The notes beneath the pieces were generated by a model. It saw only the letters and a list, made by a program, of their open reading frames with translations. It was not told the origin of the DNA and made no database searches. A stretch of 64,000 nucleotides of DNA from Candidatus Stoquefichus sp. SB1 (GTDB lineage Bacteria > Bacillota_I > Bacilli_A > Erysipelotrichales > Coprobacillaceae). How positions within the stretch are numbered: the stretch's first letter is position 1; each line of letters starts with the position of its first letter. The position numbers and the translations under genes are program-made. Below, in pieces: positions 1-64,000 of this stretch. The DNA is taken from contig NZ_LN852696.1 in assembly GCF_001244545.1 (NCBI RefSeq), forward strand, positions 930,001-994,000, read 5' to 3'.

Positions 1-29
1 TTTTTAGATTTAACAGGAGGATGTAAAAA

Positions 30-191
30 ATGAAAGTAGAAATTGAATATACAAATGATGAAATAACTTGCTTTGAAGACATTTTAGATGTTGTGTTTTG
101 TAGTTATGATATCGAGATATATCTTAGAAGAGATGATGTAAATGTAATACCAACAAGCAAGATAAAAAGTGTTAAGGTAACAGATTTATAG
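30..191 (+). CDS. small phage protein, unknown function (53 aa)
   Basis: A 53-codon frame starts at ATG 30 behind a strong Shine-Dalgarno (ACAGGAGG, 13-20) and ends at TAG 189-191. It is acidic with no transmembrane segment or recognisable motif. The bases before it stay open in the frame ending TGA at 31-33, so a preceding gene may end there with an ATGA overlap, but too little is visible to call it. Position upstream of the late regulator suggests a phage early/middle accessory protein. No function can be assigned. Confidence 0.6.
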   Translation: MKVEIEYTNDEITCFEDILDVVFCSYDIEIYLRRDDVNVIPTSKIKSVKVTDL

Positions 192-225
192 CATCAAAAA
201 AGTATCAAAAGTTTTTATTGATGAA

Positions 226-266
226 AATACCTTGAAACCGTTGGTGTATATAGGTTTTGAGGTATT
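226..266. repeat. 14-bp inverted repeat upstream of the phage small-gene block
   Basis: The arms 226-239 (AATACCTTGAAACC) and 253-266 (GGTTTTGAGGTATT) pair over all 14 positions with two G-U wobbles, around a 13-nt loop. No U-tract follows, so it is not a simple terminator. The right arm contains the possible -35 element of the promoter before the gene at 330, so an operator or a 5'-leader RNA hairpin is plausible. Confidence 0.5.
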
Positions 267-284
267 GATTAAAGTCAATATAAT
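257..284 (+). promoter_or_regulatory. putative promoter for the phage small-gene block
   Basis: TTGAGG (257-262), 16-bp spacer, TATAAT (279-284). It lies in the 138-bp gap before the run of co-directional genes starting at 330. The -35 sits inside the right arm of the inverted repeat, compatible with regulated expression. Inferred from consensus only. Confidence 0.4.
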
Positions 285-329
285 ATAGAGTTATAATGAC
301 GTTAAAATAGACATAAAAGAGGTGGAAAT

Positions 330-602
330 ATGCTTTATTTAAAGAAAAATGTAACCGAAAAACAAATAAAAAAGTATGGATTTAAAAGATGCAGAAAGCC
401 TTATAATGAATTATTCTATTTGTGTATTGCTAGAGGTGTACAGGTTATCTTTATAGGAGATGGAATATTCGTTCAGCATTGGATGAATGATGATCCTAGA
501 ATACATAGTAGGCCTAATTGTAAATACAAAGATGATAGAGAAGTTCTTGATGTTATTTACGATTTGATTACTGATGGATTGATTGAAAGGAGAAGAACAT
601 AA
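330..602 (+). CDS. phage hypothetical protein (90 aa)
   Basis: ATG 330 is preceded by AAAGAGGTGG. The product is basic at the N-terminus (KKNVTEKQIKKYGFKR) with aromatic residues and no transmembrane segment. It overlaps the next gene by one base (stop TAA 600-602, ATG at 602), indicating translational coupling in an early/middle phage operon. I do not recognise a family. Confidence 0.65.
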   Translation: MLYLKKNVTEKQIKKYGFKRCRKPYNELFYLCIARGVQVIFIGDGIFVQHWMNDDPRIHSRPNCKYKDDREVLDVIYDLITDGLIERRRT

Positions 603-931
603 TGACTGATGATCAGCTTAAAGAAATTAATGATTTAAAAAAGGAGATTGAAAATCTAAGGGAACAATTTAAATATGTTGAATCATCATGTCCTTATGAC
701 GTGAAATATGATGGTAGAAAATTTTATGGTAAATTAGCACTTTGTAAAGTATTCGTTGGTAATGACATAGATATGACAAGTGGTAGAGATAGAGTTCTTG
801 TTGAATTTAATGAAGAAATGAAATTGGCAGTTTTGCAAGTTCTACACAGTAGATTAACTATTTTAGAAAATAAATTTAACAATTTAACTGTAAGGAATGA
901 AAGTAGTAGATATGAAAATAACAAAGAATGA
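602..931 (+). CDS. phage hypothetical protein, N-terminal coiled coil (109 aa)
   Basis: It starts one base into the previous stop codon, so it is probably translationally coupled. Residues 1-27 are rich in Leu/Ile/Glu/Lys heptads (LKEINDLKKEIENLREQ) and should form a coiled coil. The C-terminal half is a second amphipathic helix (KLAVLQVLHSRLTILENKF). No catalytic motif is visible. Likely a small phage-specific protein whose partner is unknown. Confidence 0.6.
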   Translation: MTDDQLKEINDLKKEIENLREQFKYVESSCPYDVKYDGRKFYGKLALCKVFVGNDIDMTSGRDRVLVEFNEEMKLAVLQVLHSRLTILENKFNNLTVRNESSRYENNKE

Positions 932-1097
932 ATTTATCGATTTTGAAAAAGCTCAAGGTGCAAAATTACCATATAATATTATAGATGATAGCAATATGTC
1001 ACGTGCAAGATGGATGCTTACATCTTTAGATATAAATAAGTACATTTATATTGCAGACCACTACAATGAATTAAAAAGAAGATATGGGGATGAATAG
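897..1097 (+). CDS. phage hypothetical protein (66 aa)
   Basis: The frame overlaps the 3' end of the preceding gene by 35 bases. Two in-frame ATGs (897 and 912) are possible and neither has an ideal Shine-Dalgarno spacing, so the start is uncertain. The product is small and soluble, ending in basic residues, with no known motif. The stop TAG (1095-1097) is followed at once by the ATG of the next gene, so it belongs to the same operon. Confidence 0.5.
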   Translation: MKVVDMKITKNEFIDFEKAQGAKLPYNIIDDSNMSRARWMLTSLDINKYIYIADHYNELKRRYGDE

Positions 1098-1098
1098 C

Positions 1099-1275
1099 AT
1101 GAAAAATAAATTAGTATATCTCATTTTAATAACAATCATTATGGCGTTGTTTACAGGCATAACGATTGGATTCTGTATAGGAATCAATTCACAAAAACAA
1201 ATCATAAACACAGGAGATATATATAAGTACTATGACGAGCCAATCGATGATGAGCCAAATGTTTGGAATATATAG
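1099..1275 (+). CDS. small phage membrane protein (58 aa)
   Basis: ATG 1099 is preferred over in-frame ATGs at 1084 and 1090 because it follows the previous stop directly and has GGGGATG about 8 bases upstream. One strong transmembrane helix (LVYLILITIIMALFTGITIG) follows a basic MKNK start, with an acidic C-terminal tail (YDEPIDDEP). This predicts a membrane anchor with a short exposed tail. Function unknown; it is far from the lysis module and unlikely to be the main holin. Confidence 0.55.
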   Translation: MKNKLVYLILITIIMALFTGITIGFCIGINSQKQIINTGDIYKYYDEPIDDEPNVWNI

Positions 1276-1301
1276 ATTTGCTTGAATGAGAGGGTGGACT
1301 G

Positions 1302-1679
1302 ATGAAAGAAAAGGATGTCGTGAAGTATTTAAGACAATATAAGCAGCTGCATTATAGACTAGAGTTTGTTGAAAATAAGATTATTGGATTAAAAGCAATA
1401 GGATATGAGGACAATCATTCATCAGCAGTTCAAAAGAAGTCTATAAATGAGTATATAAATGAAAAGGATATAATTATATCCAGGATGAAAAGAATTGAGG
1501 ATTTAGTTAATTTGTATGCAGACACAAAGGAAGGACTTGTTATCAAATACAATTTTATTGAGTTTGAAACACTTGAAAACATTGCTGATCATATGCACTA
1601 CTCAATTGCAACAGTTAAAAGATATTATAAAGCTGGATTAAATAATCTCAAAAACATGATACCAAATGATACCAAATGA
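1302..1679 (+). CDS. ArpU/RinA-like phage late transcription regulator
   Basis: This 125-residue protein sits immediately before the packaging genes, as ArpU/RinA-type activators of late phage transcription do. Residues 1-70 form a basic helical region. Residues about 75-118 resemble sigma-70 region 4: an acidic helix (LVIKYNFIEFETLENIADHM), then a turn and a recognition helix (SIATVKRYYKAGLNNL). ATG 1302 follows GAGAGGGTGG. The last codons come from a 10-bp tandem repeat (accaaatgat). By family role it should switch on the late operon starting near the cos region; the target promoter was not identified. Confidence 0.7.
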   Translation: MKEKDVVKYLRQYKQLHYRLEFVENKIIGLKAIGYEDNHSSAVQKKSINEYINEKDIIISRMKRIEDLVNLYADTKEGLVIKYNFIEFETLENIADHMHYSIATVKRYYKAGLNNLKNMIPNDTK

Positions 1680-1718
1680 ACTGTAATGAGCCTTTCTTAT
1701 GTGATAATATGTTATCGT

Positions 1719-1750
1719 AGAAGTTTTTCAGGAAGAGGAACTTCTTTTCT
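1719..1750 (+). terminator. hairpin with U-rich tail after the late regulator
   Basis: AGAAGTT (1719-1725) and AACTTCT (1739-1745) form a 7-bp stem over a 13-nt loop, followed by a TTTTCTTT tail. It lies between the ArpU-like gene and the HNH gene. Phage late antitermination or late-promoter control often acts at this point. Confidence 0.45.
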
Positions 1751-1776
1751 TTATTTGTGGAAAGGATGTTGATGTT

Positions 1777-2109
1777 GTGAATGAAGATGAATTAGAAGCA
1801 TGGATAAATAAACTTATTGAATCTAATGAGTTATGGAAGTTCTATAAATCAAAGCAATTCAGAAGATTAAGAAAAGAAGTACTGAATGATGATCATCATG
1901 AGTGTCAGATATGCAGATGTGCTAATGCAACAATAGCACATCATGTTCAGCATGTGAGGAAGTATCCAAGATTAGCATTATCTAAATACTATTATTATAA
2001 AGGAAAGAAGTATCGCAATCTTATTTCTGTATGCAAGACATGCCATAACATATTGCATCCTGAAAAGCATAAGGGATATAAGAAACCAATTACAGAAGAA
2101 AGGTGTTAA
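1777..2109 (+). CDS. HNH endonuclease (DNA packaging associated)
   Basis: A 110-residue protein with the HNH zinc-finger layout: CQIC, then AHHVQH holding the catalytic His pair, then CKTCHNILHP. The start is GTG 1777, with AAAGGATG (1761-1768) at good spacing; no ATG is in frame nearby. Genes of this type next to terminase in HK97-like phages assist the large terminase in cutting cos DNA. The adjacent non-coding G/C-tract region and P27-like small terminase fit that role. Confidence 0.85.
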   Translation: MNEDELEAWINKLIESNELWKFYKSKQFRRLRKEVLNDDHHECQICRCANATIAHHVQHVRKYPRLALSKYYYYKGKKYRNLISVCKTCHNILHPEKHKGYKKPITEERC

Positions 2110-2111
2110 GA

Positions 2112-2366
2112 ATGGAAGAGAAAGAAACAGTCAAACAAAAACAAAAAAATAAATATCAAAATATTAACAGACAAAAAGTATATGAAATATATGGTCATGT
2201 CAGATACATTGTTCAGCGTAACCATTGTGAACCAATAACAGTTGATGATGTTATGAACTCAATCAATGATCATCACTATGAAAAAATATTTTCTTTATTT
2301 AATTATGAAAAAGAATTGGTTGATTATGTATTGAAATATGTAAAGAATAATATGAAAAAAGAATAA
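2112..2366 (+). CDS. phage hypothetical protein between HNH and terminase (84 aa)
   Basis: ATG 2112 is preferred over GTG 2103 because AAAGG (2099-2103) is 8 bases upstream. The product is highly charged at both ends (KQKQKNKYQN and VKNNMKKE) and largely helical, with an acidic/His segment (DDVMNSINDHHYEK). No catalytic motif is visible. Its position between the HNH gene and the terminase genes suggests a packaging or late-control accessory, but this is inference. Confidence 0.55.
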   Translation: MEEKETVKQKQKNKYQNINRQKVYEIYGHVRYIVQRNHCEPITVDDVMNSINDHHYEKIFSLFNYEKELVDYVLKYVKNNMKKE

Positions 2367-2595
2367 AAATATACCCCCCATCAAAATAAAATCAATTTCT
2401 CATGGGGAGACTTTCAACGGAGAGGGGACACGACATTTCCGATTTCTCACTCACGCATATGAAAAACAACGTGAATCGATTTGATTTTATTTGATATATT
2501 TATTCATGGAAACAGTACAGTTATGTACATATAGATACCAGATAGCAGCACTATTGAGAGGTGATAGCATATGAATTGATGATATATTAATTATC
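2367..2595 (+). other. non-coding packaging region, candidate cos site
   Basis: This gene-free stretch lies between the HNH side and the small terminase. It contains a C6 run (2374-2379), the dyad CCCCAT (2376-2381)/ATGGGG (2402-2407), and purine-rich G blocks (GGGGAGA, CGGAGAGGGGACACGAC) before 2433. G-tracts in so AT-rich a region are striking. In HK97-like phages of Firmicutes, cos sites with such G/C tracts sit just upstream of terS beside an HNH gene. The rest (2440-2595) is AT-rich and probably holds terminase binding sites. Confidence 0.5.
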
Positions 2596-2613
2596 GTGGA
2601 GGTGATTATTAAA

Positions 2614-2952
2614 GTGGAAAAGATTAATGTTGATACAATCCACAGAACAAAGGAATATAAGGAACTGAAACAGGGGCTTATTGATCAGTTGAAATTTGAT
2701 GGAAAGGAAAATAATCAGAACCTGGACCTTATAAGTGATTATATGGATATGTATGTTACAAAGAAACTCTTAAAAGAGGATATCTTTGAAAGAGGTGTAA
2801 CGGTTGAAGTATATACTGCCAAAGGAGATGTGAATTATAAGAAGAATGACAGCATAACAGAACTGACAAAAGTCAATATGCAGATGCTTAGAATTCTACA
2901 GCATTTAAATATCAGCATTGGGGCAAATGGTGATGCTGATGACGAGATGTAA
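2614..2952 (+). CDS. P27-like phage terminase small subunit
   Basis: GTG 2614 is chosen because GGAGGTG (2598-2604) lies 9 bases upstream; an upstream GTG (2596) overlaps that Shine-Dalgarno. The 112-residue product is helical, with the P27-family layout: LISDYMDMYVTKKLLKEDI, then a short beta segment (GVTVEVYTAKGD), then a leucine-rich C-terminal helix (MQMLRILQHLNI). The small subunit recognises phage DNA and recruits the large subunit. It overlaps the large-subunit gene, as terS/terL pairs often do. Confidence 0.7.
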   Translation: MEKINVDTIHRTKEYKELKQGLIDQLKFDGKENNQNLDLISDYMDMYVTKKLLKEDIFERGVTVEVYTAKGDVNYKKNDSITELTKVNMQMLRILQHLNISIGANGDADDEM

Positions 2953-4579
2953 ACTTCCAGCAGATGTAAAAAGATATATTAATTTTGTACATAATCATGA
3001 AGATGAGAATTGCGAGTGGACTTTAAAATTCTGTGATTTAGTAACCAGAATATTTGAAAATGAAAATCTGTTTTATGATGAAAGTCGAATAGAAAAGTAT
3101 TTTACATATCAGAAATATTTTCCCTATGATTTATTTCTGTGGGAGAAATGCCTGTTTGTTCTTCATAACTGTGTATTTAGGGAAGATGGATATCCTCGGT
3201 GGCCTGATTTGCTTTGCATTGTAGGACGTGGTGCTGGAAAGAATGGTTATCTTTCATTTGAGGATTTTTGTCTGCTTTCGCCAACGCATGGAATTAAAAA
3301 CTACAACATTGATATCTATGCAACAAGTGAGGATCAGGCAAAAACAACTTTCAAGGAAATTTACGAAGTTCTTGAAGCCAATGAAATGAAATTGAAAAAA
3401 TTCTTTACATGGAATAAGGAAATCATCACAAATATAAAGACAAATTCATCATTAAGATTCAGGACTCGAAATGCAGATACAAAAGATGGCGGACGTCCTG
3501 GGAAAAATGACTTTGATGAAAAACATGCATATGAAAATTTTGAATTGATAGATGTTGCCAATACTGGGTTGGGAAAAATAAAGCACCCACGAACAACATC
3601 TATTTCTACACAGGGAGATGTGCGTGATGGTCCGCTTGATGATGATGTACAGGTTGCAAAGGATATACTTGATGGGAAGACAACCGATAATGGTTTGCTT
3701 CCTTTTTTGTGTATGCTTGACAGCAAGGATGAAGTCAATGATGAAAGAATGTGGAACAAGGCAAATCCTTCTTTGAGATATAGACCAGACTTGCTTGAAC
3801 AGATGAGAAAGGAATATGTAGCATATCTTAGACATCCTGATAAATCGAGGGCTTTTATCGTCAAGAGAATGAATCTTATTGAAGAGCGAAAAGATATTGC
3901 TGTCACTTCATGGGATAACATTCTTGCAACAAATAGAAAGATACCTGATCTAGAGGGATACGAATGCATTGCTGCAATTGACTATGCAAGAACAAGCGAC
4001 TTTGTGTCGGCAGGATTACTATTTAAAAAGAACAACATAAGATACTGGGTTACACATGCATGGTTTTGCAAGAACTCACGAGACAAGCATAGAATCAAGG
4101 TGGATTTAAAGATGATGGAAGATATGGGCGTGCTGACGATTATAGACGATATAGAAATCAAGCCAGAAATAGTTGTTGACTGGCTATATGAGCAGCAAAG
4201 AAAATATCGTATTAAAAAAATATGTATGGATAATTTTAGAATTACACTGTTTAGCACATATCTAAAAAAGATTGGATTTGATGCAAAAGACAAGAAAAGA
4301 GTAAAGCTTGTAAGACCATCAGACATTATGAAGATATATCCATCAATTGACTCGTGGTTTATGAATAAAATAATCGTGTGGGGAGATGATCCATTTATGA
4401 GATGGTGCACAAACAATGCAAAAGTCGTACCAATGGGAAAAGATAATTTTGTCTATGACAAGCAGGAACCAAAATCAAGGAAGACAGATGGATTCATGGC
4501 ATTTGTAGCCGCAGCAACATGTGATGAAGAACTGATAGAATATGTTGAAATGCCACCATTAGATGTTATTGAATACTGA
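2927..4579 (+). CDS. phage terminase large subunit (packaging ATPase/nuclease)
   Basis: About 550 residues, of the Terminase_1/HK97-like type. The ATPase half shows the Walker A-like loop GRGAGKNG, then a strand ending in NDFDEKHAY that resembles Walker B. The nuclease half begins near EGYECIAAIDYARTSDF, where the Asp is a likely metal ligand, and ends with DGFMAFVAAA. It pumps DNA into the prohead and cuts at cos. The start is ambiguous among TTG 2918 and ATG 2927, 2933 and 2939, all overlapping terS and none with a strong Shine-Dalgarno. Confidence 0.92.
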   Translation: MVMLMTRCKLPADVKRYINFVHNHEDENCEWTLKFCDLVTRIFENENLFYDESRIEKYFTYQKYFPYDLFLWEKCLFVLHNCVFREDGYPRWPDLLCIVGRGAGKNGYLSFEDFCLLSPTHGIKNYNIDIYATSEDQAKTTFKEIYEVLEANEMKLKKFFTWNKEIITNIKTNSSLRFRTRNADTKDGGRPGKNDFDEKHAYENFELIDVANTGLGKIKHPRTTSISTQGDVRDGPLDDDVQVAKDILDGKTTDNGLLPFLCMLDSKDEVNDERMWNKANPSLRYRPDLLEQMRKEYVAYLRHPDKSRAFIVKRMNLIEERKDIAVTSWDNILATNRKIPDLEGYECIAAIDYARTSDFVSAGLLFKKNNIRYWVTHAWFCKNSRDKHRIKVDLKMMEDMGVLTIIDDIEIKPEIVVDWLYEQQRKYRIKKICMDNFRITLFSTYLKKIGFDAKDKKRVKLVRPSDIMKIYPSIDSWFMNKIIVWGDDPFMRWCTNNAKVVPMGKDNFVYDKQEPKSRKTDGFMAFVAAATCDEELIEYVEMPPLDVIEY

Positions 4580-4596
4580 TGAAAGGAGGTGGTTGA

Positions 4597-5805
4597 ATGG
4601 GAATAATGAGAAGTGTTGAAGGGTGGCTTTTTTCAAAATTATTTGATAATGGAAAACTGGAATTAAGCAATGCATCACTGGAATCTTTACAGGCCGAACT
4701 GTACTTTAAGGAACTTGCACTTGCAAAAGTGAAATCGATATATTCAGTATGCTTGAGTTCATGTATATTGAATAAATATCATAAGAATGAAATCATCAGA
4801 GATAATGATTACTATCTTTGGAATATAAGACCAAATAAGAATCAGAACAGAATTCAATTCTTTGATCAGATTATTGGCAAACTCATAAATGATAATGAAT
4901 GTCTTGTGATTTATTATAATGATCAGCTATTGATTGCTGATGACTTCCAGAAAGATGAATATGCATTATTAAAAAATGAATACAGTTCAGTTGTTGTTAA
5001 GGATTTTTCTTTTCAAAGAAAGTTCTATGAGAATGAAGTTTATTATTTTTCACTAAATGATGAAAATATTAAAAGATATATTGATGGTGTATATCAAAGC
5101 TATGCTCAAATTTTGGGAGCCAGCAAGGAAATTTATCTTGATCAGGCAGATAAGCATTATTTTTTGAATGTTTCAACAGAAGCAAGACATGATCCGAAGT
5201 TTGCTGAAAACTTTACAGACATGACAGGAGAAAAACTGAAAAAATTTCTAAAGCATGGGAAAAATGCATTGCCTGTCTATGATGGATTTGAGTGGGTTCG
5301 TGATTCGCCAAAAAGTGCATCTACAACAGTTGATTACAGAGAAATGAGAAAAGAAGTATTTTCATCATGTGCAGAGGCATTCAATATACCAACTGCATTG
5401 ATGTTTTCTGATACTGCGAACCTGGATACAAAAGTAGTTGACAATCTGATTACATTCGGATTAAAGAAAATGACAAATATGATTCAAAATGAAATATCAT
5501 CAAAAAATGTCGGTTTATCAAATTTCATGGATGATCATTATGAATTTGATATTACAAAAATCAAATATTTTAATCCTCTGGAAAACGCAGCAAGCATAGA
5601 AAAATTATTAGGGACAGGTGCCTACTGCATTGATGAAATTAGAGTCAAGGGTGGCGATAAGCCGTTGGACACTGAATGGTCTAAGAGGCATTTTATGACA
5701 AAGAACTTTGGAACAATCGAGGAATTGCTTAAGTATGCTGAGAATTTCGGTGACATAGAGACAATTCATGAAGACGATAATTCATTTAAAGGAGGTGATG
5801 AATAA
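4597..5805 (+). CDS. HK97-type phage portal protein
   Basis: A 402-residue portal protein at the expected place between terminase and prohead protease. ATG 4597 follows GAAAGGAGGTGG. The C-terminal half contains the conserved portal pattern around AEAFNIPTALMFSDTANLD with following helices (LITFGLKKMTNMIQNEIS). The dodecameric portal forms the DNA entry vertex and the head-tail connection. The gene ends two codons after the Shine-Dalgarno of the protease gene, so the head genes are tightly coupled. Confidence 0.9.
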   Translation: MGIMRSVEGWLFSKLFDNGKLELSNASLESLQAELYFKELALAKVKSIYSVCLSSCILNKYHKNEIIRDNDYYLWNIRPNKNQNRIQFFDQIIGKLINDNECLVIYYNDQLLIADDFQKDEYALLKNEYSSVVVKDFSFQRKFYENEVYYFSLNDENIKRYIDGVYQSYAQILGASKEIYLDQADKHYFLNVSTEARHDPKFAENFTDMTGEKLKKFLKHGKNALPVYDGFEWVRDSPKSASTTVDYREMRKEVFSSCAEAFNIPTALMFSDTANLDTKVVDNLITFGLKKMTNMIQNEISSKNVGLSNFMDDHYEFDITKIKYFNPLENAASIEKLLGTGAYCIDEIRVKGGDKPLDTEWSKRHFMTKNFGTIEELLKYAENFGDIETIHEDDNSFKGGDE

Positions 5806-6564
5806 ATGAAATGGGAGTTAAAGCAAAGCACAGCAACCCAAAATACTTTGGAACTTTATATCTATGATGATATACAGAGTGGATATTATGACTGGTGGAA
5901 TTGCCGAGAGGTAGTAAGTGAAACAAGTCAGGATTTCTTTAGGGAACAGCTAGAAAAATATCATGATGTCAATCAGATTAATGTCTATATTAATTCTAAC
6001 GGTGGCGATGTCATGGAGGCTTATGGAATGACATCATTATTGCAGAGACATCAGGCGAAAGTGACATGCTATGTTGATGGGTTTGCATTTAGTGCAGCAG
6101 CATTATTCTTAGCGGTTGCTGATCATGTTGTTATGGCAAAGCAGGCGACTGTATTATTGCACAACATGCTTTCAAGCTGTTATGGAAATGCTAATGATTT
6201 TAGAAAGATGGCAGATGACTTGGATAAGCTGATGGAAGCGAATAGACAGCTGTTCTTATCTAAGATGAACATTACAGAAGATGAACTGATTGAAGCAATG
6301 AATAAGGAAACTATCTATACTGCACAGGAATGTATTGAAAATGGACTTGCTGATGAAATTAGTGGAGAAACAAACATTGATGACATTGCTAAGATTGCAC
6401 AGATACGTGAAAACCAGATTCAAATGATGATCGTAAGACAAAAGAATTTATCTTCTGTGTTAAACCAGCTAAAGCAGCAGGAAATTATACATGAGCAAGA
6501 TCCTGAACCAAAACCAAAACATGAAGAAAACAAATTAAAGGCTTTCTTTGAAAAAGCTTTTTAA
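5806..6564 (+). CDS. ClpP-like prohead maturation protease
   Basis: A 252-residue protein with the ClpP/crotonase fold seen in phage head proteases: INSNGGDVMEAYGM (oxyanion loop), GFAFSAAALF with the nucleophilic Ser, and VLLHNML with the catalytic His. It starts directly after the portal stop codon, with GGAGGTG (5791-5797). The C-terminal 60 residues are charged and probably act as a scaffold-like tail. It should cleave the N-terminal delta domain of the capsid protein during maturation. Confidence 0.9.
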   Translation: MKWELKQSTATQNTLELYIYDDIQSGYYDWWNCREVVSETSQDFFREQLEKYHDVNQINVYINSNGGDVMEAYGMTSLLQRHQAKVTCYVDGFAFSAAALFLAVADHVVMAKQATVLLHNMLSSCYGNANDFRKMADDLDKLMEANRQLFLSKMNITEDELIEAMNKETIYTAQECIENGLADEISGETNIDDIAKIAQIRENQIQMMIVRQKNLSSVLNQLKQQEIIHEQDPEPKPKHEENKLKAFFEKAF

Positions 6565-6590
6565 ATTAAAAATTACCAAGGAGGAAAATT

Positions 6591-7772
6591 ATGAATTTAC
6601 AATTAAAGCAATATCTAGAAACAATGAAAACTGCAATGAAAGAGGGAAATGTAGATCAATATTCACAGGCATTTTCACAATATCATGAAGAACTGATTCA
6701 ATCAATTCAGAATGATTATGAACAGTTTAGACAAACAAATGATTCTCAAATCTTAGAAAAACGTGGGATCAGACAATTAACTTCGGAAGAAAAGAAGTAT
6801 TATCAGGAATTTATTGATAAGGCAAAGTCAATCAATCCTAAGCAGGAAATTACCGATATGAATAAAGGTATGCCTGAAACTGTTATTACAGATGTATATA
6901 GAGAATTGACTCAATCGCATCCACTGCTTGCAAAAATCAATTTTCAGTTTACATCATTTTCAACAAAATGGATTATTAGTGATCACACAAAACAAACAGC
7001 AGCATGGGGAGAAATCACTGCTAAAATCACGGAGGAAATTACATCAGCATTCAAGGAATACGATATGAAACAGTTCAAGTTATCTGCATTCTTTGTATTA
7101 TCAAAACCTATGCTTGAATTAGGACCTGAATGGGTAGATGCTTATGTAAGAACAGTGCTATATGATTCACTTGCAAACTCATTAGAAAATTCTATTGTTA
7201 CTGGTACAGGTAAGAATATGCCTATTGGCTATGATAGAGATATTCACACAGGAGTTTCAGTAACAGATGGCGTTTATCCTAGAAAGAAAAAAGTGAAAAT
7301 CAAATCATTTAGACCAAAGGAATATGGAAAGGTATTGGCTGTTATGGCAAAGACAGAAAAAGGAAATGCCAGAAAATTTGATAAGGTGCTGCTTGCAGTT
7401 AACATGACTGACTATTTAACTAAGATCATGCCTGCCACAACAGCAAGCAATATAGATGGTACATATACTCAAAATATTTTCCCATTTCCTACAGAAACAG
7501 TTATCTCAAATGAATTGGCAGATGGTGAAGCCTTATTAATGCTTCCCGAAGAATACTTTGCAGGACTTGGAACATCAAAAGAGGGAAAAATATTATATGA
7601 TGATTCTGTGAAGTTCTTCGAGGACCAAAGAGCATTTATGATTAAGTTATATGGAAATGGTAGACCATACGATAATACTGTATCGGTACTATTGGATATT
7701 TCTGAATTAGAGGAATTATACACTGTTGTCAAAACATTATCCGAAACACCAACAGCTGATCCAGCTGTTTAA
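6591..7772 (+). CDS. HK97-fold phage major capsid protein
   Basis: A 393-residue capsid protein after the protease gene. ATG 6591 has AAGGAGG upstream. Residues 1 to about 100 are a helical, charged delta domain acting as an internal scaffold. The HK97-fold core begins near MPETVITDVYRELTQSHPLL and continues with the E-loop/A-domain pattern (TVSVLLDISELEELYTV at the end). The order protease-capsid supports removal of the N-terminal segment on maturation; the exact cut site is not evident. Confidence 0.92.
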   Translation: MNLQLKQYLETMKTAMKEGNVDQYSQAFSQYHEELIQSIQNDYEQFRQTNDSQILEKRGIRQLTSEEKKYYQEFIDKAKSINPKQEITDMNKGMPETVITDVYRELTQSHPLLAKINFQFTSFSTKWIISDHTKQTAAWGEITAKITEEITSAFKEYDMKQFKLSAFFVLSKPMLELGPEWVDAYVRTVLYDSLANSLENSIVTGTGKNMPIGYDRDIHTGVSVTDGVYPRKKKVKIKSFRPKEYGKVLAVMAKTEKGNARKFDKVLLAVNMTDYLTKIMPATTASNIDGTYTQNIFPFPTETVISNELADGEALLMLPEEYFAGLGTSKEGKILYDDSVKFFEDQRAFMIKLYGNGRPYDNTVSVLLDISELEELYTVVKTLSETPTADPAV

Positions 7773-7774
7773 AA

Positions 7775-8095
7775 ATGCAAGATTTAAAGATCAGCAGTAC
7801 TTTCTTTGAAGAAATAAAAAATGACTGTGGTGTAACATGGGATAACGCAAAAACAAATACACGCATCAATGGCATTGTCAGTAATGCCATTGATGAATTT
7901 CAAGAATGGTTTGGTAAGGATGTAGATGTTGAACATTATGGAAATATTAGAAAAATGTTTATGGCGTATGTGAGATATCATTATTATGATCAGGGTGAAG
8001 ATTTCAAGAAGAATTATGCTTCTGATATCCTGAATGAAAGAATGAAATATGAGGTTACTGAATATGAAAAATCAAAACAAGCCAATGTATCGTGA
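7775..8095 (+). CDS. phage head-tail connector protein (gp6-like)
   Basis: A 106-residue mostly helical protein immediately downstream of the capsid gene, the usual position of the HK97 gp6/phage_connect adaptor. It contains EEIKNDCGVTWDNAKTNTRINGIV and a long C-terminal helix. It should form a ring under the portal. ATG 7775 follows the capsid stop by two bases, so it is probably reached by coupled translation. Family assignment rests on synteny and size. Confidence 0.7.
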   Translation: MQDLKISSTFFEEIKNDCGVTWDNAKTNTRINGIVSNAIDEFQEWFGKDVDVEHYGNIRKMFMAYVRYHYYDQGEDFKKNYASDILNERMKYEVTEYEKSKQANVS

Positions 8096-8426
8096 TGGAT
8101 ATATTTATATTCTTAAGGAAATCATTAAAAAAAATGAATTTAACGCAAAAGAAAAAGGGAAGTTCTATGAAATTATTGTAGAGCTTCCCTTTAATGAATT
8201 ATCAAAAAGAATCCAGGATAAGGAATTAATCAATAAGTTTGGTGCACAGCTGGATTTAAAGATAGAGGTTCCTAACTGTCAATTGAATTTTGATGATAAA
8301 TACTATGTTATTGTCAATAATGACAGCACAAAAGTATTTGATATTACATATCATGATGATACTGATGAAAGGTATTATCTTTATTTAACAATAGTAGGAG
8401 TGAAAGAAAATGTCACTATTGGTTGA
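8064..8426 (+). CDS. phage head-closure/adaptor protein
   Basis: ATG 8064 is chosen over ATG 8049 because GAGGT (8051-8055) is 8 bases upstream. The 120-residue product is beta-rich (FYEIIVELPF, DLKIEVPNCQLNFDDKYYVIV, YYLYLTIVGV), like the head-closure stopper proteins that follow gp6-type adaptors. It overlaps both neighbours by several codons. Function assigned by gene order. Confidence 0.6.
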   Translation: MKNQNKPMYRDGYIYILKEIIKKNEFNAKEKGKFYEIIVELPFNELSKRIQDKELINKFGAQLDLKIEVPNCQLNFDDKYYVIVNNDSTKVFDITYHDDTDERYYLYLTIVGVKENVTIG

Positions 8427-8769
8427 TATTAGAAAAAGTCTTGAAAAAGTTGATAAAAAGGTTTGCTATGGCAAGAGCTTTGATGATTATGTAAAAGAGA
8501 ACGGTTTTGATTTTATTGTATTTAGCAGAAAAGGCATGAAGAAATCAAAGCGAGATGTCATACGCACTTTTGAGGTAAACATTGTTAGAGAAAACTATAT
8601 ACCTGAAGGACTTGATATAAAAATCATAAAGGCTATTACAGAAAATACATGTCTAAAGTTTCCAAATGATCAGGAAATGCCATACAATTATATAAGAAAG
8701 GGAGATACAAGTGATTTAGTTGAGATACTGACACTGACATTTGTAAAAACAGAAACATGTCTTCTATAG
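8410..8769 (+). CDS. phage neck/tail-completion protein candidate
   Basis: A 119-residue protein overlapping the previous gene by 17 bases and the next by 13 bases. It is alpha/beta, with RTFEVNIVRENYIPEGLD and a strand-rich C-terminus (LVEILTLTFVKTE). In siphovirus modules the gene between head closure and the gp10-like protein completes the neck or tail terminator. No motif confirms which role it has. Confidence 0.5.
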   Translation: MSLLVDIRKSLEKVDKKVCYGKSFDDYVKENGFDFIVFSRKGMKKSKRDVIRTFEVNIVRENYIPEGLDIKIIKAITENTCLKFPNDQEMPYNYIRKGDTSDLVEILTLTFVKTETCLL

Positions 8770-9158
8770 AGTTTAAGCTAAAGGATGATGACCTCAAAAA
8801 AATAGAACAGTCAATCATGGAATATGGAGATGATGCAGAAAGCATTATCAACGATTTTTTAAGAGACTATGCTTCAAATATGGTCGTTGATGCAATTGTT
8901 GTAATGATTCCCCAAAGTGGAAGAATGTGGAAAGGGAAAAGAAAGCCAGCAAGAAGCGGCAATCCATTTAAGACAGATTTTATAAATCTAGGATTTACAA
9001 TAAAATCAAAGAAAACTTACAATTATCTGTATTTCCCTGATCAGGCAGCAGGTACATCACAGGGAAAAAGTCCACTCTTATTCATGGAGAAAGGAATGGA
9101 CAATGTATATGATTCAATTGTAAATGGAATTTTAAATAAATTAACAAAGGAGGAATAG
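8757..9158 (+). CDS. HK97 gp10-like phage neck/tail protein
   Basis: A 133-residue protein with the HK97-gp10 pattern: a helical N-terminus (LKKIEQSIMEYGDDAESIINDFL), the conserved middle with small and basic residues (SGRMWKGKRKPARSGNPF), and YLYFPDQAAGTSQGKSPLLFMEKG before a last helix. gp10-like proteins join the neck to the tail tube. It ends two bases after the Shine-Dalgarno of the tail-tube gene. Confidence 0.65.
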   Translation: MSSIEFKLKDDDLKKIEQSIMEYGDDAESIINDFLRDYASNMVVDAIVVMIPQSGRMWKGKRKPARSGNPFKTDFINLGFTIKSKKTYNYLYFPDQAAGTSQGKSPLLFMEKGMDNVYDSIVNGILNKLTKEE

Positions 9159-9161
9159 CAA

Positions 9162-9722
9162 GTGAGAAAAGAGTTTACTGAATACGAAGTTGAGGAGATG
9201 AATGTTAAACTTGAAAATGGTGATACATACATTGAAACAGGATGCATTGGAACGTCAGAAGAGACATTCAATACAAAAACAATTTCAAAAAAATGCAAAG
9301 GAATAGTGACAAAGCAGCGAACACGTCATGCAGGCGGTGGAGAAGTAAAGATAACTGGACACATTCTTTATAGTGCATACTGTAAAATGCATGGAATGGA
9401 AAACAGCGACTTAAAGGATGGTGTAATGTCCTATGGTTCTGGAACGCATCCGACAATGTGCGTAACTTTAAAGGTAAGAGATGAAGATAACATCTTAAAA
9501 TTGAAAGCATATCCTAATGCTGTCATATCAACTGGACCATCTAGAAAAATTGATGCAACAAGTGAAGAGGTTGCAGAGGTTGAAATGACATTGGCATTAT
9601 CAAATGATGAGTTCGGTCAATGCGAATATGAGAAAATTATTGAAGATGAAAAAACAGAGGAAGCATTCATAACTTCATGGATGACAAGTTTTACTCATGA
9701 TCTTGTAAAAAAAGCAGCATAA
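9162..9722 (+). CDS. phage major tail (tube) protein
   Basis: GTG 9162 with AAAGGAGG (9147-9153) at ideal spacing. The 186-residue product is beta-rich, with a large central insert (TRHAGGGEVKITGHILYSAYCKMHG) and a C-terminal EEAFITSWMTSFTHDLVKK. It lies directly before the tail-assembly chaperone pair, the hallmark position of the tail-tube subunit. Polymerises into the tail tube around the tape measure. Confidence 0.75.
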   Translation: MRKEFTEYEVEEMNVKLENGDTYIETGCIGTSEETFNTKTISKKCKGIVTKQRTRHAGGGEVKITGHILYSAYCKMHGMENSDLKDGVMSYGSGTHPTMCVTLKVRDEDNILKLKAYPNAVISTGPSRKIDATSEEVAEVEMTLALSNDEFGQCEYEKIIEDEKTEEAFITSWMTSFTHDLVKKAA

Positions 9723-9740
9723 TAAAGGAGAATATGATAT

Positions 9741-10040
9741 ATGGCAATGAAGTTTAAAATCAGTAATGAAACAGAGGTCAATATAGGATTGACATTTGCG
9801 AAATTATATAAATTAAAATTAGATAGCAAGACTCAAAAAGATTATGAGAAATTCAATGTGATTTTTAACAGAGGTGCAAAAGACGTATTTGATTATCTAT
9901 ATATCATATATGTTGCGTATCTATGTGAAAATGAAAATAAACAATATGAGTTTAATGACTTTATTGAAAATGTTGATTATTTTGATATGGATTATATAAT
10001 CAGGACAGTTAATGCTTTATCAAGTTCTAAAAAAAAGTAG
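9741..10040 (+). CDS. tail assembly chaperone gpG-like, upstream part of frameshift pair
   Basis: A 99-residue protein between the tail tube and tape-measure genes. It corresponds to lambda gpG-type chaperones that bind the tape measure and recruit tube subunits. The last sense codons before TAG (10038-10040) are AAA AAA AAG, giving a canonical A AAA AAG slippery heptamer (10031-10037). A fraction of ribosomes should slip by -1 and continue into the frame ending at 10267, making a 175-residue gpG-T fusion. Confidence 0.75.
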   Translation: MAMKFKISNETEVNIGLTFAKLYKLKLDSKTQKDYEKFNVIFNRGAKDVFDYLYIIYVAYLCENENKQYEFNDFIENVDYFDMDYIIRTVNALSSSKKK

Positions 10041-10079
10041 CATTTAGGGAGGCCTTTCAAAAAAAGAATAAGCCTCCCT
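10031..10079 (+). promoter_or_regulatory. programmed -1 ribosomal frameshift signal
   Basis: Slippery heptamer A AAA AAG at 10031-10037, in frame with the upstream gene. An 8-nt spacer (10038-10045) follows, then a perfect 8-bp stem AGGGAGGC (10046-10053)/GCCTCCCT (10072-10079) with an 18-nt loop. Slippery motif, 5-9 nt spacing and downstream hairpin are all present in the tail-chaperone position where frameshifting is conserved among siphoviruses. Confidence 0.8.
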
Positions 10080-10267
10080 TTAAAATGCCGAAATTTGAAC
10101 TAGAGGATATCGAGGATTACTATACATATTATGTTCAGATTTTAGGCATTAGTGAGGAATGCTTTTGGAATATGGATATCTCTTTTGTGATGTCGGTAGC
10201 TGAAAATAAAAGTGCGTATGATAGCTATATTACATATCATACAAATAAATTAAGAAATGAGGGATAA
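10037..10267 (+). CDS. tail assembly chaperone gpT-like extension, made by -1 frameshift
   Basis: The -1 frame is open from 10037 to TAA 10265-10267 and adds 76 residues to the upstream protein. The ATG at 10085 has no nearby Shine-Dalgarno, so independent initiation of a 60-residue product is less likely than frameshifting. The segment (ELEDIEDYYTYYVQILGI... and WNMDISFVMSVAENK) is helical and acidic, like gpT domains that contact the tail-tube subunit. It ends just before the tape-measure TTG start. Confidence 0.75.
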   Translation, partial: VAFREAFQKKNKPPFKMPKFELEDIEDYYTYYVQILGISEECFWNMDISFVMSVAENKSAYDSYITYHTNKLRNEG

Positions 10268-10269
10268 TA

Positions 10270-12474
10270 TTGGCAAAGAAAACACAAGCACAAATTGAAT
10301 TCATTGCGATAACAAAAGGTTATCAGGATGGAATCAAACAATTAAATATGTCAAACAAAACCCTACAGAATGAGCTGAAATTAAATTCGACAGAATTAAA
10401 GGGCAATGCAGATGACTCAACTCTATTGCAGAAAAGACAGTCATTATTGCAACAGGAAAGTCAAAACACTGCACAAAAGATAAAGCTGCTTGAAGATTCT
10501 TTATCCGAAGCAGAAAAAACATTAGGCAAAAACAGCAAGGAATATTACACGCTCAACAATTCATTAATATCCGCAAAGAATCAGCAGGCTGCAATACAGA
10601 ATGAAATCAAGCAGACAACTGCTAAGATGGAGGATCAAAAAAAGAAAACATCAAATCTCGATGAATCAATTGATGATTTAGGAGATTCCTTGAATGATAC
10701 TGAAAAGGATGTGTCAGTTTTTGGCGATGTTCTTAAAGCTAACCTAGCAAGCGATGCAATCAAGGAGGGATTTAGCCAGCTGACTGACCTTGTTATTACA
10801 AATGGAAATGACATGGAAAGAGCAACTAATCAATTATCGGCATCACTTGGTGCAACAGATGAACCTTTAGAATCATTTCGTGAAACTATGGATCAAATCT
10901 ATAGGGATAACTATGGTGAAAACTTTGATGATATTGCAGAATCCATTCGAGAGGTTTCTTCCCAGCTTGGTGATATGGAAAATGATGAACTGATTAGTGT
11001 TACTGAAAGTGCTATTGGGCTGCGTGATACATTTGATTTTGATGTTAAGGAATCAATACGTGCAGTAAAAATGATGATGGATCAGTTTGGATTAACATCT
11101 GATCAGGCTTTTAATTTGATTGCTCAAGGTGCACAGAACGGATTGGATAAAAATGGAGATTTGCTTGATACAATCAATGAGTATTCAGTTCATTTCAATC
11201 AAATTGGTATGGATGCTGATGATATGTTTAATGTTCTGTTAAAGGGAACAAACGCAGGAACATTCAGTGTTGATAAACTTGGAGATGCAGTTAAGGAGTT
11301 TAGTATTCGTATTAAAGACGGAACAGCGGATGAGGCATTAAAGAAACTTGGGTTAAATGTTGATGATGTCAAAAAAAGATTTGCACAAGGTGGTGAAGTT
11401 GGAAAGAAAGCATATCAGGAAATTAATCAAGCATTATTCAGTGTAAAAGATACAAATGAGCAGTTTAGTTTGGGAGTAACAATGTATGGAACAATGTTTG
11501 AAGATTTAGGTGCTGATGGAGTGCAGTCTCTTAGCAATTTAAACGGTATTATGGATATGAACATTGATTCTATGAATCAAATCAAGGAAGTTAAATATGA
11601 TGATGTTCTTGCGCAGCTTGAAGGACTCAAAAGAGGATTTGAACAGGATATAAGTGGTACGTTATCAACTTTTGTTTTCCCAGCGTTAAGTCAATTATTA
11701 ACGTGGGTTGGAGATAACAAGGATCTTATAGGTGCATTGGTATTAGGTATAGGAGCAGGAGCGACAGCATTTGGAACAATAACTCTTGCAATTGGTATCT
11801 ATAATGGAATTATGGATATTATGGCTTTGTCCACTGGTGCTGCCACTGTAGCAACCACAGGGCTTGGAACTGCATTTACATTTGTAACAGGTCCAATAGG
11901 TATGATCACATTAGCAATTGGAGCAGCAGTTGCAGCAGGAGTTGCTTTATATAAGAATTGGGATACTGTATGCTCCTGGGCTAACAAGGTAAAAACAACG
12001 GTTGCCAATGCATGGAATGGAATAAAGACTGCTATTGTAGACAAAATAACTGGTGCAAAGAATGTCGTATCAAATGTAATTAATGCAATAAAAGGATTTT
12101 TCTCATTTAAATTTTCATGGCCAAAATTGCCATTACCTCATTTTTCGGTAAAACCGAAAGGATGGGGAATAGGTGATCTTTTAAAAGGGAAGATACCATC
12201 TTTAGGAATAAGCTGGTATGCAAAAGGTGGTTTTTTTAAAGGCCCAACTGTCCTAAGTGGATTAGGAGAGGCTGGGAATGAATATGCATTGCCATTAAAT
12301 GATAGAACAATGACACCATTAGCAAGCCTACTTGCCGAGAAGTTGAACGGTATAGGATCATCTGTAGCACAGGATTTATATGCGGATATATATATTAATG
12401 TGGGTGATGGGATGTTGGTTGAAAATGTAAGCAAAAAAGTAGCAATCAAAGTAAGGAGGGAGAAGCGATCATGA
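10270..12474 (+). CDS. phage tail tape measure protein
   Basis: 734 residues starting at TTG 10270, with GAGGG 7 bases upstream. Residues 1-165 are a long coiled coil (Gln/Lys/Glu heptads). Residues about 165-460 form a phage tail tape-measure domain with the typical MSNK/LGATDEPLESFRE region. Hydrophobic membrane-inserting segments occupy about 485-560 (GALVLGIGAGATAFGTITLA and GPIGMITLAIGAAVAAGVAL). The C-terminal FKGPTVLSGLGEAGNEYALPL is conserved in this family. The modest length implies a tail of roughly 100 nm. No lysozyme domain was seen. Confidence 0.93.
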   Translation: MAKKTQAQIEFIAITKGYQDGIKQLNMSNKTLQNELKLNSTELKGNADDSTLLQKRQSLLQQESQNTAQKIKLLEDSLSEAEKTLGKNSKEYYTLNNSLISAKNQQAAIQNEIKQTTAKMEDQKKKTSNLDESIDDLGDSLNDTEKDVSVFGDVLKANLASDAIKEGFSQLTDLVITNGNDMERATNQLSASLGATDEPLESFRETMDQIYRDNYGENFDDIAESIREVSSQLGDMENDELISVTESAIGLRDTFDFDVKESIRAVKMMMDQFGLTSDQAFNLIAQGAQNGLDKNGDLLDTINEYSVHFNQIGMDADDMFNVLLKGTNAGTFSVDKLGDAVKEFSIRIKDGTADEALKKLGLNVDDVKKRFAQGGEVGKKAYQEINQALFSVKDTNEQFSLGVTMYGTMFEDLGADGVQSLSNLNGIMDMNIDSMNQIKEVKYDDVLAQLEGLKRGFEQDISGTLSTFVFPALSQLLTWVGDNKDLIGALVLGIGAGATAFGTITLAIGIYNGIMDIMALSTGAATVATTGLGTAFTFVTGPIGMITLAIGAAVAAGVALYKNWDTVCSWANKVKTTVANAWNGIKTAIVDKITGAKNVVSNVINAIKGFFSFKFSWPKLPLPHFSVKPKGWGIGDLLKGKIPSLGISWYAKGGFFKGPTVLSGLGEAGNEYALPLNDRTMTPLASLLAEKLNGIGSSVAQDLYADIYINVGDGMLVENVSKKVAIKVRREKRS

Positions 12475-13187
12475 GCGAAGTGATAATTAAACTAAATGAT
12501 GAAACATTAACATTAAGTGAATATAACGCTGAATTTAATGGGTATGACTGTGATTTGGGAAGTGTAGAAACAAAAACATACAAAACAATGCATGGAACAA
12601 ATGAAAGATATATAAATTCAATATTCAATCCACATGAATTGACCGTAGAGTTTATCGTAAGAAAATATAGCAATGTGCTAGCACTTGCTCGTATCCTTAC
12701 TAATCCAATATTTGAATTTGTAGATGATGAATTAGTTTATGAATCATCAATTAATGAATTTGAATATGAATATATTTCAGGAGATGATTATCTCCTGAAA
12801 TTGATATACAATGCATACATTTTTGAAAATAGATATTCAAATACACCTATTAAAGCAAATACAACTGTCAATATAGACAGTCCATCACCAACAGCAATTA
12901 ATATAGAGGTAAAAGCTAATGAAACATTAGTGAATAAGGTTATTACACTTTCATATTTTGATTTCTTTACCAACAAAAAATATCAAAATGATATAAAGAT
13001 CATAAGTCTAATAAATGGTAAAACTGCTTTGATAAATTCTGATAAATTTCTATGTTTCATCGATGAAAACCAACTCTATCTCAATAACATAAATATAAAT
13101 CTGTATCCATATACAAAAGGTAAAATTGATGTAAGAGGAATAGATGAAACTCTTGAATTAAACATTATGTATAGAAAGGCATATTAA
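12471..13187 (+). CDS. phage distal tail protein (Dit-like)
   Basis: A 238-residue protein overlapping the tape-measure stop by 4 bases (ATGA). Beta-rich N-terminal segment with a conserved GYDCDLGSVETKTYKTMHGTNE, typical of phage_tail/Dit (siphovirus baseplate hub). The C-terminal domain is galectin-like beta (TAINIEVKANETLVNKVI). Dit forms the hexameric ring linking the tail tube to the tail-tip protein encoded next, which it overlaps by one base. Confidence 0.75.
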   Translation: MSEVIIKLNDETLTLSEYNAEFNGYDCDLGSVETKTYKTMHGTNERYINSIFNPHELTVEFIVRKYSNVLALARILTNPIFEFVDDELVYESSINEFEYEYISGDDYLLKLIYNAYIFENRYSNTPIKANTTVNIDSPSPTAINIEVKANETLVNKVITLSYFDFFTNKKYQNDIKIISLINGKTALINSDKFLCFIDENQLYLNNININLYPYTKGKIDVRGIDETLELNIMYRKAY

Positions 13188-16100
13188 TGTTAAAGCATGT
13201 TAGAACAAATAGAGAAATAGATATTGATAGAGATAGTTTTTTTATTACGATAGAGGAAAACGGAACAAAGCAGATAGAATTTGATATTTCAACAAATTAC
13301 GATTTATTCTCTTTAATAAAAAATGAAGATAGAATTGAATATGATAATCTTTATTTTTTGGTAAAGGAAATTAGTGAAGAGGATTTTAATGCAACAATCG
13401 TTTGCAATTTAGATACAGATGATCTAAAAGGTGAAGTTCTACAAAGCTACAGAAGTGAAAGTCAAACGGAAATAAATGTATTAAACAGTATATTAAGCAG
13501 CATTGGATGGAAAGCAAGCGGAGAAACATCTAATCAGAAAAGAACAATTGAAATTGAAGATGCAACTAAATATGATATTATCTTACAGATTCAAAATACC
13601 TTTGGATGCTATACAGATTTTGATAACAAGAACAAGATTCTCTATGTATCATATCAAAAGGAATTTAATGAAAATGGATTCTTTGTATCAGAACAGGTCA
13701 ATCTTAAAAAAGTTGAATATACAAGTGATACATATGATATTGTGACTCGTATATATGGATTTGGAAAAACAGATGATGAAACTGGTCAAACAGTTACATT
13801 TTCTTCAATCAACAATGGCAAGAATTATGTAGAGGATTTATCATTTAAAGGGAAAGTTATTTCAAAAATAATTCGTGATGATAGATTTACTGATCCACAG
13901 GCACTTTATGATTACTGCCAAAAAGAGTTGAATAAATATGCAAAACAAGTTGAATCATTTGAACTTGACATTATCGACTTATCAAAATTAAAAAGTGAAG
14001 AATATAGATTATTTAACTATAAGATAAGGGATATGGTTGACTATATTGATATTAGAAATAATCGAAGAGTTCTACATAGAATAGTTAAAATAGTAGAGTA
14101 TCCATTTGCTCATGAAAAAGATAAAATCACATTAAGCACAGCATCAGATTCGATTGAAAACTTGATGACAAAAACTCAATCAAGCATTTCTCAAATAGGA
14201 ACATCATTTCAGCAAAATCTAGTAGCTATAAATGCAAAGATTTCAGGAAAACTGGAAACAACTGAATTTGAAGCATTAAAAGCAAAGATAGAAGAATTAA
14301 ACGTTCTAGATTTAAGCGCTACAGTCGCAAAAATTGAACAGGCTTATATAAGCAGACAAGATGTTGAATTGTCGTATGTAAAGAAAGAAATAGTTGAAGA
14401 TTTGAACGCCAAAGTAGCAACTATAGAAACAAATTATGTAGACAAGCAATACGTCAATGAAAATTATGTTACAAAGCAATATGTAAACGAAAACTATGTA
14501 ACAACACAATTTGCCAATCAAACATATGCAATCAAAAGTGAAGTTAAAGATTTAACTGTTGATATTGCTAAAATTAATACATTGTTATCTGGAAGCGTTA
14601 ATGCAGGTTCTACACAGACTATTGTGTTGAACGCAGAGAACACAACTATAGCAAATGCACTTATTAAATCAGCAATGATTGATAGTCTTGATTTTAACAA
14701 AATTACAGGTATTGATATAAACACTACAAAATTGAATATACATTCCAATGATGGTTATTCAACTTGGAAAGACAATACTATTCTTATTAAAGATAGTACA
14801 CGTACAAGAGTTCAAATTGGTAAGGATGCACAAGGAGACTATAACATCTATATCTGGGATAAAGATGGAAAGGTAATGTTTGATCCGTTGGGCTTAACCG
14901 CTGATGGAGTTAACAGAGAAGTTATTGACAACTCCAACGTAAAAGAAAATGCTGGTATTAAAGGTTCTAAATTAGATATAGATAGTGTTATTACAGAAGT
15001 AAATGGTGCAACAACAACTATTAAGTCTAGTAAAATCTACTTTGATGAAAAGAAACAGACTCTTGACGTTGCTTTCAATACAATGTCTAATACTGTTACA
15101 GAGACAACAAAGGTCGTTGAGACTGCCAATACGAATGCAAATAATGCATTATCTAAAGCGAATACTGCAATAACAGATAGTGCAAGTGCAAAGACTACTG
15201 CTAACACTGCTAAATCAACAGCAGATAACGCTAAAACTGTAGCGGATGTGGCTAAAACGACAGCAGATGGAGCAAACACTAAAGCAACAACTGCTAGTAC
15301 CAATGCTAGCAATGCTTTAGCAAAGGCAAACCAACTTGAAACAAAAGTGACAACTGTAGAGAATACAGTAAAGTCACAAAGCACTCAAATAAGTACAGCA
15401 CAAGGACAGATTAGCACTCTTATTACAGATGTCACTCAAGCAAAAAAGGACATCACGACAGTTACAGGGGATGTCACAACAGCAAAAACTAATATTACTA
15501 CATTAACAAATAACTATAGTAGTGTTAAGCAAACGATTGATGGGCTTTCTACAACTGTAGGAAGTCATACGAGTAGTATTGCAAATATTAGCACTACTGC
15601 TAACAATGCCTTGAATACTGCAAACAGTAAAGCGAAGGTATTTACTGCTACACCAACAACTCCATACAAAGTAGGTGATTTGTGGGTACAGGGTGCTACA
15701 GGTGTAATTATGAAATGTAAGGTTGCTCGTGCAAGTGGTTCTTATGTTGCTGGTGATTGGGAAAAGGCTGATAAGTACACAGATGATGCAACTGCTAACA
15801 AAGTTAGAACTGACTTAACAGCAAGCATTAAAACAGTCGCAGACAAACAAGCAACTTTTGAGACATCCTTGAGTGGTATTACAAGTAGAGTAAGTTCTAC
15901 AGAGACAACTGTTGCGACTGTAACTAACACAGTCAATAACAATAAAGCAAATTGGGATAAGGCGCCTACAGCATTAACAAATGCTAACAATGCACAAGCT
16001 ACTGCAAATAGTGCAGTGCTTGGTAATAAAGTAGATGCATTAAATAATTCAAAATTATTTAAAAATGTAGCAAGTTATAGCTATGATGGTGAAAGTATAA

Positions 16101-18406
16101 AGGGAGCATTTGTAATAGTTACACCTATAGTTCCTTTGCATATGTGTCGATTTAGAATAACAGGATATAACTATGTAACAACTACAAACAACAACATAGA
16201 TATAACAATCACATGCTATAACTATACATCATCAATTATTAATTGTTCTTATACAAATGATGGTAACGTTCCATTTAGTTTAGTTAGACTAGCAAAGGTT
16301 AGTTCATCTGATTCCAGATTAGTGATTATTCTTGGAAGTGGAACAGATACATGGAATTATCCAAAACTACAAGTTGAGAGTGCACTTGTAAGTTATTCGA
16401 CTGTTGCGCCAGATACTTGGAAAGATGGTTGGAGTATAAGCTTAGTTACAATATTTCCAACTACATATACACATTTAGTGTCTGTTGGTGGTATGAATAT
16501 ACAAACAGAAATAACATCTACTAAATCTACTGTAGCAACCCATACAACACAACTTACAAATATTACATCTCGTGTGAGTACAGCAGAGACAAACATAACA
16601 AAAGTAAACGGAAATGTAACAGCATTAACAACTCGTATGAGTACCGCAGAGCAAAAAGTTACAGATAGCGCAATTGTTAGCACCGTTACTAAATCTAGTA
16701 GTTGGACTACGTTAAACACTAAGGCTACAGATGCACAAACAAAAGCAAACAATCTTGTAGACTTAACTACAATCAAGGATACAAGAAGTGTTAACAATAA
16801 CCCTTCATGGTATTTATCTAACTATCCAAGAAAGACTGTTAAAGAATTTAAACAGTGTAGTACAATGGGGATTAGTGGAGAAGGCACTTATGGAACTCTA
16901 GAGACTAGTGTATCATGGCCAGATACAGGAGGAGGTTATCCTGTACAATTATTTTATCCAAACACCAGTCAAAATATTTATCGTAGGGTTGGGACTTCAA
17001 CGACTGCTTGGGGTGCTTGGACTAAGGTCGCAGGAACTCATAATGCTATTTCTGTTATCAATCAAACTGCCGAGCAAATTAAAATTCAAGCGAGCAAAAT
17101 AGCACTAGAAGGTCTTGTTACTGCAAATAGTAGATTTAAAATATTAACAGATGGCTCTATGGAGGCTGTTAATGGGAAATTTAGTGGAAATATAAATGCT
17201 ACAAGTGGGAATATCTCAGGATTTACATTAGCGTCAAATAGGATGTATGCGACATCAACGAAAACTTTTGATTATACGAGCAATGATATTGAAACAATAA
17301 AAAACATTATTTTAGGAAGAGTTCCATCAACAGGACAATTCAATAGATATGATTTAAACGGTGATGGAGTTATCGATTCTATGGATCATTACTATATTGT
17401 AAAAATAATAAATGCTGGGAATAAAATTGATACAAGTCTATCAATATATCCAAAATTTGATACAGGAACAAATTATAACCAAGCTATATTTGAGGCTAAG
17501 GCTGATGGCTTTTTTACAACTAAAATAACAAGTACAGGTCAATTGTATAGTGACGTTGCAACATTTGATACTTGTTATGCAAATAATGCAACTCTTAAAG
17601 AGCTACATATCGATATGTATAATGGTTCATTTGATACAGGTGATCAGGGATTAGAAATATGGGGGAATACCCCATTTATTGATTTCCATCATGGCAATGA
17701 TGCAGTTGATTATACATCGAGACTTATTTGCTATAACAATGGCGAGTTAACTTGTGAAAATGATTTTCGTGTGACAGGTACTTCTTATTTTACAAAATCG
17801 GTGAGACTGAGTGGTGCTCTTGTTTTAGCAAATGCTCAATATCTATATGGAATTGACACAGGTGGTACTTGGAGATGGATGACTGTTATGGGTGATAACA
17901 ATGTTGAATACTTTGGTGACAACAGTTGTCAAACGTGTTTAAGAGGATCTAAAGTATATCTTAGCATGTCTGGCGCAACTGTCACGTCTGATAGACGTTA
18001 TAAAAACAACATAAGAGATTTTGATAAGAGATATGAAAATTTCTTCAATGAATTAAAGCCACAAACGTTTAGATTTAATAAGGATAAAGAGAATCTAACA
18101 AACCTCGGATTTATTGCTCAAGATGTTCAAACAGCGATTAGAAATAGTAGTTTGGATGAGAATCATAATTTTGTATCAAAAGTGATTGATGAAGATGGTA
18201 GTGAGTTATTGGGACTTGTCTATGAACAATTCATTGCATTGAACACTCATATGATCCAAAAAAATATAGCATCTATAGAAAATATCAAATATGTTCAGAT
18301 TGAACATGATAGACAACTCTCTAATCTAAAATATGATAATGAAAGATTAAAGAAAAAAGTAGAATTATTAGAACAAGAAATCAATCAATTAAAAGGGCTT
18401 GCGTAA
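13187..18406 (+). CDS. tail-tip/receptor-binding protein with pyocin-knob, EF-hand insert and S74 chaperone
   Basis: 1739 residues. Residues 1 to about 330 match the prophage endopeptidase-tail (Tal) type. A long coiled region follows, with YVNENYVTKQ-type repeats near 415-440 and Ala/Thr/Asn-rich heptads near 640-730. About 1190-1285 resembles a pyocin-knob domain (WYLSNYPRKTVKEFKQC ... WGAWTKVAG). Residues 1389-1400 are a perfect EF-hand/dockerin loop (DLNGDGVIDSMD). The C-terminus is a peptidase S74 intramolecular chaperone: S1601 and K1606 (SDRRYK) give the expected Ser-x4-Lys dyad, so a 139-residue piece should be cleaved off after trimerisation. Host adsorption is the inferred role. Confidence 0.85.
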   Translation: MLKHVRTNREIDIDRDSFFITIEENGTKQIEFDISTNYDLFSLIKNEDRIEYDNLYFLVKEISEEDFNATIVCNLDTDDLKGEVLQSYRSESQTEINVLNSILSSIGWKASGETSNQKRTIEIEDATKYDIILQIQNTFGCYTDFDNKNKILYVSYQKEFNENGFFVSEQVNLKKVEYTSDTYDIVTRIYGFGKTDDETGQTVTFSSINNGKNYVEDLSFKGKVISKIIRDDRFTDPQALYDYCQKELNKYAKQVESFELDIIDLSKLKSEEYRLFNYKIRDMVDYIDIRNNRRVLHRIVKIVEYPFAHEKDKITLSTASDSIENLMTKTQSSISQIGTSFQQNLVAINAKISGKLETTEFEALKAKIEELNVLDLSATVAKIEQAYISRQDVELSYVKKEIVEDLNAKVATIETNYVDKQYVNENYVTKQYVNENYVTTQFANQTYAIKSEVKDLTVDIAKINTLLSGSVNAGSTQTIVLNAENTTIANALIKSAMIDSLDFNKITGIDINTTKLNIHSNDGYSTWKDNTILIKDSTRTRVQIGKDAQGDYNIYIWDKDGKVMFDPLGLTADGVNREVIDNSNVKENAGIKGSKLDIDSVITEVNGATTTIKSSKIYFDEKKQTLDVAFNTMSNTVTETTKVVETANTNANNALSKANTAITDSASAKTTANTAKSTADNAKTVADVAKTTADGANTKATTASTNASNALAKANQLETKVTTVENTVKSQSTQISTAQGQISTLITDVTQAKKDITTVTGDVTTAKTNITTLTNNYSSVKQTIDGLSTTVGSHTSSIANISTTANNALNTANSKAKVFTATPTTPYKVGDLWVQGATGVIMKCKVARASGSYVAGDWEKADKYTDDATANKVRTDLTASIKTVADKQATFETSLSGITSRVSSTETTVATVTNTVNNNKANWDKAPTALTNANNAQATANSAVLGNKVDALNNSKLFKNVASYSYDGESIKGAFVIVTPIVPLHMCRFRITGYNYVTTTNNNIDITITCYNYTSSIINCSYTNDGNVPFSLVRLAKVSSSDSRLVIILGSGTDTWNYPKLQVESALVSYSTVAPDTWKDGWSISLVTIFPTTYTHLVSVGGMNIQTEITSTKSTVATHTTQLTNITSRVSTAETNITKVNGNVTALTTRMSTAEQKVTDSAIVSTVTKSSSWTTLNTKATDAQTKANNLVDLTTIKDTRSVNNNPSWYLSNYPRKTVKEFKQCSTMGISGEGTYGTLETSVSWPDTGGGYPVQLFYPNTSQNIYRRVGTSTTAWGAWTKVAGTHNAISVINQTAEQIKIQASKIALEGLVTANSRFKILTDGSMEAVNGKFSGNINATSGNISGFTLASNRMYATSTKTFDYTSNDIETIKNIILGRVPSTGQFNRYDLNGDGVIDSMDHYYIVKIINAGNKIDTSLSIYPKFDTGTNYNQAIFEAKADGFFTTKITSTGQLYSDVATFDTCYANNATLKELHIDMYNGSFDTGDQGLEIWGNTPFIDFHHGNDAVDYTSRLICYNNGELTCENDFRVTGTSYFTKSVRLSGALVLANAQYLYGIDTGGTWRWMTVMGDNNVEYFGDNSCQTCLRGSKVYLSMSGATVTSDRRYKNNIRDFDKRYENFFNELKPQTFRFNKDKENLTNLGFIAQDVQTAIRNSSLDENHNFVSKVIDEDGSELLGLVYEQFIALNTHMIQKNIASIENIKYVQIEHDRQLSNLKYDNERLKKKVELLEQEINQLKGLA

Positions 18407-18444
18407 AGTCCTTTTAATTATAAAAAAAACAAGGAGGATATTTT

Positions 18445-18696
18445 ATGAATATTACACAACAAGAAAACACAAAGGTAATTTTGAAAGCGGATTTAACAGT
18501 AAAAGATGAAATAATCGGAAATCTTGAAGGAACGGTTTCAAATTACGATTATGACAACATTGGAATTAACATTAACATCTACAATTCTATGAAAAAGCAA
18601 TTATGTGATAATGATGCAACATTAAAAGCAGATATTAACACTTTTATTGAAAGTGTGATTGCAAAGCAAAAAGAATTATTGGGAGGTACTAAATAA
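18445..18696 (+). CDS. phage hypothetical protein after tail fibre (83 aa)
   Basis: ATG 18445 follows AAGGAGG. The product is small, with alternating beta segments (KVILKADLTVKDEIIGNLEGTV) and a C-terminal helix. It overlaps the next gene by one base. The position between tail fibre and holin suggests a baseplate or fibre accessory, but no family is recognised. Confidence 0.55.
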   Translation: MNITQQENTKVILKADLTVKDEIIGNLEGTVSNYDYDNIGININIYNSMKKQLCDNDATLKADINTFIESVIAKQKELLGGTK

Positions 18697-19115
18697 TGGA
18701 AATGACAAACAGAGAAATGATTGGTCATCTTAACCAATTAGCAATTATCAATGAAAAGTTAGGTGGAGAACTTAACTACAAGATTTCTCGTAACAAGGAA
18801 AAGTTAACAAAGGAATATGAACAATTTGACAAGGCACGTCAAGAGGCTAAGAAAGATTATTGTGAACTTGATGAAGATGGCAATATTAAACAGGAGAAAG
18901 TTGATACTGATGATGAAAATTCAATCATGAAAGTTATTTTCCTTTCTGACGAAAAAGAAAAAGAATGGAATAAAGTTGAATTGAAGATGCTTGATGAAGA
19001 AAAAGTTAATATCGACATTAGAACTGTCAGTGAAGATGTTATCTTCAATTCAGAAGCAAGTCAGTACGCTACAGATGCAATGTTATTCATGATCAAGGAG
19101 GATGAAGAAAAATGA
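18696..19115 (+). CDS. DUF1617-like phage protein (139 aa)
   Basis: Highly charged helical protein. Residues 1-60 form a coiled coil (LNQLAIINEKLGGELNYKIS then KLTKEYEQFDKARQEAKK). The layout resembles DUF1617 proteins found near holin genes of Firmicute phages, a comparison made by eye only. It overlaps the downstream holin-like gene by 4 bases (ATGA). Function unknown. Confidence 0.5.
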   Translation: MEMTNREMIGHLNQLAIINEKLGGELNYKISRNKEKLTKEYEQFDKARQEAKKDYCELDEDGNIKQEKVDTDDENSIMKVIFLSDEKEKEWNKVELKMLDEEKVNIDIRTVSEDVIFNSEASQYATDAMLFMIKEDEEK

Positions 19116-19294
19116 AAGAATTAATTGCAAAGGTTACAAAATTAATTGATGTAAAGTCAATTATGACTCTTACGCTTACAGGAGCATTTGTTGCTTTGGT
19201 AAGTGGTGGAAGCATTGATGGCGATAAGTTCATGGCCATTTATACAATGATTGTGGGATTCTATTTTGGAACACAGTCAAATAAAAAAGACTAG
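19112..19294 (+). CDS. small holin-like membrane protein (60 aa)
   Basis: 60 residues with a hydrophobic helix (SIMTLTLTGAFVALVSGG) and a second weaker one (FMAIYTMIVGFYFGT), then a charged QSNKKD tail. Size, two membrane helices and location two genes before the endolysin fit a class II-type holin. ATG 19112 overlaps the preceding stop. The other candidate in the module is the following gene; the two may act together. Confidence 0.6.
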   Translation: MKELIAKVTKLIDVKSIMTLTLTGAFVALVSGGSIDGDKFMAIYTMIVGFYFGTQSNKKD

Positions 19295-19303
19295 AGGTGC
19301 TTT

Positions 19304-19591
19304 ATGACACCTGAAACTACAATTAGTTTATCTTTTCTAATGTCTATATTGTTGTTTTGTTTTACTGCTATTAATTTCTTTTCTAATCGCAAAAAAGATA
19401 CAAGAGAAGAAAGTAGAGAACTTATGAAAGCTAATATCAAATTAGAACAAATATGTTCAACAACAAATGAAACAAGAGCAGATATCAAAGCAATGAATAA
19501 TCAAATAGAAAAGATAAATCAAGAACAAATCAAACAAAGATTAGAAATTAATACAATATGGAAACGTATTGATGAATTAAAAGAAAGGTGA
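19304..19591 (+). CDS. XhlA-like membrane/coiled-coil lysis accessory protein
   Basis: 95 residues: an N-terminal transmembrane helix (ISLSFLMSILLFCFTAINFF), then a long coiled coil to the end (LEQICSTTNETRADIKAMNN ... RLEINTIWKRIDELK). This N-in anchor plus amphipathic helix is like haemolysin XhlA-type proteins paired with holins. GAGGTG precedes ATG 19304. It ends one base into the endolysin leader. Confidence 0.55.
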   Translation: MTPETTISLSFLMSILLFCFTAINFFSNRKKDTREESRELMKANIKLEQICSTTNETRADIKAMNNQIEKINQEQIKQRLEINTIWKRIDELKER

Positions 19592-19596
19592 TGTTT

Positions 19597-20484
19597 ATGA
19601 AAGTACAGGATTTTATAAATAAAGCTGTAGAGGTTGAGAAATTACCTACACTTTATCAATTAGGAAAATTTATGAATAGTCAAAATGGAAAATATTTATT
19701 GTGTGACTGTTCGGGATTAATTAAAGGTATTCTTTGGGGATTCCCAAAGAATGGTAAATATGCGAATAATGGAGTTCCTGATATTAATGCTGATACAATG
19801 ATTTCAAGATGTTCAAATGTTACAACAGATATGTCAAAACTTCAAAGGGGGTGGCTTGTCTGGATGAAAGGGCATATCGGAATATATGTTGGTAATGGTG
19901 TAGTTATTGAATCGAGTCCTATATGGGAAAATGGAGTACAGAGAACATATCCTAAAGGATGTGGAAAACAAAATGCTTATGGTCTTAAATCAAGACAGTG
20001 GACAAAATGTGGTAAATTTGATAAGTATATTGATTATTCTAGCGAAAGTGAATCTGCTCCTTCTAAGCCTAAAGACACAAAAGTAAATGTATTTTATCGT
20101 GTAAGAACACAAAAGCATGGATGGCTTAGCGAAGTAAATAATCTTGAAGATTATGCTGGTTATCAAGATAGCCCTATTACAGATGTTGCTATTAGAGTAG
20201 ACAAGGGTAAGATAAAATATCGTGTGCATGTTAAAGGTAGTGGGTGGCTTGGTTGGATAACAGACTGTAATATTAAAGATTCTTCTAAATATGCTGGTAA
20301 TGGAAAAGTGATAGACGCTATTCAGGTCTACTATTACACACCTGATTCAATTAGACCTTATAAACGTGCGAAGTATAAAACAAATTATGGGTGGCAATAT
20401 GATATAGAAACCACAAGTGGTCAAGATGGTTACGCTGGTGTGTTTGGAAAGAACGTAACGAAATTATATGTGGAGATCGTTTAA
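19597..20484 (+). CDS. phage endolysin, NlpC/P60-like peptidase with cell-wall-binding C-terminus
   Basis: ATG 19597 is preferred over the GTG/ATG at 19588/19591 because AAAGGTG (19584-19590) sits 6 bases upstream. Residues 1 to about 145 are an NlpC/P60-type peptidase: nucleophile C38 in CDCSGL, His in GHIGIYVGNG. Residues about 165-295 carry two related Trp-rich units (KHGWLSEVNNLEDYAG and GSGWLGWITDC...) like clostridial hydrophobic-W repeats, presumed to bind the wall. No signal peptide, so export needs the upstream holin. It cleaves peptidoglycan stem peptides at lysis. Confidence 0.85.
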   Translation: MKVQDFINKAVEVEKLPTLYQLGKFMNSQNGKYLLCDCSGLIKGILWGFPKNGKYANNGVPDINADTMISRCSNVTTDMSKLQRGWLVWMKGHIGIYVGNGVVIESSPIWENGVQRTYPKGCGKQNAYGLKSRQWTKCGKFDKYIDYSSESESAPSKPKDTKVNVFYRVRTQKHGWLSEVNNLEDYAGYQDSPITDVAIRVDKGKIKYRVHVKGSGWLGWITDCNIKDSSKYAGNGKVIDAIQVYYYTPDSIRPYKRAKYKTNYGWQYDIETTSGQDGYAGVFGKNVTKLYVEIV

Positions 20485-20666
20485 TGCAGTACGTCATAAT
20501 TAAATATCCATCTTTAGACATACATAACACAAGGATGCCAATGTTTCTTTACACAGAACCGCTTAAGGTAATTAAAGAAACAGAAAACACTGTTATTGTA
20601 CAGCACAATAACAGTGAGTTTTACACATATGAATTTAATAAGAAACATATAGAAAGATATTTATAG
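20484..20666 (+). CDS. small phage protein after endolysin (60 aa)
   Basis: The ATG at 20484 overlaps the endolysin stop by one base (TAATG). The product is beta-rich with a central IVQHNNSEFYTYEF and no membrane segment. Its stop codon lies at the foot of the late-operon terminator, so it is the last late gene. Function unknown. Confidence 0.55.
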   Translation: MQYVIIKYPSLDIHNTRMPMFLYTEPLKVIKETENTVIVQHNNSEFYTYEFNKKHIERYL

Positions 20667-20694
20667 CCTATTCCGTTTTGGATTAGGCTTTTTT
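20665..20694 (+). terminator. late phage operon terminator
   Basis: AGCCTATTCC (20665-20674) pairs with GGATTAGGCT (20680-20689) with one mismatch around a GTTTT loop, and T6 follows. It directly follows the last late gene. Confidence 0.85.
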
Positions 20695-20721
20695 ATTTTA
20701 CAAATTTCGACATAAGAATAA

Positions 20722-20730
20722 TGCTATAAT
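20722..20730 (+). promoter_or_regulatory. extended -10 promoter for the terminal prophage small gene
   Basis: TGC-TATAAT (20722-20730) is a perfect extended -10. A weak -35-like TTCGAC lies at 20706-20711 with short spacing. The gene at 20752 follows a strong terminator, so it needs its own start; this element supplies it. Confidence 0.55.
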
Positions 20731-20751
20731 TTGCAAAAAGGAGTGATTTCG

Positions 20752-20892
20752 ATGTACATATATAATAGTAAGACTAGAAAATTTAAAGAAGTTCATCGCA
20801 GAAAAAATGCAGTTACAAAAATTGCAGACTGGCTAGAATGGAAATATTTGTTCGTATGGTTAAAATGGCAAATGCGTAAAGATGATTTTTAA
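20752..20892 (+). CDS. 46-residue basic, Trp-rich small protein at the prophage right end
   Basis: ATG 20752 follows AAAAAGGAG (20735-20743), stop TAA 20890-20892. The protein is basic, with MYIYNSKTRKFKEVHRRKN then a Trp-rich amphipathic helix (WLEWKYLFVWLKWQMRK). It is separated from the late operon by a terminator and has its own extended -10 promoter. That is a typical arrangement for a gene expressed in the lysogen ('moron'). No family recognised; it might associate with the membrane through its Trp-rich helix. Confidence 0.6.
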   Translation: MYIYNSKTRKFKEVHRRKNAVTKIADWLEWKYLFVWLKWQMRKDDF

Positions 20893-20910
20893 AATTATAT
20901 TTGAAAATTA

Positions 20911-20931
20911 CGGACTTTATACGGACTTTTG
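20911..20931. repeat. short direct repeat near prophage right end
   Basis: ACGGACTTT occurs twice with an 11-bp period in the gap between the last phage gene and the tRNA terminator. Such repeats near attR are often integrase arm-binding sites. That role is inference; the integrase lies outside the window. Confidence 0.35.
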
Positions 20932-20942
20932 ATTTATAAAAT

Positions 20943-20968
20943 AAAAAAACCTTGATAAATCAAGGTTT
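20943..20968 (-). terminator. terminator of the tRNA-Glu/tRNA-Trp operon
   Basis: AAACCTTGAT (20947-20956) and ATCAAGGTTT (20959-20968) form a 10-bp perfect stem with a 2-base loop. Read on the minus strand it is followed by a T-rich tract. It lies just beyond the 3' end of tRNA-Trp. Confidence 0.75.
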
Positions 20969-20977
20969 AAAGACTAC

Positions 20978-21051
20978 TGGCAGGGGCGGCAGGAATCGAA
21001 CCCGCGTCCACGGTTTTGGAGACCGATGCTCTACCATTGAACCACGCCCCT
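20978..21051 (-). tRNA. tRNA-Trp (CCA)
   Basis: On the minus strand a 74-nt cloverleaf begins AGGGGCG, has anticodon CCA in the loop (GTCTCCAAAAC) and a GGTTCGATTCC T-arm, and ends CGCCCCT-G-CCA. The acceptor stem is 7 bp and the CCA end is encoded. Its 3' end faces the prophage, making it the probable integration target (attB). If the phage core overlaps the 3' end, the gene has been restored by phage-carried bases. Confidence 0.93.
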
Positions 21052-21052
21052 A

Positions 21053-21128
21053 TGGTGACCTGTACGGGATTCGAACCCGTGAATGCATGCGTGAAAGGCA
21101 TGTGAGTTAACCGTTTCTCCAACAGGCC
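21053..21128 (-). tRNA. tRNA-Glu (TTC)
   Basis: On the minus strand a 76-nt cloverleaf begins GGCCTGT, has anticodon TTC (CCTTTCACG), T-arm GGTTCGAATCC, and ends ACAGGTC-A-CCA. The acceptor pairs over 7 bp with one G-U. It precedes tRNA-Trp by one base, so the two are co-transcribed and processed from one transcript. Confidence 0.94.
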
Positions 21129-21146
21129 ATTTTCTGTTGCTTTGAT

Positions 21147-21175
21147 ATAATAACATATAAAAAAAGGAAAAGCAA
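21147..21175 (-). promoter_or_regulatory. promoter of the tRNA-Glu/tRNA-Trp operon
   Basis: On the minus strand TTGCTT (21175-21170), 17-bp spacer, TATTAT (21152-21147). This places the start about 10-15 bases before tRNA-Glu. Confidence 0.55.
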
Positions 21176-21227
21176 TAGTAAAAGTGACGAATTAATGATA
21201 TTATAGTAAGGTATTGGAGGAAATGAT

Positions 21228-21593
21228 ATGTTTGGATTTGGTAAAAAGATAGAAATAAAAAAATTAGATATTAATGAAGGATATCGACGTTATGAAAAAA
21301 ATCCTGAAAAGATTGTTATTATTTGTGCTGATGAAGTGAAGGATTTTGATGAATTACATATTGCTGATGCAGAATGTTTGCCACTTAGATTAATGGATAA
21401 GTTTGAAGATTATTATCCTGAAAAAGAATTGACTTATTATGTATATGCAATTAATCCGGCAATTAGTGAAAGAGCTTATAAAAAAATATATAAAAAGGGT
21501 TATAATGTCTATGATTTGGGTTGTTTTATTGATTATCATGAATTAGAAGAAGGACGTAATGCTAAAAAAAGAAATCGTCGTAGAAAGAAATAG
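21228..21593 (+). CDS. rhodanese-like domain protein without catalytic Cys
   Basis: 121 residues with a rhodanese-fold pattern: IVIICADEVKDFDELHIADA, CLPLRLM, then a strand and helix YVYAINPAISERAYKKIYKK and GYNVYDLGCFIDY. In active rhodaneses the strand end carries C-x-x-G-x-R-S; here that position reads AINPAIS, so the sulfurtransferase Cys is absent. The C-terminus is strongly basic (KKRNRRRKK). ATG 21228 follows ATTGGAGG. A binding or regulatory role is more likely than catalysis; the partner is unknown. Confidence 0.65.
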   Translation: MFGFGKKIEIKKLDINEGYRRYEKNPEKIVIICADEVKDFDELHIADAECLPLRLMDKFEDYYPEKELTYYVYAINPAISERAYKKIYKKGYNVYDLGCFIDYHELEEGRNAKKRNRRRKK

Positions 21594-21620
21594 AAATTTT
21601 TTATTTTGAGTGCATATTTT

Positions 21621-21650
21621 TTAACTCTTAGAATATCTTTATGGTATAAT
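21621..21650 (+). promoter_or_regulatory. promoter for the HPr-like gene
   Basis: TTAACT (21621-21626), 18-bp spacer, TATAAT (21645-21650) with an upstream TG (TGG-TATAAT, extended -10). It lies 30 bases before the HPr-like start codon. Confidence 0.6.
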
Positions 21651-21679
21651 GTATATAAGAAGTAAGGGAGGAATCATAT

Positions 21680-21955
21680 ATGGCTCAAAGTTTAAAGTTT
21701 ATAGTGACAGATCCAGTTGGACTCTATGCCACTCCTACTACAGAACTTGTGAATGCTGTTAAGCAATTTCATAGTGATGTCACATTACGTTATGGTAACA
21801 AGGAAGTTAATTTGAAAAGTATGATGGGAGTTTTGTCTTTAGGGATTCCAACAAAGGCCAAATTAGAAATTACTGTTTCTGGTGGTGATGAGAATCAGGC
21901 AATAGAAACAATCAAAGAAAAAATTAATGAACTTGGCATTTCAACAATTGAATAA
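21680..21955 (+). CDS. HPr/Crh-like protein lacking the catalytic His
   Basis: 91 residues aligning along their whole length with HPr. The active-site loop normally reads GIHARP (His15, Arg17) but is GLYATP here, with Tyr16 replacing His and Thr18 replacing Arg. The regulatory Ser region is intact: VNLKSMMGVLSLGI, with Ser47 equal to Ser46 of Bacillus HPr. It therefore cannot pass phosphate as a PTS carrier but could still be phosphorylated by HPr kinase. This is the situation in Bacillus Crh, which has Gln at the His position. Single gene with its own promoter and terminator. A catabolite-control role is inference. Confidence 0.8.
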   Translation: MAQSLKFIVTDPVGLYATPTTELVNAVKQFHSDVTLRYGNKEVNLKSMMGVLSLGIPTKAKLEITVSGGDENQAIETIKEKINELGISTIE

Positions 21956-21962
21956 TGATGAA

Positions 21963-21990
21963 AAAGATACTTTTTGGGTATCTTTTTTTC
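21963..21990 (+). terminator. terminator after the HPr-like gene
   Basis: AAAGATAC (21963-21970) and GTATCTTT (21978-21985) form an 8-bp stem with a TTTTTGG loop, followed by a T run. Confidence 0.8.
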
Positions 21991-22011
21991 GTGAGTAATC
22001 ATTCGTTTGAT

Positions 22012-22040
22012 TTGAGAAACATTTATGAATATGAGATACT
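22012..22040 (+). promoter_or_regulatory. nrdDG promoter
   Basis: TTGAGA (22012-22017), 17-bp spacer, GATACT (22035-22040). The start point would be near 22047, with the Shine-Dalgarno AAGGAGG just downstream. Confidence 0.5.
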
Positions 22041-22051
22041 AAAAATAGTGC
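22036..22051. promoter_or_regulatory. candidate NrdR box
   Basis: The 16-mer ATACTAAAAATAGTGC matches the NrdR-box consensus (acaCTATATATAGtgt) at 12 of 16 positions, including the CTA/TAG half sites. It overlaps the -10 element of the nrdDG promoter, where a repressor would block it. No second box at the usual one-helical-phase spacing was found. Confidence 0.4.
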
Positions 22052-22064
22052 AAGGAGGATACAT

Positions 22065-24371
22065 ATGATTGAATATATTAGAAAAAGAGATGGTCGTATG
22101 GATCATTTTGATGTTAACAAGATAGCAGGTGCTATCTATAAAGCTTTTCAGGCAACTGATGCTAAATATGATTTAGATAAAGCAATAGAAGTCGCTAATG
22201 AAGTTGAAGAAAAATTAGAATCTAGGCATAGTGAATTGCCTACTGTAGAATTGGTACAAGATACAGTTGAAGAAACATTGATTTCTAAAGGATATGTAAG
22301 AATTGCAAAAGCTTATATTTTGTATCGTGCAGAGCGTACACGTTCACGTGATCGTAAATCACGTTTAATGAAAACTTTGGAAGAAATTACTTTTCAGGAT
22401 GCTAAAGATAGTGATTTAAAACGTGAAAATGCAAATGTGAATGCGGATGCACCAATGGGAACAATGTTAAAATATGGTGCAGAGGCTGCTAAACAATTTA
22501 ATGAGATGTTTGTTTTAAATCCTATGCATAGTGCTGCACATAAATCAGGTGATATACATATCCATGATATGGATTTTTTAACATTAACCACAACATGTAC
22601 TCAAATAGATATTATTAAATTATTTAAAGATGGATTTTCAACAGGTCATGGTGTATTAAGGGAACCTAATAGTATTACGACATACTCTGCTTTAACATGT
22701 ATTGCTATTCAATCCAATCAAAATGATCAACATGGAGGACAAGCTATTTATAATTTTGATTATGGAATGGCTCAAGGTGTTCGTCGTTCATATAAAAAAT
22801 GGTACTATAAAAATTTAGAAAAAGCTCTAGAACTTTTAACAGCTTGTGATGTGACATCATTAATGCAACAAATCAAATCATTATCATGTATTCCAACATT
22901 GGAAGATGAAGGTTATCTTGCATTAGAAAAAGATATTTTATTACAAAATCATATTGATGAACAAACAATTGAGAAGATTCAAAAATTTACACAAGAAAAA
23001 GCCTATCAGGAAACGGATAAAGAAACTTATCAGGCAATGGAAGCACTTATTCATAATCTAAATACAATGAATTCAAGAGCTGGAGCACAAGTTCCATTTA
23101 GTTCTATTAATTATGGAATGGATACAACGGCTGAAGGAAGAATGGCTGTACGTAATGTCTTACTGGCAACTGAAGCTGGTTTGGGTGGTGGAGAAACACC
23201 GATTTTTCCAATTCAAATTTTTAGAGTTAAAGAAGGAATTAATTATAATCCCGGTGAACCTAATTATGATTTATTTAAGTTGGCTTGTCGTGTTTCGGCA
23301 AAACGCTTATTCCCTAATTTCTCATTTATTGATTCCCCTTTTAATCTTCAATATTATAAAGGGACTCCTGAAACTGAAATTTCTTATATGGGTTGTCGTA
23401 CAAGAGTGATGGGAAATGTCTTTGATCCAAGTCAGGAGATTAGTCCAGGACGTGGGAATCTGAGTTTTACATCTATTAACTTGCCTCGATTGGCAATTAA
23501 ATCAAAGGGTGATATTGATGAGTTTTTTGAAAAATTAGATACGATGATTGATATTTGTATTGCTCAGTTATTAGAAAGATTTGAAATTCAGTGTAAGCGT
23601 CGTGTCATGAATTATCCGTTTTTAATGGGCCAGGGTGTATGGATTCATTCTGAAAAATTAAAATCAACGGATGAAGTACGTGAGGTTTTAAAACATGGAA
23701 CATTAACCGTTGGCTTTATTGGTCTAGCAGAAACATTGAAATCATTAATTGGCTATCATCATGGTGAAAGTGAGAAAGCTCAGGTATTAGGACTCCAAAT
23801 TATTGCTCATATGAGAAAACGTATGGATGAAGCTTCTCAAAAATATCAATTGAATTTCTCTTTAATTGCAACACCTGCTGAAGGATTATCAGGTCGTTTC
23901 GTGAAATTGGATCGTGCTATTTATGGGAAAATTGAAGGTGTAACAGATCGTGAGTATTATACAAATAGTTTTCACGTACCTGTTTATTATCCAATCAGTG
24001 CTTTTGATAAAATTAGAATTGAAGGGCCTTATCATGCTTTAACAAATGGGGGACATATTAGTTATATTGAGATGGATGGAGATCCTACTAAGAATTTGCC
24101 AGCTTTTGAAAAAGTTGTTCGTGCTATGCATGATGCCCATATTGGATATGGAGCTATCAATCATCCAGTTGATCGCGATCCAGTCTGTGGATATAATGGG
24201 ATTATTGATGATGTTTGTCCAAAGTGTGGACGTAGTGAATCAGAACATGTTGGATTTGAAAGAATCCGTAGGATTACGGGTTATCTTGTAGGAACATTGG
24301 ATCGTTTCAATGATGCTAAAAAAGCTGAAGAACATGATCGTGTGAAACATAGTTTAAAACATGAAGATTAG
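22065..24371 (+). CDS. nrdD: anaerobic (class III) ribonucleoside-triphosphate reductase
   Basis: 768 residues. Residues 1 to about 90 are an ATP-cone allosteric domain (IRKRDGRMDHFDVNKIAGAI). The central barrel carries the substrate-binding and Cys motifs. Near the C-terminus are the zinc ligands CGYNG and CPKCGRSE, and the glycyl-radical motif RITGYLVGT with G739. It makes deoxyribonucleotides from NTPs without oxygen and uses formate as the usual reductant. The last 11 bases overlap nrdG, whose product installs the glycyl radical. Strict class III chemistry points to anaerobic growth. Confidence 0.97.
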   Translation: MIEYIRKRDGRMDHFDVNKIAGAIYKAFQATDAKYDLDKAIEVANEVEEKLESRHSELPTVELVQDTVEETLISKGYVRIAKAYILYRAERTRSRDRKSRLMKTLEEITFQDAKDSDLKRENANVNADAPMGTMLKYGAEAAKQFNEMFVLNPMHSAAHKSGDIHIHDMDFLTLTTTCTQIDIIKLFKDGFSTGHGVLREPNSITTYSALTCIAIQSNQNDQHGGQAIYNFDYGMAQGVRRSYKKWYYKNLEKALELLTACDVTSLMQQIKSLSCIPTLEDEGYLALEKDILLQNHIDEQTIEKIQKFTQEKAYQETDKETYQAMEALIHNLNTMNSRAGAQVPFSSINYGMDTTAEGRMAVRNVLLATEAGLGGGETPIFPIQIFRVKEGINYNPGEPNYDLFKLACRVSAKRLFPNFSFIDSPFNLQYYKGTPETEISYMGCRTRVMGNVFDPSQEISPGRGNLSFTSINLPRLAIKSKGDIDEFFEKLDTMIDICIAQLLERFEIQCKRRVMNYPFLMGQGVWIHSEKLKSTDEVREVLKHGTLTVGFIGLAETLKSLIGYHHGESEKAQVLGLQIIAHMRKRMDEASQKYQLNFSLIATPAEGLSGRFVKLDRAIYGKIEGVTDREYYTNSFHVPVYYPISAFDKIRIEGPYHALTNGGHISYIEMDGDPTKNLPAFEKVVRAMHDAHIGYGAINHPVDRDPVCGYNGIIDDVCPKCGRSESEHVGFERIRRITGYLVGTLDRFNDAKKAEEHDRVKHSLKHED

Positions 24372-24882
24372 ATTATATGGGACTGTCAATGATTCCATTG
24401 TTGATGGTCCAGGGTTAAGATATACAATCTTTACCCAAGGATGTCCACATCATTGTCCTGGTTGCCATAATCCTCAAAGTCATGATCCAAATGGCGGATA
24501 TCTTGGTGATACAGATGAATGCTTAAAAGAGATTGATCAAAATCCATTGTTAGATGGTGTGACTCTTTCTGGTGGAGAACCATTTCTTCAACCTCAGCCA
24601 CTGATTGATTTGATTCAGAAATTAAAGCAACGTCATTTGCATATCATGATTTATAGTGGTTATACATTTGAAGAAATCTTAAAATTGGGGGATGAAGCTT
24701 ATCAGCTTTTATCATTATGTGATACATTGGTTGATGGTCGTTTTGTATTAGCGTTAAGAAGTTTGGAACTATTATATAAGGGGTCATCTAATCAAAGAAT
24801 AATAGATGTCCAAAAATCATTGAAAAATCATCAAGTGATTGAACAAAAGATAAATGAATATGGAGAATTTGTTGAATATTAA
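24361..24882 (+). CDS. nrdG: anaerobic ribonucleotide reductase activating protein (radical SAM)
   Basis: 173 residues, radical-SAM type. The N-terminal FTQGCPHHCPGCHNP gives the CX3CX2C motif for the [4Fe-4S] cluster, followed by the SAM-binding GGEPF (LSGGEPFLQP). It generates the glycyl radical on NrdD using S-adenosylmethionine and reduced flavodoxin. ATG 24361 lies inside the nrdD 3' end, so translation is coupled. Confidence 0.96.
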   Translation: MKIRLYGTVNDSIVDGPGLRYTIFTQGCPHHCPGCHNPQSHDPNGGYLGDTDECLKEIDQNPLLDGVTLSGGEPFLQPQPLIDLIQKLKQRHLHIMIYSGYTFEEILKLGDEAYQLLSLCDTLVDGRFVLALRSLELLYKGSSNQRIIDVQKSLKNHQVIEQKINEYGEFVEY

Positions 24883-24896
24883 CAAGTTCTCTTTTT
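24863..24896 (+). terminator. terminator overlapping the nrdG 3' end
   Basis: GAATTTGTT pairs with AACAAGTTC (one wobble) around GAATATT, and a CTTTTTG tract follows. The stem includes the last codons of nrdG. Confidence 0.55.
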
Positions 24897-24897
24897 G

Positions 24898-24927
24898 TTT
24901 GCATATGATGTTGAATAATGGTATAGT
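24898..24927 (+). promoter_or_regulatory. promoter candidate for the CmpB-like gene
   Basis: TTTGCA (24898-24903), 18-bp spacer, TATAGT (24922-24927), ahead of the Shine-Dalgarno GAGGAAGG. Confidence 0.45.
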
Positions 24928-24950
24928 ATGTCAAAAGTGAGGAAGGATTT

Positions 24951-25601
24951 ATGAATATTAAGAAATTTGCAAAAGGTTATAACATTTATAAACTCATTTG
25001 GATATTTTTGAGTTGTTCTTTTATTGGGGCTATAGTAGAGATTGTATTTTGTTATTTTACAATGGGAAAACTAATGAGCCGTAGCAGTTTACTGTATGGA
25101 CAATTTTCAATTGTTTGGGGATTCGGTTGTGTTCTATTAACAATTTTGCTTCATAATATGGAAGGTAAGCGTGACTTGTCAATTTTCTTTGTTGGAACAT
25201 TTGCGGGTGGAATTTATGAATATATATGTAGTCTTATCGCAGAAGGACTCTTTGGAGTAAGATTTTGGGATTATAGTGATATTCCTTTTAATGTAGATGG
25301 TCGCATTAATCTTCTGTTTTGTTTCTTTTGGGGATTAATTGCAGTTGTTTGGGTACAAAACATTTATCCTTTTCTATCTGAAAAAATTGAGCAGATTCCT
25401 GTTAAATATGGTAAGCAATTAACTTGGGTGCTTTCAGTTTTAATGGTTTGTAATATGTGTATTTCAGCTTTGGCTTTAATAAGAGCTTATCAGCGTCAGC
25501 GACATATTCCTCCACAATCAGCTATCAGTGAATATTTAGATGAAGAATATCCTGATTCATATATTGCTAAAAGATATCAAAATATATTACCTAAAAAATA
25601 A
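24951..25601 (+). CDS. CmpB-family (putative ABC transporter permease) membrane protein
   Basis: 216 residues with about five transmembrane helices (LIWIFLSCSFIGAIVEIVFC, LLYGQFSIVWGFGCVLLTIL, then LSIFFVGTFAGGIYEYICSL, LLFCFFWGLIAVVWVQ, WVLSVLMVCNMCISALAL). The GxxIEYxxS-like signature (GGIYEYICSLIAEGLFGVRF and WDYS) is that of the CmpB/DUF family often labelled 'putative ABC transporter permease'. No ATPase partner is nearby and its transport role is unproven. The cytosolic tail ends DEEYPDSYIAKRYQNI. Confidence 0.75.
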   Translation: MNIKKFAKGYNIYKLIWIFLSCSFIGAIVEIVFCYFTMGKLMSRSSLLYGQFSIVWGFGCVLLTILLHNMEGKRDLSIFFVGTFAGGIYEYICSLIAEGLFGVRFWDYSDIPFNVDGRINLLFCFFWGLIAVVWVQNIYPFLSEKIEQIPVKYGKQLTWVLSVLMVCNMCISALALIRAYQRQRHIPPQSAISEYLDEEYPDSYIAKRYQNILPKK

Positions 25602-25632
25602 ATCTTGGGATGTTTATTCCCAAGATTTTAAT
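25600..25632. terminator. bidirectional terminator between convergent genes
   Basis: AAATCTTGGGA (25600-25610) and TCCCAAGATTT (25618-25628) form an 11-bp stem, with T-rich tracts on both strands. It serves the CmpB-like gene and the convergent hydrolase gene. Confidence 0.8.
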
Positions 25633-26525
25633 GTTTTTAGTATAAATTGATAGACTTCTTCTTTTTTCTTTTCATTAAGAATCTCATGTCTCATGTGTGG
25701 AAACAAACGATATGAAACATGTTGATAACCACAATTCTCCATAAATGCTACAGCTTCTTTAAATTTCTTTTCATTTGTTAAACAAGGATCATTCTCGCCT
25801 GAAATAAATTGAATAGGTAATTGAGGATTTTTCATCTGCCAATGTTCAGATGAATAAGTTTGTTGCATCAAACGAAATAATGATGTAAATCCATTTGTTG
25901 TAAAAGTAAAACGACAGAGTGGATCTTGATTATAACTTTTAATCACTTCTTTATCACTACAAATCCAGCTATTTGGAGTGCTTTTATCAAAATTCTTATT
26001 AAAAGCATCAAACCCAATTTTTTGAATAAGGGCAGATCGATAATGATCACCTTTGATACAAGTTATGATTTTTGTTAAAAGAAGACCTAATCCCGCAGCC
26101 GGATTTTGACTTGGACTTCCACAAACAAATAAACCGTCAATATCTTGATCATATTTTTGACAATAGCATCGTACGACTAATGAGCCCATACTATGTCCAA
26201 ATAAATAACATGGTAATAATGGATATTGTTTTTTAATCCATAAAGTTAATTGGTGAACATCCTCAACAATTCCAATCTCTCCCTGATGATAAAAGTAACC
26301 TAAATCATCTGGTTTCAAAACACTTTTTCCATGTCCACGATGATCATGAATAAGACAGACATAGCCTTGCTGACAAAGATATTGCATAAAATCATCATAT
26401 CTTTCTTTATGTTCACACATACCATGTGATATTTGAATAATTCCTTTAGGATGACTAGGTTTCATTATTGTGACATCTATTGGCAATTGATCAAATTCAG
26501 ATTTTATAATTAAATGTTCTTTCAC
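25614..26525 (-). CDS. alpha/beta hydrolase, monoacylglycerol lipase-like
   Basis: About 303 residues of the serine aminopeptidase S33/lysophospholipase family. Visible features are the oxyanion segment ISHGMCEHKERY, the nucleophile elbow GHSMGS, and the C-terminal acid/His region (SGENDPCLTNEKKF, FPHMRHEILNE). GTG 26525 is chosen because AAAGAGGTG lies 6 bases upstream; an ATG at 26552 is in frame, but its codons overlap a TATAAT-like element. No signal peptide, so it is cytosolic. Substrate not predictable beyond an ester or acyl-glycerol. Confidence 0.85.
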   Translation of the reverse strand: MKEHLIIKSEFDQLPIDVTIMKPSHPKGIIQISHGMCEHKERYDDFMQYLCQQGYVCLIHDHRGHGKSVLKPDDLGYFYHQGEIGIVEDVHQLTLWIKKQYPLLPCYLFGHSMGSLVVRCYCQKYDQDIDGLFVCGSPSQNPAAGLGLLLTKIITCIKGDHYRSALIQKIGFDAFNKNFDKSTPNSWICSDKEVIKSYNQDPLCRFTFTTNGFTSLFRLMQQTYSSEHWQMKNPQLPIQFISGENDPCLTNEKKFKEAVAFMENCGYQHVSYRLFPHMRHEILNEKKKEEVYQFILKTLKSWE

Positions 26526-26610
26526 ACGCTTCACCTCTTTTTCATTATACATGAAAAGGGTGGGAAAATCATGGTCTTTCTAGTATAATATTATCAAAGA
26601 GGTGAAAAGT

Positions 26611-27387
26611 GTGAAAAAACCAATGTTGTGTTTTGATGTTGATGGGACATTACGTGATAATGTTCACCATCAAGTAAGAGAATCAACTTTGAAAATACTA
26701 AAACAATTAAAAGCAAAAGGATATAGATTGGTCATATCTTCAGGAAGAGGTGTTGATTCATTAATGAAAACAGGACTTATGTCGATGATAGAATGGGACG
26801 GTTTTGTTTGTAATAATGGTCAAAAGGTTTTAGATGCTTCTGGTCAGGTTTTGTTTCAAGCATCAATGAAAGAATCAGCGGTTTTAAAAGTTTTATCGAT
26901 TGCTAAAGAATTAGATTATGCTGTTGTCTTAAAATCAGCAACAAGAGTCATTTCTAAAGAGGCGGATGAATATGTTTTAGAGTCACAAAGATTTTTTAAT
27001 AATGTAATTCCACCAGTAGGCACATATGAAGGACAAAGTGTTGAAGCCATGATTGTTTATGGACCACGAGATTATGATTATGCTCCTTTTTTTACTGTTG
27101 AAGGTGTTAATGTTTTACCAGGTGAATCAACATATGCTGATATTACGATTGCTAATATCAGTAAAGCAACAGGAATTCATCATTTATTAAGGTTATATGA
27201 TTTAGATGAATATATTGCTTTTGGAGATTCTTTAAATGATATGGAAATGTTTCAGCATGCTGCTATTTCAGTAGCAATGGGACAGGGAAATCAGCAATTA
27301 AAGGATATAGCAACATATGTAACTTCACCGATTGATGATGATGGGATTTTAAAAGCCTGCCAGCATTTGCGATTGTTAGAAAAATAG
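26611..27387 (+). CDS. Cof-type HAD family phosphatase
   Basis: About 258 residues of the HAD-IIB/Cof family: motif I FDVDGTL with nucleophile Asp8, motif II SSGRG, motif III Lys region, and motif IV GDSLNDMEM. The cap domain lies between. GTG 26611 is preferred because AAAGAGGTG (26596-26604) is 6 bases upstream; GTG 26602 overlaps that element. Members dephosphorylate sugar phosphates or cofactors. It is the first gene of a run with an EamA transporter, a small protein and a dipeptidase. Confidence 0.88.
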   Translation: MKKPMLCFDVDGTLRDNVHHQVRESTLKILKQLKAKGYRLVISSGRGVDSLMKTGLMSMIEWDGFVCNNGQKVLDASGQVLFQASMKESAVLKVLSIAKELDYAVVLKSATRVISKEADEYVLESQRFFNNVIPPVGTYEGQSVEAMIVYGPRDYDYAPFFTVEGVNVLPGESTYADITIANISKATGIHHLLRLYDLDEYIAFGDSLNDMEMFQHAAISVAMGQGNQQLKDIATYVTSPIDDDGILKACQHLRLLEK

Positions 27388-27397
27388 AGGTGGACAT

Positions 27398-28246
27398 ATG
27401 TGGATTATTAATGCATTTTTGTCAGCTTTTTTTGCAGGGATAACTGCCATTTTATCTAAAATGGGATTAGAAGATTTATCTTCGCATTATGTAACAGCGT
27501 TAAGGACAAGTGTTGTCCTTATATTTACTTGGCTGATGTATTTTGTAACAGGAAGTTCTATGCAAGGTATCAACACTTACAATCTTACATTTATTCTTTT
27601 ATCTGGAGTGGCAACAGGAATTAGCTGGCTATGTTATTATCGAGCATTAGCTTTAGCAGACGTATCACAAGTTGTACCAATTGATAAATTGAGTACATTT
27701 TTAACAATGATTTTTGCTTTCCTTATTTTTCATGAACAAATTACATGGTTAAAAGTAGCTTGTATTTTATTAATGTTTGTGGGAACTTATATGATGTTAA
27801 AACGACCTCAAAATCAGCAATGTGGTAAAAAGTGGCTAGTTTATGCATTACTTTCGGCTATTTTTGCTTCTTTAACGGCTATTTTAGCTAAAATTGGTAT
27901 TCAGGATGTTGATAGCCAGAGTGTTACTGCTCTAAGAACGATTGTCGTTGTGATTATGGCATGGATTGTTGTGAGTGTTACAAAGAGTTATCAACCAATG
28001 AGCTTGTTAAATAAAAAGCAGTTAGGAGCAATCTTTTTTTCAGCATTGGCTACAGGATTATCCTGGCTATGTTATTTTGCAGCATTGAAAGAAGGACCAG
28101 CAAGTGTTGTTGTTCCTATTGATAAATTAAGTATTGTTATTTCTATTGTTTTTGCAACTGTTGTTTTGCATGAAAAACAGTCATTGAAAACAGTGGTTGG
28201 ATTAATATGTATTGTTGTTTCAACATTATTATTACTGATAAACTAA
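27398..28246 (+). CDS. EamA/DMT family transporter
   Basis: 282 residues with ten hydrophobic helices arranged as two homologous EamA halves. The repeats are visible: AFFAGITAILSKMGLEDLSS versus AIFASLTAILAKIGIQDVDS, and VPIDKLSTFLTMIFAFL versus VPIDKLSIVISIVFATV. ATG 27398 follows GAGGTGG. Likely an exporter of amino acids or metabolites; substrate unknown. The gene follows the HAD gene by 10 bases, so it shares its transcript. Confidence 0.9.
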   Translation: MWIINAFLSAFFAGITAILSKMGLEDLSSHYVTALRTSVVLIFTWLMYFVTGSSMQGINTYNLTFILLSGVATGISWLCYYRALALADVSQVVPIDKLSTFLTMIFAFLIFHEQITWLKVACILLMFVGTYMMLKRPQNQQCGKKWLVYALLSAIFASLTAILAKIGIQDVDSQSVTALRTIVVVIMAWIVVSVTKSYQPMSLLNKKQLGAIFFSALATGLSWLCYFAALKEGPASVVVPIDKLSIVISIVFATVVLHEKQSLKTVVGLICIVVSTLLLLIN

Positions 28247-28259
28247 AGGAGGAAATAAG

Positions 28260-28502
28260 ATGACAAAAGAAGAAGCTGTTTTAAAAGCACATCATATGTA
28301 TGCTTATGAAACCAGTGAACAATCTGATCTAGAAAATCATGATTTTGATGCATTATGGCAAAGTATTTATGATGTTTGTCAATTGGCTACATATGGTATT
28401 TTAGATGATTTAAGTGAAGAAGAATTGAAAGAAGCTATGGATTGGTTGACACAGACACAATCTTTGACTGAAAATTATCAAAATACTCAAATTTATTTTT
28501 AA
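28260..28502 (+). CDS. small acidic protein of unknown function (80 aa)
   Basis: 80 residues, acidic and helical (LENHDFDALWQSIYDVCQLA and LSEEELKEAMDWLTQ), without membrane segment or motif. AAAGGAGG precedes ATG 28260. It lies between the EamA transporter and dipeptidase genes in the same operon. No family recognised. Confidence 0.65.
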   Translation: MTKEEAVLKAHHMYAYETSEQSDLENHDFDALWQSIYDVCQLATYGILDDLSEEELKEAMDWLTQTQSLTENYQNTQIYF

Positions 28503-28514
28503 AAGGAGAAGCTT

Positions 28515-29504
28515 ATGAAAGTGATAGATATGCATTGTGATACGATTTATGAAATTGATCGTTTACAAAGACTTGGAGAAGATGTTGGATTACGTGATAA
28601 TCAACTGAATATCAGTTTAAAAAAGATGCAAAAAGGAGATTATTTATTACAGAATTTTGCGATGTTTACCCATCTTGGTAAGACACCTGATCCGATTGAA
28701 CATGTCCAACATTTAATTGATACATTTTATTGTGAATTAGAGAAAAATAAGGATTTGATAAGAATGGTTTATTCATATGATGATATAGAAAAAAATCGTC
28801 AGGATCATCTCATGAGTGCGCTTTTAACATTAGAAGAAGGAGCCGTTGTCAATAATGATTTATCTTATTTAAGAAATTATTATCGCTTAGGGGTCCGTAT
28901 GATTACGCTGAATTGGAATTTCCCTAATGGTATTGGATATCCTAATTTTGATATAGAAGGAGTTACACATGGATATCATGTATGTGATGAAGAACATGGC
29001 TTAACACCTTTTGGTATAAGTTATGTTCAAGAATGTGAAAGATTAGGTATTATCATTGATGTGTCACATTTATCAGATGCTGGATTCTATGATGTGCTTA
29101 AATATACGACTCAACCATTTGTCGCTTCTCACTCAAATGCTCGCCAAGTTTGTCATCATGCCCGTAATTTAACTGATCATATGATTCAATTGCTGGCACA
29201 ACGTGGAGGGGTCATGGGAATTAATTTTGCAGCTGATTTTTTAGATGAAAATGAGACCGAGAATGCTTTATCAAAAATTGATTCAATGGTGAAACATATT
29301 TTGCATATTCGTGAAATTGGTGGAATTGACTGTATTGGATTGGGTAGTGATTTTGATGGTATTCCTCAAAATCTTGAACTAAAAGATGCCTCAGAAATGC
29401 CAAAACTTGTTATTGCATTGCAAAATGCAGGATTGAGTGAAGAGGATATTGAAAAGATTTTTTATAAAAATGTCTTAAGAGTTTATAAGCAAGTTCTTAA
29501 ATAA
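28515..29504 (+). CDS. membrane dipeptidase family (M19) peptidase
   Basis: 329 residues of the M19 renal-dipeptidase family. Metal ligands are visible as HxD in DMHCDT, the bridging Glu in LTLEEG, and His in VSHLSD and SHSNAR. It hydrolyses dipeptides, often including D-residues. No signal peptide, so likely cytosolic despite the family name. ATG 28515 follows AAAAGGAG. The co-transcribed EamA transporter could move related amino acids (inference). Confidence 0.92.
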   Translation: MKVIDMHCDTIYEIDRLQRLGEDVGLRDNQLNISLKKMQKGDYLLQNFAMFTHLGKTPDPIEHVQHLIDTFYCELEKNKDLIRMVYSYDDIEKNRQDHLMSALLTLEEGAVVNNDLSYLRNYYRLGVRMITLNWNFPNGIGYPNFDIEGVTHGYHVCDEEHGLTPFGISYVQECERLGIIIDVSHLSDAGFYDVLKYTTQPFVASHSNARQVCHHARNLTDHMIQLLAQRGGVMGINFAADFLDENETENALSKIDSMVKHILHIREIGGIDCIGLGSDFDGIPQNLELKDASEMPKLVIALQNAGLSEEDIEKIFYKNVLRVYKQVLK

Positions 29505-29510
29505 ATAGAG

Positions 29511-29549
29511 AAAAGGATTATCGACAAAAAAATGCCAATAATCCTTTTT
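29511..29549 (+). terminator. terminator of the HAD-EamA-dipeptidase operon
   Basis: AAAAGGATTAT (29511-29521) and ATAATCCTTTT (29538-29548) form an 11-bp stem, loop of 16, and end in a T tract. Confidence 0.8.
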
Positions 29550-29610
29550 GCGTATAAAGATGAAAAAATTGGAAAGCATATGTGTATAAACCAAGCAAGG
29601 AGCATACATA

Positions 29611-30675
29611 ATGAAAAAATATGTTTTCTTATTATTAGGAGTTTGTTTATTATTAAAGCAAGTATCTCCTGTGTTAGCAAGTGAAACAACAACACTACAA
29701 TTAGATTCTCATCAGCAGTTAACAACAACGATTGAATCAAATCAACAAGTTGTTAAAATTGTAAATCCCTTAGCCTATGATCTTCAAATTTGTGCTTTAA
29801 CAATCAGTGAAGCAGATCAATTGATATTTACATTTGATGATCAACAAAATCTCACTTTTGAAGAATTAAAAGCAAAAATATTCACCCAAATCATATTATC
29901 AAATCAAAGTATAGAATTTTCATTTCAATTTAAAAATGATACTCATCAGCAAATAACAATCTTTTTAGAGTGGTTATCAATTATGGTGAGTGGTTATGTT
30001 TATATTGATAATCATGGACAGAGTGAACCGAAAAGCCAAGTTAAGATTGATTTATGGGAAGAGAATAATCTTATTGATACAACTTATACTGATGAAAAAG
30101 GATATTATCAATTCAAGCGATACAACACTCAGCAGTATTGGTTAAAAATACCTGATTTAGACCAATATACACTTCAACATACACCATCACAACAAAAATC
30201 AGCTTATGTTTTTACTTCTCAGGAATTTACTCAACATTATGATTTTCTGTTAACACCGCTCACTTATCACTTGTATTATGATACAAATGGTGGAGAAATC
30301 ACTTCACCACTACCCCAAAAATCTTATTCATTTAATGATTCAATATCAGTTACATCTTTTCCGATATTAAAAAGAGATGGCTATTCTTTTAAAGAATGGA
30401 ATGAAGCTAAGGATGGAAGTGGTATAAGTTATCAAAATAATGACATTTTGATAATGCCTGCTCATGATGTGACTTTATATGCAATTTGGGAAAAAACAGA
30501 TCGTTCAAGTGCAAAAAGATCATCTCAGTCAACCAAGTCGTTGAATCCAAAAAAACAAAAGGAACATGTCAAGACTTCAGATGATACATCAATAACAATT
30601 ATTGCTTTATTGTTTTTAGCAAGTTTATCTATTTTAATTGTTTTAAAAGTTTTAAAGAAAAAAGAAAACAAATAA
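29611..30675 (+). CDS. secreted surface protein with SdrD-B-like and InlB-type repeat domains
   Basis: 354 residues. Signal peptide 1 to about 24 (KKYVFLLLGVCLLLKQVSPVLA). Residues about 130-200 resemble a Cna_B/SdrD-B beta-sandwich (VSGYVYIDNHGQSEPKSQV, YTDEKGYYQFKRY). Residues about 223-296 are one InlB/Listeria-Bacteroides repeat (YDTNGGEITSPLPQKSY ... GYSFKEW ... HDVTLYAIW). A Ser/Lys linker leads to a C-terminal membrane helix and KKKENK tail. The expected sortase motif is degenerate: VKTSDDTS where PKTGDDTS would be typical. It is probably membrane-tethered rather than wall-linked. Confidence 0.75.
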   Translation: MKKYVFLLLGVCLLLKQVSPVLASETTTLQLDSHQQLTTTIESNQQVVKIVNPLAYDLQICALTISEADQLIFTFDDQQNLTFEELKAKIFTQIILSNQSIEFSFQFKNDTHQQITIFLEWLSIMVSGYVYIDNHGQSEPKSQVKIDLWEENNLIDTTYTDEKGYYQFKRYNTQQYWLKIPDLDQYTLQHTPSQQKSAYVFTSQEFTQHYDFLLTPLTYHLYYDTNGGEITSPLPQKSYSFNDSISVTSFPILKRDGYSFKEWNEAKDGSGISYQNNDILIMPAHDVTLYAIWEKTDRSSAKRSSQSTKSLNPKKQKEHVKTSDDTSITIIALLFLASLSILIVLKVLKKKENK

Positions 30676-30699
30676 GGTGGGAGTCCTCATTTGTTTTTT
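30667..30699 (+). terminator. terminator after the surface-protein gene
   Basis: AACAAATAAGG (30667-30677) and CCTCATTTGTT (30685-30695) form a stem with one mismatch, followed by T6. The stop codon lies in the left arm. The rest of the gap to 30874 is AT-rich; a TATAAT at 30783 is the only promoter-like element seen. Confidence 0.7.
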
Positions 30700-30874
30700 A
30701 TTTGATATCAGTTTGGGAAAGGATATCATGAAGTAGTCATTATTTGAAGGGAAAACAAATATTTCTGACTACATGTATAGTATATAATGAATATATGGTC
30801 AAAATTCAAAAGAAATGTAAAAAAATATGTGATTTATTGTCGTATATGCGTTATAGTATTAATAGGGTGATAAT

Positions 30875-31246
30875 ATGAAGAAAATAATAATGGTCGTTAT
30901 CTTTTGTTTAATGTGTGTAGGTTGTGGCAAAGAACCTATTTCCAAAGTGACTGAAGAACCTATAACAAATCAAGTTGTAAACTATTATAAGGGAGAAGTT
31001 ATCTTGCGTCTGGTTTATACAGATGATTTTCCTGATGGATTTGAATTTCAGTTTGAATTAAATGGTTATGGTCTTGGTGAGTTTGCTCGTTTTGAAGATG
31101 ATTCTCATAAAACGGCTATTGGACAAGAAAATGAAGATGGGCATTCATATTATTTCACAATCAAAGCAGATAAAGTTATCGTTGCAGAATCTGATGGTCA
31201 AAACAGTTTAGGAATTGATTTATCGGGAGAGTATATAAAGAAATAA
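30875..31246 (+). CDS. small lipoprotein of unknown function
   Basis: 123 residues with a type II signal peptide: MKKIIMVVIFCLMCVGC, so Cys17 is the lipidated residue of the lipobox. The mature part is beta-rich (GEVILRLVYTDDFPDGFEF, SYYFTIKADKVIVAESDG) and resembles no named family. It is anchored on the outer face of the membrane. It precedes the RpiR gene by 13 bases with AAAGGAGA between, so the two may share a transcript. Confidence 0.7.
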   Translation: MKKIIMVVIFCLMCVGCGKEPISKVTEEPITNQVVNYYKGEVILRLVYTDDFPDGFEFQFELNGYGLGEFARFEDDSHKTAIGQENEDGHSYYFTIKADKVIVAESDGQNSLGIDLSGEYIKK

Positions 31247-31259
31247 AGGAGAACCATAG

Positions 31260-32084
31260 ATGAAAAGTTTATTTTATCGATTAATTATATTTTTAGATAC
31301 AGCTCAGGAAAATGATACAAACTATAACATTGCCTGGTTTATGGCCAATAATTTTTATCGAATAGCAGATATGCGTATTAGTGAGTTGGCAGCAGAATGT
31401 TTTGTTTCTCCAGCAACTATTTCACGTTTTTGTAGAGCACTGGGATATGAAAATTTTGCGCATTTGAAACAAGAATGTTATACATTTCATTCAAATGATA
31501 AGAAGTTTAATAATCTTATTAATATTCCATTAGAAACAATGAAAAATGATCCTTCACAGGCTACACAGGAATATGTTGAGCAGGTTATACACTATATTTC
31601 GGATTTACCACATATGCTTGATTGGAAGGAAATTGATGAAACACTACGATTAATTCATGATTGTGATTCGGTTGCTTTCTTTGGAACACAGTTTTCCCAA
31701 AGTGCTGCACTACATTTTCAAACTGATCTTTTAATGTTAGAAAAGTTTACAATGGCGTATATGGATTCGTCACGTCAATTGGATTGTGCAAAGGAACTGA
31801 CAAAAGACAGTGTAGCAATTATCATGACTGTTAATGGTTTCTTTACAGGTAGCAGTTTTAAAATTTTACAATATATAAAAAAATCAGGTTGCAAGGTTGT
31901 TTTAATGACATGTAATCCTGAATTAGATATTAAGATTCCAGTAGATCATATGGTATTATTGGGAAATTCAAAAAATCGAAAAACGGGGAAACACAGTTTA
32001 TTAACGGCAGTTGAATTGATGTCATTGCGTTATTATTGTTTGTATTATCCATCAATACAAGAATTAAAGGGGCATATCCTTTAA
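31260..32084 (+). CDS. MurR/RpiR family transcriptional regulator (upstream copy)
   Basis: 274 residues. Residues 1-75 are an HTH_6 domain with the family signature ADMRISELAAECFVSPATIS and RFCRALGYENFAHLKQ. Residues about 110-250 are a SIS (sugar-phosphate-binding) domain (DSVAFFGTQFSQSAALHFQ, DSVAIIMTVNGFFTG). RpiR proteins sense phosphosugars. Its last codons form half of a terminator, and the fumarase operon promoter follows at once. It may control that operon, but the ligand is unknown. Confidence 0.88.
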   Translation: MKSLFYRLIIFLDTAQENDTNYNIAWFMANNFYRIADMRISELAAECFVSPATISRFCRALGYENFAHLKQECYTFHSNDKKFNNLINIPLETMKNDPSQATQEYVEQVIHYISDLPHMLDWKEIDETLRLIHDCDSVAFFGTQFSQSAALHFQTDLLMLEKFTMAYMDSSRQLDCAKELTKDSVAIIMTVNGFFTGSSFKILQYIKKSGCKVVLMTCNPELDIKIPVDHMVLLGNSKNRKTGKHSLLTAVELMSLRYYCLYYPSIQELKGHIL

Positions 32085-32091
32085 TTCTTTT
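32059..32091 (+). terminator. terminator embedded in the RpiR 3' end
   Basis: AAGAATTAAAGG (32059-32070) and CCTTTAATTCTT (32078-32089) form a perfect 12-bp stem with a 7-nt loop and T-rich tail. The stop codon TAA (32082-32084) is in the right arm. Confidence 0.8.
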
Positions 32092-32092
32092 C

Positions 32093-32121
32093 TTGTTCTT
32101 GGATATAAAATTATATATAAT
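32093..32121 (+). promoter_or_regulatory. promoter of the fumarase operon
   Basis: TTGTTC (32093-32098), 17-bp spacer, TATAAT (32116-32121), about 25 bases before the fumarase alpha start. It begins at the tail of the preceding terminator. Confidence 0.7.
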
Positions 32122-32146
32122 AGACCTAACAAAGAAGGGGATAAAA

Positions 32147-32989
32147 ATGAGAGAAATAAGTCGAGATAAAATCATTCAGGAAGTCAAAAGATTATGTATG
32201 GAGGCAAATTATTTTTTGCCATGTGATGTTACAGAGGCTTTAGAGAATGCTTATCAAACAGAAGATTCTGTATTATCACAACAAACACTTGAAATCCTCA
32301 ATAAAAATGCTGCAATGGCAGCAAATTCAGCATCGCCAATTTGTCAAGATACAGGAATGGCTTGCGTGTTTGTAGAAATAGGGCAGGATGTACATGTAAC
32401 AGGGTCATTGAGTGAAGCAATTCATGAAGGTGTTAGACAAGGTTATGAAGAGGGATATTTGCGTAAAAGTGTGGTTGATGATCCGATGTTTGATCGTATC
32501 AATACAAAAGATAATACACCTGCTATTATTAATTATGAAGTTGTCGAAGGAGATCACTTAAAGATAATTGTCGCACCAAAAGGTTTTGGTAGTGAAAATA
32601 TGAGTCAGGTGAAGATGCTGAAACCAAGTGATGGGGTTAATGGCGTTAAGGACTTTGTCCTGAAAGTGGTTAATGATGCAGGTCCTAATGCCTGTCCACC
32701 AATGGTGATTGGTGTTGGAATTGGTGGGTCATTTGATCGTGTCACTCTTTTGGCTAAAAAAGCAATGTTACGAGAAATTGGAAGTCATCATCAAGATCCA
32801 CGATATCACGCATTAGAAGATGAACTATTAGAAAAGATTAATCAAACAGGTATTGGACCAGCTGGATATGGTGGCAAGACAACTGCTTTATCTTTGAATA
32901 TCGAGACATATCCAACACATATTGCTGGAATGCCTGTGGCAGTTAGCATCTGCTGCCATGTTGCAAGACATAAGGAGGTTATACTATGA
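32147..32989 (+). CDS. class I fumarate hydratase/tartrate dehydratase-type, alpha subunit
   Basis: 280 residues from ATG 32147, with GAAGGGG upstream; the frame stays open to 32036, but that part overlaps the terminator and promoter. The N-terminal (FumA/TtdA alpha) domain shows SPICQDTGMACVFVE with the cluster Cys, KGFGSENMSQV, the NACPPMVIGVGIGG Cys, and a third Cys in ISICCHVARH. Together they ligate the [4Fe-4S] cluster. It catalyses reversible hydration of fumarate to malate with the beta subunit. The stop overlaps the beta ATG (ATGA). Oxygen-sensitive enzyme, consistent with anaerobic life. Confidence 0.93.
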   Translation: MREISRDKIIQEVKRLCMEANYFLPCDVTEALENAYQTEDSVLSQQTLEILNKNAAMAANSASPICQDTGMACVFVEIGQDVHVTGSLSEAIHEGVRQGYEEGYLRKSVVDDPMFDRINTKDNTPAIINYEVVEGDHLKIIVAPKGFGSENMSQVKMLKPSDGVNGVKDFVLKVVNDAGPNACPPMVIGVGIGGSFDRVTLLAKKAMLREIGSHHQDPRYHALEDELLEKINQTGIGPAGYGGKTTALSLNIETYPTHIAGMPVAVSICCHVARHKEVIL

Positions 32990-33555
32990 TTTATCATTTG
33001 GTTACACCTTTAAAAGAGGCAGATGTTTTAAAGTTAAGAGCAGGCGATCAGGTATTTTTGTCAGGGGTTGTGTATACTGGAAGAGATGCTGCGCATAAGC
33101 GTATGGTAGAATTGGTTGAGCAAGGAAAACCTTTACCTTTTGATGTTATGGATCAAGTTATTTATTATGTAGGACCAACTCCATCTAAACCAGGCGCGGT
33201 TTTTGGAAGCGGTGGACCAACCACGGCTGGAAGAATGGATGCTTATGCACCATTATTACTTTCATTAGGGTTGCGTGGTATGATTGGTAAAGGATATCGT
33301 CAACAAAGTGTGAAAGATGCAATTGTAGAAAATAAAGGTGTTTATTTTGGTGCGATTGGTGGGGCTGGAGCATATATTAGTCAATGTGTTGAGTCATGCG
33401 AAATTATTGCTTTTGATGATTTGGGGCCTGAAGCTATTCGTAAATTAGTTGTTAAAGATTTTCCATTGACAGTCATTATTGATAGTGAAGGTCATGATTT
33501 ATATGAAATAGGAAGAGAAAATTACTTAAAGGAGCATAACAATGGCGATTCATAA
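32986..33555 (+). CDS. class I fumarate hydratase/tartrate dehydratase-type, beta subunit
   Basis: 189 residues, the C-terminal (beta) domain of class I Fe-S hydro-lyases. Motifs are GDQVFLSGVVYTGRDAAHKR, VGPTPSKPGAVFGSGGPTTA, and GMIGKGYR. It begins in the alpha stop codon and ends 14 bases into the second RpiR gene. Substrate could be fumarate or tartrate; fumarate is the default for isolated pairs. Confidence 0.92.
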   Translation: MIYHLVTPLKEADVLKLRAGDQVFLSGVVYTGRDAAHKRMVELVEQGKPLPFDVMDQVIYYVGPTPSKPGAVFGSGGPTTAGRMDAYAPLLLSLGLRGMIGKGYRQQSVKDAIVENKGVYFGAIGGAGAYISQCVESCEIIAFDDLGPEAIRKLVVKDFPLTVIIDSEGHDLYEIGRENYLKEHNNGDS

Positions 33556-34366
33556 TTATAACGAAGTCGATATTTTATATACATTGATGTCATATGTGAA
33601 TGTTTCTTCTTCACAGGATATGTATTATACTATTGCTCATACAATATTGACTTATTTAGAAAAAATACCAGATATTAGCATCAATGACTTAGCTGATTTA
33701 TGTTATACATCACCAGCTACGATATCACGTTTTTGTAAAGATTTAAATTGTAAGAGTTTTGCTAATTTTAAACATGAAATTGCTATTGCTTTAGAGATTT
33801 CTAAAGATGAAATTCATTTAGAGTCACATGATGAAAGTGAAGCTAAAAGAAATCCACAATTTATTGTAGATAAAATATATAATGAAACAATTGATTCATT
33901 ACAGAAAGTTCATCAAAGTATCAATATTCATGAAATTGATAAAATCTGTCATATGATTCATCAGGCAAAAAAAGTTCATATGATTGGATACCAATTTAAT
34001 AAAATTATTTCCAATGATTTTCAGATGAAAATGCTTAAACTTAGAAAGTTTATTTATGCTTTTGTAGAACGTGGTGATGAAATTCAGCGTTTAGATATGA
34101 TTGATGAAGATAGTCTTGTGATTATCATTACAGTTCGTGCAAGACAGCAATTGATTGATTCTTTAATTGAAAAGACTTGTGAACACCATCCACAGATTTT
34201 ATTAATCACAATGAACAAAGAATATCAAAATGATAAAATTGATTATATTTTCACGATTGATGGAACAGAAAGTCGTTATAGTGAATCATCAATGCAGGGA
34301 ACCATTAATTTTTTAAGTTTATTAGATTTAATTTATGTAAGATATGGATTGTTATATAGAAAGTAG
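33542..34366 (+). CDS. MurR/RpiR family transcriptional regulator (downstream copy)
   Basis: 274 residues, same length and layout as the copy at 31260: HTH_6 (IPDISINDLADLCYTSPATI, RFCKDLNCKSFANFKHE) and SIS-like C-terminus (KKVHMIGYQFNKIISNDFQ, DSLVIIITVRARQQL). ATG 33542 overlaps the fumarase beta 3' end, so it is the third gene of the fumarase operon. The two regulators are paralogues that have diverged in the ligand domain. Control of the surrounding genes is inference. Confidence 0.87.
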   Translation: MAIHNYNEVDILYTLMSYVNVSSSQDMYYTIAHTILTYLEKIPDISINDLADLCYTSPATISRFCKDLNCKSFANFKHEIAIALEISKDEIHLESHDESEAKRNPQFIVDKIYNETIDSLQKVHQSINIHEIDKICHMIHQAKKVHMIGYQFNKIISNDFQMKMLKLRKFIYAFVERGDEIQRLDMIDEDSLVIIITVRARQQLIDSLIEKTCEHHPQILLITMNKEYQNDKIDYIFTIDGTESRYSESSMQGTINFLSLLDLIYVRYGLLYRK

Positions 34367-34375
34367 GGAGTAGAA

Positions 34376-35395
34376 ATGTATAGTTTTTTAAATGATTATA
34401 GTGAAGGTGCTCATCCATTGGTCTTGGATGCTCTCATTCATACAAATAGTGAACAAACAGTTGGTTATGGTCTTGATCCATATTGTCAAAAGGCTAAAGA
34501 TGTGATTATGAATAGAATTCATAATCATGATGTTGATATTCATTTTCTTGTAGGTGGTACTCAGACAAATCTGACATTCATATCATTTGCATTAAGAGAT
34601 TATCAGGCTGTGATTGCCTGTGATGAAGGACATATTAATATTCATGAAACAGGTGCTGTAGAAGCAACTGGTCATAAAGTTCTCACAAAACCACATGTGT
34701 CTGGCAAGGTCACTGTTGATATGATTCGTGAAATTTTGCAGGAACATCCAGATGAACATATGGTACAGCCAGCAATGGTTTACATTTCACAGTCAACGGA
34801 ATTAGGAACATATTATACAAAAGATGAGTTGCAGGCATTATTTACATTTACAAGAGAAAATAACTTATATCTTTTCTTAGATGGAGCCCGTTTAGGAAGT
34901 GCATTGGTTTTAGATGATGCTCCTGATATGGCAGATATTGCAAAATATACAGATGCTTTTTATATTGGTGGAACGAAAATGGGAGCAATGTTTGGTGAAG
35001 CATTGGTGATTGTTAATGATCATTTGAAAAAAGATTTTCGTTATCATTTAAAAAACAAAGGTGCTATGCTTGCTAAAGGAAGATTATTAGGAGTACAATT
35101 TTATACTTTATTAAAAGATTCTCTTTATGAAGATATTGGGCGTCATGAAAATGAAATGGCAATGATTATAAGAGAAGCACTAGAAGAAAAAGGCTATCCA
35201 CTATATATGCCTTCTACGACAAATCAAATTTTTGTCGATTTGCCAAATACAGACATTACCAAAATTGAAGAACAATATATGATTACACATATCAAAAAAT
35301 TAGATCAGGATCATTCACGAATTCGTATAGTGACTTCATGGGCAACAGCTGAAGAAGAAGCACTTAGATTTGCTGATTTTATCAAACAATTATAA
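34376..35395 (+). CDS. low-specificity L-threonine aldolase-like, PLP enzyme
   Basis: 339 residues of the beta-eliminating lyase/threonine aldolase family (PLP fold type I). The N-terminus SEGAHPLVLDALIHTNSE QTVGYG is typical of bacterial aldolases in this group. DGARLGSAL includes the PLP-ring Asp, and TKMGAMFGEA carries the Schiff-base Lys. It cleaves threonine or allo-threonine to glycine and acetaldehyde. GGGAG lies before ATG 34376. Co-directional with the fumarase operon, 9 bases downstream. Confidence 0.88.
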   Translation: MYSFLNDYSEGAHPLVLDALIHTNSEQTVGYGLDPYCQKAKDVIMNRIHNHDVDIHFLVGGTQTNLTFISFALRDYQAVIACDEGHINIHETGAVEATGHKVLTKPHVSGKVTVDMIREILQEHPDEHMVQPAMVYISQSTELGTYYTKDELQALFTFTRENNLYLFLDGARLGSALVLDDAPDMADIAKYTDAFYIGGTKMGAMFGEALVIVNDHLKKDFRYHLKNKGAMLAKGRLLGVQFYTLLKDSLYEDIGRHENEMAMIIREALEEKGYPLYMPSTTNQIFVDLPNTDITKIEEQYMITHIKKLDQDHSRIRIVTSWATAEEEALRFADFIKQL

Positions 35396-35428
35396 AATTG
35401 ACTTTTCTATTGAATTCGTTGTTTTAAC

Positions 35429-35457
35429 TGTACAATAGGGATGTTTTGTATTATAAT
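35429..35457 (+). promoter_or_regulatory. promoter of the HU gene
   Basis: TGTACA (35429-35434), 17-bp spacer, TATAAT (35452-35457), with a 48-base leader to ATG 35506. Confidence 0.6.
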
Positions 35458-35505
35458 ACTCAATAGGGCAAGCCCCTAAATTTACATAGAAACGGAGATT
35501 ATAAT

Positions 35506-35784
35506 ATGAACAAAACTGAATTAGTAGAAAAAGTTGCAGCAAGTGCTGGATTAACAAAAACTCAAGCTGAAGCTGCAGTGAATGCTTTTGTTGAAACTGT
35601 TACTGATGTATTAAAAGAAGGAGACAAAATTACTTTAAAAGGTTTTGGTACTTTTGAAGTTCGTTCAAGAGAAGCAAGAACAGGTCGTAATCCAAGAACT
35701 GGTGAAACAATGACTATTGCTGCTAGTAAAGTTCCAGCATTTAAAGCAAGCTCTGCTTTAAAGAATGTAGTTAACGGTAAATAA
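35506..35784 (+). CDS. hup: DNA-binding protein HU
   Basis: 92 residues, full-length HU. N-terminal helices [20 protein letters not shown], then the beta arm with [21 protein letters not shown] (the Pro at the tip intercalates in DNA), then [12 protein letters not shown]. It forms dimers that bend and compact DNA. Monocistronic with its own promoter and a strong terminator. Confidence 0.97.
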
Positions 35785-35791
35785 TGAATTG

Positions 35792-35813
35792 AGTGCCATT
35801 TGGCACTTTTTTT
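35792..35813 (+). terminator. HU terminator
   Basis: AGTGCCA (35792-35798) and TGGCACT (35801-35807) form a 7-bp stem with a TT loop, followed by a T run. Confidence 0.85.
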
Positions 35814-35880
35814 CTTTCTAAAGATGAAATTACGTGATTAATGATGGGAATTCATGTAAACTATAGATAAGGAGATGATT

Positions 35881-36408
35881 ATGATGAGAGTCATTATTTA
35901 TAAGACAAAACATGGAGCAACGAGAAAAGTTGGTAAAATTCTGAGTCATTATTTGGGTGATTGTTTATTGATGAATATTGATGATATTGATTATCCAACT
36001 TTACAAAAGGCTGAAACAATTATTGTTGGCACTCCTGTTTATTATGGAAAATTAGACTCAGATATTGTCTCTTTTATAAAAAATAATCAGGACTTACTGA
36101 TTGCTAGAGATTATTGTTTATATGTTATTGGTATTCTACAAAGTGAGTTCATGACATATGTGACGAATGCATTTTCGTTTGAAATACTTAAGCATATGAG
36201 AGTTATTGCGGGATTAGGAGGAGCATTGTATTATCCTGATTTGGCGATTAGTGAAAAAATGGTTTTACAAGTCATGAATAAGCGTTCACCAGTTATTAAA
36301 AAACAAAAAAATAAGGATTTATTTGAAAATTTTAATGATGAAGAAATTAAAATATTTGCTGATAAGATTAAATATTTTCATAAAATAAAAAAGCATAATA
36401 AGTCTTAA
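35881..36408 (+). CDS. flavodoxin-domain protein
   Basis: About 175 residues. ATG 35881 follows AAGGAG (35869-35874). The N-terminal flavodoxin pattern is VIIYKTKHGATRKVGKI (phosphate-binding loop T-x-x-G-x-T), then ETIIVGTPVYYGKLD as the second FMN loop. Similar to the flavodoxin_5/menaquinone-type protoporphyrinogen oxidase group. It likely binds FMN and transfers electrons; the partner is unknown. A basic C-terminal tail (KIKYFHKIKKHNK) is notable. Confidence 0.75.
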   Translation: MMRVIIYKTKHGATRKVGKILSHYLGDCLLMNIDDIDYPTLQKAETIIVGTPVYYGKLDSDIVSFIKNNQDLLIARDYCLYVIGILQSEFMTYVTNAFSFEILKHMRVIAGLGGALYYPDLAISEKMVLQVMNKRSPVIKKQKNKDLFENFNDEEIKIFADKIKYFHKIKKHNKS

Positions 36409-36420
36409 TTTATAAAATAA

Positions 36421-36466
36421 AGAAGGATGAAAATCATTGTTTATCAATGATTTTTACCCTTCTTTT
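36421..36466. terminator. bidirectional terminator between flavodoxin and anti-sigma genes
   Basis: AGAAGG...AAAATCATTG (36421-36439) pairs with CAATGATTTT...CCTTCT, giving a long two-part stem with T tracts on both strands. It separates convergent operons. Confidence 0.8.
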
Positions 36467-36476
36467 TAAATATCAA

Positions 36477-37205
36477 TTATGAATGCTTATGATTTTGATG
36501 ATGATTGTCTTGGTTATGGTTAGGCTGACAACGATCTGGCACGAGTTCCTGATTGAAATTATATAAGATCGTATATAATTCTTGAATAGATAACTGATTT
36601 AATTCTTCTAATGAATATTGAGAAGTATAAGATATAATTGCTTCTATAATTTGATATTTACCAGCTGATATATGATGTGTTGCAGCATTGTGATGTGTTT
36701 CTTGAGTGATTTGTGAACAATGATATTGATTTGTATCTAGATGTTTTTCAAATAAAAGATTAAGAGTTGATTCTATTTTTTGAGATAATTTTTGATTATC
36801 TGAAAAAACAGTTACTTCTAATATACCATCACTAAGATAATTTTCATATTGTGTATCATTCAACAACTGTTGTATTGCTGATTGGAGTTTTTTTCCCTGG
36901 ATAGACACTTGGTCTAAGATTTTTTGAGCTTCCTGATTGTAAGCAATCGTTTCTACAACAATGTTTTCTTGATTTAAGTGTAACTCCATACTAGGATTAA
37001 TATCTAAAGATACATAAGCTACAGGTGTTGTAGATGGCTCAACTGAAAATATGAAAAAAAGCAGTAGACAGGCAATCAGTGGAAGGCATAAAAGTGCTTT
37101 TGGATATCTTTTTTTATGGAAAATGGAATCAAGAGTTTTCTCTTTCGTCACTTGACTTGCGTGAATTGAATCGAGTTCTTGCAATGGGTTATTCAAGATA
37201 ATCAC
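36477..37205 (-). CDS. RsgI-like anti-sigma factor with His-rich tail
   Basis: 242 residues. Residues 1-35 are cytosolic and probably bind sigma. Residues about 36-54 form one membrane helix (ALLCLPLIACLLLFFIFSV). The exported part opens with YVSLDINPSMELHLN, the RsgI-family signature containing the N70-P71 bond at which RsgI-type proteins are known to self-cleave. A helical domain follows (about 85-200). The tail is His-rich (PNHNQDNHHQNHKHS, 5 His). It overlaps the sigma gene by 17 bases. It should hold the upstream ECF sigma inactive until an envelope signal arrives. Confidence 0.78.
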   Translation of the reverse strand: MIILNNPLQELDSIHASQVTKEKTLDSIFHKKRYPKALLCLPLIACLLLFFIFSVEPSTTPVAYVSLDINPSMELHLNQENIVVETIAYNQEAQKILDQVSIQGKKLQSAIQQLLNDTQYENYLSDGILEVTVFSDNQKLSQKIESTLNLLFEKHLDTNQYHCSQITQETHHNAATHHISAGKYQIIEAIISYTSQYSLEELNQLSIQELYTILYNFNQELVPDRCQPNHNQDNHHQNHKHS

Positions 37206-37680
37206 CTCCTAAGATATCTTTTAACTGAACTTTGGCACGTTTTAACCAAGTATGAATCGTATTTTCTTTTTTATGTAAAATTGCTGCAATATCACTTACT
37301 TTATAACCTTCATAATAAAAAAGATAAATGACATTTCGATAATGTTCTGGTAAAGATAATACAGCTTGCATTAAATCAGATGTTTGATGATAAGTGAGAT
37401 AGGAATTGTCCTGTGATAATTCTTCCATATTAATTTTTGAATCAGTATATTTATAAAACCAGCTTTTAAAAATATCTTTACAGGCATTCATTGTGACTCG
37501 AATAAGCCATGCTTTTTCATGTTCTTCATTTTCAAAAAGAGGAGCCTTTGCATACTTTAAAAAGACAGTCTGAAAAACATCATCCACATCACATTGTTGT
37601 TTCATGTGAATAAAGCAAATTTTTTGTATCATATCTGCATATTGATCGATTGCTTTTCTCATTTCTTCTTCTGTACGCAT
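37189..37680 (-). CDS. ECF-type RNA polymerase sigma factor
   Basis: 163 residues. Region 2: DQYADMIQKICFIHMKQQC, DVDDVFQTVFLKY, and KAWLIRVTMNACKDIFKS (promoter melting and -10 recognition). Region 4: LPEHYRNVIYLFYYEGYKV and SDIAAILHKKENTIHTWLKR (HTH for the -35). ATG 37680 follows ATGAGGGG. It overlaps the anti-sigma gene, the usual cognate arrangement. The operon promoter (38063 region) has ECF-type elements, so autoactivation is likely. Confidence 0.9.
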   Translation of the reverse strand: MRTEEEMRKAIDQYADMIQKICFIHMKQQCDVDDVFQTVFLKYAKAPLFENEEHEKAWLIRVTMNACKDIFKSWFYKYTDSKINMEELSQDNSYLTYHQTSDLMQAVLSLPEHYRNVIYLFYYEGYKVSDIAAILHKKENTIHTWLKRAKVQLKDILGGDYLE

Positions 37681-37707
37681 AAGCCCCTCATATGATTCTG
37701 TTTTGTA

Positions 37708-38016
37708 TTAGTGATGTTGAGTATGAGAATGATGATTCTCATGATGTGTTGATTGACCATGGTGTTCATCTTTCTTATTCTCATTGAAATGCTGTTCATG
37801 ACAGTTTGTATGTCCTAAAATACATTGTGTTTGAGATGCCTCATTGTTGGCATAGCCTTGCTGGCCAATGCAATTAGATTGAACTGTGCTCATAGATATT
37901 GCATTAGTTGTAGGTTCCTGATTAGCTGGATAGGCAGCAACATTTTGCAGCTGCATAATAGCTAGTAGCCCCATTATAACAAAACTACATATAAAAAGAT
38001 ATTTTATTTTTCTCAT
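37708..38016 (-). CDS. small secreted His-rich protein, first gene of the sigma-factor operon
   Basis: 102 residues. Signal peptide 1 to about 28 (KIKYLFICSFVIMGLLAIM, probable cleavage after VAA). The mature protein has three Cys (SNC, TQC, TNC) and a C-terminal 34 residues containing 12 His (DEHHGQSTHHENHHSHTQHH), strongly suggesting metal binding. AAGGAGG precedes ATG 38016. It is the first gene after the ECF-type promoter and 27 bases before the sigma gene. The anti-sigma protein of the same operon also carries a His-rich tail. No family recognised. Confidence 0.75.
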   Translation of the reverse strand: MRKIKYLFICSFVIMGLLAIMQLQNVAAYPANQEPTTNAISMSTVQSNCIGQQGYANNEASQTQCILGHTNCHEQHFNENKKDEHHGQSTHHENHHSHTQHH

Positions 38017-38039
38017 ATGAAATCCTCCTTATCACTAAT

Positions 38040-38068
38040 AATACGATTACCTAACAGAAAAACTTTCA
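38040..38068 (-). promoter_or_regulatory. ECF-sigma-type promoter of the His-rich/sigma/anti-sigma operon
   Basis: On the minus strand TGAAAG (38068-38063), exactly 17 bp, then CGTATT (38045-38040). The TGAAAC and CGTA/CGTC pattern is the consensus for Bacillus ECF factors such as SigW/SigM/SigX, and no sigma-A pair overlaps. A short leader leads to AAGGAGG (38030-38024). Confidence 0.75.
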
Positions 38069-38070
38069 AA

Positions 38071-38108
38071 AAAAATAAAAAACTTATAAGTTTTCGCTTA
38101 TAAGTTTT
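38071..38108 (-). terminator. terminator of the pduL-like gene
   Basis: AAAACTTATAAG (38079-38090) and CTTATAAGTTTT (38097-38108) form a perfect 12-bp stem with a 6-nt loop. On the minus strand a T-rich run follows (complement of 38071-38080). Confidence 0.85.
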
Positions 38109-38113
38109 GTACA

Positions 38114-38680
38114 TTATTTAATGATTGTACCTTCACATGGAGCACCAGCAGCATTTGATTCATCTGTATCAATATGCATTGCTAAAGCATAACTATCACT
38201 GACACGGCAAACAACATCACCAAATGTTAATGATCTACCATCAGTTTTTACTTCAACACTGACAACATCTTTATCCGCTACACCAAATTCAGCAGCATCT
38301 GCAGGTGTCATATGAATATGACGTTTTGCAGCAATGACACCACAAGGAATTTCAACCTTACCAGCAGGTCCTATTAATTGGCATCCTTCAGTTCCTTCAA
38401 TGTCACCAGATTCTCTAACTAATGCTTTAATTCCTAATGATCTTGCATCTGTTAAAGACACTTCAACTTGAGTAGCATTACGTGTAGGTCCTAAGATAGA
38501 CATTTTTGTTTCACCTTTTGGTCCGACAACTGTAACTTTTTCTGCACAGGCAAATTGCCCTGGTTGAGAAAGGTCTTTCTTGTTTGTTAATGTATAACCT
38601 TCACCAAATAATGTTTCTAAATCTGCTTGAGACAAATGAACATGTCTTGCAGAAGTTTCGACTAAAATTGTTTTTCCCAT
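38114..38680 (-). CDS. pduL: phosphate propanoyltransferase PduL-type phosphotransacylase
   Basis: About 188 residues with two PduL half-domains: VETSARHVHLSQADLE and AAKRHIHMTPADAAEF, whose His clusters bind the two metal ions. It interconverts acyl-CoA and acyl-phosphate. ATG 38680 is chosen because TAGGAGG lies 6 bases upstream; an ATG at 38704 lacks one. There is no N-terminal encapsulation peptide and no microcompartment gene nearby, so it most likely serves acetate or propionate fermentation as a stand-alone phosphotransacetylase. Confidence 0.9.
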   Translation of the reverse strand: MGKTILVETSARHVHLSQADLETLFGEGYTLTNKKDLSQPGQFACAEKVTVVGPKGETKMSILGPTRNATQVEVSLTDARSLGIKALVRESGDIEGTEGCQLIGPAGKVEIPCGVIAAKRHIHMTPADAAEFGVADKDVVSVEVKTDGRSLTFGDVVCRVSDSYALAMHIDTDESNAAGAPCEGTIIK

Positions 38681-38939
38681 ATATATCCTCCTATTAACAT
38701 ACATATCTTACAACTTTTTTATGTTTTTGCAAAGGTATTTACATTATTTTTCCTATTTAATTCATTATATTTAATAAAATTTATTAAAATAATAAAAAAA
38801 TATCTCTTTGAAATAAAATGTTTTTGTTGATAAAAAATGCAAAACCTATACGTATCAACGGTTTTAAAGAATATTGCTGGAAAATAATGAAAAAAAATTT
38901 ATTATAAATTTAGGAAATGTATAAATATAAACTAAATAC

Positions 38940-38968
38940 TTTACAATATAAACAAAATATAGTATGAT
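38940..38968 (+). promoter_or_regulatory. glutamate synthase operon promoter
   Basis: TTTACA (38940-38945), 17-bp spacer, TATGAT (38963-38968), about 28 bases before ATG 38996. It lies in a 315-bp divergent gap from the pduL start. The rest of that gap (38720-38930) is extremely AT-rich with long A tracts and no gene; it may hold regulator binding sites. Confidence 0.65.
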
Positions 38969-38995
38969 AGGAACCATTAAAAGGGGGATAAATGC

Positions 38996-41900
38996 ATGAA
39001 ACAAGAAGAAAATAATCAAAAAAGCCTATATAATCCTGCATTTGAACATGATAATTGTGGAATTGGTGCCGTTGTTAATATTGATGGAGAAAGAACACAT
39101 CTTACAGTTTCCAATGCACTTAAAATCGTTGAACAGCTTGAACATCGTGCTGGTAAGGATGCAAAAGGTGAAACTGGGGATGGCGTTGGTATTTTAACAC
39201 AAATTCCACATGCTTTTTTTAAAAAAAATATCCATGATTTTTCTTTGCCTAAAGCAGGATGTTATGGTGTGGGAATGTTCTTTTTTCCACAGAATCAATT
39301 TGAATGTAATCAAGCAAAAAGAATGTTTGAATCAATTGTCAAAAAAGAAGGAATGGATTTTTTAGGGTGGCGTGAAGTTCCTATTATGGCAGATGTATTA
39401 GGAAGTCAGGCACTTGTTGCGATGCCCTATATTATGCAAGGCTTTATCGCAAAACCAGCACATATAGAAAGTGGTTTGGCATTTGATCGACAATTGTATA
39501 TTGTGCGAAGAATCTTTGAACAAAGTTATGAAGATACATATATATGTTCTTTATCTTCTCGAACAATTGTTTATAAGGGGATGTTTTTGGTTGGCCAATT
39601 GCGTCAGTTCTTTTGTGATTTACAAGATCATGATTATAAAAGTGCAATTGCATTGGTCCATTCACGTTTTTCAACAAATACAATGCCTTCATGGCAACGT
39701 GCTCATCCAAATCGTATGATTGTGCATAATGGAGAAATCAACACCATTCGAGGGAATGCAAATAATATGCTTTGTCGTGAAGAAATTATGCAAACGGATG
39801 TTTTAGATACAAGTAAAGTTTATCCTGTCGTTAATGTCAATGGCTCTGATTCTGCCATGTTAGATAATACACTTGAATTTTTGGTGATGGCAGGGGTGGA
39901 TTTGCCTCGTGCAGTCATGATGTGTATACCAGAACCGTGGGAAAAAGATGCAAGTATGTCTAAACTTAAAAAAGATTTTTATGCATATAATGCGACAATG
40001 ATGGAGCCATGGGATGGTCCGGCGTCAATCCTTTTTAGCGATGGAGAATTAATGGGAGCAGTTTTAGATCGTAATGGATTGCGACCATCACGTTATTATA
40101 TAACAAAAGACAATTATCTGATTTTATCTTCAGAAGTTGGTGTATTAGATATTCCTGAGGAGGATATTGTTGTTAAGGAGCGTTTAAAGCCAGGAAAGAT
40201 GTTATTGGTGGATACAAATAAGGGTCAACTCATCAAAGATGAAGATTTAAAAGAAGCTTATGCTTCAAGTCAACCCTATGGAGAATGGCTGGATAGTCAT
40301 CTCATGCATTTAAAAGATATAAAAATTCCTAATCAAAAAGTGCCTCAGTCCCAAGGGAAAGAATTGATAAGATTACAAAAAGCCTATGGTTATGGGTATG
40401 AAGACATTAAGGATTATATTATTCCAACTGCAATTCATGGGATAGAACCTGTTATAGCAATGGGCGATGATTCGCCTTTGGCGGTTTTATCAAAACACCA
40501 TCAGCCATTATTTCATTATTTTAAACAATTATTTGCACAAGTAACCAATCCACCAATTGATGCCATTAGAGAAGATATTGTCACATCAACATCATTATAT
40601 ATTGGTACAGATGGAAATATTTTAAAAGATGTTCCTGAAAACTGTCATCTTTTACAGATTCAAAATCCAATTTTATCAAATACAGATATTTTAAAATTAA
40701 AATCACTTCATCATAATGGCTTTCATTCAGCGACACTTTCTATGCTTTACTATAAAAATACATCATTAGAACAGGCTATTGAACGTTTATTTATTGAAGC
40801 AGATAAAGCTTATTATCAGGGAGCTAATATTTTTATTTTAAGTGATCGAGGCGTTGATGACAATCATGTTGCAATTCCATCATTACTAGCAACCGGCGCA
40901 CTTAACCATTATTTGGTCAAGACCAAGAAACGCATGAAAGTTGCATTGATCGTGGAAAGTGGTGAACCTCGTGAAGTACATCATTTTGCTACTTTACTTG
41001 GTTATGGAGCAAGTGCTATTAATGGCTATCTGGTTCAGGATATTCTTTATGATGCGATTCAAAGAGGATTATTAGAAAAAGATTATTATGCTGCTGTTCA
41101 AGATTATAATGATGCAATTCTACATGGGATTGTGAAAATTGCTTCAAAAATGGGGATTTCAACAATTCATTCTTACCGTGGTTCACAAAATTTTGAAGCC
41201 ATTGGTATTCATCAGGATGTTATTAATAAGTATTTTCCACATACAGTCAGTCGAATTGGTGGGATTTCATTAAAAGATATTCAAGATGATGTTGATGAAC
41301 GTCATCGTCAGGCATTTGATCCATTGGGATTAAATACTGATATGATTTTGGATAGTCAGGGACGTCATAAAGAAAGAAGTGGCAAGGAAGATCATCTTTA
41401 TAATCCGCAAACAATTCATTTACTGCAACAAGCAACGCGCATTGGGGATTATCAGTTGTTTAAGGAGTATAGTCGATGTATTGATGAAGAATCAAAACAT
41501 ATTCATTTAAGAGGAATGTTGGATTTTGTTCCTCAAGAAAAGAAAGTTCCACTTGAAGAAGTAGAAAGTGTTGATAAAATTGTTCAACGCTTTAAAACAG
41601 GAGCAATGTCATATGGTTCTATTTCTCAAGAAGCTCATGAAACAATGGCTATTGCTATGAATATGCTCAAAGGGAAAAGCAACAGTGGTGAAGGTGGTGA
41701 AGATCCTGCGAGATTTACACCTGATTCATCAGGTGCTAATAGATGTTCGGCTATTAAACAGGTTGCTTCAGGACGTTTTGGTGTGACGAATGAATATTTA
41801 TGTTCAGCAAAAGAAATTCAAATCAAAATGGCGCAAGGAGCGAAACCTGGGGAAGGAGGACAGTTACCAGCTGGTAAAGTCTATCCTTGGATTGCTAAAA

Positions 41901-43513
41901 CAAGACATTCTACACCGGGTGTAGGTTTAATTTCACCACCACCTCATCATGATATTTATTCCATTGAAGATTTGGCACAATTGATTTATGATTTAAAAAA
42001 TGTCAATCAACAAGCACGTATTTCTGTAAAATTAGTATCCGAAGCTGGCGTTGGAACAATTGCTGCTGGTGTTGCTAAAGCAGGGGCAGAAGTCATTTTG
42101 ATATCTGGATATGATGGTGGAACTGGTGCAGCGCCTAAAAATTCGGTTTATAATGCCGGATTACCATGGGAACTTGGATTGGCTGAGGCTCATCAAACTC
42201 TTTTAAAAAATGGCTTAAGACATCAAGTTGTTTTGGAAACAGATGGAAAGTTAATGAGTGGTAGAGATTTGGCTATTGCAACTTTGCTTGGGGCTGAGGA
42301 ATATGGCTTTGCGACAGCTCCATTAGTGACGATGGGATGTGTTATGATGCGCGTATGTCATTTAGATACATGTCCCGTTGGCATTGCAACGCAAAATCCA
42401 GTTTTAAGAAAAAGATTTTCTGGTAAGCCAGAGTATATTGTTCATTTTATGAGATTTATTGCCCAAGAACTAAGAGAATATATGGCTGAATTAGGATTCA
42501 GAACAATTGATGAAATGGTTGGACGTAGTGATTTATTAACGTTTAACAATCAAAATATGAAAAACATTGATTTATCAGCATTGTGTTATTATCCATATCA
42601 AGAATCTAAACAGACATCATCTTCTACTCATAGAACTTATACATTTGGATTAGAGAAAGTCAAAGATACAACACATTTATTAAAACATTTTCAAGTACCA
42701 ATTGAACAAGGTATTCCTGCTTCAATGAAAATTCATATTAATAATTTAGATCGATCATTTGGAACAATCTTAGGATCATATATAACTCAAAAATTAGGTC
42801 ATCATGTTCAAGCAGATACTTATACTGTTGATTGTTTTGGATCAGGAGGTCAAAGCTTTGGTGCCTTTATTCCTTCAGGATTGACACTTCATTTAACGGG
42901 TGATTCTAATGATTATTTTGGGAAAGGCTTATCAGGTGGAAAACTAATTGTTAAAACCCCATCGGATTCATCTTTTGACGCATCTGAAAATATTATTATC
43001 GGAAATGTTGCATTATATGGAGCAACTTCAGGTGAGGCTTATATTAATGGTGTGGCAGGTGAGAGATTTGCTGTTCGTAATTCAGGTGCAACAGCAGTTG
43101 TAGAGGGTGTTGGGGATCATGGATTGGAATATATGACAGGTGGTATTGTGGTGATTATTGGTGAAACAGGACGTAATCTAGCCGCAGGAATGAGCGGTGG
43201 AATTGCTTATGTATATGATCCACAAAATAGTTTATATCAAAGATTGAATACAGATTTAGTTAAGTATACTCAAGTGCATTCATCTCATGATCAACAAGAA
43301 TTAAAAACTTTACTTGAAAATCATTATGCTTATACAGCTTCTCAAAAAGCTAAAGATATTCTTGAGCATTTTGAAATCACAATACAACAGTTTAAAAAGA
43401 TTATTCCATCTGATTATGAAAAAATGATTCAGTTAATGACAACTTATGAAAAACAAGGATTAACTCAAGAAGAAGCACAAATCAAAGCATTTTATGCAAA
43501 GAAGGAAGGATAA
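38996..43513 (+). CDS. gltB: glutamate synthase large subunit
   Basis: 1505 residues, full length for NADPH-GOGAT alpha. A 20-residue propeptide precedes Cys21 (EHDNCGIGAVV), the N-terminal nucleophile of the class II amidotransferase. The FMN-binding synthase domain (about 830-1190) shows KSNSGEGGEDPARF, and the [3Fe-4S] cysteines C1115, C1121 and C1126 in CVMMRVCHLDTCPVG. The C-terminal GXGXG beta-helix (FGSGGQSFGAF ... GVGDHG) ends the protein. It makes two glutamates from glutamine and 2-oxoglutarate with the GltD subunit encoded next. Confidence 0.98.
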   Translation: MKQEENNQKSLYNPAFEHDNCGIGAVVNIDGERTHLTVSNALKIVEQLEHRAGKDAKGETGDGVGILTQIPHAFFKKNIHDFSLPKAGCYGVGMFFFPQNQFECNQAKRMFESIVKKEGMDFLGWREVPIMADVLGSQALVAMPYIMQGFIAKPAHIESGLAFDRQLYIVRRIFEQSYEDTYICSLSSRTIVYKGMFLVGQLRQFFCDLQDHDYKSAIALVHSRFSTNTMPSWQRAHPNRMIVHNGEINTIRGNANNMLCREEIMQTDVLDTSKVYPVVNVNGSDSAMLDNTLEFLVMAGVDLPRAVMMCIPEPWEKDASMSKLKKDFYAYNATMMEPWDGPASILFSDGELMGAVLDRNGLRPSRYYITKDNYLILSSEVGVLDIPEEDIVVKERLKPGKMLLVDTNKGQLIKDEDLKEAYASSQPYGEWLDSHLMHLKDIKIPNQKVPQSQGKELIRLQKAYGYGYEDIKDYIIPTAIHGIEPVIAMGDDSPLAVLSKHHQPLFHYFKQLFAQVTNPPIDAIREDIVTSTSLYIGTDGNILKDVPENCHLLQIQNPILSNTDILKLKSLHHNGFHSATLSMLYYKNTSLEQAIERLFIEADKAYYQGANIFILSDRGVDDNHVAIPSLLATGALNHYLVKTKKRMKVALIVESGEPREVHHFATLLGYGASAINGYLVQDILYDAIQRGLLEKDYYAAVQDYNDAILHGIVKIASKMGISTIHSYRGSQNFEAIGIHQDVINKYFPHTVSRIGGISLKDIQDDVDERHRQAFDPLGLNTDMILDSQGRHKERSGKEDHLYNPQTIHLLQQATRIGDYQLFKEYSRCIDEESKHIHLRGMLDFVPQEKKVPLEEVESVDKIVQRFKTGAMSYGSISQEAHETMAIAMNMLKGKSNSGEGGEDPARFTPDSSGANRCSAIKQVASGRFGVTNEYLCSAKEIQIKMAQGAKPGEGGQLPAGKVYPWIAKTRHSTPGVGLISPPPHHDIYSIEDLAQLIYDLKNVNQQARISVKLVSEAGVGTIAAGVAKAGAEVILISGYDGGTGAAPKNSVYNAGLPWELGLAEAHQTLLKNGLRHQVVLETDGKLMSGRDLAIATLLGAEEYGFATAPLVTMGCVMMRVCHLDTCPVGIATQNPVLRKRFSGKPEYIVHFMRFIAQELREYMAELGFRTIDEMVGRSDLLTFNNQNMKNIDLSALCYYPYQESKQTSSSTHRTYTFGLEKVKDTTHLLKHFQVPIEQGIPASMKIHINNLDRSFGTILGSYITQKLGHHVQADTYTVDCFGSGGQSFGAFIPSGLTLHLTGDSNDYFGKGLSGGKLIVKTPSDSSFDASENIIIGNVALYGATSGEAYINGVAGERFAVRNSGATAVVEGVGDHGLEYMTGGIVVIIGETGRNLAAGMSGGIAYVYDPQNSLYQRLNTDLVKYTQVHSSHDQQELKTLLENHYAYTASQKAKDILEHFEITIQQFKKIIPSDYEKMIQLMTTYEKQGLTQEEAQIKAFYAKKEG

Positions 43514-43519
43514 AAGATT

Positions 43520-44998
43520 ATGGGGAAAAGAAATGGATTTTTAGAATTAACAAGACAAAGTGCTCAAACAATTGACCCGCTTGAAAGAATTATGAACTTT
43601 CAGGAATTTCATATACCTTTATCCAAAAAAGAACAAGTTAAACAAGCAGCAAGATGTATGGATTGTGGTATTCCATTTTGCCAATATGGACAAGAAATAA
43701 AAGGGATGGTTTCTGGTTGTCCACTCAATAACTTAATCCCTGAATGGAATGATTGCATCTATCAGGGGCATTATGATGAAGCATTAAAAAGATTATTAAA
43801 AACAAATAATTTTCCTGAATTCACATCAAGAGTTTGTCCAGCCCCTTGTGAGAAAGCATGTACATGTTCATTACATGGTGAAGCTGTTACTATTAAAGAT
43901 AATGAATTTGCGATTATTGAAGATGCTTTTGAACATGGTTTAATGGAAAGTTGTATACCTGAAGTTCGAATTGATAAAAAAATAGCAATTGTTGGAAGTG
44001 GACCAGCAGGATTGGCAGCTGCGGATCAATTGAATCAGCGTGGTTATGATGTTGATGTATATGAACGTGATGATCGTATTGGAGGACTTTTAATGTATGG
44101 TATTCCACAGATGAAGATTGCTAAAGATATTGTGGAAAGAAGAGTCAAGAAAATGGAGTTAGAAGGTGTGACTTTTTATCCCAACCATGGAATTGAAAAC
44201 AAACAACAGGCACAAACACTTATTGAAACATATGATGCAGTCATTTTGGCTTGTGGAGCACGTTCACCACGTGATATAGAAGTGCCTGGAAGAATGGCAT
44301 CAAATGTTATATTTGCAGTTGATTATTTAACGCAAGTTACAAAATCACTACTCAATAGTGATTTTAAAGATGGTTTATGTGTGAATGCTAAGGGAAAAAA
44401 TGTTCTTGTGATTGGTGGTGGAGATACTGGTAATGATTGTGTTGGAACAGCTATTCGTCAAGGATGCCATCAAGTTATCCAATTAGAAATGATGAAAGAG
44501 CCACCATTACAAAGAGGAGATAATAATCCATGGCCAGAGTGGCCACGAGTTAAGAAAACGGATTATGGTCAAGAAGAAAGTCTTGCTGTGTTTAAGAAAG
44601 ATCCTCGTCTTTATCAAACAACAGTCAAAGAATTTATTCAAGATGATCAGGGTCAAGTAATAAAGGCAGTCTTAATTTCACTTAAAGAAACAGTAAAACA
44701 GGGACATCTTGTTATGGAACCCATTGCTGGAAGTGAAGAAATCATAGACGTTGATTTGGTTTTTATTGCAGCTGGATTTATAGGCTGTGAATCATCTGTT
44801 GCTGAGGCATTTGATGTTTCTTTAACCAAACGCCAAAATGTTGCTACAGTTGATAACACATACCAAACGAATCAAAAGAAAGTCTATGTGGCTGGTGATA
44901 TGCGAAGAGGACAATCGCTTGTTGTATGGGCTATTCGTGAAGGACGTGAAGTGGCCAAACAAATTGATCTGGCTTTGATGGGATTTACAAATTTATAG
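43520..44998 (+). CDS. gltD: glutamate synthase small subunit
   Basis: 492 residues. N-terminal Cys-rich [4Fe-4S] region (AARCMDCGIPFCQ, GCPLNNLIPEWND, CPAPCEKACTC), FAD site IVGSGPAGLAAADQL, NADPH site VIGGGDTGNDCVG, and a C-terminal FAD contact VYVAGDMRRGQSLVVWAI. It passes electrons from NADPH to GltB. The gene starts 6 bases after gltB, so they form one operon ended by a clear terminator. Confidence 0.98.
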   Translation: MGKRNGFLELTRQSAQTIDPLERIMNFQEFHIPLSKKEQVKQAARCMDCGIPFCQYGQEIKGMVSGCPLNNLIPEWNDCIYQGHYDEALKRLLKTNNFPEFTSRVCPAPCEKACTCSLHGEAVTIKDNEFAIIEDAFEHGLMESCIPEVRIDKKIAIVGSGPAGLAAADQLNQRGYDVDVYERDDRIGGLLMYGIPQMKIAKDIVERRVKKMELEGVTFYPNHGIENKQQAQTLIETYDAVILACGARSPRDIEVPGRMASNVIFAVDYLTQVTKSLLNSDFKDGLCVNAKGKNVLVIGGGDTGNDCVGTAIRQGCHQVIQLEMMKEPPLQRGDNNPWPEWPRVKKTDYGQEESLAVFKKDPRLYQTTVKEFIQDDQGQVIKAVLISLKETVKQGHLVMEPIAGSEEIIDVDLVFIAAGFIGCESSVAEAFDVSLTKRQNVATVDNTYQTNQKKVYVAGDMRRGQSLVVWAIREGREVAKQIDLALMGFTNL

Positions 44999-45006
44999 TC
45001 AAAAGG

Positions 45007-45036
45007 ATGTCAACAGAAAAACTGTTGGCATTTTTT
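45007..45036 (+). terminator. gltBD terminator
   Basis: ATGTCAACAG (45007-45016) and CTGTTGGCAT form a 10-bp stem with one wobble around AAAAA, followed by T6. Confidence 0.85.
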
Positions 45037-45106
45037 GTTGTTAAAAAGGACAGAATTGACTTTTTCAGGAAATGAAAAGACTAACGTTTTATTTTTATTG
45101 TAAAAC

Positions 45107-45115
45107 TGTTATAAT
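45107..45115 (+). promoter_or_regulatory. extended -10 promoter of the cdaA operon
   Basis: TGT-TATAAT (45107-45115), an extended -10 element 26 bases before GTG 45141. No good -35 at 17 bp; extended -10 promoters can do without one. Confidence 0.5.
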
Positions 45116-45140
45116 ATAAAAGAAATGTGGGTGATAAAGC

Positions 45141-45941
45141 GTGAGTTTAAGTTGGAGTGTTGTGATTAATTTTCTAAGATCTTCAATTGATTTGATTATT
45201 GTATGGTTTATTTTATATTATGTTATTTCAATGTTTAAGACGAATATGAAAACAATGCAGCTTTTTAAAGGTGTTTTGTTTATTTTAATTGTAAAGTTAG
45301 TAACAACAGCATTAGGGTTAACAACATTACAATATCTTGTTGATAGTATCATTAATTGGGGTGTTTTAGCTATGATTATTATTTTTCAGCCAGAGATTAG
45401 AACACTATTAGAAAAAATGGGTCAAACCAAAATGACAATGAAAAAGGAAATCAGTAATGATGAAAAAGAACGTCTGATGGATGAACTGGTTAATGCAATT
45501 ACAACCTTATCAAAAGAACAGACAGGAGCCTTAATTACATTTGAAAGAACACAGTCATTAATGGATTATATTAATACTGGAACAAAAATTGATGCTGATA
45601 TTAAAAGTGAATTGTTTTTAACAATTTTTTGGGAAGGAACACCTTTACATGATGGAGCAACAATTATTCAAGGTGATCGTGTAGCATGTGCGGCAGCCTT
45701 TTATCCGCCTACAAATAAAGAATTAAGTCCAAAATATGGTGCACGTCATCGTGCAGCAATTGGGATTAGTGAAATAACTGATTCATTGACAGTTGTTGTA
45801 AGTGAAGAGACAGGAACTATCTCTTTTGCTATGAATGGTGAATTAAAGAAAGTACCAACAAAAGAGTTAAGAGCTTCACTCGTTAATGAATTAAGCTGGT
45901 TTAAATCTAGTGATGAAGGAGGTCAAATCCATGAGTCCTAG
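45141..45941 (+). CDS. cdaA: diadenylate cyclase CdaA
   Basis: 266 residues. Three N-terminal membrane helices (about 10-80) are followed by the DAC domain. The catalytic motifs are DGATIIQGDRV (DGA) and GARHRAAIGISE (RHR). It condenses two ATP into c-di-AMP. GTG 45141 follows GTGGGTG. Overlap with cdaR and the neighbouring glmM reproduce the conserved cdaA-cdaR-glmM operon, in which both partners modulate cyclase activity. Confidence 0.97.
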   Translation: MSLSWSVVINFLRSSIDLIIVWFILYYVISMFKTNMKTMQLFKGVLFILIVKLVTTALGLTTLQYLVDSIINWGVLAMIIIFQPEIRTLLEKMGQTKMTMKKEISNDEKERLMDELVNAITTLSKEQTGALITFERTQSLMDYINTGTKIDADIKSELFLTIFWEGTPLHDGATIIQGDRVACAAAFYPPTNKELSPKYGARHRAAIGISEITDSLTVVVSEETGTISFAMNGELKKVPTKELRASLVNELSWFKSSDEGGQIHES

Positions 45942-47325
45942 ACATCAAAAAGACAAAAAAGATATCCATGATTCAACAACAGAATTCTTTTTAAAAGTTG
46001 TTCAAAAAGAAAAAGAGAAAACAACTAAAGAAACTGTTACAAAGGATAATTTAACAAGTACAAAAACAAAAACAATTGATACTGTTGGACGCTTCTATAA
46101 TTATATTAATAAGACATTGGATCGTATTTTATCAAGTAAGGCTAGCATTATGGTTCTTTCTTTTATGATAGCAGGAATTCTTTTTTATAGTATTTCTGGT
46201 AAAGATATTATTACGAGTCCAACTTCTGGATCAAAACTAGAAAATGTTCCTGTCAATATTGAAGGGTTAGATGATTCTTTAGAAGTAAGTGGTGTGCCAG
46301 ATAAAGTCAATATTGGCTTGATTGGACCTTCTTTGGATATTTATAAAACGAATTTTATAAAAGATTATGAAGTTTATTTGGATTTAAAAGATTTGACAGC
46401 AGGTGAATATACTTTGAACTTGAAGTCACGTAATTTTCCAGATACATTGGATGTTATGCTGGTACCTGGATCTGTTAAAGTCAAATTATTACCAAAGGTC
46501 AGTCAGGAATTTGATTTAGGTTATCGTTTTATCAATGAAGATCAACTTGATAATGAATATTCTGTCAGTGTTGAACAAATTGATTTACAAAGTGTGACTT
46601 TACGTGCAAGTGAGGAAACTTTATCACGTGTTGAAAAAGTCGTAGCTTGTATTGATGTTGCAGATAAAACTGAAGCTTTTGAGCAAAATGCAGATATTAA
46701 AGCATATGATAGTAATGATAAAGAATTGAACATTGAAATATCAGCAAAGAAAGTTCATGTTCAGTGTAATGTTTCATCGTATAGTAAAGTTGTTCCTGTC
46801 AAGGCACAATTTGTTGGAGATTTGCCAACTGGATATCAGATTGCTAATTATTCACTTTCACAAAGTGAAGTGACTATATATGGTGTTGAAGAAAAAATTA
46901 AGGATATTTCAGTAGTGAGTGTTAATGTTGATGTTAGTGATTTGAAAACCACATCAACAATCAATGCTTCTTTAAAAAGAGAAAATGGAATTAATAAATT
47001 TTCAACCAAAGATATTGATGTCACTGTTGAAGTTGATAAAGTGATTACGAAGAAGTTTGAAAAAATACCGATTAAGGTTTTAAACAATGAAAAGAATTAC
47101 CGTGTGTCATTCGCTGGTGAAGGTGGTTATGCAACTGTTTCAGTAACAGGAACAGAAGCAAAAATAGCAACTTTGACAGCTGACAATATACAAGCAACAA
47201 TTGATGTTGATACTTTGAAGGTGGGAACTAGAAAAGTAGATGTGAAAGTTGCTGTCGATGATGAGAAATTAAAGATTGAGTTATTATCATCATCAAGAGT
47301 TACAATAAATATTGAAAGGAATTAG
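45931..47325 (+). CDS. cdaR: CdaR/YbbR-domain regulator of CdaA
   Basis: 464 residues from ATG 45931 (GGAGGTC upstream). A charged cytosolic N-terminus (about 1-60) precedes one membrane helix (ASIMVLSFMIAGILFYSI), then several exported YbbR repeats, visible as recurrent PVNIEGL, PVKAQFVGDLPTGYQIAN and PIKVLNNEKNYRVSFAGEGG segments. It binds CdaA and tunes c-di-AMP synthesis. The gene overlaps the cdaA 3' end by 11 bases. Confidence 0.93.
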   Translation: MSPRHQKDKKDIHDSTTEFFLKVVQKEKEKTTKETVTKDNLTSTKTKTIDTVGRFYNYINKTLDRILSSKASIMVLSFMIAGILFYSISGKDIITSPTSGSKLENVPVNIEGLDDSLEVSGVPDKVNIGLIGPSLDIYKTNFIKDYEVYLDLKDLTAGEYTLNLKSRNFPDTLDVMLVPGSVKVKLLPKVSQEFDLGYRFINEDQLDNEYSVSVEQIDLQSVTLRASEETLSRVEKVVACIDVADKTEAFEQNADIKAYDSNDKELNIEISAKKVHVQCNVSSYSKVVPVKAQFVGDLPTGYQIANYSLSQSEVTIYGVEEKIKDISVVSVNVDVSDLKTTSTINASLKRENGINKFSTKDIDVTVEVDKVITKKFEKIPIKVLNNEKNYRVSFAGEGGYATVSVTGTEAKIATLTADNIQATIDVDTLKVGTRKVDVKVAVDDEKLKIELLSSSRVTINIERN

Positions 47326-47329
47326 AAAA

Positions 47330-48679
47330 ATGGGTAAATATTTTGGAACAGATGGTTTTAGAGGAGAAGCGAATGTTGATTTGACTGTTGAACATGCTTT
47401 TGAAGTGGGGAGATATTTAGGATGGTATTATTCTCGTCATCATAAAGCTAGAATAGTAATTGGAAAGGATACAAGAAGAAGTTCATACATGTTTGAATAT
47501 GCACTTGTGGCTGGATTAACAGCAAGTGGTGCAGATGTTTATTTATTGCATGTCACAACAACACCTTCAGTTTCTTATGTTGTTAGAAGTGAAGAATTTG
47601 ATTGTGGGATTATGATTTCAGCTTCACATAATCCTTATTATGATAATGGGATTAAGATTATCAATGGAAAAGGACATAAATTAGAAGCAACAGTTGAAAA
47701 TTTAATTGAACAATATATTGATGGTTTAACTGATGCTATTCCTTATGCGACTAAGGATAATATCGGAAGAACTATTGATTATTCAATGGGTAGAAATCGA
47801 TATATTGGTTATTTAATGAGTATTCCAACACGTGCTTTTAAAGATTTAAAAGTTGGTTTGGATTGTGCAAATGGTTCATCAAGTGCTATTGCCAAGAGTG
47901 TTTTTGATGCTTTAGGGGCTCAAACATATGTAATTAATAATCAGCCTGATGGAACAAATATTAATACCAATTGTGGTTCAACACATATTGAAGTTTTACA
48001 AAAATATGTTGTTGATAATGGTTTAGATGTTGGATTTGCCTATGATGGTGATGCTGATAGATGTATTGCTGTAGATGAATTTGGACGTGTTGTTAATGGT
48101 GATTTAATTCTTTATGTTTGTGGTTTAGAAATGAAACAAAAAGGTGAACTTGTCAATGATACAATTGTGACAACAATTATGAGTAACTTTGGTTTATATA
48201 AGTCACTTGATAAAGTTGGAATTAAATATGAAAAAACAGCTGTTGGAGATAAATATGTTTATGAGAACATGGTTCAAAATGGTCATTGTATTGGTGGAGA
48301 ACAATCAGGACATATTATCTTTTCTAAACATGCAACAACAGGTGATGGTATTTTAACTTCATTAAAAGTAATGGAAACAATGGTTGAAAATAAAAGAACA
48401 TTGGCTCAATTAACAGAAGCTGTTGAAATTTATCCACAATTATTAATTAATGTGCGTGTGACTGATAAAAAGCAAGCTCAAGAAGATCCTGATGTTCAAA
48501 AAGCAGTTAAGGAAGTAGAAGAATTATTAGGTGACGAAGGTAGAATTTTGGTTCGTGAAAGTGGAACAGAACCAGTTGTCAGAGTGATGGTAGAAGCACA
48601 AAGTGATGAAATTTGTCATGAATATGTTTTAAAGGTTGTGAATGTTATTAAAGAAAAAGGTTATGCAGTAGAAAAATAA
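47330..48679 (+). CDS. glmM: phosphoglucosamine mutase
   Basis: 449 residues. N-terminal FGTDGFRG is the family signature. The phosphoserine loop is ISASHNPYYDNG (S99), the metal loop is DGDADRCIAVD, the sugar loop is GGEQSGHIIF, and the phosphate-binding loop is RESGTEPVVRVM. It converts glucosamine-6-P to glucosamine-1-P for UDP-GlcNAc. ATG 47330 follows AAAGGAATTAG. GlmM is also known to bind and inhibit CdaA. Confidence 0.97.
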   Translation: MGKYFGTDGFRGEANVDLTVEHAFEVGRYLGWYYSRHHKARIVIGKDTRRSSYMFEYALVAGLTASGADVYLLHVTTTPSVSYVVRSEEFDCGIMISASHNPYYDNGIKIINGKGHKLEATVENLIEQYIDGLTDAIPYATKDNIGRTIDYSMGRNRYIGYLMSIPTRAFKDLKVGLDCANGSSSAIAKSVFDALGAQTYVINNQPDGTNINTNCGSTHIEVLQKYVVDNGLDVGFAYDGDADRCIAVDEFGRVVNGDLILYVCGLEMKQKGELVNDTIVTTIMSNFGLYKSLDKVGIKYEKTAVGDKYVYENMVQNGHCIGGEQSGHIIFSKHATTGDGILTSLKVMETMVENKRTLAQLTEAVEIYPQLLINVRVTDKKQAQEDPDVQKAVKEVEELLGDEGRILVRESGTEPVVRVMVEAQSDEICHEYVLKVVNVIKEKGYAVEK

Positions 48680-48705
48680 TGTAATTTCACATATTATCAC
48701 AAATT

Positions 48706-48730
48706 ATTGCCATATTATATGGCAATCTTT
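48706..48730 (+). terminator. cdaA-cdaR-glmM terminator
   Basis: ATTGCCATA (48706-48714) and TATGGCAAT (48718-48726) form a perfect 9-bp stem with a 3-nt loop, then CTTTTG. Confidence 0.75.
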
Positions 48731-48758
48731 TGTATATAGTGAATGAGAGGTGATAAAA

Positions 48759-49415
48759 GTGAAGTATCGTATTAATATTATTGATGATGAAAAAAATTTA
48801 AATGATTTAGTGAGGACTTATTTAGAAAAAGAAGGATATATTGTTTATTCTTTTTATACTTATGAAGAGGCTTTATTGCATAAAGATGATGATGTCCATT
48901 TATGGATTGTTGATATTATGTTGGATAAAAATAGTGGTTTTGATTTATTGAATGAGATTAAGACATGTAAACCAGAAATGCCCATTGTCTTTATGAGTGC
49001 AAGAGACCAAGAATTTGATCGCATTATTGGGTTAGAAAAAGGTAGTGATGAGTACATTACAAAACCATTTAATATAAAAGAAGTCATTTTAAGAATTCAT
49101 AATGTTTTAAAACGTGTATATAAAGATGATCCGGCTTTAATTAATATTGATGGATATGCTATTGATGAAGAGAAACGTAAAGTATTGTTAGATCATGAAG
49201 AGATTGAATTAACAACAAAGGAATATGAATTGTTATTATATTTTATTAAAAATAAAGGGATTGCTATTTCTCGTGAACAGGTTTTATCAAAGGTTTGGGA
49301 TGAGAATTATTTTGGTAGTGATCGGGTTGTTGATGATACTTTAAGACGTTTAAGAAAGAAAATGCCAGACTTGAATATTAAGACAATTTATGGGTTTGGT
49401 TATCGTTTAGATTAA
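48759..49415 (+). CDS. OmpR-family response regulator
   Basis: 218 residues from GTG 48759 (GAGAGGTG upstream). Receiver domain: acidic pair DDE near residue 9-11, phospho-acceptor D52 (IVDIMLD), Lys in YITKPFN. The C-terminal winged helix contains LTTKEYELLLYFIKNKGIA and RVVDDTLRRLRKKM. The kinase gene follows after one base, so they are a cognate pair. The regulon cannot be inferred. Confidence 0.93.
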   Translation: MKYRINIIDDEKNLNDLVRTYLEKEGYIVYSFYTYEEALLHKDDDVHLWIVDIMLDKNSGFDLLNEIKTCKPEMPIVFMSARDQEFDRIIGLEKGSDEYITKPFNIKEVILRIHNVLKRVYKDDPALINIDGYAIDEEKRKVLLDHEEIELTTKEYELLLYFIKNKGIAISREQVLSKVWDENYFGSDRVVDDTLRRLRKKMPDLNIKTIYGFGYRLD

Positions 49416-49416
49416 A

Positions 49417-50763
49417 ATGAAGAATAAATTATCACGTTTCTATTTTTTGAAAAAATTATCACTTGTTCAGCAGTTAATTGTTGTTTTAAGTTTTGTTGGA
49501 TTATTATTAGTAGCAGTGATGATGCCTTTGGTTGATTATAATTTAAGTTCAATTATTGATCAGCAGATGTATGAGACATTAAGTATGTCACAATATGCTT
49601 ATTTTGATGGCTATATGCCAAATAGTGGACAAGATAAACCAACTTTTCATATTGTTTATGATAGTAGTTCTAATGCTTTTATTACAACCAATATTAAGCC
49701 GAAACAAGCGGTTTATGAATTATATAATGATTTATTTAAGGACGATTTAGAAAAAGTTAAGAATACATCAATACATAAGATTAAAAATAAAGGTCTTTAT
49801 ATGAATGAGACATACTATTATATGATTACAAGTTATGCAGATAATTCTTCTTATTATTTAATATCAATTGTAAATAGTGATTATTCAACAGATTTAATTA
49901 CTTCATTAAGAAATCAAATTATCTATATTCAATATGGATTCTTTATAATATTCGCTTTTGTGATGATTATGTGGGTTTTAACTTTAATTAATCCTTTAAA
50001 GAAAATAAAAAATTATATTGATGATATTAAAAATAGAAAAAAGAGTGAGTTAATGATTGATCGTGCTGATGAAATAGGAATCGTTTCTAAAGCTTTGGTT
50101 GAAATGAAAGAAGATTTAGAGCAACAAGAAAGCATTAAAGAAGAAATGATTCATAATATCTCACATGATCTAAAAACACCGATTGCTTTAATACAGACAT
50201 ATGGTCAAAGCGTGAAAGATGATATTTATCCTTATGGTGATAAAAATAGTTCGATGGATGTTATTTTAGAAAATGCTGATCGATTAGAACATAAAGTTAA
50301 ATCTTTCTTATATTTAAATCGTTTAGATTATTTACAGGGTGAAAATATTGAGTTAACAACTTTTAATATGAAACAGCTGATAGAAAAAATTGTTAGTCAA
50401 ATGGATGCTTTAAAACCAGAAATTTCACTTTCTTCGCAATTAGAAGATGTTTGTTTTGTTGGTGATGAAGAGCATTGGCGTGTTGCTATTGAAAATATTA
50501 TTGAAAATGCAACCAGATATGCAAAGTCACAGATTAAAATTGTACTGAAAGATAAATATTTAGAAATATATAATGATGGTGATAAACTTGATGAAGAGAC
50601 TTTACCTTTCTTATTTGATCCTTATGTCAAAGGTGTCAAAGGTCAATTTGGTTTGGGATTATCTATTGTCAGTAAGATAGCAACGATGTTTGGATATCAG
50701 ATTGATGCTGTCAATCAGGAAACTGGAGTCAGTTTTATATTTAAAAAAGAAACAACGTCATAA
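49417..50763 (+). CDS. sensor histidine kinase
   Basis: 448 residues. TM1 about 17-39 (SLVQQLIVVLSFVGLLLVAV), an extracellular sensor of about 125 residues, TM2 about 168-190 (FFIIFAFVMIMWVLTLI), HAMP, and a HisKA domain with H250 (HNISHDLKTPIAL). The HATPase_c boxes are IIENATRYA and GQFGLGLSIVSKIA. It partners the preceding regulator. Sensor domain not recognised. Confidence 0.92.
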   Translation: MKNKLSRFYFLKKLSLVQQLIVVLSFVGLLLVAVMMPLVDYNLSSIIDQQMYETLSMSQYAYFDGYMPNSGQDKPTFHIVYDSSSNAFITTNIKPKQAVYELYNDLFKDDLEKVKNTSIHKIKNKGLYMNETYYYMITSYADNSSYYLISIVNSDYSTDLITSLRNQIIYIQYGFFIIFAFVMIMWVLTLINPLKKIKNYIDDIKNRKKSELMIDRADEIGIVSKALVEMKEDLEQQESIKEEMIHNISHDLKTPIALIQTYGQSVKDDIYPYGDKNSSMDVILENADRLEHKVKSFLYLNRLDYLQGENIELTTFNMKQLIEKIVSQMDALKPEISLSSQLEDVCFVGDEEHWRVAIENIIENATRYAKSQIKIVLKDKYLEIYNDGDKLDEETLPFLFDPYVKGVKGQFGLGLSIVSKIATMFGYQIDAVNQETGVSFIFKKETTS

Positions 50764-50776
50764 GGCGTTGTTTCTT
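50749..50776 (+). terminator. terminator at the kinase 3' end
   Basis: GAAACAACG (50749-50757) and CGTTGTTTC (50765-50773) form a perfect 9-bp stem with an 8-nt loop containing the stop codon, then TTT. Confidence 0.7.
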
Positions 50777-51114
50777 TATGCATAATTTTTAAGTTTATTT
50801 ATGACAGCAAATGTAACAAAAATGTTTAAAATAAATTCTGATGATATAAAGATAGAAATCAGTGCACCTTCAGGACCTAATATTTGTAAAATCAATGCAT
50901 AAAGGATTGTTCCTAACCACATTGCTATAAAACCAATTTTCTTTTCTTTGGTTAATAAATAATATCCAAAAATAATGATGATTCCACAAAAGGCTCTCAA
51001 GATATTAAAAACTGAAAAATAATTTGTTAAACTTACTAAAATAGAAATACTCATTAAGACCATTGCGATGCATATAAACGTTGTTGTGAAATTTGTTCCC
51101 TTTGATTCCATCAT
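50776..51114 (-). CDS. small four-helix membrane protein, unknown function
   Basis: About 112 residues with four hydrophobic helices (TFICIAMVLMSISILVSL, ILRAFCGIIIIFGYYLL, IGFIAMWLGTILYALILQIL, FILNIFVTFAVIN). ATG 51114 is chosen because AGGAGG lies 6 bases upstream. No family recognised. It is convergent with the histidine kinase and separated from the ABC permease by about 85 bases. Confidence 0.6.
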   Translation of the reverse strand: MMESKGTNFTTTFICIAMVLMSISILVSLTNYFSVFNILRAFCGIIIIFGYYLLTKEKKIGFIAMWLGTILYALILQILGPEGALISIFISSEFILNIFVTFAVINKLKNYA

Positions 51115-51199
51115 ATATTTCCTCCTATACATTTATTATAGCTTATTGTCAGATAAAAAAATAGAAAAAGCAGGTCTTATGCTTAATCTATTTGAAATA

Positions 51200-53560
51200 T
51201 CAACGACTTATTAATGAATGAGGTGTTATTTTACGAATACGTAAAGCAACACAAATGGAAATGATAAATCCAAAGACAATAATCATACAGTTTAAAAGAA
51301 TAAATATGATTGGCAGAATTTCAAAATTAACTTTCATGATGCCAATACTTGAAAATAATAAACTTAAGATAGGATTGATTGTGTAATAAGCAATCATAGA
51401 GCCACATAAAGATCCAATAAACAAAGTTGGCAGTAAACTCAAGGCATTTTGTAAAACAAGTTGTAAGGTTGTATAGCCTAATGCTTTTTGAATTCCTAAA
51501 TGTTTTTTCTTACGTGTGAGTGAAGTTTTCATGACAAGATACAATGTTAAAACAATAATAATAGCAGTCACTATAGCAATCACAATCACTAACATACTCA
51601 CAATTTCACGATATGTTCCCATTGAGGCAGTGATAGCTTTGATGTTATTAGTAGCATGTAAAAATGTATCAGAGTATTTCTCTTTTATCATTTGAATAAA
51701 GTCATCAACATTGACATCATCATTTAAATAGACATTGAGTGTTGATTGCTGATGACCAGGTGATAATGCTTGATAAGCATCAGTTGTCATTGCTGCATCA
51801 TGTCCCATAAAGTTAGAACCTTGAATGAAACCTGTAATTAAATAATCCTGCTGGTTATCACCTTTAATAAGAGTGATTGTATCACCAATTTGCTTATGAA
51901 AAGATTGTGATAGCAGACCTCCAATAGCAACTTCATTGGTATGTTTTGGAAATCTTCCCTGATAGACAATATCTTGATTATCATACTGATCATAATTCAA
52001 AGTTGCATAACAGATCACAGAAGCGCCTTCATCAGTCTTTACATATTCTAAGTTATAATCAATTGTTTTTCTCACTTCAGGAAATGTTTCTAACAATGAT
52101 TTGGCTTGTGATAAATAATGAGGATCTTTCACAACGAGTTGTAAATCACAGATTTCTCCAACAGTATATTCTAAAAAATTATCAAATTTCACTGAGATAT
52201 TGTCATACATAACACTTGCAAATAAAGCTGCAAAACTGATTCCAGCAATAATAATGCCAATAAAAAGATTTTGTTTGATACTTTGAATAAAAGTTTTTCC
52301 AGCCAACAAAATATGCAAATTCCCATGAGTTGTATCAAGCGGGAAAACATTATGTTTGAAACTGTGTGTAGATAACCCACTTCGTAATGCCTGAATAGGC
52401 TGAAGATATCTCGCTTTTTGTGATGAAAGAAATGCCACAAAGAAGGTTAACGAAGAGAGTAAAACGATTGTTAATAATGCTGATAGGATATCAAATCCTG
52501 GTTCCCATATAATTCCTGTTTGAATCGCAAACATATAAGAGAGCAAGGGCAAAAGTGCATATGAACAGGCAATTCCAAAAATTGCACCAATGATGGTCAT
52601 TGTTAGAAACTGAAGTAAAAATGAGTTCACAATATCTTTGCCAGTATAACCAATGGCTTTTAAAGCACCAATGTTATGCATGTCTTCTTCAATGGAATTG
52701 CCGATTCTAAATTTAATGACAATGACTGATATACTTGCTAATATCACTGCAAATGCAATAATTAATAGAGAACCAATTGATGATGTAATTGTCCTTGCCA
52801 TTTTTATAGTATCATAGAAAACACAATCATAAAGCATGGAAGAACGATTAACATCAGGGGTATGTCTCGTTGTGTATAGTTCAGCTGATGAAGGATCAGT
52901 CAGCTTGACAAGATACATGTTGCCATCGATTGAATGCTGAAATGTATCAGATAATTGCTGATATTGAGCATCTTCTAAAATAAGACCTGTTGTTGTTGAA
53001 TTAAGAGTTGCTAACATTGTTTCTTCATAAAATCCAGCAACTTGATATGAAAACTTTTTTTCTTGCCCCTCATTTGAGTATACTTTTAAAGAAAATGCAT
53101 CACCTAATTTATAGTTTCCACCTGTTTTAAAAAGATAAGGTAGATAAATAGGACTATCATATGATTGTTGAGATTTTTCTACATAAGAGATTTGTCCAAT
53201 CTGATGTTGAGATTTTGTATTCATGATCGCAAATTGCTTTGTTGTTTCATCCTGATTATATTGACATTCACCAGCTAAATACAAAATAGATTGTTTTTCG
53301 ATTTGAGAAGTCATTTTATCGGTATAAAGTTTCTGTTCAAATGATTCAATATACTTTGAATTGTTTTTTTGAATCGCAATAATGACATCAGCATTATTGT
53401 GCTTTTTTGCACTTTGATCAAAAGATTGATTATAATTGAAACCAACCATGAGTCCTAAATTCATTAAAATCGCAGCCAGAATAATCATTAATAAAAGTGA
53501 AAAGGATTGTCCTTTATTCTTACGCAAATAGGACTGTGTTAAAAGCCAAATATGTGTCAT
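51200..53560 (-). CDS. FtsX-like ABC transporter permease (787 aa)
   Basis: 786 residues. TM1 about 16-36 (SLLLMIILAAILMNLGLMV), exported domain about 40-260, then three helices (about 260-385) of a first FtsX domain, another helix near 430-450, a second exported domain about 455-640, and three more helices (MLVIVIAIVTAIIIVLTLYL and others). Two FtsX-type units with two large exported domains are unlike the ten-helix BceB type. ATG 53560 follows GGGGTGG and overlaps the ATPase stop region. Likely exports or resists an envelope-active compound, or senses one. Confidence 0.87.
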   Translation of the reverse strand: MTHIWLLTQSYLRKNKGQSFSLLLMIILAAILMNLGLMVGFNYNQSFDQSAKKHNNADVIIAIQKNNSKYIESFEQKLYTDKMTSQIEKQSILYLAGECQYNQDETTKQFAIMNTKSQHQIGQISYVEKSQQSYDSPIYLPYLFKTGGNYKLGDAFSLKVYSNEGQEKKFSYQVAGFYEETMLATLNSTTTGLILEDAQYQQLSDTFQHSIDGNMYLVKLTDPSSAELYTTRHTPDVNRSSMLYDCVFYDTIKMARTITSSIGSLLIIAFAVILASISVIVIKFRIGNSIEEDMHNIGALKAIGYTGKDIVNSFLLQFLTMTIIGAIFGIACSYALLPLLSYMFAIQTGIIWEPGFDILSALLTIVLLSSLTFFVAFLSSQKARYLQPIQALRSGLSTHSFKHNVFPLDTTHGNLHILLAGKTFIQSIKQNLFIGIIIAGISFAALFASVMYDNISVKFDNFLEYTVGEICDLQLVVKDPHYLSQAKSLLETFPEVRKTIDYNLEYVKTDEGASVICYATLNYDQYDNQDIVYQGRFPKHTNEVAIGGLLSQSFHKQIGDTITLIKGDNQQDYLITGFIQGSNFMGHDAAMTTDAYQALSPGHQQSTLNVYLNDDVNVDDFIQMIKEKYSDTFLHATNNIKAITASMGTYREIVSMLVIVIAIVTAIIIVLTLYLVMKTSLTRKKKHLGIQKALGYTTLQLVLQNALSLLPTLFIGSLCGSMIAYYTINPILSLLFSSIGIMKVNFEILPIIFILLNCMIIVFGFIISICVALRIRKITPHSLISR

Positions 53561-53562
53561 GA

Positions 53563-54321
53563 TTACCACCCCATCTCAAAAAGAAAAGAAGTTAGAGTTT
53601 CATGACGTTTTTGATCATTATGCTGATATGCTCCTAAATGGCATTCTCCACGAATGACTCCATCTTGTAAATAGAGAATACGATTTCCACGACGTGCTGA
53701 TTTTAAATCGTGAGTGACCATAATGATACTCTGACCTAATTGATTCATCTTGGTTAAAGTATCTAAAACATCAGTACTAGAAGCTGAATTTAATTGACCC
53801 GTTGGTTCATCAGCAAAAATAATTTCTGGTTGATTGATTAAGGCACGAACGATACCTGCTCGTTGTGCTTCTCCTCCAGAAAGTTGAGTTGAAAACTGAG
53901 ACCAGCAATTTTGTGGTAAGCCAACTGATTTTAATAATTGGATTGCACGATTTCTGATATCTTTGCGATCATGTGAAACCAATAAACCAGCAGCCATGAT
54001 ATTATCCATAACACTCATTGTATCAAGTAAATAAATTTGTTGAAAAACAAAACCACAATGTTGTCTTCTAAAAATCGCTAATTGATCATTGTTGAAGTCA
54101 GTAATCACTTTATCAGAAAATTGGATAGTTCCAAGTGTTGGCTTATCCATTCCCGATAAAGCATATAATAATGTTGATTTTCCAGCCCCAGAAGGCCCCA
54201 TAATAACAGTAAAATCTCCTTTATATATGTCTAAATCCAAATTCTTTAAAACATGTTGTTGATTTCCTTGACTAGAGAATGTTTTGCATAACTTTTGAGT
54301 TGAAAGTATAATTTCATTCAT
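53563..54321 (-). CDS. ABC transporter ATP-binding protein (LolD/MacB type)
   Basis: 252 residues. Walker A GPSGAGKSTLL, Q-loop FVFQQIYLL, signature LSGGEAQRAGIVRAL, Walker B IIFADEPTGQLNS, and H-loop VTHDL. This is the class of ATPase that pairs with FtsX-type permeases. Preceded by GAAAGGAAGG and by an intergenic region with direct repeats resembling a response-regulator site; the permease follows without a gap. Confidence 0.94.
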   Translation of the reverse strand: MNEIILSTQKLCKTFSSQGNQQHVLKNLDLDIYKGDFTVIMGPSGAGKSTLLYALSGMDKPTLGTIQFSDKVITDFNNDQLAIFRRQHCGFVFQQIYLLDTMSVMDNIMAAGLLVSHDRKDIRNRAIQLLKSVGLPQNCWSQFSTQLSGGEAQRAGIVRALINQPEIIFADEPTGQLNSASSTDVLDTLTKMNQLGQSIIMVTHDLKSARRGNRILYLQDGVIRGECHLGAYQHNDQKRHETLTSFLFEMGW

Positions 54322-54388
54322 TTTTATATACCTTCCTTTCTGTCTGTTGACATATTCACTTTATCATAGAAAATCCTTATTTGTCTTT

Positions 54389-54412
54389 GTCCAATTCTTA
54401 ACAGTTTCTTAA
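54389..54412 (-). promoter_or_regulatory. direct-repeat operator and promoter region before the ABC transporter
   Basis: On the minus strand TTAAGAA occurs twice with an 11-bp period (54412-54406 and 54401-54395), followed at once by TTGGAC (54394-54389), a -35-like element. A TATGAT lies 20 bp further (54368-54363). Two 7-bp direct repeats one helical turn apart, next to -35, are typical OmpR-family response-regulator sites. The upstream regulator is encoded in the same cluster. Confidence 0.6.
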
Positions 54413-55690
54413 TTATAATGTTAAAGGTAATGATAAAATCAAAGCGAGACCAAGTGATGTTTCTACAGCTTTTATATCTCCATGCATTTGTTGCATAAAA
54501 TAATGTGAAATATAAAGACCTAAACCAGCTCCACTTTTTTTAGAACTATTGTGACCACGATAAAATTTTTCAAATAATAGGGGAAGTTCATCTTTTTTGA
54601 CACCTATTCCATTATCAGAAATTGTTATGATAAAATTGTTATTTTCAAATTCAAATCCTATATCAATTTCAGTTGCTTCATATTTATAAGAATTGCTTAT
54701 AATATTATCAAAGACTTGTTGTAAACGAATAGCGTCAAAAGCCACTAAGCAATCAGGAATAGAATGGATTTGGGTTTTATTTTGATAATCAGAATTTTTG
54801 ATCATTTGAGAGAGTTCATGACTTTGATGAAGGACAGGAGAGACACTGAGTTCCTGCAATTCTTCTAAGGAAGCATGAAATAAATCTGAGATTAATTGAT
54901 TAATTTGGTTCGCTTTATCATAAATAATTTGTAGTTGTTGTTTTTCTTTGTCATTTGTTGTTGTGACACTCATGAGTTCTGAAATGGCTTGAATTGATGC
55001 AACAGGTGTTTTAATATCATGGCTTAATTTAGCAACCAATTCTTTTTTGCTTTGATTAGCAATTTGTTCATTGAATCGTGCTGTTTTCAATTCTTCACGC
55101 ATCAAGTCAAAACTTTCACTAAAAGCTCCAAATATATTATGTCGATCCATTGTTAATGGAATATCTAAATCTCCATGAGCAACACGAGAAGCAAATTCCT
55201 GCAATTTTTGAAATGGCTGAAAAATAATGTGTTGTAGATAACAAAAATATCCAATCACTAAGATGATTTCTAAAATTGTTGTCAAACAGATAATAAAACT
55301 TATTTTCTGCTGATTTTCTAAGTATAGAGAAGGAGTTTGATTATGAACAATGAGTTGTCCAAGAAGTTGATTGTGATTTTGGATATTTACAATTGTATCT
55401 TGCTTAGAAAGAGAATGCTGTAAATTGATAAAAAGATCTCTTTGAGTTGTATACAAAACATCTTCTTGATTATTAATGATAGTCAAATCAAAAATATGGT
55501 CTTGATCAGGGTTTATAAATGAATGTGTTTCTGATAATGCTTGCCATTGCTGTAATGCAGATTGTTGAATATCATTAATCAGTACACTATCTAAAGGTTC
55601 GATATTTTGTGAAGAGAAAACTTGTAAAAGAAGAAGAGCTTGCAGACATATCAAAAAGGCAATGATAATGAGAGTTATTTTCTTTTTCAT
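54413..55690 (-). CDS. sensor histidine kinase linked to the ABC transporter
   Basis: About 425 residues from ATG 55690, which overlaps the regulator stop codon (ATGA). TM1 about 4-24 (ITLIIIAFLICLQALLLL), an exported sensor of about 100 residues, TM2 near 130-150 (FIICLTTILEIILVIGYFC), HAMP, HisKA with H224 (AKLSHDIKTPVAS), and HATPase motifs ISNSYKYEA, DNGIGVKKDELP and GAGLGLYISH. It should phosphorylate the paired regulator in response to an envelope signal, possibly the transporter's substrate. Confidence 0.93.
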   Translation of the reverse strand: MKKKITLIIIAFLICLQALLLLQVFSSQNIEPLDSVLINDIQQSALQQWQALSETHSFINPDQDHIFDLTIINNQEDVLYTTQRDLFINLQHSLSKQDTIVNIQNHNQLLGQLIVHNQTPSLYLENQQKISFIICLTTILEIILVIGYFCYLQHIIFQPFQKLQEFASRVAHGDLDIPLTMDRHNIFGAFSESFDLMREELKTARFNEQIANQSKKELVAKLSHDIKTPVASIQAISELMSVTTTNDKEKQQLQIIYDKANQINQLISDLFHASLEELQELSVSPVLHQSHELSQMIKNSDYQNKTQIHSIPDCLVAFDAIRLQQVFDNIISNSYKYEATEIDIGFEFENNNFIITISDNGIGVKKDELPLLFEKFYRGHNSSKKSGAGLGLYISHYFMQQMHGDIKAVETSLGLALILSLPLTL

Positions 55691-56367
55691 GATGATTGCT
55701 CGTTGAACGAATATCCTATACCCCAAACTGTACGAATCAGGGTAGGTGAATCAGGAGCTTCTTCTATCTTTTCTCTTAAATGACGAATATGAACATTTAA
55801 AGTTCCATCGCTTGTGAAATGATCACCCCATACATGATTAAAAATATCTTCTTTACTCACAACTTTATTCCTGTTTTCAATCAGATAACAGAGCAGTTTA
55901 TATTCTAAACTTTTTAATTGAATAGGTTGACCATGAATACTTACTTTTTGAGCAGAGTAATCAATATAGAGATGTTGATACTCATAAAAATCTATCTTTT
56001 TTGTTCCATAACGTTTTAATGTGACTTTCACTTTTGCAAGCAAAACATTAAGTGAATAGGGTTTACGAATATAGTCATCTCCACCAATATGAAGTGCTAA
56101 TAAAATATCATCATCACTTTGTCTTGCACTGATAAAAAGAATCGGAATCTGTGTTTGTTTTCTAAGTGATTGACACAGATCAAAACCAGATGTTTCTCCT
56201 AAATTAATATCAAGCAATATCAAATCAACTGTATTGAATTTTAAAAATTCTATACAGGCATCAGCATCAAATACAGCAGATGAATTGACACCAAATAGAT
56301 TAAAATATTCTGCTGTACTTTGTGCTAAAGGAATTTCATCATCAACAATTAAACAATCATAATGCAT
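55687..56367 (-). CDS. OmpR-family response regulator linked to the ABC transporter
   Basis: 226 residues from ATG 56367, with AGGATGTG upstream; in-frame codons back to 56421 overlap the promoter. Receiver: DDE near residues 9-11, D53 (LILLDINLGE), Lys in YIRKPYS. DNA-binding winged helix: LKSLEYKLLCYLIENRNKVV and SDGTLNVHIRHLREKI. First gene of the regulator-kinase pair. The repeats at 54395-54412 are its likely binding site. Confidence 0.93.
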   Translation of the reverse strand: MHYDCLIVDDEIPLAQSTAEYFNLFGVNSSAVFDADACIEFLKFNTVDLILLDINLGETSGFDLCQSLRKQTQIPILFISARQSDDDILLALHIGGDDYIRKPYSLNVLLAKVKVTLKRYGTKKIDFYEYQHLYIDYSAQKVSIHGQPIQLKSLEYKLLCYLIENRNKVVSKEDIFNHVWGDHFTSDGTLNVHIRHLREKIEEAPDSPTLIRTVWGIGYSFNEQSS

Positions 56368-56392
56368 AATTTCACATCCTATCTTTTTTACC

Positions 56393-56421
56393 ATTGTATC
56401 GACTTCATCTTTATCTGTCAA
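56393..56421 (-). promoter_or_regulatory. promoter of the second two-component system
   Basis: On the minus strand TTGACA (56421-56416), 17-bp spacer, TACAAT (56398-56393): near-perfect sigma-A promoter. It fixes the regulator start at 56367 and not the longer frame. Further upstream a dyad AAAGTGATA/TATCACTTT (56449-56457 and 56472-56480) could be an operator or a weak terminator. Confidence 0.8.
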
Positions 56422-56493
56422 TTATGTGTTTTACATCTCATTGTTGACAAAGTGATATACTAGAAATGGCTTATCACTTTTTGTTTCATCTAT

Positions 56494-56536
56494 AGAAAAA
56501 TAAAAGGACTGTTGATAAAGTATTTTATCAACAGTC
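56494..56536 (-). terminator. terminator of the NfeD-stomatin operon
   Basis: GACTGTTGATAAA (56507-56519) and TTTATCAACAGTC (56524-56536) form a perfect 13-bp stem with a 4-nt loop. On the minus strand a T-rich tract follows. Confidence 0.85.
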
Positions 56537-56551
56537 TAAATAGAAATTTTA

Positions 56552-57469
56552 TTATCCTTTTTTCTTTGGATCTTTTACAATTTCTGCAATAGCAGTTACA
56601 CTGCTAGCAAGTCCTTGTAAATCACTAGGAATAATAATCTTTGTCGCATCACCAGTTGCTAATTTTTCTAATGCTTTAAATCCTTCTAATGTTAAGTATG
56701 ATTGATCTGGGTTAGCATCATTAATATACTGAATACCTTTGGCTTGAGCTTCATAAACTAATCTTAATGCTTCAGCTTGACCTGTTGCATGAGCAATTTG
56801 TGCTTCTTTTTCAGCATTGGCTTCTAGAATCATAGATTCTTTTTTACCTTCAGCTGTTAAGATAGCAGCTGTTTTCTTACCTTCAGCCTGCAAAATAGCC
56901 TCACGTCTTTCACGTTCTGCACGCATTTGTTTTTCCATGGCTTCTTGAATATCACGTGGAGGAATAATATTCTTCACTTCAACACGATGAATTTTAATAC
57001 CCCAAGGATCAGTTGCTTCATCAAGAATAGAACGCATTCTTGAATTAATAATATCTCTAGATGTTAATGTTTCATCTAATTCAAGATCACCAATAATATT
57101 ACGTAATGTTGTTGCTGTTAAGTTTTCAATGGCATTTAATGGTCTCACAACACCATAAGTAAATAACTTAGGGTCAGTAATTTGGAAATAGACAACTGTG
57201 TCAATTTGCATTGTAACATTGTCTTTAGTAATCACAGGTTGTGGAGCAAAATCCATAACTTGTTCTTTTAATGAGACCTTATTAGAAATTCTATCTAAAA
57301 GAGGAATCATAATGTGTAAACCTACATTACATGTACGATTATATGCCCCAATTCTTTCTACAACATAGGCGTAAGATTGAGGAACAATACGAATTGTTCT
57401 TGCAATAATAATAATTGCCAAAATGACTAAAATCACTATCCATAAATAATTAACTATAAAATCTAACAT
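56552..57469 (-). CDS. SPFH/stomatin-like membrane protein (QmcA type)
   Basis: 305 residues. N-terminal membrane helix (YLWIVILVILAIIIIARTI), then an SPFH/band-7 domain (VPQSYAYVVERIGAYNRTC ... VSLKEQVMDFAPQPVITKDN) and an Ala/Glu-rich coiled coil (EREAILQAEGKKTAAILTAE). Such proteins form ring assemblies in membrane microdomains with NfeD partners. The start overlaps the end of the NfeD gene by 7 bases. Confidence 0.93.
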   Translation of the reverse strand: MLDFIVNYLWIVILVILAIIIIARTIRIVPQSYAYVVERIGAYNRTCNVGLHIMIPLLDRISNKVSLKEQVMDFAPQPVITKDNVTMQIDTVVYFQITDPKLFTYGVVRPLNAIENLTATTLRNIIGDLELDETLTSRDIINSRMRSILDEATDPWGIKIHRVEVKNIIPPRDIQEAMEKQMRAERERREAILQAEGKKTAAILTAEGKKESMILEANAEKEAQIAHATGQAEALRLVYEAQAKGIQYINDANPDQSYLTLEGFKALEKLATGDATKIIIPSDLQGLASSVTAIAEIVKDPKKKG

Positions 57470-57912
57470 ACACTATCATCTCCCTGATTTAATTTTTTGA
57501 CTATAACATGTGCACCTTCAATTGAAACAACTTCAGCATATTCACCAACTTGAATTCTTTCATTATTTAAACTTGTTGCTGCCCATAAATTTCCCATAAC
57601 TTTCACTTCACCTTTATTATCAGCTGTAATTGTTTCAGTAACTAAGCAATGTTTACCAATAACTCTATCCAAATTTGTTTTAATAGTATTACCACGTAAA
57701 TATTTTTTAGCCAAAGGTCTTGATACAAATATACATACAACTGAAATAATTGTAAATATAACAACTTGTAAGACTTGGCTCAATCCACAGGCTTCACCAA
57801 TTAATGCAGCGAGTGCACCTAAACCAAACCAAATACTTACAAGATCAACTGTAATGGCTTCAACAATCACTGAAACCACCAGAACAATTGCCCATATAAG
57901 TGTTATTGACAT
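57463..57912 (-). CDS. NfeD-family membrane protein
   Basis: 149 residues. Three to four membrane helices (ITLIWAIVLVVSVIVEAITV, VSIWFGLGALAALIGEAC, VVIFTIISVVCIFVSRP), then a soluble OB-fold domain (IGKHCLVTETITADNKGEVKV, AEVVSIEGAHVIVKKL). This is the NfeD1b/YbbK-type partner of the stomatin encoded next. AAGGAGGG lies before ATG 57912. Confidence 0.9.
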   Translation of the reverse strand: MSITLIWAIVLVVSVIVEAITVDLVSIWFGLGALAALIGEACGLSQVLQVVIFTIISVVCIFVSRPLAKKYLRGNTIKTNLDRVIGKHCLVTETITADNKGEVKVMGNLWAATSLNNERIQVGEYAEVVSIEGAHVIVKKLNQGDDSVC

Positions 57913-57924
57913 TGATTTCCCTCC

Positions 57925-58290
57925 TTATAGTTGTGCAGTCATAATTGAATGTACAACATCATATGTGACTCTATACTTATAACATTGGTTTTCACTAAAA
58001 TCTAATCCAAATTCTTGACTCAGGTCATAAACAAATGACTTGTTTGAGATTCGACCATAGCTTTTTCCCAAAGAAATGCGATGAAGCTGACTAGCAGGAT
58101 AGATGTTATCATCTATTTCTTGTTTTGTCACTGGCTTAATTCCAATTTGTCTTGCTGTTTTATCAATACCCAATAAGACATAATTGACATCTTCAAAATG
58201 AACACAAGCTGCTTTATTAAGCGTTAAATTCGTTTCATAAATTGATAATGTCATTGTTGCAATATCATTTGTAGACCATTCAAAATTCAT
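57925..58290 (-). CDS. hypothetical protein (121 aa), first gene of the stomatin operon
   Basis: 121 residues, soluble, mixed alpha/beta (ATMTLSIYETNLTLNKAACV, NYVLLGIDKTARQIGIKPV, KSYGRISNKSFVYDLSQEFG). AAGGAGGATG precedes ATG 58290. It is separated from nfeD by 12 bases, so it is co-transcribed with the NfeD/stomatin pair. No family recognised. The 190 bases upstream are AT-rich and hold a divergent promoter region (a TATAAT at 58453 serves the opposite strand); nothing else was seen there. Confidence 0.65.
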   Translation of the reverse strand: MNFEWSTNDIATMTLSIYETNLTLNKAACVHFEDVNYVLLGIDKTARQIGIKPVTKQEIDDNIYPASQLHRISLGKSYGRISNKSFVYDLSQEFGLDFSENQCYKYRVTYDVVHSIMTAQL

Positions 58291-58480
58291 TCTCTCATCC
58301 TCCTTGATATTATTATATTATTAATATTATTTTTTTGCAACAAAATTAGATAAATTTTTACAAACAATTCATATACTTTTCATAAAGTCCGTTTATGATA
58401 ATGAAGAGGAATTTTATTGCAATGCTTTATATACTTTCAAATCAAGATAGTTTATAATATAAGAGATAAAGGAGAGTACA

Positions 58481-58915
58481 ATGAAGAAAAGAATCTTGTT
58501 ATTATTATCATTATTTTTATTATGGGGTTGTCAGTCAACACCTAGCAAAACTTTAAGTCAACCTGTGACACTTTCTTTCTTTTATACACAAACATGTCCT
58601 GTATGCAAAGCATTTAAAAAAGAGGCTATCCCATATCTTGAAAAAGTATTTGGAAATTCTCTGACTATTGAAATGTATGATATAGATGAAGATGCTACAA
58701 AACCTAAATATGATGGCATTATTGATTCATTAGTAGATTTTGACCAATCAGAGTATGGTTACGGTCCTTTTTATGCTGTTGAGGGATATTTTGCTAAGTT
58801 AGGATATACAGCTGGTGATGAAGAGTATCTTGCAGATGATATTGAACGTGCTGTTAATCATGAGACATTAAGTGATGAACTGAGCGGTCTACGCTATATA
58901 TATAAGGAATCATAG
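58481..58915 (+). CDS. thioredoxin-like lipoprotein with CPVC motif (first of tandem pair)
   Basis: 144 residues. Type II signal peptide with lipobox LLWGC (Cys17). The mature part has a thioredoxin-type start: VTLSFFYTQTCPVCKAFKKE, with CXXC motif CPVC, then IPYLEKVFGN and LTIEMYDIDEDAT. A loop YGYGPFYAVEGYFAKLGYTAG sits where a cis-Pro is expected but no cis-Pro is obvious. Likely an extracytoplasmic thiol-disulfide protein of unknown direction. GGAGAG precedes ATG 58481. Confidence 0.75.
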   Translation: MKKRILLLLSLFLLWGCQSTPSKTLSQPVTLSFFYTQTCPVCKAFKKEAIPYLEKVFGNSLTIEMYDIDEDATKPKYDGIIDSLVDFDQSEYGYGPFYAVEGYFAKLGYTAGDEEYLADDIERAVNHETLSDELSGLRYIYKES

Positions 58916-59338
58916 ATGAAAAAGTTTTTATGTGTTTTACTTCTTTTACTTAGTGGCTGTCATTCGAATCCGCAATATTATTTATATGTTTATTATGCGA
59001 AAACATGTCCCGTTTGTCAGTCATTTATAAAGCATGTGATTCCTCAATTAGAAACAGAATATGGTCAAACAATGGAAATTATAGAAATGGACATTGATGA
59101 AGAAGCTTCATTAGATGCCTATGCAAAAACATGTAGTTTATTAGAAAATTATTATTTTGATGGTGATTCAGGAAGTGTACCATTCATTGTATTAGATGGT
59201 TACTTTGCAAAAGTTGGATATGATATTGGTGAAAGTCAACTGATGATAGATGCGATTAAGAGTGCTATTGCTGGTAAAGACCTTCCATCAAATATCACAG
59301 ATATATATTATTTTCAAACAGGAAAGACATTTCATTAA
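58916..59338 (+). CDS. thioredoxin-like lipoprotein with CPVC motif (second of tandem pair)
   Basis: 140 residues, paralogue of the preceding protein. Lipobox LLSGC (Cys15), then YLYVYYAKTCPVCQSFIKHV with CPVC, DIDEEA, and SVPFIVLDGYFAKVGYDIGES. Here SVP supplies the cis-Pro expected opposite the active site, which the first copy lacks. ATG 58916 directly follows the previous stop (TAGATG), so translation is coupled. The pair probably forms a redox relay at the membrane surface (inference). Confidence 0.77.
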   Translation: MKKFLCVLLLLLSGCHSNPQYYLYVYYAKTCPVCQSFIKHVIPQLETEYGQTMEIIEMDIDEEASLDAYAKTCSLLENYYFDGDSGSVPFIVLDGYFAKVGYDIGESQLMIDAIKSAIAGKDLPSNITDIYYFQTGKTFH

Positions 59339-59358
59339 CATTAAGGAGGAATTTTATT

Positions 59359-60060
59359 ATGTCAACACCACACAATCAAGCAGAATTTGGAGAAATAGCA
59401 AAAACAGTTTTAATGCCAGGAGATCCTTTGCGAGCAAAATTTTTAGCTGAAACTTATCTTGAAGATGTCAAACAGTTTAATGCAGTTAGAAATATGTTAG
59501 GGTATACTGGTACATATCACGGTAAGAAAGTTTCTATCATGGGTTCTGGAATGGGACAGCCATCTATTGGTATTTATTCTTATGAACTCTTTAAGCAATA
59601 TGGAGTAGAAGCCATTATTCGTATTGGATCTTGTGGCTCTTTTCAAAAAGATGTTCATTTAAGAGATATTATTATTGTACAAGGTGCTTGTACTGATAGC
59701 CGTTTTGCCCATCAGTATGAACTTCCAGGAACATATTCAGCAATTAGTTCATATGACTTACTTGAAAATGCAGTCATGAAATCTAAAGAAAAAGAATTAA
59801 CATATCATGTTGGAAATATTTTATCATCTGATATTTTCTATCATGCTGATCAAGGGACAACTGAAAAATGGGCGTCAATGGGATGCTTAGGAGTTGAAAT
59901 GGAATCTTATGCCTTATTTGCAACAGCTGCTCATTTAAATAAAAAAGCATTAACATTATTAACTGTTTCTGATTCACTCGTAACTAGTGAAGAAACAACA
60001 GCTCAAGAGCGTGAAAAAACATTTACTGCGATGATGGAAGTTGCATTGGAGATTGCCTAA
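59359..60060 (+). CDS. deoD: purine-nucleoside phosphorylase DeoD
   Basis: 233 residues, standard length for hexameric PNP. MPGDPLRAKF (phosphate site), GSGMGQPSIGIY, RIGSCGSF, VEMESYALF (ribose site) and the catalytic Asp in TVSDSLVTSE. It splits purine (deoxy)nucleosides to base and (deoxy)ribose-1-phosphate. AAGGAGG precedes ATG 59359. The stop overlaps the next start (TAATG), so the HAD gene is coupled. Confidence 0.96.
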   Translation: MSTPHNQAEFGEIAKTVLMPGDPLRAKFLAETYLEDVKQFNAVRNMLGYTGTYHGKKVSIMGSGMGQPSIGIYSYELFKQYGVEAIIRIGSCGSFQKDVHLRDIIIVQGACTDSRFAHQYELPGTYSAISSYDLLENAVMKSKEKELTYHVGNILSSDIFYHADQGTTEKWASMGCLGVEMESYALFATAAHLNKKALTLLTVSDSLVTSEETTAQEREKTFTAMMEVALEIA

Positions 60061-60671
60061 TGACACAAAAGGTTGCACTCTTTGATTTTGATAATACGGT
60101 TGCTAAAGGAAATTCCATAACACGTTTATTAAAATATGATCTCGCTAAACATCCATGGCATTTTTTCTACTTTTTGAAGGTCGCATTCTATTACTGTCTT
60201 TATTTATTACATCTTTCTTCATTTGAAAAAGCGAAATCAGCGATTTTGTTTCCACTTAATTATATGAGTGATGAAGAACTTTCTGATTTTTATAATCAAG
60301 TAATTGTGCCTACATATTATCAAAATGTAGTTGCAGAAATGTATAAAAAGAAAGAGGAAGGCTACCTTGTAATTTTGTGTACTGCATCAGTGGAAGCATA
60401 TATGCAATACAATCAATTACCTATTGATTGTCTGCTTGCGACACAAACCCAACCTGATTCTTGTCAGGTTATTGGAAAAAATTGCAAAGATCATGAAAAA
60501 ATTAATCGTATTCAATGTTATTTAAAATCTTTAAATATGGAAATAGATTATGATCATTCTTATGGATATTCAGATTCAGATTCTGATATTCCTATGTTGT
60601 CACTTGTGAAACATAAAAAAAGAGTCTTATTAAAGACTGGAGAAATGGTTGATTTTATTCCAAAAAAATAA
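60060..60671 (+). CDS. HAD-IB family phosphatase
   Basis: 203 residues. Motif I LFDFDNTVAKGNS (Asp nucleophile), helical cap, motif II LCTASVEAYM, motif III Lys near NCKDHEKINR, motif IV GYSDSDSDIPML. This is the SerB/CicA-like HAD-IB subfamily. Substrate unknown; coupling with deoD might suggest a nucleotide or sugar phosphate, but that is inference. Confidence 0.88.
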   Translation: MTQKVALFDFDNTVAKGNSITRLLKYDLAKHPWHFFYFLKVAFYYCLYLLHLSSFEKAKSAILFPLNYMSDEELSDFYNQVIVPTYYQNVVAEMYKKKEEGYLVILCTASVEAYMQYNQLPIDCLLATQTQPDSCQVIGKNCKDHEKINRIQCYLKSLNMEIDYDHSYGYSDSDSDIPMLSLVKHKKRVLLKTGEMVDFIPKK

Positions 60672-60698
60672 TGGATATACCTGGTATATCCATTATTT
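60669..60698. terminator. bidirectional terminator between HAD and DUF378 genes
   Basis: Near-perfect palindrome centred on 60682 (ATGGATATACC-T-GGTATATCCAT) with flanking AAAATA/TATTTT. It provides stem and T tract for both converging genes. Confidence 0.85.
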
Positions 60699-60890
60699 TG
60701 TATCTAAGTCTGTAAACAGTAACATAATGTTAATGATTCCAGCGATACCAACAATCATATAGATAATAGCACTTAACAATGAAGTCCCAAAAATACTTTC
60801 TACGAGGTTAAAATTGAATAAACCAATCAAACCCCAATTAATGGCACCAATGATTGTAAAGACTAAAGCAATCTTTTGTATAACGTTCAT
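60693..60890 (-). CDS. DUF378 small membrane protein (YuzA-like)
   Basis: 65 residues. Two membrane helices (IALVFTIIGAINWGLIGLF and SAIIYMIVGIAGIINIMLLF) with the conserved GAINWGLIGLFNFNLV signature of DUF378. AGGAGGAG precedes ATG 60890. Function of the family unknown; it is common in Firmicutes. Confidence 0.93.
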   Translation of the reverse strand: MNVIQKIALVFTIIGAINWGLIGLFNFNLVESIFGTSLLSAIIYMIVGIAGIINIMLLFTDLDTK

Positions 60891-60932
60891 AATTTACTCC
60901 TCCTAGTGATAGTATAACCAAACATTGCATCT

Positions 60933-60969
60933 TTATTCATAAAACATGACATTATTCATAAAATATGAC
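60933..60969. repeat. tandem 18-bp direct repeat in the divergent DUF378/LolA-like promoter region
   Basis: TTATTCATAAAACATGAC (60933-60950) and TTATTCATAAAATATGAC (60952-60969) match at 17 of 18 bases with a 19-bp period. They fill most of the 90-bp gap between the divergent starts, a likely regulator-binding site for either gene. Confidence 0.6.
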
Positions 60970-60980
60970 GAGGAGGAATA

Positions 60981-61970
60981 ATGATGAATAAGAAATATAT
61001 TGCAATTGTTGTAAGTGTCGTGGTTGTGTTGATTGGAGGATTTTGTTTTTTTAAATTTAAATCATCGTCACTAGACAAGTTGATGAAAGAAGCTAATGCA
61101 TATAAAAGCTATCAACTCGTCTGTAACATGGAAATGTTAGAAAATGATGAATTGAAATCTTATCAAGTGACATCAACTTATGGGAAAATTGATGATAAAG
61201 ATTATTATAAAGTTGAACTCTATGATAAATCTTTAAATCAAGCACAGGTGATTGTTAGAAATGATGATGGAGTTTTTGTTTTAACACCATCTTTAAATCA
61301 GGCATTTCAATTTAAAAGTGAGTGGCCAAATAACTCTCCAAAGCCATACATCTATCAATCATTATTATCATTTTTAAAAGATCATAAACCTGAAAAAGTA
61401 AAAGATGGCTATGTTGTCAATGGGGATATGACTTATGAAAATGATGAGCGTGTTAAAACTCAGGAAGTGAAATTTGATAAAGAATTAAAGCCAGTTTATG
61501 TAACTGTATATGATCAAGATGGAACTGAAGTTATTAAATTAACGGTGACATCTTTTAAAGCAAATGAAGATATTAAAAAAGATGCATTTGTTCAAGACAA
61601 TATTATGAAGGAAACTAAAAATCAATATACGACAACATCTGCTTTACCACTATATCCAGTTGCTTTAATGGGATCTACATTAGAGAATGAAAAAGTATCA
61701 AAAATTGATAATACAACAAATCATATTTTAAAATTTACGGGCGATAAATCATTTACAATTATTGAAAGTGCTTCAACAACAAATGATAAAGTGAATGTAC
61801 AAACCATAAACAGTGATATGATAGATTTAATTGATGGTGTTGCTTTTCATGATGATAATCAAATGACATATGTTTCTTCTGGTGTTGTTTGTTCACTCTA
61901 TTCTAACGATTTAACAAAAGAAGAAATGATTGCAGTTTTATCAAGTATGCAATCATCACAAGTAAAATAG
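60981..61970 (+). CDS. LolA-fold/GerS-like membrane-anchored protein
   Basis: 329 residues. N-terminal membrane anchor (YIAIVVSVVVVLIGGFCFF) without an obvious lipobox, so uncleaved anchoring is likely. The exported part has the LolA/GerS-like pattern: LDKLMKEANAYKSYQLVCNM, then repeated short beta strands (YYKVELYDKSLNQAQVIVR, DGVFVLTPSLNQAFQFKSEW), KPEKVKDGYVVNGD, and a C-terminal half typical of the clostridial GerS group. In Clostridioides, gerS sits next to alr2, and here alanine racemase follows. AGGAGG precedes ATG 60981. Confidence 0.65.
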   Translation: MMNKKYIAIVVSVVVVLIGGFCFFKFKSSSLDKLMKEANAYKSYQLVCNMEMLENDELKSYQVTSTYGKIDDKDYYKVELYDKSLNQAQVIVRNDDGVFVLTPSLNQAFQFKSEWPNNSPKPYIYQSLLSFLKDHKPEKVKDGYVVNGDMTYENDERVKTQEVKFDKELKPVYVTVYDQDGTEVIKLTVTSFKANEDIKKDAFVQDNIMKETKNQYTTTSALPLYPVALMGSTLENEKVSKIDNTTNHILKFTGDKSFTIIESASTTNDKVNVQTINSDMIDLIDGVAFHDDNQMTYVSSGVVCSLYSNDLTKEEMIAVLSSMQSSQVK

Positions 61971-61990
61971 GGTCTTGACCCTATTTTTTC
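61964..61990 (+). terminator. terminator overlapping the LolA-like 3' end
   Basis: AAAATAGGGTC (61964-61974) and GACCCTATTTT (61977-61987) form a perfect 11-bp stem with TT loop and T tail. The stop codon lies in the left arm. Confidence 0.85.
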
Positions 61991-62019
61991 TTGAAAAAAA
62001 ATGGTCTTTAGACTATACT
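61991..62019 (+). promoter_or_regulatory. alanine racemase promoter
   Basis: TTGAAA (61991-61996), 17-bp spacer, TATACT (62014-62019), 24 bases before ATG 62044. The preceding terminator means alr is mainly expressed from here. Confidence 0.75.
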
Positions 62020-62043
62020 AGAACAATGAAAAGGGGTGTTATT

Positions 62044-63120
62044 ATGACACATTATCGTGATACGTATGCAGTCATTCGTTTAGATTATCTGCAAGATAAT
62101 GTTGAATTATTATATCAAAAGGTTCAAAAACCAATGATGGCGATTATTAAAGCCAATGCATATGGACATGGTTATCAAGAAGTGGCAACGATGCTCAAAT
62201 CTCATCCACATATATCTATGTTTGGAGTTGCAACTTTAAAGGAAGCTATTGATTTAAGAAGAATTGGTGTTGAAAAAGATATTTTGGTTTTAGGTGCTAT
62301 TCCTCTAGAAGATTTAGATGAAGTGATTGCTAATAATATTAGTTTAACATTGTATTCAAAAGATTATATGCTAGAAATGATTGAATCTTTTCATGGTTTA
62401 CAACCAGTGAAAGTGCATCTTAAAATAGATACAGGAATGAATAGACTTGGGTTAAAGTCTAAGAGTGAATTTGAAGAAGTACTTCATACTTGTCAAAAAT
62501 CTATTTTTCAAGTTGATGGAGTTTTTACACATTTTGCATCAGCAGATGATGAATTGCAAAATGATGCCTATGAAGAGCAATTAAAGAAGTTTTATGAAAT
62601 TATAGGTGATCATTCATTTCAATATATTCATTGTCAAAATTCAGCTGCTATGATGTATCATAATGATGAAAAATCTAATATTGCTAGAATTGGAATTGCT
62701 ATGTATGGAGTGGATCCAGCTGGCGAAGAGTCACAAGAATTAAAACAAGTTATGTCGCTTTATACAAAAGTAACAATGGTTAAAAAAGTGGCAAAAGGTG
62801 AACGTATTGGTTATGGATTGACTTATACTGCTGATCAAGATGAGTATATTGCGACAGTGCCAATTGGTTATGCTGATGGTTTTATTCGTGCCAATCAGGG
62901 ACGTGAAGTTTATATAAATGGTCATTATTATCCAATTGTTGGAAGAATCTGTATGGATCAAATGATGATAAGAGTTGATGAAACAATCAAAGTCCATGAT
63001 TTAATAGAAATTTTTGGTGAACATTTGAGTCTTTCAAGAATGGCGAAAGAACTGCATACCATTCCTTATGAAATTACATGTTTAGTAAGTGAACGTGTTG
63101 AAAGAGTTTATCAGAAATAA
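62044..63120 (+). CDS. alr: alanine racemase
   Basis: 358 residues from ATG 62044 (AAGGGGTG upstream); the longer open frame overlaps the promoter. PLP Lys36 in AIIKANAYGHGY, VHLKIDTGMNRLG, IARIGIAMYGVDP, and the catalytic Tyr region KGERIGYGLTYTA. RICMDQMMIRV is conserved near the C-terminus. It supplies D-alanine for peptidoglycan. Proximity to a GerS-like gene is discussed there. Confidence 0.97.
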   Translation: MTHYRDTYAVIRLDYLQDNVELLYQKVQKPMMAIIKANAYGHGYQEVATMLKSHPHISMFGVATLKEAIDLRRIGVEKDILVLGAIPLEDLDEVIANNISLTLYSKDYMLEMIESFHGLQPVKVHLKIDTGMNRLGLKSKSEFEEVLHTCQKSIFQVDGVFTHFASADDELQNDAYEEQLKKFYEIIGDHSFQYIHCQNSAAMMYHNDEKSNIARIGIAMYGVDPAGEESQELKQVMSLYTKVTMVKKVAKGERIGYGLTYTADQDEYIATVPIGYADGFIRANQGREVYINGHYYPIVGRICMDQMMIRVDETIKVHDLIEIFGEHLSLSRMAKELHTIPYEITCLVSERVERVYQK

Positions 63121-63121
63121 A

Positions 63122-63541
63122 ATGAAAATTAATTTTTATGAACCTATTCATGGAGACTATCTTCAATATGTTGTGATGATATGTCACTATCAGGGAAAAT
63201 GGGTTTTCTGTCAGCATCATACACGTCAGACACTTGAGTTGCCTGGTGGTCATCGTGAAGAGGGTGAAGATAACCTTACAGCAGCTAAACGTGAACTTTA
63301 TGAAGAAACAGGAGCTATTCAATATCATATCAAACCATTATGTGAATATTCAGTTGTCGATGATAATCAGAAAGAGAGTTTTGGGATGTTATATGATGTT
63401 GAAATTCTTGAGTTAGAATCACAATTACATTATGAAATTGCAAAAGTTGTACTTATGGATGAATTACCAAAACACTGGACTTATCCTGATATTCAACCTT
63501 ATTTAATCCAACATTATCAAATGATGAAAGAAAATGGCTAA
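63122..63541 (+). CDS. Nudix hydrolase
   Basis: 139 residues. Nudix box (GX5EX7REUXEEXGU) visible as GHREEGEDNLTAAKRELYEE followed by TGA. Beta strands flank it (YVVMICHYQGKWVFCQH). ATG 63122 lies one base after the alr stop; an upstream GTG (63089) would overlap alr. It hydrolyses a nucleoside diphosphate-linked substrate, possibly oxidised or damaged nucleotides. Substrate not predictable. Confidence 0.92.
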   Translation: MKINFYEPIHGDYLQYVVMICHYQGKWVFCQHHTRQTLELPGGHREEGEDNLTAAKRELYEETGAIQYHIKPLCEYSVVDDNQKESFGMLYDVEILELESQLHYEIAKVVLMDELPKHWTYPDIQPYLIQHYQMMKENG

Positions 63542-63561
63542 TGTCATTTCTTTTTTTGCAT

Positions 63562-63588
63562 AAAAAAACCATCATTTAAAGATGATGG
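63562..63588 (-). terminator. terminator of the thioredoxin-like gene at the right edge
   Basis: CCATCAT (63569-63575) and ATGATGG (63582-63588) form a 7-bp stem with a 6-nt loop. On the minus strand a T run follows (complement of 63562-63568). Confidence 0.7.
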
Positions 63589-63592
63589 AATT

Positions 63593-64000
63593 CTATTTAA
63601 AATTCTCTTTTACAAAATCATAGAGAGAGTAATATTGCATTGCGCCTTCTTTTTTTGCTACCATTTTACCTTCTTTTATAATAAATGTCACAGGATAAGA
63701 AACTTCAGATTCAAATGTTTTTTTAACATAATCTTCTAATTTATCTACATCAGCTGTATTTAAATAGTAGAAAGGTGTAGATCTATTCTTTGTTGTATAT
63801 TTTGTCATAATACTTTGATAACCTTGAACAGTCGTATTGCTAGCATCCCCTAATACAACAACAAAGTCCTCTTTACTTTCAATCATTTGTGTTAATTTAT
63901 CCTGACTAATTGTCTTATAGTCTTTGAATGTCGCTTGACGATATATAAATAGTCCTAAAAAGATGACAAGTACTAATCCAAAGACACTAATTTCCTTAGC
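63593..64000 (-). CDS. membrane-anchored thioredoxin-fold protein lacking CXXC (partial, 5' end beyond window)
   Basis: The frame is open from 63593 to the window edge (136 codons) and continues upstream, so the ATG at 63886 is internal. A membrane helix (ISVFGLVLVIFLGLFIY) is followed by a thioredoxin-like unit: KEDFVVVLGDASNTTVQGYQ, PFYYLNTADVDKLE, YPVTFIIKEGKMV with the cis-Pro. The usual CXXC position reads SNTT, so it cannot carry out dithiol exchange. It resembles bacteriocin-accessory/thioredoxin-like membrane proteins. The true start is not visible. Confidence 0.7.
   Translation of the reverse strand, partial: AKEISVFGLVLVIFLGLFIYRQATFKDYKTISQDKLTQMIESKEDFVVVLGDASNTTVQGYQSIMTKYTTKNRSTPFYYLNTADVDKLEDYVKKTFESEVSYPVTFIIKEGKMVAKKEGAMQYYSLYDFVKENFK

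Follow-up and report, generated by a model that had tools for sequence, protein, structure and literature searches.

The window analysed here, a stretch of 64,000 nucleotides, comes from the 3.59 Mb genome of Candidatus Stoquefichus sp. SB1. Its minus strand carries a compact three-gene operon, in which an ECF-type promoter is followed by a gene for a small secreted protein, an ECF sigma factor gene, a gene for an RsgI_M-type anti-sigma factor and a strong hairpin that runs into a T-rich stretch (Table 1). An earlier sequence-only reading had described three tightly ordered genes encoding a secreted protein with 12 His in its last 34 residues and three Cys, an ECF sigma factor and an anti-sigma factor with YVSLDINPS and a His-rich end, and we recovered every one of these elements. 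A simple sigma-70 promoter and terminator scan gave no signal above chance. Elsewhere in the window, the ORF translations suggest a prophage-like gene run at 2918-20484 (terminase, portal, capsid, tape measure, tail, amidase-like), and inspection by eye picked out, at 29611-30675, a secreted protein that combines a Listeria-Bacteroides-like repeat with a membrane anchor at its C terminus.

Table 1. Features of the sigma/anti-sigma operon and the basis on which each was assigned
Feature	Position in window	Strand	Basis
ECF-type promoter TGAAAG-N17-CGTATTA	38039..38068	-	sequence pattern search
Small secreted His/Cys-rich protein, 102 aa, first gene of the operon	37708..38016	-	sequence, AlphaFold2
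Signal-peptide-like N-terminal segment, about residues 1-28	37933..38016	-	sequence and model helix 2-23; extent by eye
His-rich tail of the secreted protein, 12 His in last 34 residues	37711..37812	-	sequence count
ECF sigma factor, 163 aa	37189..37680	-	Sigma70_r2, Sigma70_r4_2, TIGR02937
Membrane anti-sigma factor, about 239 aa, probable TTG start	36477..37196	-	PF23750, AlphaFold2, Foldseek
Transmembrane helix of the anti-sigma factor, model helix 36-49	37047..37088	-	AlphaFold2 model and hydrophobic sequence
RsgI_M / SEAL domain of the anti-sigma factor, residues 58-184	36642..37022	-	hmmscan and fold match
Asn-Pro bond (DINPS), predicted autoproteolysis site	36993..36998	-	sequence
Cys of the YHC motif within the SEAL domain	36717..36719	-	alignment column of relatives
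His-rich C-terminal tail of the anti-sigma factor, 5 His in 14 residues	36480..36521	-	sequence count
Terminator-like hairpin at the operon end	36419..36465	-	-21.9 kcal/mol, z=-5.9

Domain and structure comparisons bore out the proposed pairing of an ECF sigma factor with an RsgI-like partner. The sigma factor matched Sigma70_r2 (E=6e-8) and Sigma70_r4_2 (E=7e-14) and scored above the cut-off of TIGR02937; it contains regions 2 and 4 only, and an anti-sigma gene adjoins it, as is characteristic of the ECF class. The product of the adjoining gene passed the cut-off of RsgI_M (PF23750, E=1.4e-26). Its likely start codon is the TTG at 37196, which was preferred because it lies ten bases after an AGGAGG that the GTG at 37205 would almost overlap; numbered from this start, the predicted cleavable bond becomes N67-P68, correcting the previously assigned N70-P71. 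An AlphaFold2 model built with 71 relatives as input (pLDDT 91.5) runs from a short two-helix cytoplasmic part through a single transmembrane helix to an exported domain, and Foldseek matched the latter to 8t9n and 8hdj (TM 0.74-0.79, prob 1.00), the closest structures being those of Bacillus RsgI and Clostridium thermocellum RsgI2. In the model, the exported domain thus has the SEAL/RsgI fold.

The anti-sigma factor has this fold, the Asn-Pro site and a single transmembrane helix in common with the RsgI/SEAL proteins of Bacillus subtilis (RsgI) and C. thermocellum (RsgI1-9). Unlike them, it is paired with a two-domain ECF sigma factor (Sigma70_r2 and r4_2) instead of SigI, gave no match to RsgI_N in the Pfam search, ends in a short His/Gly-rich tail rather than a carbohydrate-binding C-terminal domain, and belongs to an operon headed by a gene for a small secreted protein. 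Given the missing RsgI_N domain and the ECF partner, we regard it as a relative of RsgI by fold and not as a classical RsgI. Long-form RsgI paralogues encoded in the same genomes are associated with different sigma factors, have no small gene beside them and lack the His tail.

SEAL-domain proteins cut themselves at an Asn-Pro bond. In RsgI, self-cutting of the periplasmic domain is the first step of intramembrane proteolysis (PMC12203970). From its sequence, self-cleavage of the window anti-sigma factor at Asn-Pro is plausible, and a gene of the site-2 protease family (M50) is present in the same genome. The bond is retained in 94 of 101 relatives and absent from seven (about 7%), as well as from one found later (G005), which indicates that not every copy depends on autoproteolysis. 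Asn-Pro is replaced (for example by DA, QS or DS) in the short anti-sigma factors of L085, L090, L095, L165, L176, L203, L215 and L250, and at the first three of these loci the tail is also short and devoid of His. In addition, the alignment column of the YHC/YCY motif holds Cys in 56 of 71 relatives.

The small protein has a hydrophobic N-terminal signal segment ahead of its three Cys residues and matches no Pfam or NCBIfam family. Its His content stands apart within the window: no other ORF of at least 80 aa exceeds 6 His per 34 residues, and His makes up about 16% of this protein compared to 0.2-3.9% of eight other exported or membrane proteins. AlphaFold2 returned a confident helix for residues 2-23 and a pLDDT of about 48 for the remainder, and once the signal segment is removed the mature protein is predicted to be disordered. 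Across relatives the secreted protein diverges fast, and what persists is the signal segment, the Cys residues (median 6) and low-complexity stretches with much His, Gly or Asn.

The conservation of small protein and ECF-RsgI pair had been proposed as a check within Erysipelotrichia, and it proved to extend far beyond that group. A search of 148 relatives showed that other Erysipelotrichales share this trio of genes and its order. A scan of one genome per species with a sigma-factor alignment yielded 566 relatives, of which the best 80 loci belonged to Lachnospiraceae, Oscillospiraceae, Christensenellaceae, Erysipelotrichales and others. After manual checking, 95 of 103 parsed loci (from Erysipelotrichales, Lachnospiraceae, Oscillospiraceae and other Clostridia) had a small secreted protein, with Cys and a signal-like N-terminus, encoded directly upstream of the sigma factor; two of the other eight are cut by a contig end and six lack the small gene. 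A close relative of the anti-sigma factor is also carried by 18 of 246 genomes sampled from the order of one Lachnospiraceae genome (G618). The motif and promoter counts given below derive from an automatic choice of the small ORF, which took the wrong ORF at L167, L180, L211 and L213 and omitted L182, while the composition statistics were computed on a manually corrected set.

No flanking gene is conserved around the module, with the largest neighbour cluster covering 6 of 91 loci, and we conclude that no other effector belongs to it. This bears on the reading of the secreted protein as a peptide toxin or RiPP precursor under the control of the sigma pair, a role that would suit its small size, repeats and rapid divergence. 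However, no conserved modification, export or immunity gene adjoins the module and the sole match to a RiPP model fell far below its cut-off, making this reading very improbable indeed.

We then turned to the promoter, whose TGAAAG-17-CGTATT sequence had been noted previously. With the final A included, the element at 38068-38039 is the sole zero-mismatch copy in the genome. A search for TG[AC]A[AT]G-N16-18-CGT[AG]T within 160 bases upstream of the automatically chosen small gene found an ECF promoter at 82 of the 93 module loci, where shuffled sequence would be expected to give 0.09, and the loci that failed mostly hold near matches. The consensus is TGaAwG-N17-CGTaT, so that the first gene is preceded by a CGT-type -10 element (CGTAT or CGTGT), in keeping with an autoregulated ECF operon.

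A strict pattern occurred 35 times in the 148 relatives and once in the reversed control. Sixteen of these matches lie directly at the module; most others represent a recurrent match within a conserved coding gene, leaving a few further coding and non-coding sites. In five named Clostridia genomes, the pattern was found solely at the module in four (2.2-7.6 Mb) and was absent from the fifth. Allowing one or two mismatches in the window's own genome gave 12 matches compared to 18 in the reversed control, and with no excess over that control there is no evidence for further regulon members; the sites inspected were mostly inside coding frames, among them one recurrent match within a conserved coding gene. 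Strict patterns of this kind reach near-consensus promoters, and weaker ones further from the consensus may exist. Since each genome holds essentially one plausible copy, at the module, the main predicted target of the sigma factor is its own operon. The conserved promoter ahead of the small gene lends support to the suggestion that the operon activates itself, and the simplest reading of these sequences is an autoregulated three-gene operon with the secreted protein as its output.

The main new observation is that the His content of the two exported parts covaries. Across 91 loci, the secreted protein and the anti-sigma tail correlate in their His fractions (rho 0.67), and phylogenetic contrasts on the sigma tree gave r=0.64 (p=0.0002), so the idea that the two His-rich tails belong together survives correction for ancestry. 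Contrasts of the secreted protein with the sigma factor (r=0.02) or with the 35 cytoplasmic residues of the anti-sigma factor (r=0.12) served as controls. When the Erysipelotrichales set was taken by itself, rho was a weak 0.35 (p=0.11) for raw His counts and 0.61 for His fractions. Gly and Asn also correlate between the two exported parts, while Cys, Asp and Ser do not (91 loci). In the outlier G005, both parts are instead rich in Gln and Asn. Two loci without a small gene (L171 and L211) have no His/Gly tail on the anti-sigma factor, and at four others (L096, L180, L181 and L213) a His- or Gly-rich tail occurs without a small gene next to the sigma factor.

Such similarity could be a by-product of exported low-complexity regions in one species drifting towards the same composition, with no ligand in common. 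Asn, and to some extent Gly, follow the composition of the sigma factor or of the anti-sigma cytoplasmic part as well, indicating that genome composition contributes to those two correlations. His, however, is uncorrelated with either, and the other exported and membrane proteins of the window are His-poor beside the small protein; we therefore consider drift distinctly improbable. The His covariation instead points to contact between the two exported parts or to a common ligand. A common ligand seems the more likely cause, although direct protein contact or a shared envelope niche could also produce the pattern.

The nature of the ligand may differ between branches of the family. In the window clade, the secreted proteins combine a CxxGHxxC motif with His-rich sequence, and this motif together with the 12 His and three Cys makes a transition metal such as Zn, Cu or Ni our best guess, and the most likely ligand, for the window copy. 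The metal binding proposed by the sequence-only reading is plausible at this locus. In many relatives, Gly/Asn-rich tails replace the His-rich ones and DxDxDGxCD repeats are carried, and for this reason 'transition-metal sensor' cannot define the whole family. A DxDxDGxC-type pattern resembling a calcium loop was detected in the secreted protein of 72 of 97 relatives in the automatic set, often as 'FVDADGDGVCDN' repeats, and a pattern search found no DxDxDG loop in the window copy. These repeats recall TSP3 and EF-hand-like calcium repeats, in contrast to the Cys/His motifs of the window protein; matches of relatives to EF-hand, Excalibur and TSP3_bac were all sub-threshold, with no such model reaching its cut-off. 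Relatives with DxDxDGxCD repeats could bind Ca2+ or another cation, and possible ligands across the family include calcium, other cations and envelope-active molecules.

A ligand other than a metal would fit a role in envelope protection: it might be a cationic peptide, a polymer of the wall or a factor from the host, and the sticky disordered protein would cover the surface or serve as a decoy. The secreted proteins of many relatives are rich in Gly, Asn and Arg and poor in His, with anti-sigma tails of similar character, and systems combining ECF factors with regulated intramembrane proteolysis often sense envelope attack, as exemplified by RsiV and lysozyme (PMC9044953). Against this, covariation is cleanest for His, and the frequent Cys and DxDxDGxCD motifs favour cation binding. 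We consider such a protective role unlikely. The secreted proteins of two loci end in a List_Bact_rpt domain instead of a His/Gly tail (tested for L184, judged by eye for L140), which suggests that these two are attached to the surface.

By analogy, the functional layout that the module appears most like is CnrYXH of Cupriavidus, a known trio of ECF sigma factor, membrane anti-sigma factor and periplasmic Ni-Co sensor (PMC7689651). CnrYXH and Ncc resemble the module in their ECF sigma factor, an anti-sigma factor with a very short cytoplasmic part and a third exported, possibly metal-binding protein. On this model, the secreted protein would be the metal sensor: once loaded, it would contact the anti-sigma factor, perhaps bridging the His tails, and release of the sigma factor would set up positive feedback. 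The His-rich nature of both exported partners and their covarying His content speak for this arrangement. Several features argue against it. CnrX is a folded, membrane-anchored sensor, whereas the third protein here is secreted, predicted to be disordered and without a match to any sensor family. No efflux or metal gene is conserved near the module, and the single promoter copy in the genome and the variable flanks leave no efflux operon under the same promoter. Tailed anti-sigma factors exist at the four loci without an adjoining small gene. The module also differs from CnrYXH and Ncc in the SEAL domain of its anti-sigma factor and in its host, a member of the Bacillota. Moreover, two genomes (G067, locus L246 on contig C48; G096, locus L247 on contig C16) encode homologous secreted DxDxDGxCD/His-rich proteins but have neither a sigma nor an anti-sigma gene in the vicinity, and this speaks more for an effector than for a sensor subunit. 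Homologues away from such genes and without His-rich tails had been named in advance as evidence against the circuit; the two orphans have the first property and lack the second, as both retain their His-rich tails. We regard a CnrX-like sensor as a doubtful explanation.

SigV-RsiV and SigP-RsiP control defence enzymes, and a signal peptidase makes the first cut in their anti-sigma factors. These Gram-positive systems are activated through regulated intramembrane proteolysis. The module resembles them in joining an ECF sigma factor to a membrane anti-sigma factor, and a site-2 protease step is expected here as well. It differs in that the sole predicted target is its own operon and that the first cut would probably be autoproteolytic.

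The reading we prefer, at a probability of about one half, is that the module is a widespread and self-contained extracytoplasmic homeostat built around one ligand common to the anti-sigma tail and the disordered secreted protein. The computations support its framework: a predicted ECF promoter drives the three genes, apparently as the only strong target of the sigma factor; the first gene yields a small exported protein that is predicted to be disordered beyond its signal segment; and the modelled anti-sigma factor joins a short cytoplasmic part through one transmembrane helix to a SEAL domain with Asn-Pro and a low-complexity tail that tracks the His content of the secreted protein. To judge from the covariation and the single-target regulon, both exported parts would bind the same extracellular ligand, and its level would be read by the tail. 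Ligand binding, or a change in it, may separate the pieces of a SEAL domain already cleaved at Asn-Pro, after which a site-2 protease would free the sigma factor to induce the operon; autocleavage, site-2 proteolysis and sigma release are modelled here on known families. The newly made secreted protein would then mop up the ligand or coat the surface, thereby resetting the anti-sigma factor.

More tentatively, and at less than even odds, the module may represent a new type of homeostat common in gut Bacillota, in which the only output of a sigma factor is a disordered secreted protein that competes for one ligand with the similarly composed tail of its SEAL anti-sigma factor, so that sensor and product coevolve in composition and not in fold. 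Our literature search, which did not reach the SEAL-domain and ECF-classification papers, returned no description of the module, in line with the impression that the circuit is not obviously described. It is an unusually small signalling circuit, made up of a single promoter, a single output and a single anti-sigma factor, that recurs in gut Lachnospiraceae, Oscillospiraceae and Erysipelotrichales, and its secreted protein has no curated family. A ligand shared by sensor tail and product is a clear hypothesis that few constructs would suffice to test, and many uncharacterised 'FVDADGDGVCDN' and His-rich secreted proteins of gut Clostridia would gain a regulatory context and a testable function.

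Two further observations concern the history of the module. At one site (L100 / L006, G035:C1 near 2620500), the last third of the anti-sigma gene occurs alone, 72% identical to the window copy and without a sigma or small gene, and this remnant is a decayed module. In addition, one genome (G112) contains two module starts, L097 and L248, each truncated at a contig end, which may reflect a duplication.
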